64,000 nt of DNA from Marchantia polymorpha subsp. ruderalis (Eukaryota; Streptophyta; Marchantiopsida; Marchantiales; Marchantiaceae). Every line of letters starts with the position of its first letter. The stretch's first letter is position 1. The stretch is taken from contig AP031355.1 of assembly GCA_037833965.1 (NCBI GenBank), forward strand, positions 22,283,501-22,347,500, in the 5' to 3' direction. Made by a program: the position numbers and the translations under genes. Shown one piece after another: positions 1 through 64,000 of this stretch. The notes under the pieces were generated by a model. That model was not told the DNA's origin, made no database searches, and saw only the letters and a list, made by a program, of their open reading frames with translations.

Positions 1-3000
1 GACGAACAAGATCAGATCGCTCGTTGTGGACCAAAGTGATCGCATGATTCTTGTACACCGTCCCTGCTCAGGAGATCTATGTATACATCTTGATCAGTGA
101 ACGTCATCCATGTTAGGAAATCCTCCAAGTTTTCAAGCACCTGTGAAGAGATGTGTAGAAGTTGAAAGAGGTCTACTCGCTGAAAAGAAGTCTGTGACTT
201 TTTGATTGTTCTCTGGCTCTTTGACTCCGAGGTGCTTCAAGAACATTGGACCTGATATGGGTACGAAGAATTATGGACTAAGATTGATAGTACAAGCGAT
301 GATGCGCTGCGTGACAGTCACTTGAATTCAGCATTCATTGGGCATCAAGTCATATTCTGGATCCACTCCGGGGTGTGATAGATTCTGAGTCGGAGATACT
401 CTTGATATCAGCAACTACCACTAACAAGTATGTAATGTTGCCATCAGTCATTCCTTCGTTCTTTACCTCTTCGTAATCTTTTCAGCTTCTGGAATTATAT
501 TGACCCCAAAAGTATTAGCTCTAAATAAAGTTCTCCAAGTGCATGATGTCTAGTGTTACTCCTGCTATTGCAACTTCCCTGGTTCGCACTTTCATATCAA
601 AACATAGCGGACGCCTGAAATGGTCCAGCTCTCAACACTAACGATGTTCATACTTGGGAGTAATGAAATTTGGCAAAATTCCAAGTGTTTGGCACTGATT
701 GCGCACTTAACTGTGTGGCGTGGAGCAGCAGCTTTCGAGCCTTCGAATAGAAGGTTCTTCGCAGATTTGCTTATAGTTCTGGCCCTTTGATCCTCTGGCT
801 ACACTTTAGGTGGCAATGTCCTCGTGAACAGAAGCACCCAGTGCATTTTATATACGGGTCACTTTACAGGCAGCATAGCATACCCGTGATCAAGTGATAT
901 TATGGGTCAATATTGTCCACCTGCAGCAGCAGTCGCAGTAGCAGCTTCTGAGGACGTAGTACTCTTGAAGACATCATCTCATCATCAGGTGTTTCATGAC
1001 TCTGTGCATAATCGGAAAAGAACTAGCGCTACATTGTTTTGAAAGTGAAGTTGGGCCAAGTCTGAAGGTGCATGAGCACCTAGTCTGCCGTAGCTTCAGA
1101 AGCTACTGGTGAAGTCAACATCCAGTAAACAGATAATTCTCTCACTGTCGGCACCTATTAGTTTCCTGGCTCTACGGAGGAATGTGATTGCGAGTAGGGT
1201 GTACTCCTAAAAGCCACATTTCATCTGAAGACATTTAAGGCTGTCATGCCGAGATCACGAGTTCACCATAGAGTGGTGTACCAGTGGCAAGGGGACCTTC
1301 AGAGCGACTGGGCCCTTCTTTCCAGATTGTAGATGGTGGCCTTCTGCCAACTCCTATGGTTAGATTCTTCCTAGTCGTGTATCTTTACATACTCGAGTAG
1401 TCTTGAAAGTCGCCTCACCTGTACCTTGGGTCCCTTTGTGTGAGCTACAATTGCTGATCTTACGAGTAAAGTGAAAACTACCATCACGTGATGACATCTT
1501 CCGGTTTGTTACATGCAATGATTCTATCGCTCTGCTAGCTTCAGCTGCTGAATCTGCTGCAGGAAAAATCTTCGTGAACGCCTCCAAAGTCGTCAGCATA
1601 AGCTGCTCTTCTAGCTAGAGCATTGATCGGAATTCCTGTGACATTGATTCCTGTTCCTGTTTCGAAATATGGAGACAACTGAGTTACTCATTGGTGCTTA
1701 GCGTACATGTAAGTGTTCGGTGCACACGCACTCAAGAGAAATTTTGGATGTAACACCGACCAGGTCCCATGCACCCCTTGATCCTTTCTTCATACATTTC
1801 AGGTGCTTCTCATGATTCTTACTACATGTACTCATTGGTAATTCCTGCCAGCTGCAGTCGCTCACCTGCTCGTTGGTTGCCGCTGGCGATCTTTTCCACT
1901 TGACTACTGTTACTCCTGAGTAGCATAGAAGCACAGCATACGTTGTTGCATCTAGTCAATGTAAAAGAATACATTAGAACCCAGCCTTCAACACCAGTCT
2001 AACGGAACTCCTCAACCAACGTCCACATCAGATCTGGTTCTACTATAAGATATCAGGACAATCTCGATGGCAGCGCCTCTTGTCATTAATTCAAAACTTG
2101 CCTCATGATCCTCTGTCTTCGTGTCGTGTTGCAGATAACTAACCGGAAGTCTATCAGGAGTGTTGCAGCTTAACCGAAACCAAGAGCAAGTCTACAAGAC
2201 AGCGCCTGCATCCACGATGACTTCCTGCTTGCACGAAACTTGCTATCTTCTTTACGGGTTGTAGTTTAGGAGACAAAGCCTGCATTCGTTCTGTGATCCT
2301 TCAGTGTCTGCATGCGAAGTGCAGCAGCAGGTAACTAGCAAATGTGAGGCTTTCCCGAGGTCAGTCTACAATGAAGTGTCCTCTTCTGGCTGCATGCGAT
2401 TCTGTAGCTAACCAGCAAACCCGAGGTAGACCTGAAGACATATTCTGCACTCAATGGTTCTCCCAAATATAGAGTGCGTAGTAAACAAGTGAGATTCCTA
2501 GAAGCCTTGACACAATGCTGTGGCCAGATTTTCTTTAAGCCTGCTCAGACATCACTCAAATCTTGCAGGTAGTGATGGAGCAACATTGCCAACACGCTTC
2601 AGATCATCGACAGACCAATCCTGACTGGTTTTAGTTTATTTGACTCTCATGGCAACAGATTCAGGACTTAGTCATATCATTGACTAGCTTCCTGGACTAA
2701 TGTTCTCTTTCATTGTAGGTTATATCAGGTTTGAATCAGTCTGAAGCAGACGAGCTGATTCTCATGTCACCGAGAATGCCTAGCAAATATCATGTTGTAA
2801 GACGCAGTATGTGCCATATGATTATCCTGCAGCCTCAGGTACTTTGATACTACCAATAATGCACACCAGAATTTGTATATGAACCAGAGATCATCTACTG
2901 CTGTTATTAGTACTAATTAACAATGTGTGTGTACAGTTGTGATTGTACCTGTACTTCTCAATTAGTTCCATTCTCTGATTAGGATATCTCTGGCCTTTAA

Positions 3001-5200
3001 AGTAAAACATTCATGATAAGCTACTAAGGTGGTTAACCAGTAAGCAGGCCTGATCTGCGTGAGATCTCTCGCATGCTTGGCATGATCTGTCTGTTTCTCG
3101 TGAAATCAACAATTTAGCTGGTTCTTAGGTATACTGGCCAAAGTTAATGTGTTAACCTCGTATTCAGGGTTTTATAAAATGAATCGTCAGAGGTTAGCCG
3201 AATTTTGAAACAAACTGCAAGGTAAGAAGCCAGCGATGTTGATTCTTTACCTCCCCAAAGTACTGTACGTCTCACGAGGGTATATTAAGTACTAAAGCCG
3301 ACATTCCGTGATTGAGCACGGGACGTGTACAGGAGTGACATTCAAGTCCCTTTTGTTTCTCGGCACCGATCAGGACTTTCTGAATTGATAGTACTCTTGG
3401 GGCAACTGCATGGGCGTACAGCAGCGGCTCCTTTTGCGTTCAATGCTGAACACCCAATATGCATCTTAAGATATGCATAAAAGCAGCACACGGTGACTTT
3501 GCTGGATCCGTCCCCAGATCCATAACCTGATTTGAAAGGACTACGAGAAAAGTAGTTGCAACTGAGTGGACTGAAAAAGCGGTTGCACTTCAGTCTCTAT
3601 TAGTCGTTGCATTCCATACGTCTTCCTCAACTACTCTGCCAACCATAGCCGGTACTCTTTGTAAAGGTAAACCTCGGGATGTTTTCTCCTGAAGACTTGA
3701 ACCCCGTCATGTAGTTCAGGAGAAGGAGCGGGCGTAGCACGAACAATGTTTGCTGCTAGAGCACGACACTTCGAACATTTTCTTCATCTCTACCACTCTT
3801 TCTGGTGCGCACTTGACATCCTCAAGGTCGATCTTGCTCCACGTGCTTGTTTCTCCTGCTTAGATGAACCACATTGTCTGATTTTACCCATGAACAAATA
3901 TAGAAGCTTGATTTTGACAGTTTTCTGACGACACTGGAGGTTTAGTCTTCGTCTCGATCAGTATTTGCCAAGGCCGCAGATGTGTGAGAAGAACTTAGAT
4001 GCTGTTACAGCCCAAGATGTTGTCCAGCTATGATAAACGACCTACATACAAATATACGCAAATCTCTGAAATCTCCAGTCAAATGTCCACAATGACTAAT
4101 ATATGAAGATCGGCAGGAGGACTGAAGGCACCAGCTCCAAAATAGAGTTTCTCTTGATTGAGTGCCCACAGACGCTACATCCCTTGCACGTCCTTCTCTT
4201 CCTGAATATTTTTCATGTTAAAGGATATAAAAGCTGCAGCTTCATATAGGAACTAAGTGGGGAGGGTACTCTAAAGGGTTCTGGACCGAGGAGTTGATAC
4301 AGAAAGAAGCTGACTTTGTCCAATCTCCAGTGTCTTAAACTGAAAGCAAGAGTTGACCCAGGGTGGAACACATAAATAGGGTACCACGATGCCCTCAAAA
4401 TCGAAAAATATTTGAGGCACTCCAGCCGACAACTTGTACACAGCAGGTGAATACTTCGTTGAAGGCTAAACTTTCTAGACCGATCTTCAATCCTCAGACT
4501 TGCTATTTCACATAAGAAAGTTCTTGAAGCACAATGTGAAAGATCGCAAGCTGAAATGGACCACGAAGACTAGGTACGTTGCCAATAGACCACGATGCCC
4601 GCATCATAGAAAATGGTGATAGTTCAGTAGGATAACACATCGACGTGTCTAGCCTGGCCAACATGTCACACCATACATCTGGATTAGCGGCAACTTTTAT
4701 CCAAGAAATGAAACATGAGCAGTATCTTGCAAATCTTGCAAAGCTTCACCACCGAAGTGATCCACGTGGTGAAAAAGCAGGGATGTTCACAAGAGAACCG
4801 GCCATAGCACCCACGAGGATTGGAAAAAACTAATGGCAGAATAAAATCAAATTTGCACCCCAACTTTCGGAACACCTTACAAAAAGTATCATGTTTTTAC
4901 CCCAGATAAACCCATAGCAATGGCTTTATTAACAATAATGATCAGGATATCCCAAAGGAAAAAGAAACCTGTCATGGCCCTATTTCCCACGAGTTCGATG
5001 TCGTATATAGATCAAAACCGACCTCATCTCTTTAACGCACAAGAACCCTCCAGCCTTCACAAGACCTGGCTAGTATCTGCTCCGTGTTAATAAAACGACC
5101 GTACAAATGAGTTATGCACATGTTCCATATCTTGCTAAGTCCCCACATTTGCTGAAAAAGAAGAAAGTTACTGATAAGCCGCCACAATTCCAGCTGAATG
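1..5200. other. Stretch with no recognised gene
   Basis: About 45% GC with no open reading frame above roughly 80 codons on either strand. I see no transposase, reverse transcriptase, tRNA or rRNA signature. Translation gives only short, low-information peptides. It could be intergenic DNA, long untranslated or non-coding transcript sequence, or a gene of many very short exons. Confidence 0.5.
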
Positions 5201-5273
5201 TAATATCGTTAACAACTCACAGGAATTTGGCGCCTATGGACTCAACATGAGTCAAGGGACTGCACTCCGGCAA

Positions 5274-8227
5274 TCAGCGCTGAAGCGAGTCTTCCTTTCT
5301 TGCTAATGCATCTGTGATAACGTCAGTAGCCCAGTCCTTCACATCCTCCTGAGACATAACAAAACTGCGACTGTTACTGTCGTTGATGTGGCTTAAAAAG
5401 TGTAGGGAGCACGCGATCGACTGTAAAGTTGAGCGCCTTAAAGTTATTGCAGAGCCTAAAGATCACAGACATGAAGAATATAAGGATTACACATGTTAAG
5501 ACAAAACGAGTGCATGCAGGTACTAGAAAGTAGGGATATCAGACTAGCTGTTCTGAGCGGCTGCAGGAAACTAAACGTGTAGAAAACAGCTCTGAGATAC
5601 CAGACCAGCAAGACCAGTGTAGCGGAGCCTCACGTTACGAAATACGTCATGCACTACTAGCAGCTACACATCTGGGTGATTGAGCTCCTGGACGGGGGAC
5701 TGAGGTCGAAAACTTCTTGTCATTCGACATTATAAGATGACTCAAGCCAATAACAGTTGCACAGAACTGGTTGACAAAGCAGCTGAGCTTCACAATACCT
5801 GAAATTCATCACATCAATGAGTATGGGACTCAACTGATCAAACTTAGAACATACCATGCTCAGGGGATCTCCCGTTCTTATTCGCGCATTATCACGAGCA
5901 ATCCTGGATTCAAAGGGTGTCCGTGGTGGTAATTGTTGAAGATGATCCCATAGCTCTCTTGATATAACCTTTGGCTGATTGGCCTGGAGCTCAACCATCT
6001 CTCTGGCTTTGCGCTCCACGCGCTCTTCCTCTTGTGATTCGTCGTACTAAAACATCCACAACAATAATTTCACACAAAATCACTCAGATATTTGACAAGT
6101 GCAAATGTGTCTGTAATATCATCTTCATAGTAGCTAAGCCCATGAACCTCCCATATCCAGACCACATAAATTTCAGGTAAAGCAACTGCGTCTTTCACGA
6201 CAGTCTTATATACAGTCAGCGCAGTATTCGCATAGAATTCATAAGTGAGTACGGAGCAGCAAATTGAGGGAAGACAAAGTTGTCTTGTGCACTTTAGAAC
6301 ACTGCTGAAACAAGAGCAGCTACACTTGGAGATTTGAACATTGCCTTCTCTCAAATATAATCAGTAAAGGTGGAGGAATATTTTCAAAGTTGTCAACTCC
6401 ACTTGAGATATCCCAGAGCTTCTGATACAGTTCATAACTTTCCAGCGACGGTTCCAAAACTCTCATCACATACATTAGCAGTGCAAACTTCACTTGGAAA
6501 CTAAGAAGCAAATAGTTCACCTAGAACTTGATTACAGATCAAGTTTAAGATCAATCGAACCATCAAAGCACAAGTACATCGACAATGATATTTCGTCAAA
6601 TGAAACTTTATACTTCAGTTGGTGTCTGTTACAGCCTGAAACCTTGAACCCTAACGATCCGGCTTACCAGTGCTGGAATGGGAAGATCGAGTAATGAGAG
6701 AAGACCGAACTGGTTTCTCTTGTACCAGAATTTGTAACCATATATTGAATTCAAGGTTTCATTGACTAATCTATCCACCTAACATATACAAGTGCCTCGT
6801 AGGTATGACTCAAAAGTGGAGCTAACTTCTGTTTTGGCTCCAGGCCCGTGAAATCAGTACACGGATAGGTCTCCACAAGCAGAGCGATATCATGAAGCGG
6901 TTGTTACAAATGAGATCCATTCCATGAGATAATGCAACGGATTTGTTCTCCTCCCTCACCACACAATGTGCAAGCTCTCCACTTTGCTTGCCTTCTGATT
7001 GAGAGTGATGACTCCCATTCAGAAGCTCAAGGAGGCTCAGGAGGCTACTAGGTGGCGCGCACGGTGATCGACCTCATCGAGTCATTAACGTTGTTCGACA
7101 TGTAAGATTCAGCGATTATTGTTATGTGTACACGTAGTACTATAAGCACCACGTGTACACATAACAACATGATGTAAGCACAGCTACATGCGTGCATCTT
7201 GTGCTTTACAATGTCTCTGTTATCTCCCCTTGAATTTGGAAATATCGGTACGAGATTCAGTAGAGGTCACTCAGGATTCTGTAGATACTACTGCTCCAGC
7301 TGTTCGCTTGGATCCCGACCTCACTAAAAGAAAGGCCTTCCAGCCTGGCTATTGTGATGGTATTTCTCCTCGTTAAGTAATCGTCTGATGGATAATCAAC
7401 GAATTGTTCCAGTGCAACACCGTAGGGATTAGATAATCTCCAAAAACTGCTCCTGCCTGTTCTCAGCTACTTTTTGCATGTGGTGTTCCCACAGACCCAC
7501 AGACCGTGTTCTGAGAACTCAGTCCCATGTAAGTAGAGGACGAATATCTTGGTGGCACGAAGTCCATCGTTAAATTATGATACTCATATTGACAGCAGAT
7601 GCATCCAATACTCCCAGAAGTCACACCAAATATTGTACCCCATAGTCACCCAGCGTCTTCCAGTCCACAAAAGCTATCGGCAAATATCAATGCGGGTATA
7701 GTAGTCTCTCCCGAACAAATTCCCAGACAGATATCCCCTCCTGGTTCCAGTGATGGATTCACGACTATGCTCAAACATGTTGGGAGAGGGGAGAGCCTTG
7801 GACTACTACTTGCAATATAAAAGGATTTGCTTCGTTGACAAGACTGTATTCCTGGTTTTGTGATATGCCTCATGATCCACGTGAACAAATCAGTGTGAAA
7901 TACGAAAGGTCAAACATACGGCAAAAAGGTTGTATACTGGGCTACATCTTCGAATTTAAATGGTCCATACTTTCGAGCAGAATATGAAGAGCCTCCGTTG
8001 CTTACCATCATTGTTAGCTTGGCAATAATCGCTACAGCAACCATGCCCACTCCGACCTTCAGTGTTGGCGTATCATAAAACTCCTTCGACTCCGGAATCT
8101 CAACGGACAGGTTCTTTGGAACACGAGGGCGCTGAGACTGTGTCTTTGCAGTAGGTCTCCTGTGTGACTGCAGAAAAGCTGCCCACTGAGAACCCACCTT
8201 TTGTCCACGACGTAATCGACTCGCCAT
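5274..8227 (-). CDS. Unidentified multi-exon host gene, probable organelle or membrane protein
   Basis: I do not recognise the product. Three exons are well supported. Exon 1 (8227-8006) starts at an ATG and encodes a basic, hydroxylated N-terminus with few acidic residues in its first 40 positions, as in transit peptides. It continues to a hydrophobic segment (VGVGMVAVAIIAKL) and ends at a gtaagc donor. An internal exon (6046-5855, 64 codons, phase 0 at both ends) follows a pyrimidine-rich acceptor and ends at gtatgt; it is charged and begins YDESQEEERVERK. The last exon (5348-5274) follows tgtctcag and encodes 24 residues ending SLQR before TGA. Together the last two read GDPLSM-EDVKDWATDV across the junction, which looks natural. 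Middle exons are unresolved: stretches near 6500-6330 (MYVMRVLEPSLESYELYQKL) and 6230-6135 are candidates, but their phases do not join cleanly. It is also unproven that exon 1 and the last exons belong to one gene. Confidence 0.5.
7119..7167. repeat. Perfect 17-bp inverted repeat with 15-nt loop
   Basis: TTGTTATGTGTACACGT (7119-7135) is exactly complementary to ACGTGTACACATAACAA (7151-7167). Each arm carries an ACGT core, and the right arm sits in a CACGTG context like a G-box. It lies inside the presumed intron of the gene at 5.3-8.2 kb. It could be a small MITE remnant or a cruciform-forming hairpin. Confidence 0.85.
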
Positions 8228-8299
8228 CAGCCGCACCAACAGCAGAAGTAGGCATTCAAAGGAAAGAAGTTCTCTGATCAGGCTGCAACTCTTTGATCT

Positions 8300-10670
8300 C
8301 CCTAGGCCCCGTATAAATTATGGACACGAATCTGATAAACCCATTCCACGTAAAAGTGCGAGGTTCAAGATTATATGCATATAAAAAAACTACAACAAAA
8401 AGGAGAAAAGAAAGGTGAAAAATCCAAAGACGAGTGAAAATGCCGTACGCAGGCTTTGAAGGGAGCTTGAATGTACGTTGAATTCATTCATACATCTCGC
8501 GCGGAAAACTGATTCATGATCTGATGGAGGTCAGATGATTATACTGTGAGCGTCGTCTTTATTCTTCTCCTCTGCTACTCTTGTGGCCAGATGTGCTGAG
8601 GGATTCATGTGTATTCAAGTTACGAGGAAAAATATGCGAATTTCCGAAGGAGCTACTACACAATAGTGAGCACCGAACGAGAACAAAACTTGTACCAAGC
8701 TGTCTGAACATACACCACTAAGAACAGAACATGAAGATGCTGATAAAATAATCAACAACTAATCAACAAAGACAGAGTGTCTAGTGAACGAGATAAACAA
8801 TGTCTCAAAAGGCATTTAGCACCCCACAGGTTACACCAATGTGCATTATTCTTCTCAGACGGAAATCTTGCCGGAACACCAATCGAACCCCATCACATGT
8901 ATACAAAACGCTAACTTATGCGTGAATCTTAGATCTCATCTAAGCTTCGGATGGAAATTCACAGAAGCACTCACTTCCGAACCCATAGGAAAACCTCAGC
9001 AACTTCAAACTCACCTCCAGCAGCTCACTGATCGCCTTGGGTAGCGCTAGCTCGCTGAATTCCACGTGCGCACTGCACAGACTAACATTCGCAAGGAATG
9101 TCAACTTTTATTGACCGCGAAGAACACTAGATCCAGGCATTGATTTGGTATAAACCCTCCTCTGCAAATGCTTTGTTTTTCGCCAGAGTAACACAAATCG
9201 TGTCGAGATTTTGGCCAAGTGTTGCCAAACAGTCTTGAGGGGTAACAGGGCAGTTGCTAAATCTGCACTGGCACTTTCTGGTTTTGTATCACTTCACCGT
9301 AGCCAGAAGATAGGACCGGGGAGGCATAAAGTACAGTAAGTAAATAAATAAATAATAAATAATAAATAAAATCGATGAAACTGTAACCGATGAAATTACG
9401 TATGGAGAACACAATTCTCATGACAAGATTTATATAATTACTTTTTAGCCCAAAAGAGTTTCGACCTTTCTAATTTCAATTTTGTATACATTCATTTCAG
9501 AAAATGATTCTTTTCGGTTTTTTTTTCAACTCTCCTACAGGACACACATTCATTCCAACTTGATACATTTATTTTGATAATGTTAATGATTAGCGAAGAA
9601 GCTTTTGGAGAATAAAGGTCGTACATTAGTGCGAAAACCTTGGAGCAATTTGGGGAGGAAGCAGGTGGGTAGGAGCTCGCAACCAAGTTAGATTTCATAA
9701 CATAGATTCATACAAAGTTGAGGGAGTGATATATTTAGCTTAGAGCTTAGTTTTAGGGTTTTGGGATTAGATTGTGCTAGCCATATGACTGGACTGTACT
9801 ATGAAGTAAATTACAACCAAAAAAATATTGATGTAAGAAGAGAGAGTTGTTTTTTCAAAAAGAATAGGATGTTCTAAATTCATATGCTAGGAGTTAGATA
9901 TGAGTTGTGTGCATTATATATTTTAAGTACTCAATTCAATCAATAGTTTACATGTCTACATTTATCCTTAATCTTGTTTAAGTAAGAGGGCTTGTCGATG
10001 GAGCTGAGTTCACGCTTACTTTCCTTGATCATATTGAGAGTATTCTATCATGTACTATTCATTTTAGTAGCTAATATGTCAACTTTTATGAAATTAATGT
10101 TTAACTTGAATATCTTTCATCTACAAACTGGAGAATATATATTTGATGAAATTACATAGTACATTAGCTACTCATGATGCAACCTTAAAAATATATAATG
10201 TTGATATTGAATGTGAAGTGATCGATTTGTGTTCTCAAACTTGGAGCTCAATTTCTAATAATTTAGAGATAATGATGGTCATAAGATTCAACATAAGACA
10301 AGTATAATCATCAAGATGTATTTAAACAGATCTTGCTCACTTCTTCAACCGTTGTAATAAATGGGAAATCAATGATAATAAATATATATGATAAAATGAA
10401 GTATAAGATGTATGTGTAAAAAATCTTTTGAACAAACTTCTTACTTAAAATTCCACAAACTCAATAACTTGTCACACATAGATACTTTTGATAGTGAGTT
10501 AGTCTCATCTGTAAATCATTGTATGATGATGTTAGATGATATATCTAACATAATGTGTATGGAACTTTGTGTATTAAACTTCTGTATAATACGTATGTTA
10601 ATATAGTGTATAATACATGACCATGTATACAACTATACGACTACATGTGTATGAAACTAATAATAGTTAA
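8300..10670. other. Intergenic stretch turning AT-rich
   Basis: Upstream side of the 5.3-8.2 kb gene. GC content falls steadily toward 10.6 kb. A simple AAAT/AAT repeat occupies 9341-9371. I see no coding region longer than about 70 codons with any sign of being real. Confidence 0.5.
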
Positions 10671-10675
10671 TGGCT

Positions 10676-10695
10676 GCGGGGCTGCCCAGCCCCGC
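10676..10695. repeat. Short GC-rich palindrome at the left edge of the hAT remnant
   Basis: GCGGGGCT and AGCCCCGC form a perfect 8-bp inverted repeat around GCCC. It stands at an abrupt change from AT-rich DNA to the hAT-derived sequence and may mark its left end. I found no matching copy at the right end, so a terminal inverted repeat is not established. Confidence 0.35.
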
Positions 10696-10823
10696 ATTGA
10701 ATTATCATATCATTCCGCAATCAACACAATTCATCGTCCATTGCACGGAGCAATGGAAGATGAATTGCACCATAAGCAATTTACAATGATGCAATAGACG
10801 AGGATGCAATTTGCACCATTGTC

Positions 10824-12592
10824 ATGGGTCCAAAGAATGACGCTGTGTGGGACGAGTTTCATGAATCTTAGTGTCTGGACGGATCTAGAGCGGCGAAGGC
10901 AGTTTGTAGAGACTGCTCAACGATTATCGGAGCGGCAGCTGCTCGTCTTCAAAGCCATATCAGTGCTTGACTGAAGCGCGCTCGCTTCATTGAGCAGCAT
11001 AACCTAGGCTTCACTACGCCGCCCCGCAAGAAGACCAAAACGATGATATCATCCTCGGGCGATCCCTCCACTGCAGAACACAACGGCAACGTCACGGTCT
11101 CGTCGTTCACATTTAGGAGTGGCCGTGCTCACTTTGACTATTAGAAAAAGGAAGAGCACAAGCGACTATGCAGATTTTTTGCCCACGCCGTACATCAAAC
11201 GGCGATGCCGTTTAAAACCTTCAAGCATAATACGTGGTAGGTTTTTTCCACGCTCTGCCAGGCGCCTTCCACAGAACCGATGGGCGGTGACTTGTTGCCC
11301 TCAAAATACAAGAATGTTATGGCTAAAGTTGTGCGCAACCTGAAGCAGTTCGTCATAATCTGCCTGATCTTGCACGGCGCCAAAAACGTTCAGGGCAAGC
11401 AGATCATAAAAATGATGGCGTGCGGGCCGGTGGTATTTTTCTTGGAACATTTCTCAATGGAGCTTTGTCGGGAGAGTGCTGAAAATTTGTACAAAAAGCT
11501 GATTGACTGCAAACGCCGCCTGCTACTCACGATTTGCAAACTTGCACATGGCTTTGTTGACCACGTCGTCACTTCCGATGCTGGTAATGACGATGCCGAT
11601 CAACAGCAGGTTGCCACATTGAACAAGCATTTTGTGCGGCCTCCGATTTTCACGTTTGGCTCTGATTTGCCGTCAGTCATGATCAAACTACGCCGTCTTT
11701 GTATCCAAGACACCAAATTTTTCTTTGCGTTTGGCTACTCATCGCACGCGTTGCACAATCTGTGCATGGTTATGGTGAAAAAAATCCTGGACGTAAAGCT
11801 CATTGTCAAGCAGATCGTCTTTCTTGTTAAAAACGTTCAGAATACACATCTCGTCCAGCAGCTACTCGATAAAATATGCTTAGAGAAGTATGGGAGCACG
11901 CTCGTGTTTATTCTATTCACAGAAACGCGCTTGGAACGGTTTGAGAAGCCGCTAAGCGCCTGAATCGAATGCGGACGGCAATATGCGAGCTGCCAACCGA
12001 AATCATATTGAACGACTTAGACGTTGATCTTCCTAATCCTGAGGGACCTGATCTTGTTGGCAGCATTCTAGAAAGGCGTCGCAGCCATGAAAGTGATATT
12101 AAGTACAATGTGCTCTTGTCTGACGTACTTGGAGGGTAACGAGTTGACATTTTTGAGCATTTACGCTTGCTTTCTGGTTGTTGCGCATCACTTTCGCATG
12201 TTGCTGCCAGATGTAAGGGAAGTCTTGGAGCTTAGCAGTGCCGATGTCGACAAATTATATGCGTTGGTTTGCCATCGCATCAAGACAATCTTCTCGCCAT
12301 GGCACGCTTTGGCTTTCCGCATAGATCCTCTATTTGACGATCTTTGCGATTATATATCCAAGCTGCACGTGAAGACTTTCCTCAATTTGGGCGACTTGAC
12401 CATCCTGCAACAATGCAAAACGACAATCAAGAGGATAACCGTTGCCGACGTCATGTTGAACCAAACAATGCAGTCCGAGTTCGGCCTCTACATTTTCTAT
12501 GTCGCTGACAATGACAATGATTTTTCCGACATATTCTCCATGCCGCAACACATGTGGGCGTTGGTTAACGACTCGTTGTACTCACATTTGTT
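10824..12592 (+). pseudogene. hAT-family transposase, 5' part, broken
   Basis: Pieces of one hAT transposase can be followed in order through shifting frames. An ATG at 10824 opens a BED-type zinc finger region (VCRDCS, later LQSHISAC). At 11160-11300 comes the conserved CRFFAHAVHQTAMPF segment. Next (11280-11963) is the catalytic-core region, where the expected first aspartate is lost just before NVQGKQIIKMMACGPVVFF, followed by the segment around SSHALHN. Then 12087-12592 carries the later core region with HALAFRIDP. Several stops and frameshifts make this copy inactive. The dimerisation region is not here; it lies about 16.8 kb downstream at 29.37 kb, so later insertions split the gene. 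The family call is confident. hAT transposases cut and paste DNA using an RNase H-like fold. Confidence 0.8.
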
Positions 12593-12667
12593 GTGCGAAT
12601 ACATATCGCCATACACTCTACATCGCTGACATGCTACTCACATACACATACGCACACATACACACAT
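12593..12667 (+). repeat. 75-bp direct repeat, left copy
   Basis: Identical to 12972-13046 apart from the edges; it contains a CA-rich run. The pair flanks the 292-bp repeat at 12674-12965. It begins exactly where the hAT reading frame stops resembling a transposase. Confidence 0.8.
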
Positions 12668-12673
12668 GTTTCA

Positions 12674-12965
12674 GAAATAAACGGGAGATTCGCCACTGGA
12701 ATTCCCGTCGATCAATTACCCTACTGGCAACAAACTATCACCGTCACAAACATGAGTCAAGCCCAACCCACTCCACACTCGGAGAATCCAAGTTAACGCA
12801 AAGGGAAAAGTCGCTCTACGCTCCCAACGCTTTCAGGCTCGACTCGAAGAACTAACGTTCTTCGAGCCGTCCCCGACTGTATACCCCTCGTGACCCGAAC
12901 CCTAACTTCACGTCTAAATATAGTAAGTGCCCAAACTGCGTGAGCCGACTCCTAACTACATGACA
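12674..12965 (+). repeat. 292-bp repeat, left copy, at the hAT break
   Basis: Same orientation and length as 29075-29366, with about 16 mismatches by hand alignment (near 94-95% identity). It ends in ATGACA. The two copies bracket the whole nest of insertions inside the hAT gene, and the right copy abuts the hAT 3' part directly. They may be terminal repeats (LTR or LTR fragments) of an element that broke the hAT gene. No target-site duplication was found. Confidence 0.75.
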
Positions 12966-12971
12966 ACTGTC

Positions 12972-13046
12972 GTGCGAATACATATCGCCATACACTCTAC
13001 ATCGCTGACATGCTACTCACATACACATACGCACACATACACACAT
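12972..13046 (+). repeat. 75-bp direct repeat, right copy
   Basis: Second copy of 12593-12667. Immediately to its right begins the truncated 3' end of the minus-strand Ty3/gypsy element, so it marks a junction. Confidence 0.8.
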
Positions 13047-13866
13047 ATAAGGCGCGAGAGAGTACACACTCTATAAACCCTATAACATCGATAGGCGGAG
13101 TCAGGCACAACATGTGCCATCCCCTAGAACACCTATCACAAACCAACATACGGGCCGCCTCACCAGCTGATCCACATAGCATGCACCTCAAGCCAGCACG
13201 TACTATTGCTAAGCTTGGTACCATAGTACCATCTATGTTTGGGAGGTGGCATGGCGCACAATTGCGCACATGATCCTTCCAAACAACGCCGTCACGACCC
13301 TCCAACAGGAAAACTCCAGAAGGTAACACCTCCCGCATCCGCAAGATTGTGCGTCCCGCCGTCACATCCAATGTCGTCGGTGCAGTCTGCTGTAGATAGA
13401 CGTAGTCTCCCACATGGAATCTACAAATCGATGGTCGATAACCTCCTCCCCGAATGGTTGCATACCGCAACGTATCTCTATGTTGAGCAATCGCAAGATT
13501 CTCAAACGCTGCAGGCATAACTCTCCGAAAGAGCTCTGCACGGTGAGAACATACTCTCATCCACATATTCGGGTCATCAAGATTCACCACCTCGCTAGAC
13601 TCACGACGAATCGATGTTGGCAAGTCTGGATTTCGGCCGTACAATATAAAATGTGGTGAGAAGGAAGCCAAGGATGCTTGACGACTGAACCGGTATAGCA
13701 TGGCCAACCACGGTAGCTGGATATTCCAGTCCCCAAGATGACCTTTCTGTAGGCCATACTTGCGCAACGCCCTCTTCACCGTCTGTACAACACGTTCAGC
13801 CAAATCATCCGTCTCTGGGTGATCTCGTGATGTGGTCCGATGATCAATCAACGCCTTGTCACACAA
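12997..13866 (-). pseudogene. Integrase C-terminal half followed by truncated PHD finger
   Basis: 289 codons open. The first 30 residues hold the region with the third catalytic acid of the DDE integrase, a variant of HPQTDGQAERVVQT (here HPETDDLAERVVQT). The middle contains the usual gypsy segments (LPWLAMLYRFSRQ, FHVGDYVYL). Residues 228-254 show CMLC, then CDRC, then a histidine in GWH, then C in MLCLTPPI: cysteine-histidine spacing and the LTPPI hallmark of a PHD finger (C4HC3). The last Cys pair is absent because unrelated sequence replaces it after about 13,095. PHD fingers bind histone H3 tails; here it occupies the place where chromoviruses have a chromodomain. The beginning is joined to the catalytic core at 13882-14295 across an in-frame stop. 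Confidence 0.8.
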
Positions 13867-13881
13867 GACCTGAAACTCACC

Positions 13882-14499
13882 CTAAAACTCCGTCCCCTGA
13901 TCGGTCAACACCTCAGCTGGTGCACCATAGTGACTAAGCAGTCTGTCAAGGAAAGCATACGCTACTCCCTCACTCGCCTTGTCAGGTAATGCCACCAACT
14001 CAATCCACTTGGAGAAATGCTCCACCATCACCAACACATACCGATGATGTCGTACAGTCAAAGGTAGTGGTCCAGCAAAGTCCAAACTCCAACGGTAACC
14101 CAACCCCATGATGGGTAATAGATGTAACACTGGTGTCGGGGCATTGAATGATGCCCTCACCCGATCACAAACCATGCAACGTGATACCAACTGCTGTACC
14201 TGAGTATGCATACCACGCCACCAATATTGACCAAGGAGTAAGCTATATGTACGCTTCACTTCAAAATGTCCCAACTCCTCATGAGCATGCCTCACAATGC
14301 GTGCTCTCTAAGCTGGATGTGGTACTACTCGTACCCTACCGTCCTCCCAGACTCGGAGAACATGTGATCCCTCCAATCGGTATCTCTTCGCCCGTTGGAG
14401 AACACGATCTTGCTCCTTGGCACCCACTGTGCCTGGCACCATGCTGGTCCGTAGGAACTCCAATACCAATGCATCATCGTGAACATCACGCTTATCCAC
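13882..14499 (-). pseudogene. Integrase zinc-binding domain and catalytic core
   Basis: The integrase joins reverse-transcribed DNA to the host chromosome. 14499-14308 encodes the linker into the integrase (RVLRVWEDGR-like, seen as VLRVWEDGRVRVV). 14295-13882 encodes the HHCC finger (HEELGHFEVKR, then CMVCDR) and the core with its first two catalytic aspartates in SLDFAGP and LTDQGTEF. Single stops separate these blocks from each other and from the C-terminal half. The domain is otherwise complete, so the breaks look like point decay and not rearrangement. Confidence 0.8.
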
Positions 14500-14544
14500 A
14501 CCACCATCCTCAACCTCAAGATCTGAAGATCGACCATCTATTCT

Positions 14545-15039
14545 CTAACTAGAGTAAGATGTCAGATGATTCTCTCTGCTTGAGTTTCCACATAACCAAC
14601 ACATGAAAGCAGATGCATGCCAACCAGGCACCATCTCCTTGTCAACCTCACCATGCCATCTAGCTCCAGTGTCATCCTCCTGACTAGTGCATGGGTTCCG
14701 ACTCAAACCATCGGCATCTAGGTTCGCAACTCCAGGTCTATGCACTACCTGAAAGTCGTATTCCTGTAAGATGAGAGCCCACCGTGCAAGCTTCCCTGTA
14801 AGCTTGTCGGACTCCATCAACCACTTGAGCGGTTGATGATCAGTAACAAGGGTGAACTGCGTACCAAACAAGTAACACCTGAAGTGTGCCACAGCCCACA
14901 CCGCTGCCAAGCACTCTCCCTCGTACGAACTATACTGCGACTCCGCTGCATTGTTTGAACGACTAGCGTACGCAACCACAAACTCCTTGCCCTCATCATC
15001 ACGCTGCGTCAACACCGCTCCAATTCCCAACATACTCAA
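14545..15039 (-). pseudogene. RNase H domain of the methyltransferase-bearing gypsy element
   Basis: 164 open codons containing the gypsy RNase H core: GIGAVLTQ near the start, ASRSNNAAESQYSSYEGECLA, the acidic turn in VTDHQPLKWLM and, near the end of the domain, HRPGVANLDADGLSR. RNase H removes the RNA strand after reverse transcription. A stop separates it from the reverse transcriptase upstream, and about 130 bp between them reads as the connecting segment in broken frames. Confidence 0.85.
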
Positions 15040-15173
15040 TCAGTGAGCAATTGGTATGGACGACCTCTGATAAGTCTCCTCAAGATGAGAGCGGCCACCA
15101 ACCTGGCCTTGAGCTCAACAAAAGCTCTCTCGTGCTCATCTCCCCATTGCCACTCCTGATCTGACTTCAGCAA

Positions 15174-16112
15174 CTAGTTCAAAGGCTTGGCTATAGCACT
15201 GAACCCCTTCACATACCTCCGGTAGTAGTTCGCTAAACCCATGAATGCACAAACTCTACTCACATCCGTGGGACGAGGGATGCGTGCAATAGCCTTCACC
15301 TTTGCTTGCTGAACTCCTAAACCACCTGGGTATATCACATGACCCAAGTACTCAACCTTCTCTTGGAAAAACTTACACTTCCCAAGATGTAACCTCAAAC
15401 CATGAGCCCTCAACCGTTCAAACACAACCTGCAAATGAATCTGGTGTTGCTCCACAGTGTCACTAAACACCAAGATATCATCAATGTAACTTCTGACAAA
15501 ATCCAGCCCCGCCAGGATTCTGTCCATAACCCTTTGAAACACGGCAGGTGCATTCTTCAACCCAAAGGGTAAGAATCCCCACTGATACAAACAATCCTTG
15601 CCATGGGAGTTGACGCCCCAAAACGCTGTCTTGGTCTTGTCCTCCTCCCGAATTGGCAACTGATGGTATCCTGCCCAAAGATCCAAAGTACTAAAAATCC
15701 TCGCATGTCCCACCACATCGAAGATCTCCTCAGGTGTAGGCATGGCATACTTATCGGACTTCGTCTGCCGATTGATAGGACGGTAGTCTCCACACATGCG
15801 CTTATCCGTGTAGTTGTCATGTACATCCTTCTTCACCGGCATGACAGAGGCTGACGCATACTCACCATGCGATAACTCCACTAGTCCAGCCTCTAGTAGA
15901 TCCAACGTCCTACTCCGAATCAAATCTCTCTCCATCTCACTGTATCGATAAGGACAACGGAAGATTGGCGTATTACTAGCCAATTCTATCCGTATACCGG
16001 GTACAATCAACACATCCAACTCCTTCATACTTAAGGCAAAACAACTCCTATAGTCTCGTAGGAATTGTGTCAATCGTCGCCTCTCTCCTCCTGTGATCTG
16101 GGAACCAATCAA
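15174..16112 (-). pseudogene. Reverse transcriptase domain of the methyltransferase-bearing gypsy element
   Basis: 312 open codons with all main reverse transcriptase blocks: CGDYRPINRQT, LDLWAGYHQLPI, FLPFGLKNAPAVFQ, the catalytic YIDDIL box (SYIDDILVFS) and the primer-grip region YLGHVIYP, then a segment ending YYRRYVKGFSAIAKPLN. This is the best preserved part of the element and places it firmly in Ty3/gypsy. An in-frame stop follows at 15174-15176. Upstream, short out-of-frame sequence connects it to the methyltransferase region. Confidence 0.9.
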
Positions 16113-16169
16113 TGGCTCTCATTACTCCTCCATAGGCACACTAGAGGGAGGCGACATTGTCAATGGTTG

Positions 16170-17432
16170 CTACGCTACACACTGCAAAGAAGGGTTCTCC
16201 GTACCCTCCTTCGTAGCCACCTCCACATGAGAATCCTCTCCAACTGCATGGGCTGCAACTCTGGCAAGTCCTTTCGTCACGTACCATAAACTCCAAGGAT
16301 GACGAATATCTCGCCTGTCGCCTCCAGCCATTGCCTCTACCGTCTCGGTAGGCAATGAGCTAACAAGTGGTGTACTAACCACCAAATCAATGCGCAAACG
16401 GCGTTGCTCCGACAAATCCAAGCTCACAATCCACGTCAAGCAGTTCAAGTCCATAGCTTGACCCAAAACCTGACGACGCGAAGCCTCTGAAACTGTAGCA
16501 GCTACGGTGACACCAGTCATAAATCCCATCGCACGCTCTCTCTCATCAGCGTTGGGCTCCACCAACTGATGTACTGTACTGTCCCACAGTAGTCCAGGTC
16601 CACCATCACGATATGCATGTGATGCCGGATAATTGACAAATGTAGGTAAAGCCATCCGAGGCTGACCTACGCGGTTCACCTTCGCCATAGGTGACCTGTC
16701 AGCAACTCTCACTACCTGAGAGTGTCGAAAAACATCCAAGATACTGTCAACGGTGAGTGTAGGATCACGCTGCACAGAATCATAGGCATGACGCAATACC
16801 TCACGTGGCGAAAGGTTGGTCCACCATAAACGTGCACGATGAGCCTGTGATCCAACCCTCGCAGCATCCAACAGTACTGCTGATCCAATCCATGCTCGGA
16901 CTTGATGGACACTCGCCATCAACTAGGCCCGAGTGTCATCCAACAATGGTACGTTCTCCAGAATGTATGCTGGAGAACGCATCTGCTGCACTTGGAGATG
17001 ACGTAACACTCGCATCATCTCCCAAAACATCCGAGATCTGGGATCATGCAACCCTGTCCCATGTCCAGCGCGTGTGTGTCCCTGACATGGCCAGCCCGCA
17101 ATCACCATATCAATATGGCCAACGCGGTCAAGGTCTGGCGTCCCCAGCAACGAAATGTCTGAAGGCAACGCCTTCTGGAATCCTCGGACAGCTGATCGCG
17201 GCAATAACGAAGGAAAACGCCGCATCAACTGTGCAACATGTCGTGAAGAGACTCGACGTGTAGTCTCGTTCTTCTCCACATACAAGTATCTCCATACGAG
17301 ACACCTGACTACAACACCGCAGCCAAACCTGTGCTGATCCCACCAAAAAGATCCAGCAAACAAACGCCCTCTAAGGAATACTCCCATGCAAAGGTGTAGT
17401 AACCAATGGAGACAATGCGCTAGAACCACCAA
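16170..17432 (-). pseudogene. C5-cytosine DNA methyltransferase domain inside the gypsy polyprotein
   Basis: Domain order follows the family. Motif I (cofactor loop) reads LDLFGGISTGLAAVL at about 17,356-17,312, then hits a TAG and a one-base frame change near 17,290. Motif II region is YVEKNETTRRV. Motif IV carries the catalytic Pro-Cys in GWPCQGHTRAG (Cys at about 17,087). Motif VI is LENVP (about 16,961-16,947). After an in-frame TAG at 16925-16923 come motif VIII (GSQAHRARLWWTNL), motif IX (ERERAMGF) and motif X (GQAMDLNCLTW, ending near 16,425). Such enzymes transfer a methyl group from S-adenosylmethionine to cytosine C5. The domain lies between protease and reverse transcriptase on the same strand, with no sign of separate insertion. 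It is inactive as it stands. Whether it is nearest to plant DRM/DNMT3 enzymes or another lineage cannot be settled by eye. Confidence 0.85.
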
Positions 17433-17538
17433 CTAGCCGATCAGCTGAAGCCCTCTCTGGCTCTGCTGGTAAAGAGGCTTCACTCCAAGCCTTTTTCACC
17501 AACCTATCAGCCTCCAACTGTAGTGCCTGGCACGAACA

Positions 17539-17886
17539 TTACAGTGGAACATCTAAGGGTGAAGTCACCGCCGCTGTGAAACTCACAACCTCCTCCACAT
17601 CCTCGTAGAGTGAGGTATCGTCGGCAAACATGTTCCCCTCCAACAAGTCATCGGGCCAGGTAAGCACTCCGCTAAAACCCGCAACAGATGCCAAGACCGC
17701 TGATGAAGATCCAAGAGGTCGATCCCGAGAAATAAATCTCACTGGCAGCTCGCTCAGACATCCATCTCCGGACTGCCAACCTGGACGATATGCGGCAATC
17801 TCCGTCCAATAGTCCATCCGAAAGCTCATCAAGTATAACACCACTCCACCAACAAGCACATCATATGACTCTGTTGATGTAACCAC
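17539..17886 (-). pseudogene. Late part of the retroviral-type aspartic protease region
   Basis: The segment DVLVGGVVLYLMSFRMDYW and the following RPGWQSGDGCLSELPVRFI resemble the stretch after the protease domain in plant gypsy polyproteins. The catalytic Asp-Ser/Thr-Gly is missing because gag is joined almost directly to this point (about 17,890). Downstream, about 100 bp link it to the methyltransferase region. Confidence 0.6.
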
Positions 17887-17889
17887 AGC

Positions 17890-19640
17890 ACGAACTTCAA
17901 ACTACGAGCTATCATGAGGGTGATCATGCCTCAACTGCACCGCTATGCTCTCTGTCCAGGATCCGATACTAGTACTGGATAGCCTGTGCCTCAGTCACAC
18001 CGTGAGTAACTTAGATTAGCCGTCGCATACGAGTGTATGCCTCACGAAGACTCACCAGTCTTCCGCTCAAAATCCTGGAAGCTCATCAACTTCTCCGTTT
18101 TCACCCCCTGATAATTCTTCCTCAATCTTTGGAAGAACTCAGGAATGGAGCTAAACGAAGGTACGCCACTAGCATCTCCCCTCGTGCTGCCACTGGCAAT
18201 GCTAACAGTACCTTTGCTGGTACTAGTACCAGTTGCGCCAACTGCTCCACTGGTACCCTCGCGGATGCTACTACTCGCACCTCCGCTGATGCCGATACTT
18301 GCACCTCCACTGGTACCCACCCCACCCTGGGTAATGGATAAGTAGTTCGGAGATCAATGGCGCCTCCATGCATCAATCTCCGCAGCATAATCTCTCCCAA
18401 ACTCATGATAATCGTCCATGGGAGGCCCCTCCAAATGCTGGAATAACCTCTTCAACTCAAAGAAGGGTGTAAACAACGTGGGGTTACGCAGAAATTGCAT
18501 ATCACACCACGTGTCAAACTCCTGAATAAAATCATCGAGCTCGATGATGCCCACTGCACCAGAGTAACGTCGAGGGCCCTTCACGGCCCCGTACATCCCG
18601 TCCATGTCCCAAATCAATGGCGTTGGAACACTAGACGATATCACCACCAAAGACTTTGTGTCTGCAACCTCCGGGCCGACTCTCACTCAAGTTTACCTCA
18701 GATGGCTTTTCGGTAGCTCATCATGATTCTAGAAGACTAGGATTCCGCATCATACTCATAACCTAAACACCCTCTCACACAATCTCTCAAGGTATCACTC
18801 CAACTCATACACTCATCGACAATCCAAGGTACTGAAAATTCGTCACCCTTTCATATATGAAACAAGTCCCTACATATGAACTCTCCAAACTTGCTTGAGA
18901 TGCTCTTTCCTACCTCTCTATATATACTACTTGAGAATTTACCATAGTAACAAATGGTATATCTATCTATCCCAATCTATCTATCTATCTATCTAACTTA
19001 CCTTTACGAAGATAAACCATAGTAAGGTTGAGTAGTTATCAATATGTGGCAACATGCCATTGGCTCCCTAAACCTTCTAGATGTTTACTAATCCCTAGAT
19101 TGAGGTGGCGACATGCCATTTGTGACTTTCCCACTTCTAGAACTTCCACTTTCCACTAAGTCAACATTAGACTTAGTCTCACCAATGAAATACTCCTTAC
19201 TTTAGTCAAACCAATCAAAACTAAACATGAAGTTCAAAAGTCTTTTCTTTTGGAATCTAGACTTTTGTACAAGACAAAATAGAAGTGCTCACTCAAATCT
19301 TCTAGAACTTCTCTAGTTATTCCGCCAAGTATAGACATTATAGCTAAACTAGCTAGACTTAGTCATAACTAGCTAGATTTAGTCATAACTATCTTAACCA
19401 TGATTAACTCCTTGGTTAATTCTAGTTTTATTTCACACATGCAATATCCGGTCTTACAGGTCCTGCTCCGCAACAACTGGCGAAATAGGTGAAGGTAGCC
19501 GATACCTCAACCCACTCCGCGTAAATCCACCGCGGTCCTCAACAGGACCACTAGACTGCTCCGTGATGACGAGACCTCAACTGGCACCACTGCCAGATCT
19601 CCACCCAATAACCCAATCCGCCCCTGACGCCGTGCCGCAC
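17890..19640 (-). pseudogene. Gag of the methyltransferase-bearing gypsy element, split by a repeat
   Basis: Gag forms the particle that packages retrotransposon RNA. The N-terminal part lies at about 19,640-19,459, and the rest resumes at 18,686 on the other side of an inserted repeat (18,657-19,458). 18686-18354 encodes a typical gag core (ELDDFIQEFDTWCDMQFL, LFQHLEGPPMDDYHEF). A low-complexity Gly/Ser/Thr linker follows at 18.32-18.15 kb. The frame then contains SFQDFERKTGES and, after a one-base shift, LREAYTRMRRLI and VTHGVTEAQAIQY, both common in plant gypsy gag. Stops and shifts abound. No CCHC zinc knuckle survives; it was probably in the segment deleted between gag and protease. Confidence 0.75.
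18657..19458 (-). mobile_element. Solo-LTR-like repeat (family X), copy 1
   Basis: About 800 bp beginning TGTAAGACCGG and ending near GTTGCAGACACA when read on the minus strand. It interrupts gag: gag-like coding is readable on both sides (AEQD before, DTKSLVVIS after). A diverged second copy is found at 32,841-33,125 plus 36,644-37,058. TG/CA-type ends and no internal coding fit a solo LTR. The flanks show only an imperfect target duplication. An ATCT microsatellite lies inside (about 18,975-18,994). Confidence 0.65.
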
Positions 19641-20059
19641 TGAGCTACTCTAGCCCTACTAGCTAAAGGGTATGGGCAACCTAACCTATCATCACAGCAA
19701 GAAGACTCTCACGATCTACTGGTCATTACTCAAGTCTCACCGTGAGAGAAACATAGATAGGCCGGCCGGTGATCAAGTCCAGCCCCCTATCGCCAACACA
19801 CAGGAGTAAAACTACTCCGGAAATCAACGTCACCCCTACACGGGCGCGCACCAGGAAGCAAGACTGAACAGGATCCAAACACAAGCAAACAGCTAGCAAC
19901 GACTCTCCAGTCTAAAGGAAACATAGCACAAAACAAGACAACACACACGGGACATCGCATCGCTTCGCGATCCCGATTCGATCTCCATTGCCCTCCATCT
20001 ACGTGGGCCTCCAATGCCTATGATGCCCTCTTCACGAAATTGCAAACAAAATGTGTTTG

Positions 20060-20100
20060 AAAACTTCTTCTACTTTTTCTTTTTTTTTCTTTTTCTCCTT
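20060..20100. repeat. Pyrimidine-rich tract (purine-rich on the minus strand)
   Basis: A run dominated by T and C on the plus strand. It separates the gypsy leader from the weak coding region further right and has no assigned role. Confidence 0.5.
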
Positions 20101-20280
20101 CACACAAGGGTCACACTCCCCCTCAACAAACACACTACACACTGAAAGCTCAATATATTGACTACGTCATATATATATATTTACAATGCTTTCAACACAT
20201 CAAGTTTACAGGCAGTGAGACCGGGTGCAAACTCCCGATCCCTTCAGTACCTCTTGTCTAAACGCTACAGGTAGTTGCTA

Positions 20281-20661
20281 TCAATCCTTTGGAAAACTAT
20301 CAAGAAATTTCTCTAGTACAAGAATTTCTTCTGAAAGACAGTCTTGAACATACTGAACATCTCTCAAATGATCAGCAATATCCTTCGGAAGGTCGAGTAA
20401 TTCATCCTCACATATCCTGTACTCTAGGCCGGATTCCTCGAGAAGTTTTTCTACGGCTAGTGCCTCGTCCCAATCTAACCCAGAATTTTTTTCTTCTACC
20501 ACAGCAGTGTTTACCGTATTCTCTTCTACTTGAGGCTGCACCGTCACCTCTTGCTCTTGATCACGTTGCTTGTTGCTGATGACTTCCACTGTCTGGATTT
20601 CTTGTATATCACTGTCGTCCGCTTTTTCTCCAAGTGGCATCTTCCCTTCACACGTCAACAC
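20281..20661 (-). CDS. Possible exon of an unidentified acidic protein
   Basis: Open for 126 codons from an upstream stop to a TGA at the left end; the first ATG is at 20640. The translation is acidic with a believable composition (GLDWDEALAVEKLLEESG, then LPKDIADHLRDVQYV) and could form helices. It matches no family I know. An AG acceptor just upstream (catag) suggests it may be a terminal exon. AT-rich sequence resembling an untranslated tail follows. It is on the same strand as the gypsy element and the weak coding signals at 22.0-22.5 kb, so it could be a host gene remnant or a passenger in a larger element. Confidence 0.35.
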   Translation of the reverse strand: MLTCEGKMPLGEKADDSDIQEIQTVEVISNKQRDQEQEVTVQPQVEENTVNTAVVEEKNSGLDWDEALAVEKLLEESGLEYRICEDELLDLPKDIADHLRDVQYVQDCLSEEILVLEKFLDSFPKD

Positions 20662-21995
20662 TTCACTATGTACAAGGATTGTTTACAGAGTATCTGTAAA
20701 CTAGATCACTAAATTGGAAACTAAAAATAGTTTAACTATAAACTATCACAAAGTGTTACAAGATCACCAGTAACCTTTTTATCATAAATTATACCGATGT
20801 ATAATAATCACAGTAAAATGATACGATAACTGAAGAGAGTTTTAAGACCTATATAAAGTCAACTGTAAAATGCGTAGCACAGGAAATAATTGCCAAACCT
20901 TGTGCTCAAACTATTCCATCCTAGGTAACTGAGAGTACATTGGACATCGACGTGAATACTAACCTGAGAAGAATAGATGAGAACTCTGCTATAACTATAA
21001 CTCTGCTACAAGAGCTTCAAAGGTAATCTACTAGCTCCCAACAACATTTTAAACAGAAGTTTATGGAATTTCATCTCCCCTCAACCCTTCATTACCTACA
21101 TCCGCCCATGATAGGTTGTTATCTACACTCACATTCAGTGCACTTTAAGCTACTAATAAGTCTAATCTTGAGAAAGTATTGCAAAGAGGTGTTGTACTCT
21201 TACTGTCTACGCCGCTGAAACTGTCATGTAGTATGTCCAAGCTGCAACCACACTCTTCCCGAGACATAACACAGACCTTAAATGTCAGAGTTGCAACCAA
21301 AACTCCATGTGTACCCATAATCTTGCTTCACCGTATCTCATCTATGACCGCATCTCCCACAGATGCATGCACTAACATACCCATCAGGTACAGCACCTGA
21401 TACAATACATTACAACAGAAAAAGATTGATTTCTCAAATTCTTTAATCTGCGTCAACCATCAGTTTCAACGCGATGAAGACGATGGGGAACAGACGTGAA
21501 TATACCCACGGGAGATACAAAAGGAGGTTAATGGAGTACTTCCTCCTTTTGTCTTGTCTCCCTTCTGCCAGCACGAGTATTACCTAACCACTTCAATGAG
21601 GAGGATGCTTTTTCTCTTTCACACTCTGCCTGCATGCCTGCCGGAGCTTCACCTCCGAAGGAACAGAAACATTCCTAAGCAAGGTGGTGGATAGAAGAGG
21701 AGACAAACCGAGACGTATTTATAAAGGACGACAAAAAGCTGGCAAGACCTCCGCAATGCTCTCCCAGAATGAGCGAACAATCTTTGATGACTCTGATGAG
21801 GTCATCTGATGTGTACGTGTACTCTCACTAGCAGGACCAGAAGTATGATTTGAGCTCAACTTCCACATCTGGATTATACTCACATACTACTCCTTGGCCT
21901 GTAAACCAAACTCCAATAATTGTGAAGTATACATAGCGAGCCCGTAGAGGTGAAGTGCATGTAGATCTCCTCGTATACTTACTCCTCTTTTATAC

Positions 21996-22482
21996 TTACA
22001 CTCTTATACTTACACTCTCACTTTCTTCATGATCTAAGACGACGGCCAATCCCGAGGACCCCAGATTCTTCAGTCTGCGGCCTCTACTAGATTCACCATC
22101 AGTCATCGTGCCCAAAACCCTGTCTCTCTTGGCTTGCAACAGCTTCTCCAATACACATTCGATCGCATAATTCACCGGCATGCGCAGAATTCTGTTATAG
22201 GGCGGAATCTTACGATTCCTCTAGCTACAGGCCTCGATTGTTACTCTCCGTCATCTGCACGGGATCATGCGTCTGGCAAAATCCAAATCTGCCAATGACA
22301 AATAAGATGCTGAAAATCAAGAAATTCGCTCCGAGAAGATTGGAAAAGCGGGCTCCCATTGCATCAGCTTGTTCTTCTTCTACTACTGCTCGTCCCCGGC
22401 GATTTTCGCTTCCTCCCCGTCGGCAGCAAGTTTGTTCCGAACAACTAATCTGTCTTTCCACCAGCGCTGCACTCTGTGACAT
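21996..22482 (-). CDS. Weak coding signals, possible N-terminal exons
   Basis: Two neighbouring open stretches on the minus strand. 22482-22225 contains an internal ATG at 22359 followed by a hydrophobic stretch (GANFLIFSILFVIGRFGFC) that resembles a signal peptide ending near CQTHDP. 22181-21996 encodes a charged peptide (YAIECVLEKLLQAKRDRVLG) and ends among several gtaagt-like donor sites. They may be exons of one gene that continues to 20.3 kb, but no phase-consistent model was found. The intact chromovirus lies about 500 bp upstream of the ATG. Confidence 0.25.
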
Positions 22483-22880
22483 TTGAGAACTTCAACAGCC
22501 TCGCAATTACCTCCTGCTGCTGGTACTCCTTTCCTCTCCTTTCCGTGGAAATATTACCAACCGAAATCCAACATCTTTCCCAGTATTTCTGTCACTAATT
22601 CCAGTGAATCAAAAGCACTTTCTAGCGTTTCAAAATCTGAACCCAAACCTCTACCGTGCCCTTCGATGCCACACGAAACAAAACTGAATTCTTGAAACTT
22701 CAGTTTTCAGACTCCGACTCAATCTTCAAAATCCCTACTTCCGAACATCAAATCTGAGAATCTCTCTGCACCTATTTCTCGATTCAAAACTCTGATCCCT
22801 CATACTCTCAAGTACAGAAACCTACAGAAATTGCCCAGAGGTATAAACAAACCACAAAAGAGAGAAACACACGACAAAAA

Positions 22881-22885
22881 CACGA
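22881..22885. repeat. 5-bp target-site duplication, left (CACGA)
   Basis: CACGA directly before the 5' LTR. The same five bases follow the 3' LTR at 29013-29017, as expected for LTR-retrotransposon integration. Confidence 0.9.
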
Positions 22886-23304
22886 TGTAACCATCTTTAG
22901 TTAGTTAGAACTAAAGTAGAGGTTACTCTGAATATGGTTGTAGATACTTTAGTGGGCACTAGTCATAGCTGCCACATCAGCGATCCGCGCACTTGGTAGG
23001 TACAGAGTGGATGTGTTAGTTGACAGTGCCACGTCAGCAATCCGTGTGCTTGTAGGTAAGGATTGAGTGTGTTAGTTAGTGTGTTAGTTGAAGCGCCACG
23101 TCAGCAATCCGTGTGCTTGTTAGGGTTATCCGCCACGTCATCCATCCACTAGGAGTGGGATGGATGGTGGGGATTAGATCTTATCACCTTGTACTTGTTG
23201 GTGAGAGCTATATAAGGGAGAGGAGAACCATTGTTGGTATCTCTCATCTTCAGAGTTTACGTTTCTATCTTCGAGTGAACTTCTCTCTAAACCCTAGTGT
23301 TACA
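22886..23304 (+). repeat. 5' LTR of the chromovirus
   Basis: 419 bp, from TGTAACC to GTGTTACA. It contains repeats built around GCCACRTCA at 22971, 23028, 23095 and 23132, and a TATATAAG box at 23209-23216 that would define U3/R. Confidence 0.95.
23209..23216 (+). promoter_or_regulatory. TATA box of the chromovirus LTR promoter
   Basis: TATATAAG, about 95 bp before the LTR end and downstream of the GCCACGTCA repeats. Transcription would start roughly 30 bp further on. Conserved in the 3' LTR. Confidence 0.7.
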
Positions 23305-23305
23305 A

Positions 23306-23317
23306 TGGTATCAGAGC
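23306..23317 (+). promoter_or_regulatory. Primer-binding site, initiator tRNA-Met
   Basis: TGGTATCAGAGC begins one base after the 5' LTR and complements the 3' end of plant initiator methionine tRNA, the usual primer of Ty3/gypsy and copia elements. Confidence 0.95.
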
Positions 23318-23438
23318 GACCTTGCTCTTTCCTTGAGTGTGGATTACCCCTCATGGAATAGCAAGTGAGTGATGATGGAGTGTAGTCTTGAGAGTGTATA
23401 GAGGCTGGCAGAGGTCATTCATCTGCATGTAGAGAGAG

Positions 23439-23687
23439 GTGGAAGGGGGAAATTGTGTGTTTGCAAATATGGACGGGATTGACAGGAATCCAGTACCGCA
23501 CTGGCCAATTCCTAACCTATTCGATATTCACCTTCGTTGCATGGAGAAACATCATTTTCGGATGTACCTTGTGGCTTGTTGGGGTGCAGATTTTATGACT
23601 AGAGTGATGGAGTCAAGAGTGCCACTGATTCTTCCAATAGTTACTTATGGAGAGACTTGGGATTGTACTATATACATTCTATACTGA
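23439..23687 (+). CDS. Leader ORF 1 of the chromovirus
   Basis: Small ORF between primer site and gag; the probable ATG is at 23469. I do not recognise it. The product is about 72 residues: aromatic and basic with no membrane segment, containing NLFDIHLRCMEKHHFRMYL and the stretch VMESRVPLILP, and ending in LY. It aligns by eye with leader ORF 2, which overlaps it in another frame: both share an I-x-x-K-x-x-x-R-x-x-LV pattern, then G, then V-M/I-ES-x-x-P, then a terminal LY. Plant gypsy elements do not normally carry two related leader ORFs. They may be a duplicated accessory peptide or remains of a longer gag N-terminus. Confidence 0.5.
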   Translation: MEGGNCVFANMDGIDRNPVPHWPIPNLFDIHLRCMEKHHFRMYLVACWGADFMTRVMESRVPLILPIVTYGETWDCTIYILY

Positions 23688-23901
23688 TTGTTTCATGGAT
23701 TTGAATCGCGAACCACCTGTCCCGGTTCGATTCAGCACTTATGTAGAGATTAGAACAGTATATAGACAGAAGAGGATATGGAGAGATTTTCTTGTGAGGA
23801 ATTATGGAGAGGAGTACTATAGAGCTGTGATAGAGTCACCTGCACCTTTTGTGACTCCTTTGTTGAGAGGTCACATAGTGATTATACTCACTTTGTATTA
23901 G
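23647..23901 (+). CDS. Leader ORF 2 of the chromovirus
   Basis: Second small ORF before gag; the ATG at 23695 gives about 68 residues, or 84 from the ATG at 23647. It overlaps leader ORF 1 by 41 bases in another frame and ends 17 bases before the gag ATG. Related to leader ORF 1 (see its shared residues), with VIESPAPFVTPLL at the place of VMESRVPLILPIV. Function unknown. Translation of three successive upstream frames would need reinitiation or leaky scanning to reach gag, or splicing of the leader. Confidence 0.5.
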   Translation: MERLGIVLYTFYTDCFMDLNREPPVPVRFSTYVEIRTVYRQKRIWRDFLVRNYGEEYYRAVIESPAPFVTPLLRGHIVIILTLY

Positions 23902-23918
23902 AGGGATTGTGAGAAAGC

Positions 23919-25082
23919 ATGGGAACATCAATTGATATGGGTGAGGTTCTCAATGCAATCATGGCGGAGATGAAGGAGTTGAGAAAAGCAATAGTAGATG
24001 GGCATACCAAGCAGCAAGCCATGGAAGATAAAATCTTCGCATTAGAGAGTGAGAAAGTAGAGAGAGAGAGAGTTGGAGAGATGGAAGTTGAACCTCAAGT
24101 TCAAGCTTCCCAAGTTCAGCCAGAACCAACTCCTATTGATGCAGCAGAGGCAAATAGGAGACGTCTTCAAGAGATTGAAGATCAAGCAAATCTTTTGCTT
24201 CGAATGGGAAAATCCTGTAAGGTGGAAGCTTACAAAGGGAGTAGAGCAATGGGAGTGTTAGAGGGATGGATTATGAGGATGAATATTCATTTATCCCATT
24301 TTCATGTTTCCGATTATATTGCAGGAATGTTCATGAAATCTTATCTTACGGATAAGGCTCTCACATGGTACACAACATGGGAGAGAATGCTTTCAGAACG
24401 AGGTGCTACCATTTCGTGGAGTGGAATGCAAGAAGGACTTCTGCAAAATTTTCAAGCGGTGGATTCTCTTCAAACTGCAAGAATGAAGTTGTGGGATCTG
24501 AAGCAGAAAGGAGGTATTCATGAGTACATTGAAGAATTTCGTGATCTTCAAGTATCTATCATGGATATGAGTGGAGCTGAAGCCTTGGACGTGTTCAAAC
24601 GAGGTTTGAAAGATCGAATTCCAAAGGAGGTGATGGTAAGCAATCCATCTACTGTGAATGAAGCAATCGCAATTGCTCAACGAATTTCAGGTGCTTTTGG
24701 TGTCACACACGGTGAACCAGTGAGCAATTTTAGAGATCCATCTGGTCCAACACCGATGGAGTTGGGAAACCTTCGACGTAGAGAAGGTTTTGCACCAACA
24801 AGAGGACCACCACCAAGATTTGGAGGTGAGATTAGGCGACCAGGAGTTCCAAATTTGCAAGAAGGTTATGCAAATAATGGAATGGTTCGAGGAGGAGCTG
24901 GAGTTCGTGACAATCGCCAATGCTATGCATGTGGACGAATGGGTCACATAGCCAAGTTTTGTCGAGTTCGGCCGACACAACAAGGAGGACGGCCCATGCA
25001 GCGACGACCGTTCAACAATATGGAGGGGATAGAGTATGAAGAGGTGGAGGAAGCAGTTTCGGGAAACGAAGATCACCAGTAA
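23919..25082 (+). CDS. Gag of the chromovirus
   Basis: 387 residues from the ATG at 23919. Structural protein that packages the genomic RNA. Residues 1-90 are helical and charged. Residues 100-260 form the retrotransposon gag core ([49 protein letters not shown]). Residues 280-330 are basic and glycine-proline rich. Residues 335-348 are a CCHC zinc knuckle ([14 protein letters not shown]) for nucleic acid binding. The acidic tail (EYEEVEEAV) overlaps the start of the pol frame. Its TAA at 25080-25082 sits inside the first stem of the predicted frameshift pseudoknot, so a minority of ribosomes would shift to make Gag-Pol. Confidence 0.95.
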
Positions 25083-25131
25083 TCTTGCCTCGCGGCCTTA
25101 CTGGTTCTACAAAGCGAAGAAAAGGCGAGGT
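25061..25131 (+). promoter_or_regulatory. Predicted -1 ribosomal frameshift signal (slippery site plus pseudoknot)
   Basis: GGGAAAC at 25061-25067 is in the correct phase (G GGA AAC in the gag frame). A 7-nt spacer follows. Stem 1 pairs ACCAGTAA (25075-25082) with TTACTGGT (25098-25105), 8 perfect pairs. Stem 2 pairs GCCTCGC in its loop (25087-25093) with GCGAGGT (25125-25131), six Watson-Crick pairs and one G-U. The pol frame is open from 25040, so gag and pol overlap by only 43 nt and the heptamer lies inside that overlap. Slipping one base back gives CGA AGA TCA and continues without a stop into pol. Confidence 0.8.
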
Positions 25132-28100
25132 TGGAAGAAGGCAATGGTTGGGAGCTCATGGAAGGAGTAAGAAGCAAGTTCAACTCATTGTCACTGATGG
25201 TTTCATGGAAGGACACAAGGTGAGAGTTTTAATTGATCCTGGAGCAACTGAGAATTTTCTATCAAGGAGTGTTGCTATGAAGTTAGGTTTGATGTTGATG
25301 AAGGACGTGAGTGAAGAAGTTGAATTGCCAAACGGGCAAACTGAAGTGATAGAAACACTTCCACGGAGTGTAGAATTATCCATAGGTAGATACAAGGAGA
25401 GCATTGAATGGAGAGTAATTCGTTTAGCTCGATATGATGTCATCCTTGGAATGCCATGGATGGAACAATATAATCCGAAGGTAGATTGGAGAAGAAAAGT
25501 GATTACAAGTAGTGGATGGAAGATCTATGGAGATAGAATTAGATCTCAGAATAGGAATTTACCCCTCTTTGTGATGGGTACAGCATCCATTTCTAGAGAT
25601 GATGTATGTTTCCTTGGACTTATAAGAGATATTGGGTCCACGGACAAACCTTACATCCCGGAGTCCTTGAACGACATTTTTATGGAGTATAAAGATGTTT
25701 TTCCAGATGATCTACCTGCAGGATTACCACCAAAAAGGCGAGTAGATCACAAGATTGAGGTGATACCTGGAAGTACACCAACTTGCAAAGCTCCATATCG
25801 TTTGGCTCCAAACGAATTGGAAGAATGCAAAGCTCAAGTGGAGGAGATGTTGAGCAAGGGATTCATTCAACCAAGTGTTTCACCTTATGGAGCTCCAGTA
25901 CTCTTTGTGAAGAAGAAGGATGGATCCATGAGACTATGTATCGATTATCGCGGGTTGAATCAGCAAACGGTGAAAAACAAATATCCATTACCTCGTATGG
26001 ATGATTTGTTTGATCAACTTCAAGGAGCGAAGTACTTCACCAAGCTAGATTTGAGAAGCGGCTACAATCAAATTCGAATTGCAGATGAAGATGTTCACAA
26101 GACAGCTTTTCGTACTAGGTATGGACACTTTGAGTATCTGGTGATGCCTTTTGGTCTCACTAATGCACCAGCTACATTCATGGGATTGATGAACGATATC
26201 TTTCGCTCTTATCTAGATAAATCTGTCATTGTTTTTCTAGATGATATATTGGTGTATAGCAAAACTTTGAGTGATCATAGAAGTCATTTACGAGAGGTAC
26301 TTCAAGTTTTAAGAGACAATCAATTGTATGCCAAAGCTTCAAAATGTGAATTTGGCAAGTCAGAAGTAGATTACTTGGGTCATAGAGTTACAGCTACAGG
26401 AATCCAAGTGATGAGTGAGAAGATAGATGCCATTCAGAAATGGATAGCACCTGAGGATCAAACTCAATTGAAAAGTTTTCTAGGGCTCACTGGATTCTAT
26501 CGTAGATTTGTGAAAGGTTTTGCTCGACTAGCTCAGGCCTTGACTTCCATGTTAGGGAAAGGTCAAAAGTGGAGATGGGGAACAGCTCAAGAGTTAGCTT
26601 TTCAAGCATTGAAAGATGCTTTGTTACACGCACCTATTCTCAAGTGGTATGATCCTAACCGTTCTATCAAGTTGGCCACTGACGCATCAGGTACAACAGT
26701 AGGTGGCATACTTCAACAAGAATGGGAGGATGGATGGCATCCAGTTGCTTTCTATTCTCGAAAGTTGGTGGCGGCGGAACAAAATTATCACACGACAAAA
26801 CGAGAGGAGTTAGCTATCGTGTTGGCAACCAAACATTGGAAGCATTATTTGGGTGACAAGGAGTTTGTGGTGGAGACTGATCATAAACCCTTGGTTTATT
26901 TGGAAACTCAGAAGGATCTGTCCAAACGACAAATTCGATGGGCAGAGTGGCGTCAACGCTTCAACATGAAGATTGTGTACGTGGAGGGAAAGAAGCAACT
27001 TGCAGATGCTCTCACACGCATGCCTTGTTTGAATCATGTTGCAGAAGTGAAAATTCAGGCGGATTGGTGGAGCAAGATGTCACAAGCCACAAAGGAGGAT
27101 GAAGAGATCACTCGGGCACTACAAACTGGAAAGGCAGAGAAATCTCGAGGTTTGGCGTTTTACAATCAGCGTATATGGATTCCACAAGATCACGATTTGC
27201 GCACAATGATTTTGGCAGAAAGTCATGATACAGCCATTGCAGGTCATGTGGGAGTGGAGAAAACCGTGGAGAGTATACAACGAGTGTACTATTGGCCCAA
27301 AATACGTGAGGATGTGGAGTCTTATGTTCGAAGTTGTGTTGCTTGTCAACAAAACAAGGCAAGTAATCAAAAACCAGCGGGTTTATTACAGCCTCTTCCT
27401 ATTCCCGAACAGCGGTGGGAACATGTCACCATGGATCTTGTATGTGAGTTACCAAGGACTTCGTTAGTACATGATTCAGTGGTGGTTTTTGTGGACAAAT
27501 TGAGCAAGATGATTCACATCAGGCCAACCACAAAAACAGTAACAGCTCCACAACTAGCTCAATTGTATCTAGATGCAGTTTTTGTAAATCATGGCTTAAG
27601 CAAAGTGTTAATCACGGATAGAGGTACTCACTTCACTAGTTTATTTTGGAAAACTTTGTTTAGTTTTTTCAAAACAAAACTAGCAATGTCAACGGCCTAT
27701 CATCCTCAAACTGATGGACAAACTGAGAGGGCAAATAGAACCATAGAGGATATGCTACGAGCCTTCACATTAGAAGAGCAAGAAGAGTGGGACAACCTTT
27801 TGCCACTTGTGGAATTTGCATATAACAATTCTGTTAATGCATCCACAAAAATGTCTCCATTTTTTCTTATGTATGGAGCTCATCCGATCACTCCTTCAAG
27901 TTTGATGAGACTTCCCAAAGGAGAGGAGTTTTCTTCCAAAGTTGCGGCCGTCAACGAATTCGTGGAGCATATTCACCGAGGACTACATCAGGCCAAGGAG
28001 AAGTTGGTGATAGCTCAAAATCGGCAAAAGCAGCATACCGATGCTCATCGGAGAGAAGTGATTTTTGAGGTTGGAGATCATGTTTGGTTATCTACAACGA

Positions 28101-28513
28101 ATTTGTCTCTTGTAGGAACACCAAAGTTAAACCCTAGGTTCATTGGTCCATTTTTGGTTTTGAAGCGTGTTGGTGAAGTGTCATACAAGTTGGAACTTCC
28201 GGCACATATGAAAATACATCCAGTATTTCATGTGTCACGATTGCGAAAACATGTACCACGACCAAAACAATTCACCAACCAACCAGCACCACCTCCTCTT
28301 CCAACCTTGATAGCAGATCATGAGGAGTTTGAGGTAGAAAAGATACTCAAGAAACGAATTCGAGGTCATAAATATCCCAAAGTAGAGTATTTGATTCAAT
28401 GGAAAGGCTATCCATCGTATGAATCAACTTGGGAACCAGCTAAAAATTTAGCAAATGCACCTTTGATAGTTCAGGAGTTTGAACGTATGTGCAACGAGGA
28501 CGTTGCATCTTAA
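25085..28513 (+). CDS. Pol polyprotein of the chromovirus (PR-RT-RH-IN-chromodomain)
   Basis: About 1140 codons in the -1 frame relative to gag, with no ATG at its start; expression is expected by frameshifting at 25061-25067. Residue numbers count from 25085. Protease: [10 protein letters not shown] (about 49-58), with Pro in place of Ser/Thr after the catalytic Asp. Reverse transcriptase: [23 protein letters not shown] and the catalytic FLDDILVYS (384-392). RNase H: LATDASG, REELA, ETDHKPL. Integrase: His714, His721, Cys751, Cys754 finger; catalytic Asp784, Asp845, Glu881; GPF motif at 1021-1023. A chromodomain at about 1081-1130 ([27 protein letters not shown]) should direct insertion toward marked chromatin. 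All domains are complete, and the TAA overlaps the polypurine tract. Confidence 0.95.
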
Positions 28514-28526
28514 AAGGAGGGAGGTT
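28512..28526 (+). promoter_or_regulatory. Polypurine tract of the chromovirus
   Basis: AAAAGGAGGGAGG followed by TT immediately before the TG of the 3' LTR; it primes plus-strand DNA synthesis. It overlaps the pol stop codon. Confidence 0.85.
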
Positions 28527-29012
28527 TGTAACCATCTTTAGTTAGTTAGAACTAAAGTAGAGGTTACTCTGAATATGGTTGTAGATACTTTAGTGGGCAC
28601 TAGTCATAGCTGCCACATCAGCGATCCACGCACTTGGTAGGTACAGAGTGGATGTGTTAGTTGACAGTGCCACGTCAGCAATCCGTGTGCTTGTAGGTAA
28701 GGATTGAGTGTGTTAGTTAGTGTGTTAGTTGAAGCGCCACGTCAGCAATCCGTGTGCTTGTAGGTAAGGATTGAGTGTGTTAGTTAGTGTGTTAGTTGAA
28801 GCGCCACGTCAGCAATCCGTGTGCTTGTTAGGGTTATCCGCCACGTCATCCATCCACTAGGAGTGGGATGGATGGTGGGGATTAGATCTTATCACCTTGT
28901 ACTTGTTGGTGAGAGCTATATAAGGGAGAGGAGAACCATTGTTGGTATCTCTCATCTTCAGAGTTTACGTTTCTATCTTCGAGTGAACTTCTCTATAAAC
29001 CCTAGTGTTACA
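28527..29012 (+). repeat. 3' LTR of the chromovirus, with an extra 67-bp unit
   Basis: 486 bp. Identical to the 5' LTR except for two substitutions (GATCCACG for GATCCGCG, CTCTATAAA for CTCTCTAAA) and one additional 67-bp tandem unit: GCCACGTCA-type repeats start at 28612, 28669, 28736, 28803 and 28840. Confidence 0.95.
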
Positions 29013-29017
29013 CACGA
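29013..29017. repeat. 5-bp target-site duplication, right (CACGA)
   Basis: Matches 22881-22885. Confidence 0.9.
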
Positions 29018-29074
29018 AGAGGCAAAACAGAACATAAAACGGTTACACACAAAAACGTCGAGAGTTCTTTGAGT

Positions 29075-29366
29075 GAAATAAACGGGAGATTCCCCACTTG
29101 AATTCCCGTCGGTCAATTACCTTACTGGCAACAAACCGTCACCGTCACAAACATGAGTCAAGCCCAACCCACTCCACACTCGAAGAATCCAGGTCGATGC
29201 AAAGGGGAAAGTCGCTCTACGCTCCCAACGCTTTCAGGCTCGACTCGAAGAACTAACGTTTTTCGAGCCGTCCCCGACTGCATACCCCTCGTGACCCGAA
29301 CCCTAACTTCACGTCTAAATATAGTAAGTGCCTAAACTGCGTGAGCCGACTCGTAACTACATGACA
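29075..29366 (+). repeat. 292-bp repeat, right copy, at the hAT break
   Basis: Partner of 12674-12965. It ends in ATGACA, and the next base opens the 3' part of the hAT transposase, so its right edge is a clean insertion boundary. Between the chromovirus and this repeat lie 57 bp continuous with the sequence left of the chromovirus. Confidence 0.75.
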
Positions 29367-29792
29367 CGCTTGAAGAAGCCACTCTTGATCATTCACAAGA
29401 TGCCGACTGGAGTCAGCGCCTGTGAGCCCAATCGCAAATCCGCCAAACAAGTACATCTGCGCAAGCTATCTCAACTTGCGGCGGACAAGGTGAAGGCCGG
29501 CACGGCCATTGTGTTCAATGCGCAACAGCTTACACGACGCGCGAGTGTCAAACGCAACTGCCCGTTTGTTTGATGGTTGAAGAAGCTCAGCGCTAATGCG
29601 GCCTGGATCGATGAGATGAACGATAAACATGAGGGTGATGAAGAAGATGCTCTAAAGAGCGACTTGGATGATCACCTCGATGAATTCAACGAGATTGATA
29701 CGTCGGATGGCTTGAATCGTTTTGATGACCAAATGTTGTTTGATACCGACGAGATTTTGGACGAGTATTTCGTGATGCTCCCCCAACAGTAA
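29367..29792 (+). pseudogene. hAT-family transposase, 3' part (dimerisation region)
   Basis: The translation from about 29,367 reads LKKPLLIIHKMPTGVSACEPN, resembling the start of the hAT C-terminal dimerisation domain (usual form: small residues, then S-x-x-ER-N/W-S), then KVKAGTAIVFNAQQL, like the closing helices. A stop at about 29,571-29,573 interrupts it; the frame continues at 29,577 with an acidic tail ending in PQQ-stop at 29,792. It completes the 5' part at 10,824-12,592 in order and strand. Only a short stretch near the junction is missing, so the gene was split by insertion and not duplicated. Confidence 0.7.
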
Positions 29793-29987
29793 ATTTAGCT
29801 CACATTTGTTCATTGTATTAAACAAAATGTATTATACACATATTATATGTAATTATAAATTGTATATGTATATTATAAATGTGTTACTTTTTAATTCATA
29901 AATTTTCACTTGTTTTTTTCTTTGTGCAACACGTTTTTTTATTAGTTTTTAAATTATATGTTTTAACGTTTTTTGATTATTAACTCA

Positions 29988-32692
29988 GATTACAAGATTA
30001 AAATTATATCTAGATACAAATCATCTTGCAGAGATTCATATTGTTTGGCTTCAAACATATTGAAAGATCGCAAACTCAAGTGGAGAAGGTGTTGAAAAAT
30101 GATTTATTCAACCAAATGTTTCATCTTACGGAGCTCCAGTATTATTTGTGAAAAAGAAACATGTATCCATGAAACTATCTATCAACAATTGTAGATTGAA
30201 CCAACAAACGATGAAAACAAATATTCATTATCTTGCATTAATGATTTGTTTGATCAACTTCAAGGAAATACTTTATCAAACTAGATCTAAGACGCAGCTA
30301 TAACCAAATTCAAATTGTAGAGTATGATATACACAAAATTACCTAGTACAAAAAGTAGTTTTTTTACTAGGTATGATCATTTTGAGTAGTTTTTTTTAAT
30401 CTTACTAATGCACCAATATCATTCATGGAATTGATGAACAATATATATTGTCCATATCTAGACAAATTTATTACTGACAAATATTGTGATATATATCAAA
30501 ACTTTGAATGATCATAGATTTCATGTACAAAAAATATTTCAAGTTTTGAGAGATAATGAAATGTATGCTAAAGCTTTGAAATGTTAATTTAGCAAGTTAG
30601 ACGTATATTACTAGAACCATAGAGTTACAGCTAAAAGAATTCAATTGATGAGTGAGAAATCAAAAGCCATTTAGAAATGAACAACATGAGTGTATCCAAT
30701 TCAACTAAAGAATTTGTTAGTATGTATTGAAATTTATCGCAGATTTGCAAAAAAATTTACTCATCTAATTCAAGTTTTAACATCCATGCTAGGAATTGAT
30801 CAAAGATGGAGATGAGTAACAATTCAAAAGTTAACTTTCTTAGCATTGAAAGATGCTTTGTTACACACACCTATGCTCAAATGATATGATACTAATTGCT
30901 CTATCAAGCTGGCTACTGATGCGTAAGGAATAATATTAAATGATATTATTAACAAAATTGTAAAAATGGTTGACATCTGATTACTTTCTTTTTTCAAAAG
31001 TTGGTGCCGGAAAAAAAAATTTATCACACAACGAAAGGAAATGAACAAAAGCTTTGTGTTGACAACAAGACAATTGAAGCATTACTTATGTTATAAAAAA
31101 TTTGTGGTGAAGATCGATCATAAATCCTTGGTTTACATGAAAACTCTAAATAATTTGTCTTACCAACAAATTTGATAAAGAGAGTGACGTCAGCGCTTTA
31201 ACATGAAAATTATGTATGTAAAGGACAAGAAACAACTTGCGGATGCTCTCACACACATGTTTTGTCTTTATCGTGTTGTTGAAGTGAAAATTCAAGTTGA
31301 TTGATAAAGCAAAATAATGTCATAAAGTAGTATGAAGTGACCATTTGAAAACTACAACTGAGAAAGACTTAGAATACTTGAAGTTTGACGTTTTGCAAAC
31401 ATTTCATTAAAATTCTACAAGATCACAAATTACGCACAATGTTTTTAGCAAAAAGTCATGATACAAGCATTGCACGTTACGTGAAAATGAAAAAAACCTC
31501 GGAAAACATGAAATGAGTTTACTATTGGTCTAAGATAAGGGAGAAGGTGAAGTCTTATGTTCACAATTTTGTTGATTGTTAAAAAAACAATACAACTTTG
31601 TAGTTGTATTGCTTGTCAACATTACAAGGTAGAATAGAAAAAAACTGGCTGATTTGTTATGGTCTCTCTTTATTTTAGAACATGTTATCATGTATCTTGT
31701 ATGTAAAGTATCAAAAGCTTTGTTAGAAATTATTCAGTGATCTTTTTGTAGACAAATTTAACAAAATGATTCACATTAGATCAATCACAAATACAATTTG
31801 AGCTTCAGAATTAGCTCAATTGTATCTAGATGCAATTGTTTGTGAATCATGATCTAAACAAAGTTTTAATCACTTATATAAATAATACTTTCACTGATTA
31901 ATTTTGGAAAATTTTATTTAGTTTTTTAAAACAAAACTACCAATATCAACTATCCATCATATTCAAACTTATAGATAAACAAAGAGGTACAATAAAACTT
32001 TAGAAATTATGCTACGAGCATTCACATTAGAAAAGCAAAAAAAGTGGTACATAATTTTGACTTTTGTAGAATTTAATATTACAATTTTGTAAATACACCC
32101 ACAAACATATCTCTATATTATCTCATGTATGATGCTCATTCCATAACTTTTTCAAGTTTGATGAGAATTCTGAAAGTAAAGGAAATTTTGATTAAAATTG
32201 CAATAGTCAATGAGTTATTTTATAAGAACTACATTGCATCAAGTTCAAGTTGTTGATAAGCCAAAATTGACAAAAATAACATTTAAATGCTCATTATATA
32301 AAATTGATTTTTCATGTAGATAATCATCTTTGATAATCTACAACAAATTTGTCATTTGTAGTAACATCAAAGGTTTGTACTATGTTCATTCATGTTTTTT
32401 TATTTTAAACATGTTAATAAAATGTACAACAAGTTGAAATAACTATAGCATATTAGAAAATATCTCATATTTCATTTTACACAATTGCAAAAACATGTAT
32501 CACAACCAAAACAACGCATCAATCAACCAGTTTCATCTCCTCTATCAATCTTCATTGTTGATCATAACAAATTTAGTAAAAAAAAAACATAAATCAACTC
32601 AAGAACCAGCTAGAAATTTCACTAATTCAATTTTGATTGTTCAACAATTTGAACAAATGTGCAACAAGAACGTTGTATCTCAAAATTAGGTT
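29988..32692 (+). pseudogene. Decayed chromovirus pol, relative of the intact copy
   Basis: Collinear with 25,747-28,513 of the intact element: it starts in the region before the reverse transcriptase and runs to the end of the chromodomain, with the gag, protease and 5' LTR absent. Recognisable landmarks include GATGATTTGTTTGATCAACTTC near 30,240 and ACAACTTGCGGATGCTCTCACA near 31,230. Every frame is shattered by stops and small indels. Differences from the intact copy are mostly C to T and G to A. It is therefore an old, 5'-truncated insertion of the same or a sister family. It is followed directly by its own 3' LTR at 32,693. Confidence 0.85.
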
Positions 32693-33118
32693 TGTAATCA
32701 TTTTTGATTAGTTAAAATTAAAATATACTTTACTCAAGATGGACATATAATTACATCTTTAGTTGTTATATTAGCAATCCGGGTGTTTTGTAGGTAGCGA
32801 ATAAGTGTGTTAGTTGGAAGCGTCACGTCAGTCATTTGTGTGTTATAAGACCAACTATTATATATATATATGAAGAAGTTGTTAAAAATAATCAAGGAGT
32901 TGATCATGGTTAGTTTAGCTATAACTAAGTCTAGATCTTATATCTATACTTGGAAAAATAATTATTGTAACTCTAAAAGGTTTGAGTGAGCATTACTATT
33001 TTATTTTTACAAAAATGTAGATTCAAAAACTTTTGACTACATGATTAGTTTTGAATTGATTAGACTAAGTTCAAAGTTGAATTAATGTCAAATGAAGTTT
33101 CTAAAACTTTGAAAGTTT

Positions 33119-33125
33119 CAAATGG
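33119..33125. repeat. Short direct repeat left of the 3.5-kb inner element
   Basis: CAAATGG, repeated at 36642-36648 on the other side; the uninterrupted copy at 19 kb has CAAATGG once. Consistent with a 5-7 bp target-site duplication. Confidence 0.65.
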
Positions 33126-36100
33126 TGTGGTGTCTAGTTTTTTTGTTTTTCTTTAAAAATCAACAAAACCAAAAGATAATTGTGTAGAAAGTAGTTGTAC
33201 GAGTTAGAATGAGTAGCTTATGACGAGTTATGATAGAATTAGTTAGAATTCACCTACGGCCAAAGATCTTCGGATCTTCAGTGCAGCCTTTTCTGGTCAT
33301 TGCAAGAGCTGCGTCTTCGGCGAAGACATAGGATTCAATTTCGAATCGCGCAACGGGCCGGAAGACGTTTGCACGCGTCGGAAATTCTACTGGGCGCGGG
33401 AGGACGCAATGTTAAGGCTTCAAGGGTAAGGGCAGCACGAGGAGTACTCGTGCCGACATTGCGATATCGAGCAAGAACGAGCGAGCGAGAGAAAGAGCAA
33501 AATCGACCAACCTTGCTAGCAGCAAAGAAGCGAATCAAAGTCATGGGGCCAAAGAAGAGTGACAAGGTGCGGAAATTGATTCACATGAAGGTGCCCTACA
33601 AAGAATTGCAACCCTTCAGACGCGAGGTGAGCAAGTTGCGACTTGAATTCCTCTTGTGGGATTGGAATTGCGTCTCGGCGAGTATCTGCAAGGAGATAAT
33701 GGATAAGAACGAGACCGAGGGCGTGGAGTTTCGAGGTAATCCCATGCTGTGGACAATTGAGCATTGGACGAAGGTGATGGGACCGTGCGCAGGTAGCGAC
33801 GGAGACCTTTTGTTTGAGAAGAATAGCGTGCGACTTACGAACATCGAAGAATTTTCTTACAGACCACTCTTCAATTCCGGAAGGCAGGGGACGAACGGGT
33901 GGAAGACAGCGGATTACATAGATCCGAAGAGAAGGGCGATTGCGTTGGGAATTATGCACATCTTGCGACCAGCGCGCACAACGTATGTGACGGCTTGGCA
34001 GGTATGGTTCTTTGAACAAATCTTGAAGGGGCAGGGAGTGCATTGGGCAATGATCTTTCACGATCTTGTCTGGATGAATGCGTCCGACCGGTGGACAGGA
34101 CCATTGGTCAATCATCTCACTCCCTTCCTGGTGATTTTCTACCGAGGCATGGATTTGCTTACGAGAGAGGAGGAGAAGCAATTTCCAAAGGAGCGGGAAA
34201 TTTTGACGGCCGAGTCCAGCGAAGGAACCAAAGATGATACCCGTCGACCCTCCATTCCACCACAGACGACAACCCGAGGACCAGTTCAGGTGGAAGTTGT
34301 GCGGAGACGGGAAAAGCCAAAAAGACGATTGGCGAAGAGAAGAAGAGTAGTGAGTGATGACGAGGGAGATTTGGCACTTGAAGTAAGAAGAACGGAAACG
34401 GAAGTAGAGGTGATCAGGCAGTCGAGAACTCGGGCAAGACCAAAGAAGAGGGTGAATCGGGAGTTAGTGGCAGCAGAAGTGTCGGATAGCAGTGTAAAAA
34501 AGACAGTTGTCCCGATTGTGAGTACACCCGAAGTCGGAGAGGGCGAGTCGACGCAGCCTGGGGTGATGGAAGTACCTTTGGGGATGTTAATCAAAGTTCC
34601 AGCGGATGCACCAGCAGAACCTTTGAAGGAGGGAATGAAGATAGTCAGTCCGACTTCTCTGTCTTCAGAGCGAACACGATCTGTGGGGAGTGAAGAAACA
34701 CCACACCCGAAGATAAGCGAGGAATTCGTAAAGGAGTTAACATTAAGCGACAAAGTACTGGAGCAGTTTGTTGCACAGGTTGGAGTGATGGTGGTAGATG
34801 CCCCAGACAGTGCATTGCCGTCATCTCTTGCGGAAGAGGTGAGACATGAAGAAGAGACGAAGACTTCGGAGGAGGAACCGAAGGAGTTAGTTGTATCCTT
34901 CCCTGACTTCTTGCATGATAGTGTGGTTCCGTTACTCAAGTATTTGGACGGGAAGAGAGAGAAGTATGCCGTGTCCAAGGAGGTAGGATTTTATGTAGAG
35001 ATGGTGAGAAATAGAACGCAGCTCAAGAGAGCACTAGAAGTAAAGAGGGAGTGGGATTCCGCGACTGAATTGGCACGGGAGCGAGCGGCAAACTTGGCAA
35101 CCGAGTGCGCGGCAGTGAAGGTGACATTGCAGGAGCGATAAGCTCAGCTTTGGGAGAAGGAAATTGTGTGCAAAGTATTGCAATTGAATCTGGAGAAGGA
35201 ATCCGGACGATGTGCAGAGTTGAAGGAGACCTGTGGTGAACTTCGCAAGTCTAACGAGAATGGGCACAAGATGACAATGGATTTGCTCACGAGCTTGGAG
35301 AAATCCAGAGAAGCATATGAGGAGGCAGTCAAGCGATCGGAGCGGCTGATCACCACTGCGGAGAAGCAAGAGAAACATATTGAGGAACTTGCTACATTGG
35401 AGGCCCGAAGAGCCGAAGAAGTTCGCATCGCTGAAGAACTTCGGGGCAAAATCGAAGAGTCAAAGACGGCGGAGGAAGATCTTCGTAGCAAGATTTCAGA
35501 GATTGAGGGTAAGTGCGAGGCGGAATTCCGACATGCGGAGGAGCTATCAGCAAGTATGACGGAGTGCGTCGGGAAGCATGAGGAGGAATTAGCGAATTGG
35601 GCCAAGAAATTGGCAGATTGTGAATCGGCCAGATCTTCGGAGGTCAAATGTAAATTGAAGGTTGAATCGGAATGTCAACGGTTGCGGCAGCAGTTAGGCA
35701 AGGCGGACATGAGATCGCAGGAGTCGCAGAGGAGAATGGAAAAGGTAGAGAAGACCTACCGTCAGCTACGGGACGAGACAACTGACGAGTTGAAGTTGCG
35801 TTTAGAGAAGTGTCTGAACGGGTTCGCGATGTGGGGATTGCAAACGGTGAAATGGCTGAAGTTAGATTCGATCGAGCTGCGGTTAATGAGCGCCAAGACC
35901 AGCGGATCCGCAAGACACCAACAGATTGTAGAGTTAGTTAACACATCTTAAAAAGAATTGAATGAGGCGCGCCAGAATGTAGAAGTAAAGATTGTAAACG
36001 TGTTGCGTAGGCTAGGAGTAGATGTTAGTTCAGAGGACACCGTAACCGTTACATCAGACGACATAGCCCCTGAGACCGATTCACCTCAGGCGGTTGATAT

Positions 36101-36643
36101 CCCAGAGTTGTCATTGTGAATAAAGAGGCCAAAGGCTCTTTCCTTAGGGGGGCTTTTCTGTTAATTGGCTTGTCTTGACTATAAACCTGTATCCGCTGTG
36201 TCTGTGTGCTGGTGTGTGATCCAGACATTGAGCACGGTGCGCTCCTGTTTGTCGAAGTTACCGCATCAAGAGTTGTGTGTATTCGGCTTGAATGTTCTGA
36301 GTAGTCGAGGCTCCTTCGGACTTAAGCAAGTTCAAGTCTGAGTATTTGGGTCAGTGTGTCGGGATGTATGCGATGCTGGGAAGTTTTCCCCAAAAAATAT
36401 AAGTGTGAGGTCACAAGCGATTCCTAGAGGTGTTGATTGGAAAAGTTTCAGGTTGTGGTTGTGGTTACGCACTACTCTGCGGGTCTTCGGCTCTAGCTGG
36501 ATAGTGTCTTCTGGAAGTGGCATTGGCCTGAGAAGTTAAACTCTTTAATAGAATGATATTCTGTGACTTTTGTGGTTGTTTCTGTCCTCGAGGAATCCGA
36601 TCTGTACCATTATGCTCCATTTTGGTATTTGTCCGTCATTACA
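33126..36643 (+). mobile_element. 3.5-kb inner element of unknown class
   Basis: Inserted into repeat X at CAAATGG. If the duplication is AATGG (5 bp), the element begins TGTGG and ends TTACA, the TG/CA pattern of LTR elements, yet I see no direct terminal repeats and no terminal inverted repeats. GC content is well above that of the host repeat, suggesting a later arrival. It carries one long coding region (33,300-36,119) but no polymerase, transposase or integrase, so it would need functions from another element. Confidence 0.6.
33300..36119 (+). pseudogene. Long charged coiled-coil protein with two in-frame stops
   Basis: A single reading frame of about 940 codons is interrupted only by TAA at 35,139-35,141 and TAA at 35,949-35,951; the real start may be the ATG at 33,543 (MGPKKSDKVRKL). 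After the start comes a conserved-looking globular part (FLLWDWNCVSASICKEIMDK, FRGNPMLWTIEHWTKVMG, then TYVTAWQVWFFEQILKGQ). Next is a basic, disordered linker (KPKRRLAKRRRVV), and from about 34,900 a long heptad-rich coiled coil of Glu, Lys, Arg and Leu. The end is acidic (SPQAVDIPELSL). Function unknown. It resembles, from memory only, abundant hypothetical proteins of liverworts; a Gag-like structural role is possible. Both stops could have arisen from CAA by C to T change. Confidence 0.6.
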
Positions 36644-37249
36644 AATGGCATGTAATCACATCAATCTAGGAATTAAAAAAAAAATTAGAAGATTTAGGTG
36701 AATCAATGGCATATTGCAACATATTGAAAGTTAGTCAAACCTATCATAGTTTATTCTTCCAAAAGTAAATCCATAAATATCATTTGTTGCTATGGTATTT
36801 CTCAAGTAGTTTCAGTTAGAGAAATAGAATAATTTTTAAGGAAGTTTTGAGAGTTCATCGTGTGAGGAATTATTTCATCAATATAAGTTTGAGTTTCACT
36901 ATACTTTTGAGTATAAGTGAAAGTGATGAGTGGAAAGTTTGTGTGAGAAAATGTTTGGAACACGTGCACATTGAAGAATTATTATCTTCTAAAATCATGA
37001 TAAACTACCAAAAAGTCATATAAGATAAACGTGAATGAGAAATAGCCCAGATGTCTCAATGTTCATTAGGTAAATCCATCATATTATAAATTCACTAGAA
37101 GTGAATTGGATGATGGGTAGTATAGCTTATCTTTGTGTATGTGTTTGAAAAAACTATATAAAGAATAGTATAATCATTTCATGTATCTCTCATCTTAAGA
37201 GTTGTGTTTCATGTTCGAGTGAACTATTCTCTTGTTCTCTAGTGTTAAA

Positions 37250-37891
37250 CTTGAAGATATCATTATTGACGGCAAATTTTGATGGTGCGGGCTTCATTGC
37301 TATTAGGGAGTATGACAGTAACAAGCAATGCAAACATTGGCATCGTAGGAAATTTTTCAAAAAATTCAACAATTCAAACAAAAAATCATATCATATTGCC
37401 TTGCTAAAAGTATTATAATCCTTTTTCTTCATAAATACAAATGACATTGTGAAAAACGGAGGATCTATGCTCCAATTAATGATCAATACTTCATACAAAA
37501 ACTTTTCCAAGTTGATGTTGGGCATGTTTTTTAATTTTTTATTTATCTATTTTGAAATTTGTTACAATAAATAATAATCATAATCATTTAACTTATTTGT
37601 ATTGGAATGTGTCATACATTTTTTATAAAAACTTAATGAAAACATACTATAAGTTAGTCTAGATCTTCAAGAATTTTTTGTTACTATATGTAAATGACAT
37701 CATGTCATGAGTAAGACTAAATATGTAAGAAGTACAACTTGCTTCTAAGTCAATCGATCTTTGGTTGTACCAATCACAAGTCAAAACTATCAAAAATTAA
37801 TACCTATTTATAGATTAACATTATTATATATCAAAATTTGATAAAATAAAATAATGTCCATTCATAAAATCTAAAATAACTTCAATTAATC

Positions 37892-37926
<35 letters not shown>

Positions 37927-40900
37927 TGAACACAATCATTGCTAAAAATATTATGGTTACGTTTTTTATACAAATATTATTAAAACTAGAAATTTTACAA
38001 CAATATATAACATATGTTGAAATTAACATTTTCAACATTGAAAGTTCGACTTTTTTGTAACCTAAAAAGCTCAACTTGATACTTAGATAAAATAAAAGAC
38101 AAAATTTTGCATTCAAGTAAGAAAAAAATAAAATCTGGAATAATTTTTTATAATTTTTGTTAATAAAATGATTCAATTTTTAAAAAATTTCCAAACAAAT
38201 ATTTTTAATATCAATATGTAATTCAAATGTAGGATTTTATTGAGAAGCTCAATGATATATTGTTGAAACACGTCATATTATGTTGAGCCAATCAGATTTA
38301 TCATAAAACTTTTGAAGAAATTTTGTAGACACTACAGTTTATCTGATAATACTTTGTATACTTTATGCAATTTACTACATAATATTGCTTGAAATGAGAT
38401 AAAAATGACTAGAAAATTACAATCATTGGTTAATTTTAGGTTGTAATCTCATATAAAAAAAATAAAATTCTAAACTAGTAATTATTTCAAAAAATGTGTT
38501 CATTTTTTACATCAAATTGATGTGAAGGATTACATCTTTTGGGACACGATCACTTGAATATCAAATTGTTGATTCTTAAAAATCTACACTCGTTGAATGT
38601 CAAATTATTTGACTTGTTGATGATAATAATATAACTTTGATTTTAGAAGAAAGTGAACTATTTCTACATGATGAGTCTCAAACCTTATTTGATAGATTTG
38701 AATAAAATGCAACAATGCAAGAAAAGATGAAATCATTTGGTTGGAAGTTAGTGAAACTTTCAAAATACTTATAAATAATAAAAAAAATTCGACTTATAAA
38801 CTATAAAATAATTTTAATGATGAAATTCAAAAAAATGAATAAGTCTAGGTTGATTACCAAGTTATTCACATAGAAAACACGAGTGAAATATAATGGACTT
38901 TATTTTTTAATTTTCAGCTATGTTGTCATTTGCTTGATGTATTTACTTTTGATTTTGTATAATCTTATTTTAAATGAAATAAATAGAACTTATGCTTGAT
39001 TTTATGATAATCTATATTTAACCCCATGGTTTGTGCTTTACTAAGAAGATTTTTTAGTACACTATCACACGTGTGAGCTTTCTAGCAGTGGTGAACCATG
39101 TTACATCTTAGTGTGGATTTTAGCCGTGGATTTTAGCCGTGGACGTAGTCCTCTATGATGAACCACGTTACATCCTCGTGTGGATTCCTAATCGTGTGGC
39201 TTCGTTTACTTTCATTCATTTATGTGTTTTGCTATTTACGAATTATGAGTTATAACCCTCACAAGTTTATGAACTTTGTAAAAAACCTAAAAGAACTTAT
39301 TTGCAGGTTGTTAAAATCATCGTATGTCTTAGAGCAAACCACTAGACAATGGAACCAATAATTTGATGATTTCAGGACATTACAAGACTTTTAACGTATT
39401 ATATTTAACCTTGTGTATATAAAAATAAAAAGTTCAAGTTTTTTTATCATTATTTATGACATGTTTATTGTAGCTAGAAACAAAATTTTTCTTTCTAGCT
39501 ACAATAAAAGTAAATCTAGATTATATATATATATATATTAACTTGTTATTTTTAATAAGACATTGATAAGATGAAACATAGGATAATTTTAATTTTGCTA
39601 GGTTCTATATCAAAATAAGTTTTTAGAGTCGTTTGTAACATTTTGCATATGAAAACAATTAGAGTAGACTAACAATAATAAATTCTTTATACATGATTGC
39701 GTCTATCATGTTTAAATTACGTCTTTATAATTAAGTTACATACAGAAAATTTAATCTTTTTGAGATCTTTATGCAAATTAATTATACAGATTATGCAAGA
39801 TCAACATATGAATTGATGGAATGATGATTAGAAAGAACTCAAATTTGATTAACTTTGACTAGTTTAATAATAGTTGATTTCCTTGTTGATCTCCCATTAT
39901 ATGATAGAGTTAATCATAGCTTCTAGTGTTTCAATTGAAAATTCTAGCTTCTCGGTGTTGTGATCGATGTAGATATAGGCGATCACCCACTTTTTCGTTC
40001 TGTCATTTGTATATTATTTGTTTGCTTAATATCAATATCTATTTTAATTAAAGATTTACAGTAACACAAGATTGCTTCACCAAAAATCTGATTGTGTCAC
40101 AAAGAGATATCTCCAGCTTTTCCAAAATTTGCAGGTTAATTGAATTGATTTAACAAAAACTTGATGTACACAAAAACTCTTCTATTAAACACATTTTCAC
40201 TTATATGTGAGGAGTACATACATTATGTGTACTACTCACATCCGGTATAATACAACATTCAAGATTTGCTATGAAAGTAATGTAATTGCATTGATACTAC
40301 TTTTTTGATAGTTGTGCTCTAATATCAACTTCAGATTCTTGAGTATCCATTGCAAACATCCACCATACAAACAAGAATCACACAACCAGCAAAAAAGTCA
40401 TGTGGTTCACCTTCTTAAACTACATGAATTAAAACAAAACATTCATATGTTCAAAAAATATCTTTTGTTGTTGAAATTTTCAATCAATTATCCTATATAA
40501 TGACAAACTAATTTGACTAACTAACAATGTTTAAACAAGACAGAGTTGAGCAACATCTAACTTAATTCGCAATAAACTTTCAAATATATATCAGGAATTT
40601 TTTTAATCAATCGTCTATTCTATGTTTTTATTATAATTTGCATTGTAGATTTATTGTTAAAGAGTTTGGAAATACAAACCATGTATAATTGATATTTTAA
40701 TAGTTCATAATTTTATATGTTTAAGTTATATATCTTGATTATTCCAATGTTCAATTCGATTTTTATCATCTTAGAATATAATTAAATAATATTTTGAAAA
40801 TGATTGAAAAATAAGAATTTATTTTTCAAGTAAATCTATATTTTGTATTAATTTTTAAAATTATTTAAAAAAATATTCAATTTCTATTCAAATTTCATCT

Positions 40901-42400
40901 TTATTAATTAATTTATGTTATTATTAAATTTTAGAAAAATTCATAATTAAAATATCAATAAAAATCACGTTTTTATTTATATTTTTTAGTTTTTGTAAGT
41001 TGGAAAAAAACTTGATGTAACTTAAAAACTTGTTTCACATAAAAATAATAATTTTGAAGAAAATTATTTTTAGGTATTATAATCAAGATTATCAATTTTG
41101 ATTATAATAGATAAAGATTCTTTTAAGTTTATGACGAAATATTCATAATTATATTCTTATTGCAATTGTATTATTCATGAACTACCTTGATGAAGATTAA
41201 AAAATTTGGAAGATTTATTTTCGCATCAAAATTATTCAATCTTAAAAAAATGTTTGTTTTCTACATTTTCATCATGATGAATATCTTCACATTAATATTT
41301 TTACATATTGATAATAAAATAATAAATTATTCTTATCTTGTTCATAAGTTTTAGTTTACTGAAATGAAACTTATGCTTCATTGTCATCACCATCTATAAT
41401 CACTCTACAAATTTTGTCATGCCCAACCAAATACCTTTGTATAAATTTTGAATATATCCGAACTATATATTTTAAGTACATTTTTTTTAATATTTTATTT
41501 CAATATTACCATATTATTATTTTAATTTGAACTATATTCGACAGATTTATGTAATCATTTGAGAAAATTATTCGAAGTTATGTTCATTGGACAAAGAAAT
41601 CCTAAACACAAGTTAAAAAAAAAGTTCACAATATTTGCACAAAGTCATCAGCAGTCAATATCTAGTGAAAAAATTAAGATTTTTATGTACTTTGTTTAAC
41701 ATAATAGCAAGAGAAGAGCTAGATTCAATGAACAGACTTGATATATGATCAGTATTGCAAAACTATATATGAAATATAATAATTAAGAATAAACTTAATG
41801 GTTATACATCATGGTGGAATTCTATTCATATAATCGACACGAAAAAACTTCATGATACATTACTCATCACTGATTGAGAATGGACAATCCATAGTGTTTA
41901 TATTTGATTGATCGACCACATCAAGTGAGTGCTTGACACAAAGTCTTATAGAAATATTTGCATGTGTTCAATAATTAGCTATTATATTGTCGAATGACCG
42001 CAATTGTGTGTCTTCAGTTAGTGTACAATTTGAGAAGATCTCGTTCGAGAAATAATAAATCTAAAAGTTAAGTTTATATTCAAATGTTCAAGTAAGCCAT
42101 GGATGGATGGATGGATGTTCTTATCTTTAACATGTCATATTTCAGTCAAAATTTCTTCAAGAGTAAGAAAATGTAAATTGTTTTTGTAAGATAAGGGACT
42201 TTCATATCATTTCTTATTTCACAAGTGCGAAGTTGACTGTGATAGACTCTTCACTGATTTTGGATGAAGTTAGTTTCTAGTTTTAGAGGAATAGTATGTG
42301 ACTTTCAACACATCTACCGTAAGACTGTTAAATGTTAAAGAAAAAAATAGGTACGCAAGAATTGAAAATAAAATATTACACACAATGTCTGCTATCAACA
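37250..42400. other. AT-rich desert
   Basis: Roughly 70-75% A+T, with only chance-size open frames. It holds an AT microsatellite at about 37,896-37,922, a probable copia LTR remnant near 39.1 kb, and otherwise degraded sequence that I cannot assign. Long T and A runs and stop-dense frames fit heavily deaminated transposon DNA. Confidence 0.6.
39060..39260 (+). repeat. Probable remnant of a Ty1/copia LTR
   Basis: GTGGACGTAGTCCTCTATGA followed by GAACCACGTTACATCCTCGTG resembles the conserved 3' section of many plant copia LTRs (GTGGACGTAGG...CCGAACCACGT). A partial copy of the same motif occurs just before it (GTGAACCATGTTACATCTTAGTG). No coding remains nearby. Confidence 0.4.
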
Positions 42401-43140
42401 GAAAAAACATTCATATCAACTACACTGTGGGCAATACTTCAAAGGGTTGTGTAAATATTACCTATAAGTTATAGGTGATATCAACAGCTATATGCCTTAT
42501 AGGCCATATCGGAATAAGTGCAATTTCATTCACTCCGATTATCCGTTCCTTGTATTATCCATTCCTTGTATTGTAGGATAGATTAACGAAGCATCATGGA
42601 TGGCTTTTGAAATAATACTGGCTGTTGAACTTAAGAAGTGAGTCTGATCTACTCCTCTTCGAATACACATACCGTGAATTCACACGATTACTCATATTGG
42701 TTTCGAATCACACAGTAAAAAAGACAGATGACCCCGCACAAATGTTATTCTTTGATCAAACAGAGAAAAAAATTATCATAGCAATCTTTTCTCGAAGCCA
42801 CAACTTCAAGTTCATCCCCCATGCAAGATCTGAGCTCTACATACAATTTCCAATGTACAAACAGCAAGTCAACTATGTCATGATTTCAAAGACTGGCTGA
42901 TGACGTATCCGATGACAACATAGACTTATAACAGTATGGCTCGGCAATCATACCCATCGGTACATCTGTTTTAAGTACAAAGTAATAAAATCTTGAAAAA
43001 ATGTGGCTCGTTTGCTTCAGTCCAAACTGAAGCAACTGACACGGCATTTTGTTTTCAACCAGATTCTATTTCAGCCAGTCACTCATTGGTAGATTTCCTT
43101 CAAGTAATGCAATCCATGCAGTAACGAGATACAAAACAGA

Positions 43141-43690
43141 GTTGGTGGAAGACGACACATATACGCTACGAAGTCAGCTCCACAACATACTGCCATCTCT
43201 CATCAGCTGACGGCAGAAGCTTGCTTGGCTTACGTCCAATTGACATGGGCCTCTCTGATATGAAATCTTGTCGGGACTCGGCTTTTCAGCGGATTTCTGA
43301 TGTCGATGGTATGCACAGAAACGCTTTACTGCTGTCGCACGTTCTACCGTGCCCATGGAAGTCTACAACAAATATCTGCACCGTCCTGACTTAAACAGAG
43401 CTTCAATGGTGGAGTGCACAGAAGCCATGTGCCTGTCACGCTTGGAACATACGTTCGACCAGTTGAGAACACCATTGACTGTATCTTCAACGTCGTGAGC
43501 TTCAGGGATATTGGGGATTACAGTGGTCCAGGCGCGAAGAAAATGCCTGTTATATCGAGACTAGATGCTCAGCCTTGGTTTTCTCCAGCTTCCTGCAGGT
43601 GATTGCCCGTCAAACTTCAAGCTAATCCCTCCCTTCGATTCCAAGCATCCGTAAGCAGTTGAAGTGAGTCTCAATATGGTTGCATTTTGA
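43141..43690 (+). repeat. Duplicated segment, copy 1
   Basis: Aligns over about 550 bp with 53,298-53,850: GGAAGACGACACAT, CTCATCAGCTGACGGC, CGCACGTTCTACCGTGCCC, GAAGCCATGTGCCTGTCACGCTT and CCAAGCATCCG each have a close counterpart there, in the same order. Identity is patchy, and no frame is conserved across both copies, so this looks like a decayed gene fragment or untranslated sequence that was duplicated with the neighbourhood of the protease genes. Confidence 0.6.
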
Positions 43691-44699
43691 CCCTTCTATT
43701 CTTGTCTTCTGAAAGTCCTTCCCTTATTATTATAATCAAGAGTTTCTACTCTCTGATTGCAAACTCCTGTCTACAGCGTGAATGAAAGAGAGTATGGCGT
43801 CCGTACGTATACATAATTGTTACTTTTTGGGAGGGAGTTGTACTTTCCGAGGAAGGATGTGTTGTACAACTGTTTGTGCTCAGCTAGTTTTTCTTGTCGC
43901 TGGTTTGTAAGAAATCAATACTTCCGGATTTTTTCCTCTAAAAGCCCATCGAACAGGGAGACATCGTCGCCATAATTTTTCTTCAGTCAGTTCGCGAATT
44001 GTGCGAAGCTTTTACGAAAAAAGCGTTTTTGTGGAGTTTCAGTTATGGACCAATCGCTGGATGGGCTATAAGGTGATGGGAACCTGGGACTCATCAGCTA
44101 TATTCCGACGTCAAAATCTCTTCGGGTTGTTTTAGCTATATATTTGGAGGAGTTGTTTCTCGGTAGCAAGACTCTCCACTTCCCTACAGCAGAGGTCGAT
44201 GACCAATATAGCGTCTAATGTGGGAGTAGATATATGATGGAGTGGCCAGTGTCAATAGCTTCACTTCCCCTCACGAGTCTGCATAAACCTGTGTGTTAAA
44301 AATCTTTAAAATGCAAGCAGTAAAGACTCATAGAGTAATCAATAGGACCTCTTAGGAGTGTGGTAAGGAGGAAGGCTATCACATCAACATTTGTCATGCC
44401 AAAGATCGCACATAGTACAGAGATTATTTCGTTTATCGTTCAAGGTATACTGACTGGGTAGTGAGATTGGTTCGTAACCTGGTGGGTTCTGTTTTGGGGC
44501 TCTTAAAGACAATTCTCATCCGCACATACAATTTCTATGTTCCCAAGGCACACATCATTTAAGCTTGGAACTTGAGGAGTTCCTAGAAGACATTCAAGTT
44601 AGGAAGGGAGATAAGACATAAGATCTTGGTTCCTTTAACGTGATTGCAATGGTGTATAATCTTCATTGACGCCTTGGAGTATAATAAGGCTGCAAAGAT

Positions 44700-47000
44700 T
44701 ACTATTTCATATTTTTCATTTTTCATGGTTTACTTTTATTACTCTTTATTGAGTGATTTGGCCGCGCCATATAAAATGAGGAATGTGATGGAGTAAAATA
44801 TCTCAAAACAAGTTTTGGTAATCTAATATTTTTAATAATATTTTTTTCTTTCTTATTGATTTTAAAAAAACTTTGATATACGACATATTATTTTTAAGTT
44901 ATTTTTGAATATGCAATGCACTAACAAGAGTAAAAGTTTATTCATCAAAACATAAAAGCTGTTCGACTTTTGAGTTGAATAATTAGTCTTAGAAATTGAT
45001 TTTTCAAATGCCTTTTGTAAAAAAAATAATTCAATATGGATTCAATATATAATGTACAAGAAGATGTGAGAACATTGAAAAACACAGATATTAGAATCAT
45101 AGCATGTAATTGATATGAAATTTAAAGCAAAGATATTTTTAAAAAAAATTTAGTTACAACTCATTTACATTTCACAAAACGTAAGTTATTCTTGCGTGTT
45201 GTTGATCTGAATACATATTTTTTTAATTAAATTATCTATGTTTGCCATCAGGTAAAAATAGGAATCAAGGACATGAATTTTCAAGAAATATTTATTTCCA
45301 TGTTTTTTTTCATGTTAAACAAATATCGATCTCACATATTCTTCATGACCTAGATTCTGTTCTGTCTACATATTGTTATGTTAGACTAGACTGTTCTGTC
45401 TATCAGATTGTTATGTTAAACATGTCAATTAATGTTGGTAGGTTTTTTTTAGAAAATATTGCAGTAAATGCATAAGAATAAGTCTTGATGATAGATACAT
45501 GAATCTTATTATGTAGCATCAATATTTTTCATTATATTCTTCTTAAAAAATAAAAAATATTGGGAAAAAAAACTATTTCAGTTTGAGAATGTGACAAAAA
45601 TTGAGCTTGAAGACATTCACTAACATGTGTTTGTATTCATTTTCTGAAACTATAAATAAATTTATTAAAATCATAATCGTTTGAGTGTTGAATTTAATGG
45701 TTTGTTTTAGAAATTACATTTACTAAATATGCAAAGTATGGAATTATATTTTTATATTACAAAAAACATTAATGTTAGTAAATATTTCTCAAATTACACC
45801 ATTCTCAATTGAAAATTAGTTTTGAGTAGATTATAATTTCAAAACATGTCATGGAATACTTAGTTTGAATTTAAATGTGAACCTTTATATTTTTTGATTG
45901 ACTTTAAGATTTTAACTGAGGTAGTTCTATCAAGAATTTATAATCTAGGCTAAATTTTTTTTCATACATGATTGAATACAGAATTAGAAAAAAATATAAG
46001 CTTTGAATTAAATTTCACGATAGGATTAAATATCATAATGTATAAAAACTTAAAAACGAATATTCATTCAAGATAATAAGTTTAGATTGAGATTTTCTCA
46101 TGTTTTAAATCTAAAATTGAAATCATACTGATTATAGGATTCTGTATATATGAATTCATATTTTTACTGATATATTGAAGCAAAAAACATATTCTAACAA
46201 CTTCATTGAGTATTTTAATCATTTTTATCATTGATGTTGCTCTTATTATTTATTATGCAGGCTTTAGTTTTCAATATTTTTCCAATATAATAATTTGAAG
46301 AATTCATCAATAAAAAGTTTGAATGGTTCTGAATCTTCAAAAAAATGTAATTAAAAAATATGTCAGATAGTTCAAACTGATCTCAAATTAATATTTGCAT
46401 CCCATAAAATATATTTTGAATTTATTAACTCATGCATTATTGTTATATGCAGATTTGTAATTATTATATTAGATTTTTTTAATTTTGTAACTTTGATTGA
46501 TTCATTGAATTTCAAAGTATTAATATTATATTTTTAACCTTATATAAAATCCGTGGAACTTTTTTGGGTGTTATTTTTTTGAATCTGTTTTTATGGCCAT
46601 TTACATTATCAACATGCATCATTTTTTAGAAAAAGTAAGAAATAATACGAGTATTTAAAAAAGTTAATATATCTTCTTATTCACGTCACAATCAACAATA
46701 TTTTTACTAATAAAATTTGGTCATTAGTGAACTTCGTGTTTATGTTTTCTGTTTTAAGTTCCACTTCTTTTGACAAGGATTAGTTTAAAATCTCCACAGT
46801 GAAATTTCTTGTGTTTCTCCATGATAAGTTCATTGTGTCAAAGATTTCAAGTAAATGAACTTCAAATGAATTTCATTTCAGCAAAAGGTATTCTATGCAA
46901 CTTCTTTTTACGCAGTTTGATCAAAAATAGAAATTTGCCTTCAGCTTTCATATCTGAACAGATGTTTGATCAAATTGCCACTTGCAAAGTGGAAGTTTCA
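44700..47000. other. AT-rich desert
   Basis: Very AT-rich, stop codons in all frames, nothing recognised. Confidence 0.6.
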
Positions 47001-47059
47001 ATATGTAAAAAGTTGTCTTGTCTCTTGCTAGTATATTACTCTTTTGAGCTATCAAGAAT

Positions 47060-47400
47060 CCATCTGAGCTAAGAATGCAACAAATCTAACCACTTCGCAA
47101 AAAAGGTGCGAAATCCGGGACATAAAAGATGTAAGTTTGTGGATGACGGTCTGTAGGAGCTTGTCATTCAGCTCAAGGAACGATGGTGAGAGGCCGAAAG
47201 ACAACCTCAATAAAATAAAAGCACTAGAAACACTAAGAGACTCGGCGATAAACCCCCCTACTTCGGGAGGGGGAGCTCTAGGGGCCGAAGTAGGTCCAAA
47301 GAGGTTGCAATCTGAACTTGCAGTGCGCGCGCCACTCATTCTCCTAATTTCTGCATTAGTAAATGCACTTATAAGTTTCAGTCAAAGCTGATGGACTCCT
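47060..47400. other. GC-richer island of uncertain origin
   Basis: About 340 bp of much higher GC inside AT-rich DNA. It includes a hairpin: CCTACTTCGG (47,257-47,266) pairs with CCGAAGTAGG (47,285-47,294). Both strands are open for 84-95 codons, but neither product is familiar. The G/C clusters bring plant mitochondrial DNA to mind, so a nuclear insertion of organelle DNA is possible but unproven. Confidence 0.3.
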
Positions 47401-47799
47401 TAGATGTTAGATTTATTATTACATGAGATTTAAATTTTAGATTAAATTTTAGAGAAGTCATGTGCACAAAAACGAAGGCAGTTACCCTTTCAGCCCATAA
47501 AATATAATATAAGATGCTGCTTACGAGACATATCCAAAGTCAAAGTTTTGAAAGCATCATAATGAGAAGGATCACTTCATGTGATTCCAATGTGCTCAAA
47601 TGCCATGAACGGAGTTGACGTTGACAGAAAATCATGGTCGGCAGTATTTTATTGCCCACAAGATGAATGAAGTCCAAGGGCTGGTGATATATATTCGACG
47701 TCGCTCAGCTGCAGTCCCTTGAAAAACAAACATCCACCGTGCGTCGTGGGCTTAAATTAATAACCTCCCACGTTGCGTGCTGGCTAACATTGTCGTTTT

Positions 47800-48468
47800 A
47801 ATTGAACATCACTTCGGATGTCCGGCATGTTGAAAATATCGTATCGAAGAGAGTGAGTCGTCATGTTTAGTGTGTGTGAAGAACAAATGGGACGATTTCA
47901 CAACGAGGATCGAAAGGTTGTGGCGAGGTCCGAACGATGAGAAATAGGAATGGGTCTCTTGGAGGCGAAGCAAGTGATGATCAGGAAGAGTCCATGGCAT
48001 GTCGAGGAGCGACGAACAGTGGAGAGCTGTATCCATTCGCTGTTGGTTGTGCGTGGAACTTGCTTGGCCGACCGGATCTCCCGTTTACCATAGTGGGATG
48101 TGCCGGAGGCCGTGGTGGTCTGCATCGACTGTGTGTGCTGTCATCGACGGCGTGTCTGTCTCCAGCGGGAGGAAGGGGCCTTGCGCCGGGGCACCGCTAG
48201 TGTTTGTAGCATTACTTACAGCTCGAGCTCCATTGAGCTCTCACATTTGTTTCTTCCTCCCCTTCTGCACCGATCCAGCTTTCTCCTGTCCCGAGGAGGT
48301 GGAGTTTCGTTCTTTTGACGAGGAGAATCGTCTTCGGTGGCAGCAAGGAGTAGCTAGAATTGCGGTCCCGTCTTCACCCGCATTTCTCCCGTAGCTCGAG
48401 ATTTCGAATCCTTCTGAGGAACTCCGCATCCATTCCTCCTTCGCCCAATCTCTGCGTCGCATCTCGCG
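47800..48468 (+). promoter_or_regulatory. Upstream region of the aspartic protease gene
   Basis: GC rises sharply here, and a pyrimidine-rich stretch (48,240-48,300) precedes the ATG, as in a 5' untranslated region. Several overlapping open frames exist on both strands, but none has a convincing start or composition. No single TATA box stands out. Confidence 0.35.
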
Positions 48469-51400
48469 ATGCGGAGTGTTAAAGCAGTAAAGTGTGCTTT
48501 CTTCTTGTTAGTATGTTCTATCTCTTTAATTAGATTATCGGACGCCACCTATGAACTCCCATTCACGCACAAGTTCTCCGGAAAAGCCAGGGAAGATCAT
48601 TATGCCCAGCAGAGGGGAGATTGGCCGTTCCCTGACGTCGACACCGTCGACTACCAAAAATTTCTCACGCATCGCGATGCTGCCCGCCACGGTAGAATGT
48701 TGGCCAACATCCCTGCAAGCTACACTTTCCTCGAGGGCAATTATTCTATTCAATTCGTCGGAGGGTGAGATGTGCTTCCCCGAATATTCGAGCCTGTGAC
48801 TGCCTCCTGATTCTCACTGCAGGGCGGAGATTTGTGATTTTTTATAAAGTTTGCTGTCAGTAGTGGTCGAGTCGATGATTTGACATCCCTGTGGAAGTCG
48901 GCGATGCATTGTCTAGATCTCCAGTTTAGCGGGAATGCAATTGCCCCAAGTCCGCCTCTGTACCGCCCCACCGTTTCTGCGCAGGCTTGCGTTCCTGAAG
49001 GCTGGCCTTGAGACTGAAATGACTTTGGTTGGTTGACAGACTGTACTACTCGACGATAGATGTGGGTACACCATCAGTGCCTTTCCTGGTCGCCTTGGAC
49101 ACTGGAAGTGACCTCTTTTGGCTGCCTTGCGAGTGCCAGTCATGTGCGCCAACTTCTTCCCCAATCTACGAGGACTATGGCATTGTAAGTTGCAGCACCC
49201 GGAAGTCGCCATTCCTTCATTTCTTCGTTGTTTCCAACCGTCGATCTCGAATGTTTTTCACTAGATTGTATCAGATAGATTAGTATGGTTTCTTCTTTCG
49301 TTTTTTGTCGCTCTCTTCCCTTCATGCGCGCTGGATACGTATTCACACTCGCGCCATTTTTCGACGGACCTCGAGGTGGAGAATGGAGGGACAGAGCGAG
49401 CAGTGTTTCTCTTCGCGTTGTGCTCATTGCTAGGTTTCTCGTGGTCCATGATGTTCGCAGACCAATGCTTTGAACGTGTACAGTCCTACTGACTCAAACA
49501 CTAGCAAAACAATCGCCTGCGCCAGCGATGAATGCCATTTGTACATCAACCAATGCGATGCCAACGGTGGCGGGGAGTGCCTGTACAAAGTGAATTACGC
49601 ATCCGTCAACACTTCTACCAGCGGGAGATTGGTGGAGGACGTAATTCACCTCATTCCAAATGATGGGGAACCGACCCCCACGACGGTGCCTATCGTTCTG
49701 GGGTAAGCTTTCCTTCAATGTTTCAAGCTCAGGAAATCCGATGGCATCGTCGACAAGACGACAGCTTGCTGCTCTCTCCTTCCTAACTTGGCACTTCTGG
49801 CGTACCAGGTGTGGCCAGATGCAAACTGGATCGTTCATTGATGGCTACGGCGCTCCGGACGGTCTCATTGGACTGGGATTTCAAAACTATTCTGTGCCTG
49901 CTCTATTGGCCAACTCGGGGCTCGTGAAGGATTCTTTCTCCATGTGCTTCGGACCTGACTTTTCAGGACGAGTCGTGTTCGGAGACATCGGATCCGCCAC
50001 GCAAACGTCGACGCCGTTTTTACGCGTCCAGCCCGGATCGTAGTACGTATATGTTGCAGTCCCGGAGGCCAACTTTTTCGTGCTTTCGTGCGCTGACTGC
50101 TACACTTCCGAACAGAATTTTGGTTTTTCTCCTTGAAATTTTAGTCTTATTCTCTACGGAACGCCGTTTGATTGGGTTGCAGCGATACATACTTTGTCGG
50201 TGTGGAAGCAATTGATGTGGGAACGGATTCAATCACTGTCGGAGAGCCTGCCTTATTCGATACCGGCACAACGTACTCGTACTTGAACAGCTCCACTTAT
50301 CAACAGCTCCTGACTTCGGTAAGCTCCTAAAAGTTGGTTCAATTCATTCCTCTCGAGGAGTCTCCATCTCTTTTAGCTCCTCCTTATTCCAATTGCGTAT
50401 GTTAACTCTACGTTGTCCTCCGTGATGGACTGATTTTTCCCCTGCAATGTCTCAGTTTGATAAGCAAAACACAGACTATACGCGTATCCCAGTAGGGAGC
50501 GAAGAGATCCAGCCATGGGAACTTTGCTACCTAACGACGTAAGTGTAGTGAAAATTTACTTGAATGACAATCTGTATAAGCTAAATAATATCGCATGACG
50601 GGGGTTTATCCTTCAAGGATTATCAATTGACTTTTACCAAGTGTTTACAGTCTAGTGGCTCATACTGACTTGAGGTGCTCGTATGCTCAATCACAGCGAC
50701 GCCATCATCAAGACTCCCAGCATCGATTATGTCCTCAATGGAAAGGTTCCGTTTTCCGTCAAGTTCCCATTTGTCCCCTTGATCTATCAGGTTGGTAATC
50801 GCTTGAACCTTTGTAGCAAGCCTTTGGTTGTTCTTTACGATGTTGCAATTGGGCCAACTGGACTGTCAAATTTTTATATTCATACCAATTATGGGTGCAT
50901 TATAACAATCTGACGTCAGGAATCAAACAGCGTGCTAATATGCCCCGCTTCGTGTGCTGTACATGAGCAGAACAGAACCCGCGCTGGGTTTTGCCTGGCC
51001 ATATTTGAGTCGAACGCTAACATCATTGGAGGTTGGTCGTCTATCCTCCATATTATAGTCATTCTTTATGGCTAAAATATGATATCTATGAGGCATTTTC
51101 ATTGGATTTTAGTAGCTGCCGTCGTTTGTTATATGCCAATCCATATCTATGTGTGCTTCGAATAACGGTTGCCAGTCAACAGACAACTGAAATTGACTCT
51201 TATCCTTGTAATGACCAATTCATAAGTTACTGTTCTGCAAAATGATCGATTCTGTACATGGTGTGACATATGCAGTGAATTTCATGGTGGGATTGAACCT
51301 TATATTTAATCGGGAGGAACGGACTCTGGGCTTCGAGGAAACAGATTGTAAGTCATACGCCAAATTTATGCGGCCTAGTAGTTTATAGCTTGCTGTACTG

Positions 51401-51796
51401 TATGTAAATAGCAGATTTTTTAACGTGATCATCTGAGTGAAAGATGCGGAGAACATTCTGAAATGTCGTGAAGAACGTGTGCACGTGAATCAAATGATAA
51501 AGAACAGCCTCACTTGTGTGTTGATTCTAGGTGTACTCATTGCCCTAAATTATACTATTTGTCGCTGTGCAGGTTCTTCGCTGCAGGCGAACAGTGGAGC
51601 GGGTCCGGCTCCCGAGTCTGGTGGACCTGTCACCGGCCCAAAAGCACCTACACCATCGCCTAGCAGAAGGCCTCCTCCCTCCTCTAACACAACCCCGGGT
51701 CCTGGTGCATCTCCTGCGCCATCTGGAGCATCGAACATTGCTGCATTTTCGCTGGCCACTGGTCTAGCATTAGCAATTGTACACATCTTGTTATAG
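48469..51796 (+). CDS. Aspartic protease (A1 family), secreted and GPI-anchored type
   Basis: Ten exons with GT-AG introns: 48469-48764, 49040-49184, 49461-49702, 49809-50042, 50183-50318, 50456-50538, 50697-50790, 50920-51031, 51276-51347, 51573-51796; phases agree and the sum is 545 codons plus TAG. Pepsin-fold peptidase with two catalytic aspartates: Asp119 in ALDTGSDLFWLPCEC and Asp332 in FDTGTTYSYLN. The N-terminus is a signal peptide (CAFFLLVCSISLI, cleavage near SDA). GTPSVPFLVALDTGS and the Cys pattern match plant atypical A1 proteases. A Pro/Ser-rich stalk (about 475-525) leads to a hydrophobic C-terminus (FSLATGLALAIVHILL), a GPI-anchor signal, so it should act at the plasma membrane or wall. 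The intron 7 donor (gttggt) is weak. Arabidopsis has related proteins near At5g10080. A paralogue lies at 63 kb. Confidence 0.9.
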
Positions 51797-52110
51797 TGAG
51801 CATCACTGATTGTCGTAGCTTTAACTTCATATCAACCCTGTAGACTTACCATTCTTTTATCGTGAAGATGTGGAGCCTAGATAGATAGTTCACTGCTGTA
51901 TGCCAGATCAGAAGATCTATTAATCTGTATCATCGGTTTTTGGCACACTCTTCTTGATAGTTTGATAGTGTCTACAAACTATCAAACAGGCCATTCTTTT
52001 ATTTGAAAGGAACTTTACAAACACGCCACTCCGAAAGGAAGTTTATTGCCGGGAACATTGCTGGAAGAGTGGGGCAAGCCCCTGTTATTTCACAACGTGT
52101 AATAAAAGAG
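51797..52110 (+). terminator. 3' untranslated region and polyadenylation signal of the protease gene
   Basis: AATAAA at 52,101-52,106 lies about 305 bp after the stop codon. The stretch CTGTAGACTTACCATTCTTT at about 51,838 is shared with the region after the stop of the paralogue at 63 kb. A perfect 10-bp hairpin, GTTTGATAGT / ACTATCAAAC (51,960-51,987), sits between stop and signal. Confidence 0.6.
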
Positions 52111-52232
52111 CTGAAAGAGAAATGGGGAGAAAATGTCTCCCTCATAGTACCATCTTGTCTTTCTTCTACAGCTATTTTTTGAAGTAAAGAAAGTGTGGTA
52201 TACTACTCTCGACTATTAAGTGGCACTTCTGT

Positions 52233-52469
52233 TTGAATGAACCCTACATTCTCGTCACATTCCTCTCCTGCCTTCAGAACTCGCTCGAGGTTCTGCGATT
52301 GGTGAAAAACTGTGCCCGTTCTTATATTGTGGCTCTGCAACGGAAAATCGGTCGTCGTTTGTTCGGTCGTCTGCAAAGACAAACTAGTGTATCAGCTCTT
52401 GGATCTTCACTTCAGACGACAATTATTAACGCGAAGAATCTATTTTCCCAGAGGTTGAATGTTTTTTAA
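52233..52469 (+). CDS. Small ORF after the protease gene, unrecognised
   Basis: 78 codons from ATG, basic and rich in Leu and Arg (KIGRRLFGRLQRQ). AATAAA follows about 20 bp after the stop (near 52,489). Upstream is ctcctgccttcag, a good splice acceptor, so it might instead be a last exon beginning with AACTCGCTCGAGG. No family recognised; chance is quite possible. Confidence 0.2.
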   Translation: MNEPYILVTFLSCLQNSLEVLRLVKNCARSYIVALQRKIGRRLFGRLQRQTSVSALGSSLQTTIINAKNLFSQRLNVF

Positions 52470-53297
52470 TAATGGAAGTAAAACGTTCAATAAACTTGAT
52501 ACATCCGTATATCTTTGCTGAGCCAGAAACTGTGTTTCGATAGATGATATTGTAGTATCTTCGAAACCTCAATTGCAGTTAAATCTAAGTCTCTCTAAGC
52601 CGGATATACATTATTTGTGATGCATTTATGGAACAAGCTTGTATTCCAAACTTACCACAGGGACTGAGATGTGATAGCCCGAAGGGCTCAAACGCATCCG
52701 AAATGGAACATATTCGGAACCATAGTATAAAAAAAATGAATCCATGGAAAACAGAATGAGGAAATACAAATTGAGCAGGAGGAAATTTTTGCAAACGGAT
52801 GAGAGTCAATTTATTGGAAAACACTGTTACAACAAACTAGAGAACTTGTTTAAATGTTGGATGATATAGGCATCTCAGGTGAAGTTCAGCCAATAGATGA
52901 CTGTAAGGTAAAAATAATTCTATATTTCATGATGTGGTCTTCTTAGTCGCGCTTACATGGAGCACAAGGTAAAACTATTCCACAATACTTTGCTCAGGTG
53001 ACGAAATTAAAAGAAAACATTAGCACCAGGTTCGATGCATTTCTTGAATATATGATTTTATCTTGTATCTTGATTCCATCGAGGGATCATCGAATTTGTT
53101 TCGCAGTTATAGTTGACCAGACTGTAGAGAATGTTTTGTTTCGGCAACGTACATTCAAATTATTGAATTCTTACAGTTGATTCTTCAATGACGTGGATTT
53201 TGTTTGTTAGGAAGATTTCATCTGTCTCATTTGGCTAGGGAGAAAAGTGTTGGATCATTTTCCAATCGTGGACTTCATGCACTAACGAACGATACTT

Positions 53298-53850
53298 ATG
53301 GAAGACGACACATTCCCTGCGCATTCTGCTCCAGAACATAAGGCGAAATCTCATCAGCTGGCGGCGGCAGAGGCGGCTGCAACTTTCTTAATTAACGTCG
53401 AACTTCTTACGTGGATATTTTTGGTGAACTCGTCCGGCTTGGCTTTTCTGCCAAATTCTCAGGGGGAGTGTGCGAAGAGTTGCAGTAAGTTTACTGTTAT
53501 CGCACGTTCTATGGTGCCCTCGCACAAAGTATGACAAATTTCTGCACCTGCCTTTATTTGTAAAGCAGTGATAGGACAATGCAGAGGAAGCATGTGCCTG
53601 TTACGCTTTTGGACTGCTTCAAACGCAGCTCCCACCTCCTCATAACACCGCGGTCTCTATCTCCAACGTTGTAATAAGCTTCCGGTCGGTTCGTTGAACC
53701 AGTCAGAGTCTGACGTAAAGTAATGCTTTTAAAAGAAATCGCAAGTCAAGCTTTGGTTTCCTCGAGTCACCTGGAGGTGCTTTTGCTCGAAATATGTAGA
53801 TCGTTCAAATCATATCTTACAGTCCCAAGCATTTGTTGATTTTTGAAGTG
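53298..53850 (+). repeat. Duplicated segment, copy 2
   Basis: Partner of 43,141-43,690. Here the shared start reads ATGGAAGACGACACATTCCC and opens a 78-codon frame (about 53,298-53,534) with an Ala-rich stretch. The other copy has GTG in place of ATG and does not keep the frame, so this is weak evidence for a gene. Confidence 0.6.
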
Positions 53851-54399
53851 TATGTATGCCGAAGTAAGTTGGGAGCAGTTCGGGAAGTCTCAGTCAAGTG
53901 ATTTGAATGCCATCCTAGACTCACTGAGTAATGAGCTGATTGCCTCGAATGAAAAGCCATGTCTTTGGCCCGAATATAACTTTATGTATGTTGATTAAAC
54001 ATAAGTACACCAGCCCTTCATGACTGAACAGTGCATACGTAATACTTTCAATTAGGCCATTCCTCACTGAGAAGAGGAATTGATGTTTATGTTAAGTTAG
54101 TTCTTCTCGCCGATGCGGAAGAATTTCAAAAGTTTCGTTACGCTCGACTAGAAACTCGGCTCTTGGTTGAACAGGTCGCAAGAGAAGGATGGCGATAGGC
54201 GCCATAGGTACATGTGGGTGCAAGAGTGCTCTACCGAAGAGAGGCCAAAGAAAACGAAACTCAACAACACACAAAACTGATGATGGTCGTCAACATGTGC
54301 GCCTGCGATACACTAGGTAGATACGTAACCTAGCTGAGGACCAAATCCGATGAGCCTTCCCAGGCACAGACAGTCGCAAACAGGATTGGAAGCTTACTC

Positions 54400-54900
54400 G
54401 AAAGTCCTATGCACATGATCATTCAACGACGTCTCTCTCTTATCATCGTTTCTCTCTCGTTTTGTCAACACCTCCACAGAAGGTCTTCGAGACTTCATCC
54501 TCAGGGAATTCATCGACCCAGATCACAGTCCAGCAGAAGAGCGCTGTTACGCTTCAGACAATCTTTTACGGGATTCGGAGATTCCGCTCTCTTCGACGAG
54601 CTGATCGTGGCTCGTACGAAAGAGCGTTTCAGGTAGATGATGCGAAAAAGGAAAGCGGCATCGACGTGGCTGGTATGTTGGCAACGTTGGCACGTCCCCC
54701 ACCCTATCTCTGGGCTGGATCTCGTCGAGCGGTCGAGGATCCAATCGGTCGGCGCCAGAGGGGCTCTGGGCGACGCTGTGGCCGATTCGTGGGACGTGCT
54801 GTTTTTAGCCGGCCGAAGGGACCCCGCGGCCACATGGCTCTAATTATAGAGCGCTCTTGTGCTGGAAAGCGCATTTTCATTTGAGCAGTCTCCATCTTGT
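54400..54900. other. GC-rich, CpG-rich island with opposed open frames
   Basis: Open frames occur on both strands: 54462-54884 plus, 140 codons; 54833-54510 minus, 107 codons. Compositions are Arg/Pro/Ser rich, as expected from GC-rich DNA in any frame, and neither is recognised. It could be a promoter-proximal region or the 5' end of a gene on either strand. Confidence 0.3.
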
Positions 54901-55346
54901 TCAGTCCAAAGAAAAGATGATCGGGGTTTTAATACAGCGCATAATCGAATTAATAATCGAAACGCCTGAATGCACTATATTAGGCTGTTTAGATATGTAT
55001 TTCTTCTGCATATTTCTTCCACATCGATATAAGTTACAACAGTTTATACTAATTTGCTACAATTGGTTACTCTGATCTATTCGGAAGCTATGGGGTGCGA
55101 AATTGGTAAGTGATGGCTCATGTTGCAGAATTTGCGACTAACCGCGATACATGAAATTTGATTTCCAAAAGCACGATTGTCATTCTCTCGGGATCTTCCC
55201 AACCCGATGGGAAGGATATTCTTGAGTGGAGCATAAGATTCTATCGGATATAAAAAACAATATCGAGGTACCATAATTTATGCAATACCTAAGTACAATG
55301 ATTTATTTGAACGGCTAGTTATCCATAAATTTATGTTAATTTTACT

Positions 55347-55559
55347 TCACACTACAAAAATTATAAAAATTGGTTGGATGTGTTGTGACGGAGAGTACTT
55401 TATGTACATGTTTGTTCTAGTGGTAACACACAAGAGTTCATTGATAGCTGACTCTTTCTTGTTACCAACACTGCTTTTCCGTTTAATCATGACGGCGTAA
55501 GGTTGCACTGCTGCTCGCACAGCGTTATAGACCTCTGGCGTTGGAGCGGGAGTGCTCAT
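55347..55559 (-). CDS. Small ORF or first exon, unrecognised
   Basis: 70 codons from ATG (MSTPAPTPEVYNAVRAAVQP). The first 45 or so have coding-like composition; the tail turns AT-rich and hydrophobic (PIFIIFVV), as if reading into an intron or flank. No donor was chosen with confidence. It may be the first exon of a gene whose remainder is lost. Confidence 0.25.
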   Translation of the reverse strand: MSTPAPTPEVYNAVRAAVQPYAVMIKRKSSVGNKKESAINELLCVTTRTNMYIKYSPSQHIQPIFIIFVV

Positions 55560-55619
55560 TATGAAATGAGGTCACTCTTACTCATCAGAGAACTTCTTTC
55601 TTAAGCATTTTATTCAATC

Positions 55620-58600
55620 TCTGCAAATGAGGGATAATTAACATAATCTGAGAAATAACTAGATGCTCACTGAATCATATATTGATAAATTCATGTTGAA
55701 GATTTGAAAATGTGTACATTTCTACCCTCTGAAACCTTCTTCATAAACAATATACATTTTCCACTCAGATCTCAAGAGTTGATGTAATTAGTTCCATGGT
55801 TTCATGATAAAGTGAACGAGATATATATATATATATATACATATATACATACATATGTCAAGGATTTGTGTCTTCAAATCAAATTAAACACTCTAGAAAT
55901 TTGGTATCCAAATATTTCTTCAAAAAAAATTTAAAGAAAAAAAATTAGAAATTATTAAAATTGATATTTATGAGCCATAATTTTAACAGAAAATTTTAGT
56001 ATGTTATAGCTATCATTTAATGAAATATTTGAATATGCTCTCTCTTACGCTTATTATATAAGACTTGGATTTTGTTAGGGTTGACTCAATAAAACATTTA
56101 GCACCTAAAGGATTCAAAAAATTTAAATGAAAAATTATTGTAAGAATGACATATTCCAAAGAAAAATGCAAAAAAATTCCTATGAGGAACATGATCATAT
56201 AATAAAAAATGAAGTAAAACTGCAACATCATACATACTAAATACTTTTGTGTTACTAAAAAGTATAGACATTCTTATATTAGTTTTATAAACTATTTTTC
56301 ATAAAAAACTGATTAAATCATGAAATACATTAATTTTTTTTGATACTTTAATGCAATTTCAAGATTAAATGGGTTTATAAGAAAATTATAGAAAATATAA
56401 ACTCGATCAAAAAAAAATATAAAAAATAATTATAATTATATGATAACATGATAATCAAATTTCTAGTGTTCTTTTCTTTTATTTGAAAATACTTCATTCA
56501 AAATTTGATTTGATGTCAAGTCTATTGCTTTTGATATTTATATGTAAGAAGCACATCTGTCCCATCAGATAGTTAAAGTTAATTTCTTAAAAATCAATGA
56601 ATTCAATATATTCCTAATATACATCTATATAGGTAAAAATTACTCTAATAATAATAAAAATGATAATCAATGAAATATATATCTTAATTGCAAATTATTT
56701 CATATTTAATATGTGTATAATAATTTGATCGCAAATTAATTTTTTTAAGTATTTGTCACAACATATATTTTACTTTGAAATTTTAACTATTACATTAAAA
56801 TTTTATGTATTATATTGATTCATCTATAATTTTAGCATAAATTCATTATTATTAAACATATAAGCCAATGTCAAGAAGAATAGTGAATTCTCAATCAATA
56901 TGTACAAGTAAAAATGATAACCAAGAAGTTGTCCATCGCCCCATATGAATATGATTTATCTCTCTCTCAAAATGCTCTCGTACAAATGAGCAAGAAGTTG
57001 TAAAATGGGGTTAGATCAACCACCTCTTATAGTAGTAGAAGTTCCATCTAAGTTTAGTGGAAACACTAACTATGCCTACTATATATCCTTACTATAGCTA
57101 CATATACAAACCCAATCATAGTTAGCTCAAGACATGAGTTAAATTCTAACACATAATTATTTCTTTTTTTTTTCTTTGTCAAAGCTGCACATGTAAAAAT
57201 GTAAATGTTAGTTAATGTTGGAAACTTTTAAATTAAATGTTTAAATTGACATATTAAACTTTTACATCATTTTTTATTCATCCTTTTCTAATGAACAAGT
57301 CAATTGTTTTGTCATTAAGTCTCATATACAATAATTTTCTAATTCATTAGATGGAAAAATTTTATATTTTAAATAAAATAAAATAAATCAAATATTTTTA
57401 ATTTAAAAGTTACAATAATGATTAATATTATGGCAATAAGTAGCGTATTATTTTTATCTTGTGAGATTTAATCTTATATTTTTTGGTGCTATTGTAAACA
57501 TCATTTTTAACAAATCAAATCATGTTTACTTTCTAATTCATTACTTGGTTTAAATTCTATGTTATTTATAATATTTTGAATCTTTGATTGATATAAAAAA
57601 ATATTAAATTGAAAAAATATATAAAGTTATTACTCATACGTTTTGTTAATATATCAGTTTCTTAAAAAAAACTTTAACCTTGTATATACAAATGTAAAGC
57701 ATGTGATTTGACTTGAATTAATTTTTTTATTGACAAACATAATATAAATGATACATTATTTTTTATAATAACTCAATTTTTAATTCTGATTTTTAAATCC
57801 CATTTTGGATTTTGATTATGTTGATAATATGAAGAAAAGCTAGCCAAAACTTTTGATCAAAATTTCAGGATTTTTTATCAGTAAAGATTTTTTTATTTTT
57901 TATGAACTTTGTTCGTAATGACAAACCACATGTATGTATGCTCATGAACTTTTGTTACAATAATAATGTCCAACATACGATGCAATATATTAGAGATTTT
58001 TTTTCAATAATCAATTTTTTGTGATTACAATCTCCTTAAAGGTGATTTTAACTTCTAGCATGTATAAATCATTGTGTTTGTAAACTTTTAATCTAATCTT
58101 ATTACGTATTTTTACCTCGAGCATTTACATTATAAAGTTGCATTCAAGATACTTTGAATTTAACACTTGAAGAGAGATCAATTTCTTTCTAATATCAAAT
58201 ATTATTTTGACTTGAATCAATGTACGTTGACTCCATCAAACATTTGAATTTTACCAACCCAATATCTTTAATTTTACAAGATTAATCATTTTTCATAAGA
58301 ATTGAATTGAATTGAATTGAAATATAGTGACAAATTACTAAAAAATTGCATAATATAATAAAGATAAAGAAAAATCTTTAAATCATACAACACCAACATT
58401 TCTTGGTGAAATGCATGAAGCTTAACTCTAGCATCATAATCCATCGACCAACAAATCATCATTCTCAAGATAAAATTCTTAAGCCACATTCATTAAAGAA
58501 GTATTAGTAGTTTTGATACTCACACATAAAGTCTTTCTTGACATAGTCACCTTGATACATTTTTAACCAACTACATTTTTCTTGAATATTACTCTAAAGT

Positions 58601-61600
58601 TGAAATTACTTTTAAATCCAAAACGATTACTATTCTTGTAATTCCATGAATATGAAAGATCTTCAATCATATTTAATGTAGTATTGGAAGAAGATAACGG
58701 AAAAATGACATCAACTTATGTTATAAATCATCCGTCAACAAAGCACTTATAACTTTGTTATAATTTTTTATCTATCATGATGAAGCAACACACGTGATAA
58801 TAAATGATAGTAGTCAAGTAATGAGCTAAAAGATGAAAAATTTACTTTCAACACTTATATTCTTTCCAAGTTTCTGAAAGTAAATGACAAGATCACCAAA
58901 CAAATCAATATAATTATAGAATATTTCATCTTAAAACTCATGATCGTCAAGGAGACATACAACATGTTTGAAAATTCTTTGCAATAAATTCATTTATAAA
59001 AAGTTTCAAACAACATATTACAATGATTATATTCATTCACTTGAAAAATATAAATGCAATATGACAATGTTGATAGTTTACTTTTGAAGATTTTTCTAAT
59101 CGTCGTCGTTGTAAATGAATGCTATTGGTTTCAACGTCTTGCATAAATCCATAGCTTTTAGCTTGTTCTTGACTTGTTTCTCTCACGTATATTGTATTTT
59201 ACTTTCTCATATCATGCTACTCTAAATATCATTGCTGTCATCTTGTTCCATTCAACGTTTAAAATTGTTATTTGTGTCATTTGAGCAAATGAACATTTTT
59301 TAACTCATCTATAGCTCTTCAGAAATCTTGATTTATCGGAATTTTTGCCTTTTCTTGTAGTATTTCACAACATTACTTGTAGATTTGTTTGCAATTCACA
59401 AAATGTATGTTTTGCCTTGTTAATGTCGAGTTTTTTTTCCCTAAATTAAATTAGAATAGCAAAATTGTAACTACTCCTAATAAATTTTTTTAATACATTT
59501 GGTTTTTTTAAAGATTTTTTGTTTAGTAATAATTGGAAACATTGTTTGAAAGTGTGTTTGATTATGAAAACTCCGAAAAAACATCAACGTTGTGAGATTC
59601 ATGATAAAGTCTCGAAATATAACTTTATCTTTTAACACTCGTGGAAAAGAACCAAGAATAGGAGATAAATTTCAATGAGAGTAAACCAAAAGATCACTTC
59701 ATATTATTCTTTTATGATCAACTATCAAAAAATTATCCAACAAGATCTTTAGTGAGAATTAGTATGGAGTTCACAGAGTATAGCTTTCAAAAAAGTGAAT
59801 GAAATATGAATGTACCTATTATTATGTAAATATTTAAAAAAATTTCTGAAAAAATAATATTCAATGTTTGTAGCATGTTTTTAAGTTACTCTACTAGCAT
59901 AGTATGCTCATAAAATCCTAAACTACCAAACCGTATTTTTATTATGAAGCATTTTTGTGAAATATTTACAAGTTTTTTTCACAAATATGATATAGTTTTG
60001 AATGACGTAAATAATTATTCTCATTACGACTTCTAAAAACAGAATTTTTTCAAAAATAAAAATATCATCTATCAATCATAATGTGCTATGTCTATTTTTC
60101 TTGAAGATGATATTTTCTTGAGTCATGACTTGAATTACACCATCAAACATTCATCATTGATCATCAAATGAATATAGTATACAAACGAATATCAGGATTC
60201 CTCATGTCAAAAATATATGTAAAATTTATCATCTTTCATACAAGGCCATTAAAAACTTATAATTCATAAATGAAAATTTATTAGAATTTAACATGATTGA
60301 TCATTTTACATTAAAAATTAATAATTTGATATTATTCAATTGAAAATTTCTTTTATGAGATATATGATATGTAAAAACTCTGTACAGATTCCAAATATTA
60401 TTATTTATTAAGATGAAATGCCAAAAAGCATTTCCTTAATAATAAGCATACTTTTTGTAAAGCAAATCATCTTCATCTTTTTCCTTGTTGTTTGCAAAAA
60501 AAGCTTGCTTGTTTGGTTGCAAGCATCTGTTTTGAGGTGATCTGTTTTAGGGTAGCATAGTTTTCCGATATTTAAATCTACTTCTTCACATAGATCTAGA
60601 ATTATAAATACTTTTCAATTCATTTATAAGTTTCGGAAATTTTTCCACAATTTACAGGCAACGGTTATGTTTGTGAAGATTGATGTTTGAGGGAGTAACA
60701 TAATCCTTTGCTGAAATCATTTTTCAACAAAGCAATCACCATCTTATTATCAATGATGATGATTCTATCGCAATGGAAAAACACTCGTGATAAAGATCAA
60801 TAATACGTAGTAATTAAACACTACAATTGTTATTTTTTTAACTCTTTAACAAGAATTTACAAATCCACAACAAAATCATTGAAAGCAAACATATGATTTT
60901 GTATGTTTATATTATTGTCTTTCATTTTGAATCTATAAGCTTCAAGTATGTATAAAGACAATTTTACATCTTTGTTGAATGATATTTTCTTTACAGCTCA
61001 TTGAAATAGGAACAACATTTTTCAACTTATCCAATTCTTTGATAATATGAGGCTATAGATTAAAAATATATTTTTATAATTATCTTTTACATGTCATTCC
61101 ATTCATATTCTCACATCAAATCAAATCATCGGTCTTAGCAATATTTCAAAATAATTAGCTTTGAGAAAGTTTTTTGTCTAACGAATGTAGATAATATGAT
61201 TCAAACTCTATTCTACTTGGCAATGTCAAAATTAAATTCTTTGATTTTCATCATTGTCAGTTTGTTGAGAATGTTTTACTCTTACTTCGTTGATATGAAA
61301 CTCAAATTCAAATTTAAACTTAAACTAAGACACCAACTTTCTGCCAAAAGCTTCATCTCTCCTGAATTTAATCATCAAATGCTGAGATTGCGTCTTGATA
61401 CTTTTTTCCTTCAAGACTTTATGTTAGACTTGAATCAATAGACATGATTATTGTTAAATTTTTCTTCTAGATTTTTTCAATTAACACAAACATAGAAAGC
61501 AATGAGGAGGACGGTGTTATAACAGGATTTGAGAACAGATTCAATGTTTATCCTATGTTGGACAAAGATAAGGATGTATATGTGACAGATGTCATAAAAT

Positions 61601-62080
61601 CCATGGCAAAATAATACCAGTGAAACATAAGTCTTTTCTGCAGTAATGAATGTAATTTCACAAAAGTCAACATTTTTCTTGCAACCAAACTGAAATTCGA
61701 TAGGTCCTCTAGGGCGGTTTTTATGTTCAAAATATTCCTCAAGGATGTCATTTTTCTCCTTTCTAAATATAAAAATTTCAATTGAAATAGTCAAATAATA
61801 TTAAAAATTATATATATATATATATCTATATATTTGTTCCATGTTTATTTATTATAAATTTTAAAATCTTGTTATAATTATTTTTTTGAATTTGACACAA
61901 AAAATTATTGAAACAATTCAATTCAATTTAATTTTTTCATTATGTCTTAAAAAAAGATACAATCGTTTTTACTGCACTTTATTTATTCCAAATTATCTAC
62001 CTATCATTTTCAATCAATATTAAGTCGACATAGTTACCTAGATGCCATACAATCGTTTGCTACATAGCGTTATACAAATG

Positions 62081-62112
<32 letters not shown>

Positions 62113-62250
62113 AACTTTTAATTAATCAAATTATTGCCACACTAACGAAGTGTCATCCATACCTCTACTTATGCAAGGGTATGTATGTCACTTCATTCAC
62201 CTGGCCTCAAATTATCACTCACGGGTCAATTTGATCTCATACTACTCAAT
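55620..62250. other. AT-rich desert
   Basis: About 75% A+T. I recognise no intact coding. Simple repeats occur at about 55,820-55,845, 61,810 and 62,082-62,110 (AT), and GAATT repeats near 58,303. The rest is probably decayed transposon sequence, but no family can be named. Confidence 0.6.
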
Positions 62251-62970
62251 CATGGAGACTCCATGGGCCCATAGGCTTGTGGAGTTGTGGCCTTATTGCT
62301 GTATGACATAACTTTCCTGAAATATTTATGAAATAGCCGAGTTTTTCTACTGAAATTAGTTTGCTTCACCATTAAACGGCAATAGAGCAATTACAATTCG
62401 ACCAGTAACGCAGAGACTTTAGCCATTTCTGATACGAATTGGTTGATTTATTGCCGCCAGTGGAACCAGAAACTTCATTAGACCAAACTTCGTATTTTTT
62501 TTCGTAAAAGAAGCATGGCGGTAACAAGAGTGCAATCAAGTGAAAAGGTTCAAGACGAGCCAGCCAATCACTTGGATCCAAAGTTTTCTCGGTACTATAT
62601 AACACTTGTTTTACTTCATAAGATATCTGTAAGAATTGTCATGATATTATGAGGGAGACATGTTCTTCCCACCTGTCTTTCGGATCTTTCGTTACACTTT
62701 GTGATTCACAAAATGGCTTGCTCCACGCTCCCATTCAGTGAGAAAGGCGTGTTCATAATCTTCTCTATGTGTTAAAAAAAGGACCTGTTCGGTGGTTAGC
62801 AGAAACTACCACGAAGAATGTGCCGAAAAGTGATGATACAGGATTAAAGCTGTGTCGATGTGATATCTAACAGTGATCTACCTCTTCAGGCTCCAGATCT
62901 TCAGGATAAAAGAATGGTAAGTCTACAGGGTGGATATGAAGTTAAGAGTGCAACAATCACATGATAATAA

Positions 62971-64000
62971 CTAAAGCAGTACATGTACAAGTCCTAATAA
63001 AAGAAGAGTTGCCAGGGAGAAGGCAGCAGCGTGAGATGCTTGCGATGGCGCTGGAGCTGCAGCAGGACCGGGGGTGGTGGTAGACGAATTGGGAGGCCTT
63101 GTGGTAGGGGAGGATGCTGAGGCTTTTGGGCCGGGGCTCGGGCTCGGTCCACCGGCGTTGGGAGCTGGAGCGGGCCCACTGTTCGACATGAGCGAAAGGC
63201 CTGCACAGGCACGAAGAGCACGAGTTGAAGCCAGTGTGTAATATCATTCTTCCACTTTCTAAACGACGGGACCACCATCGAGACAACTCCTTCCTGCAGC
63301 CACATCATTCTGATTCAAAATGGAAAATACGCAGCGCGGGGCCTTACAGTCTGTTTCCTCAAAGCCCAGAGTCCGCTGCTCTCGGTTGAATACCAGGTTC
63401 ATGCCCACCATGAAGTTCACTGAAAGCACGACCACGAGTTCCATCAATCATCACAGTAGTTCATATCACAGTAGGGGATGCAAGCACCAATGTCAAATAT
63501 TGTGTATATATGTGTTGTTGTCTTTCTAGAACTCTTCTCTGAGCCATCATAGATGCACTAGTATCTGAGCACGGGAAGGATGATGACCAACCTCCGATGA
63601 GGTTAATATTGGACTCGATTATGGCGAGGCAGAATCCACCACGCGTTCCGTTCTGTACAAGCATAGGAAGCAGGGCACACTTATGTGACATTGAATTGCA
63701 AACTGAGTCCACTCACGACTGCCATAACTTCCTGACCGCTGTAAAGTGCGTACGCCGAAGATCGTTAATCATAATATTTAAGGAGTTTCAGTCTGCGCAC
63801 TCACTAGATCACACAGCTCAACCACAGCATGAAAGAAAGTTACAAGAAATAACCCACTTGGAAGAAGAGGGAGATAAGCGGGTATCCGATAGGAAACGTA
63901 GCATTTCCAGATAGGACATAATCGATGGTAGGAGCATTGACAATGTCGTCTCTGCGATGGCAGTACGAGCAATTGGTGTCAATCTACAGGCACCGACCTG
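62971..64000 (-). CDS. Aspartic protease paralogue, 3' exons (5' part outside the window)
   Basis: Same architecture as the last four exons of the gene at 48.5 kb: 63951 to about 63858 (94 bp, with PTIDYVLSGN), about 63,703-63,592 (GGFCLAIIESNINLIG), 63419-63348 (72 bp, NREQRTLGFEETD) and 63200-62971 (stalk and tail, ending LLLLGLVHVLL before TAG). Exon lengths 94 and 72 equal those of the other gene. The junction between the first two is uncertain: the simple join is out of frame, and a donor four bases further on repairs it. A Cys split across the last intron is kept. The stalk is Pro/Ser/Ala rich, and a hydrophobic end predicts a GPI anchor. Catalytic exons lie beyond the window edge. The 3' flank is alike too, so this is a recent gene duplication in inverted, tail-to-tail orientation. 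Confidence 0.85.

Follow-up and report, generated by a model that had tools for sequence, protein, structure and literature searches.

The window, a 64,000-nucleotide stretch of the Marchantia polymorpha genome, carries on its minus strand a dead Ty3/gypsy-type element with a C5-cytosine methyltransferase (DNMT) domain, as found by Pfam searches and ORF reading (Table 1). The same approaches place every domain named in the first-pass annotation on this strand and in the order given there. The extent it proposed, 13104..19640, does lie within the element, but the limits were wrong, the real span being 12589-29366 (-). The element is larger than first described because a 6.1-kb chromovirus sits inside its leader, the homology of which picks up again beyond this insertion. 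The chromovirus has LTRs and a C-terminal chromodomain, and shows no DNMT match in Pfam.

Table 1. Features of the element and of the chromovirus nested in it (window coordinates).
Feature	Position	Strand	Evidence
A1, 5' terminal repeat, starts TGTCATG	29075..29366	-	blastn against A2 of copy c5: 91.8% over 293 nt
Nested chromovirus (Ty3/gypsy with chromodomain), foreign to the element	22886..29012	+	LTRs within 22886-23304 and 28527-29012, 99-100% alike
Leader ORF ("ORF0"), acidic	20281..20661	-	related to the 116-119 aa ORF of intact copies
gag, N-terminal part	18048..18605	-	residues 1-186 of Mp_8g17980, 91% identical
gag continuation in shifted frame, running to the internal deletion	17948..18052	-	alignment to P0001/P0002
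ORF1 spacer and C-terminal protease remnant	17389..17952	-	88.8% to Mp_8g17980 residues 655-842
DNMT3-like C5-cytosine methyltransferase domain	16341..17386	-	Pfam, alignment of relatives, motifs
ORF1 end, TAG CAA CCA (UAG-CARYYA readthrough motif)	16164..16172	-	motif match
Reverse transcriptase (RT)	15174..16118	-	PF00078, 6.8e-33
RNase H	14545..15039	-	PF17917, 2.3e-34
Integrase zinc-binding domain and N-terminal core part	13882..14307	-	PF17921, 1.1e-13; PF00665, 1.1e-10
Integrase, remaining core and C-terminal region	13186..13881	-	same frame as the 13882..14307 part, beyond a stop; Ty3-G Gag-Pol match over residues 3-89
PHD finger, 3' end truncated at about 13081	13087..13185	-	Pfam, alignment of relatives
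B1 repeat	12968..13070	-	97% to B of copy c5 over 105 nt
A2 repeat	12674..12965	-	90.8% to A of copy c5
Partial B2 repeat, forming the 3' end of the element	12589..12667	-	repeat comparison

As for its class, the element has both a Ty3-type RT and the order RT-RNase H-integrase of Ty3/gypsy elements (Metaviridae). The solved RTs nearest to that of the window are 4ol8 (1.4e-48), which we take to be the Ty3 RT, and 7q5b, Ty3-G Gag-Pol (1.3e-47), followed by a caulimovirus-type enzymatic polyprotein, presumably 8r0s (5e-35). However, no LTR pair of the Ty3/gypsy kind was found between the 5' and 3' stretches, and the element instead has split direct repeats arranged as A1...B1-A2-B2. Elements of the DIRS/PAT/Ngaro type share this layout, but integrate through a tyrosine recombinase, and the DIRS order leaves no target duplication. 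Here, in contrast, there are DDE integrase domains and perfect 4-bp target duplications, the latter in all eight evaluable copies, with ends (TGTCATG and CACGACA) that follow the TG...CA rule. Two copies could not be evaluated, because c9 yielded no B2 and c10 no convincing A1, and in c7 the duplication, TGTC, equals the first four bases of the element, so that its exact boundary is ambiguous. For the window copy no target duplication was found, its flanks being mismatched and its B2 incomplete. The only exact plant initiator-tRNA primer-binding motif in the window lies two bases behind an LTR of the chromovirus, and L016, a far relative of the element, has none.

The DNMT domain gives a PF00145 match over 16923-17432 with an E value of 2.7e-10 and 40.7 bits, against a curated cut-off of 22, which bears out a domain first read from its motifs. 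Its second half (16170-16922) has no Pfam match when searched alone, but still aligns to relatives, and the 386 residues of DNMT and ORF1 tail are 88.9% identical to the M. polymorpha protein Mp_8g17980, which is far beyond chance. Motifs I-IV-VI-VIII-IX-X are in unrearranged order, unlike in DRM, with GWPCQG at 17079-17096 and LENVP at 16947-16961. Motif I (LFGGISTGL) is real and lies at 17324-17356, but in a frame other than that of the remaining domain, which reveals a frameshift near 17300-17324. The domain is DNMT3-like: DNMT3 ranks first by family profile and the predicted fold is closest to DNMT3-DNA complexes. Among enzymes of known structure it is nearer to DNMT3 than to DNMT2, DRM or bacterial enzymes; DNMT1 and CMT are absent from the profile and fold match lists, and a family outside these lists is possible. 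A bacterial origin, suggested by HaeIII as the top match of a single-sequence PDB search, is overruled by these profile and fold rankings.

Besides the frameshift, the DNMT of the window copy has an in-frame stop at 16923-16925. Upstream, an internal deletion corresponding to residues 221-654 of P0001, or 205-684 of P0002, has removed both the CCHC knuckle, at residue 334 of P0002, and the DSG of the protease active site, at its residue 638. The protease was thus rightly called a remnant, being what this deletion left. Between A1 and A2 of the window copy, 16 of the 290 aligned sites are different. Among its private changes, 39 of 74 are C-to-T or G-to-A, which fall on 8 of the 180 CpG sites and on 31 of the 908 C/G sites elsewhere, with no clear excess. 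The CpG observed/expected ratio is 0.64-0.76 in ten copies, and depletion is not decisive as a sign of methylation, with 0.73 in the window element versus 0.83 in the rest of the window.

Intact copies were found elsewhere in the genome, as the first-pass annotation had proposed to look for. The 241-Mb assembly holds at least 123 PF00145 matches, an unsorted set that includes host genes, 25 of which lie in open frames that are 1,324 aa or longer and are scattered across all nine contigs. All 21 of the long open frames that were read belong to the same element. Intact copies have the layout A1 - leader - ORF1 (Gag-CCHC-protease-DNMT) - UAG - ORF2 in frame (RT-RNase H-integrase-PHD) - B1-A2-B2. 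Consequently, the earlier description of a DNMT between protease and RT has the order right but not the organization: the DNMT makes up the C-terminal portion of ORF1, and RT, integrase and PHD finger follow behind the UAG. A leader ORF is present in eight of ten copies examined, one of them truncated, and its counterpart in copy c6 has no Pfam match. At the end of ORF2, a PHD finger with a complete C4HC3 pattern was found in all seven copies in which this ORF is open.

In 20 of the 21 copies, all but L065, ORF1 stops at UAG-CAA-CCA/CUA, which is the readthrough motif of tobamoviruses, and the motif occurs at the homologous place in L016. By this match the UAG is a candidate readthrough stop. 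Since the DNMT lies in the Gag-protease ORF ahead of it, the enzyme should be made at the level of Gag.

Selection appears to have acted on the DNMT much as on its neighbors. Between subfamilies its dN/dS is about 0.15, a constraint about equal to that on Gag and early Pol, and within the main subfamily the values are 0.20-0.28 for the DNMT and 0.28-0.32 for Gag and early ORF2; requiring that the chosen copies match PF00145 and keep ORF1 open favors such low values. The sequences indicate a family that is multicopy and recently mobile in this liverwort. Not every intact copy is new; c5, for example, has 6 differences between A1 and A2 in 293 sites.

A precedent was described in 2018 by de Mendoza et al. 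(PMC5890265), KnitGypsy-Dnmt3 of the charophyte Klebsormidium nitens, and the claim that a land-plant Ty3/gypsy-type element with an embedded C5-DNMT is comparable to such charophyte elements is supported. There, as here, an unrearranged Dnmt3-class domain lies in a Gypsy-type polyprotein, and the repeats are described as DIRS-like despite the Gypsy domain set, like the split repeats of the liverwort element, which thus falls under the same description. Purifying selection on the DNMT is likewise common to both, with a Ka/Ks under 0.2 given for KnitGypsy-Dnmt3. Besides the host, an alga rather than a land plant, the difference is that the text of the paper puts the DNMT of KnitGypsy-Dnmt3 in the Pol ORF, whereas here it would join Pol by readthrough only. 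A PHD finger, a leader ORF, 4-bp target duplications and a readthrough motif, all seen in the liverwort element, go unmentioned for KnitGypsy-Dnmt3 in the abstract and sections 9-11 of the paper. This comparison is by description, not by sequence, and no K. nitens protein was among the matches of our protein searches. Retrotransposons of other classes in dinoflagellates, SymbioDIRS-Dnmt3 and SymbioLINE-Dnmt, have also captured DNMTs, which the authors regard as independent acquisitions; SymbioDIRS-Dnmt3 is reported there to be active on CG in yeast (PMC5890265).

Sequence relatives were found in Calypogeia (another liverwort), Sphagnum, Closterium and environmental contigs. Polyproteins of Closterium (NIES-53, -54 and -68) have a related DNMT in the same order, CCHC-DNMT-RT-RH-IN. 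One of them, P0072 (1,928 aa), is a single uninterrupted frame, in contrast to the liverwort element with its UAG, and Pfam finds no PHD finger in P0072 or P0081. A scan of genome contigs gave seven loci, the strong relative L016 and six weak ones. L016 is filed as a cyanobacterial MAG but contains an intact eukaryote-type retroelement, which is most simply a contaminant. Viral contigs gave no matches with P0033, and 15 weak ones (26-43% over short segments) with the family profile.

Taken together, the reading that we favor, and consider fairly probable as a whole, is that the window holds a defunct member of a multicopy and recently mobile family of Ty3/gypsy-type liverwort retrotransposons with a captured DNMT3-like methyltransferase, which would be produced at Gag dosage. 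Ribosomes would mostly halt at the leaky UAG, yielding Gag-protease-DNMT in excess over readthrough Gag-protease-DNMT-RT-RH-IN-PHD, and both proteins would assemble into the particle, setting many DNMT domains beside the cDNA. As to what the enzyme does there, the most likely reading, which we hold tentatively, is that it methylates cDNA of the element itself, either ahead of integration or during it, while the PHD finger guides the integrase complex towards a histone state. Such self-methylation would be plausible. The gain may be that a new insert enters already resembling host DNA, or a choice of target that avoids damage. Chromoviruses offer a parallel: they too are Ty3/gypsy elements with a chromatin-reading domain behind the integrase, though a chromodomain rather than a PHD finger, and with LTRs, and their chromodomains are thought to steer integration.

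The DNMT and PHD finger might instead act in trans in the nucleus, marking or methylating host chromatin at the target or heterochromatinizing sister copies, so that insertions are tolerated through self-limitation or safe targeting. This appears rather unlikely, although the PHD finger closes every open ORF2 and is present in far relatives as well, and the solved PHD fingers closest to that of the window are those of KMT2C, KMT2D and DPF3. Some related elements even carry the DNMT after RNase H, adjoining the integrase, as would fit a role in the integration complex; the liverwort DNMT, however, sits in the Gag ORF, away from the integrase. A little less probable still is a domain that no longer methylates DNA and instead has a structural or nucleic-acid-binding role in the particle, or takes RNA as its substrate for methylation. 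Motif IV could be read that way, as it is GWPCQ or GWECQ versus PCN in DNMT3, with EC for PC in 15 of 117 aligned segments, and so could the absence of methylation by the KnitGypsy-Dnmt3 catalytic domain in yeast, a result considered inconclusive by its authors (PMC5890265). On the other hand, the catalytic Cys, the motif VI Glu and both motif VIII Arg are each retained in more than 90% of segments, and the fold remains closest to DNMT3-DNA complexes.

That the DNMT is a functionless passenger, carried along since a piece of a host gene landed in one copy, is very improbable. The window copy alone, with its frameshift and stops, would suit such an origin, and copies lacking the domain would have been missed, since the intact copies were picked through their PF00145 match. 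Yet in all 21 ORF1s so found, as in L016, DNMT and gag share one frame, which leads us to reject a later, independent insertion with boundaries of its own. Moreover, the domain resembles Gag and early ORF2 in constraint, and its conservation, at 46% identity, extends to L016 and to Closterium. For the family, a passenger is taken as refuted where selection is concerned. Next to negligible, and taken as refuted, is a host gene near unrelated retrotransposon debris, or a contaminant. Host DNMT genes do exist, one DNMT3-like (C6:12459429) and one DRM-like with rearranged motif order (C2:342518), but at loci of their own. The former lies on a very long branch far from the element DNMT in a tree of 25 rows (23 chosen proteins, L016 and this gene, the sole non-element DNMT). 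As for contamination, the window lies inside a 31-Mb contig, and the long-frame matches are on every contig.

At stake is the idea that jumping genes turn the silencing chemistry of the host to their own use. The cases characterized earlier, of Gypsy type in one charophyte and others in dinoflagellates, are in organisms that are not easy genetically. Marchantia is easy to work with, and its host methylation enzymes have already been described. Since this multicopy element has moved recently in a Marchantia, where many of its copies are intact and selection acts on it, why a transposon carries an enzyme of its own silencing becomes directly testable. Its layout, with the DNMT placed in the Gag ORF and followed by a UAG in a readthrough-type context, a PHD finger behind the integrase, and split repeats combined with a DDE integrase, leads to testable predictions on dosage and place of action.

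More speculatively, and with much doubt, the element could belong to an old plant and algal retrotransposon clade equipped with a chromatin writer and reader. The DNMT would be made in excess with Gag via the leaky UAG, cDNA methylated in the particle as an entry pass, and integration directed by the PHD finger. Such a clade would go back to one capture before liverworts, mosses and zygnematophyte algae parted (or would have spread between them), with one later move of the DNMT within the polyprotein. In the DNMT tree, the elements with the DNMT after RNase H stand apart with weak support (84/24 for five of them, P0076 falling outside). In an RT tree of 11 rows from 13 segments over 250 positions, which omits two Marchantia gene models and the shorter segments, the three elements of this kind form one supported clade (100/98).

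The first-pass annotation had read gag, DNMT, RT, RNase H and integrase on the minus strand, and this order is indeed present within 13081-18605. The cytosine methyltransferase (DNMT) matches Pfam PF00145 at 16923-17432 (E = 2.7e-10), and the RT (6.8e-33), RNase H (2.3e-34) and integrase domains were confirmed as well. Behind the integrase lies a PHD finger (9.6e-7) absent from that first account. The DNMT motif series it listed can be found, although motif I is off-frame relative to motifs IV-X and a stop codon falls between VI and VIII. This copy is decayed, with frameshifts in gag and DNMT, one stop in DNMT, two more between ORF1 and RT, and a 3' coding end that falls inside the PHD finger. 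Residues 221-654 are missing relative to the M. polymorpha protein Mp_8g17980, as are residues 205-684 of the related protein P0002, and with them the zinc knuckle (CCHC at 334) and the protease active site (DSG at 638). The 5' repeat A1 lies far off, at 29366-29075, because a chromovirus inserted in the leader, and it differs from its 3' counterpart A2 at 16 of 290 sites, so the copy is old. The flanks of the chromovirus suggest CACGA as its target duplication. Elsewhere in the window, long open frames of 632 and 269 codons occur at 33243-35948 (plus strand), the former without a Pfam match.

Features of the nested chromovirus and of the DNMT element's leader (window coordinates)
Feature	Position	Strand	Remark
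Chromovirus, intact-looking, inserted in the DNMT element's leader	22886-29012	+	LTRs 99-100% identical
Chromovirus gag ORF	23913-25079	+	
Chromovirus pol with chromodomain	25040-28510	+	
Leader ORF of the window copy	20281-20661	-	

Intact copies, which the first-pass annotation had proposed to look for, exist elsewhere in the genome (241 Mb, 9 contigs). PF00145 yielded at least 123 scored matches among 290 candidates, at least two of them host genes, and 25 of the 123 fall in frames that stay open for 1,324 aa or more. Among the 21 long-frame copies inspected, all except L065 end ORF1 with TAG CAA CCA or TAG CAA CTA, a readthrough motif also present in the window copy. ORF2 continues in the same frame in all ten copies followed past ORF1; it is open over 1,042 aa in seven, each with a complete C4HC3 PHD pattern. 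The tobamovirus readthrough motif is UAG-CARYYA, and rice gypsy elements include readthrough candidates (PMC2754532). Eight of the ten copies (c1-c4 and c6-c9, but not c5 or c10) also have a conserved, acidic leader ORF of 116-119 aa, of which c1 retains a truncated 83 aa. This ORF varies between copies by in-frame indels, has a dN/dS of 0.27 and lacks a related family in Pfam. The host DNMT3-like gene L023 (G000:C6:12459429) has at least two exons, an unrearranged motif order and FPCQ. The accessible part of the Marchantia methylome paper counts five DNMTs, names only MET, CMT and DRM, and mentions no retrotransposon-encoded one (PMC5784723).

No LTRs were found in the element copies. Their comparison revealed split direct repeats: the 5' end carries A1 (about 293 nt), and the 3' end reads B1 (119 nt), a GC dinucleotide, A2 and B2. 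A1 is found in all of c1-c9 (split over two stretches in c3), while c10 has no convincing match. B1-A2-B2 is present in c2, c3, c5, c7 and c8, rearranged in c6, and reduced to B1-A2 in c9. Allowing for up to two mismatches, the genome contains 203 occurrences (118 + 85) of the B-A junction pattern, compared with 8 for a reversed control. The element termini are TGTCATG and CACGACA, and every copy with both ends identified (c1-c8 of the ten) is flanked by a perfect 4-bp target duplication (TCTT, AGGC, GGTT, TGAT, ATGT, GATG, TGTC and CACA). B1 and B2 are identical in 6/6 copies; A1 and A2 agree across all compared sites in c2 (292) and c6 (271, A2 being shortened), and differ by one change each in c7 and c8 and six in c5. 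Several insertions are therefore recent. Copies c1 and c4 are a short form that stops after B1 and thus lacks terminal repeats, yet has perfect target duplications, which is relevant to how cDNA ends arise.

Comparing c10, from another subfamily, with the nine other copies gives dN/dS ratios of 0.147 in the DNMT, 0.144 in the opening 170 codons of ORF2 (linker and RT start) and 0.129 over 300 Gag codons; the DNMT median over 54 between-subfamily pairs is 0.137. Values within the nine are 0.28, 0.32 (ORF2 start) and 0.28, respectively, and about 0.21 for DNMT within the larger subfamily (18 copies), all being lowered, most within subfamilies, because copies were selected by an open ORF1. Constraint joins layout, ends and target duplications as observed properties of the element. 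As a possible mechanism, Gag-protease-DNMT would be made in excess over the readthrough product, the element's proteins may be packaged, DNMT could methylate the cDNA, and the PHD finger might provide steering.

Self-methylation was put forward by de Mendoza et al. (2018) for their elements, among which SymbioDIRS-Dnmt3 has demonstrated CG activity and KnitGypsy-Dnmt3 gave an inconclusive yeast test; the latter is the charophyte precedent to which the first-pass annotation had alluded (PMC5890265). A 2019 review states that Ty3/Gypsy and DIRS elements with DNA methylases for adenine or cytosine are present in many lineages, green algae and charophytes among them, but absent from land plants such as the tracheophytes (PMC6338049). 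A 2025 DNMT survey, citing the 2018 work, mentions DNMT3 in streptophyte and dinoflagellate retrotransposons of the LTR (called Copia) and DIRS types (PMC12344493). Among the titles, abstract openings and text passages covered, with few subscription journals included, we found no description of the bryophyte DNMT elements.

Among the 51 proteins matched by the window DNMT, those with a species name come from M. polymorpha (up to 91% identity), from a second liverwort, Calypogeia fissa (70%), and from two Sphagnum species (S. troendelagicum and S. fallax); a single entry is labelled Candidatus Obscuribacterales. Seven protein models (six M. polymorpha, one Calypogeia) are at most 97% identical to 48 genome loci, which are part of the copies; the host is accordingly taken as Marchantia polymorpha or a near relative. 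The same domain set occurs in Closterium polyproteins and environmental proteins. DNMT lies upstream of RT in P0066, P0070-P0072, P0081, P0108 and the liverwort elements. A second architecture, with DNMT after RNase H, is found in the environmental proteins P0074 and P0077-P0079, before the integrase in the last three; P0078 and P0079 have a PHD finger, and P0074 carries a G-patch domain and gave no match to integrase. The fragments P0045, P0048 and P0076, in which DNMT is immediately upstream of integrase, belong to this second group as well. The three testable second-architecture members cluster with support in the RT tree, a grouping with which the DNMT tree weakly agrees. The simplest reading is that DNMT was captured once and then relocated once within the polyprotein.

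A far relative, L016 (CADCWO010000201.1, 9,285 nt), is filed under a Synechococcales cyanobacterium MAG. It is a circle-closing DNMT-PHD retroelement with 127-nt identical ends and a DNMT 46% identical to the query P0008. Both ORFs are open and arranged as in the liverwort copies, ORF1 leading through UAG CAA TCA into ORF2 in the same frame. L016 probably entered this public MAG as a eukaryotic contaminant, and the same may hold for P0034, the entry listed as Candidatus Obscuribacterales.
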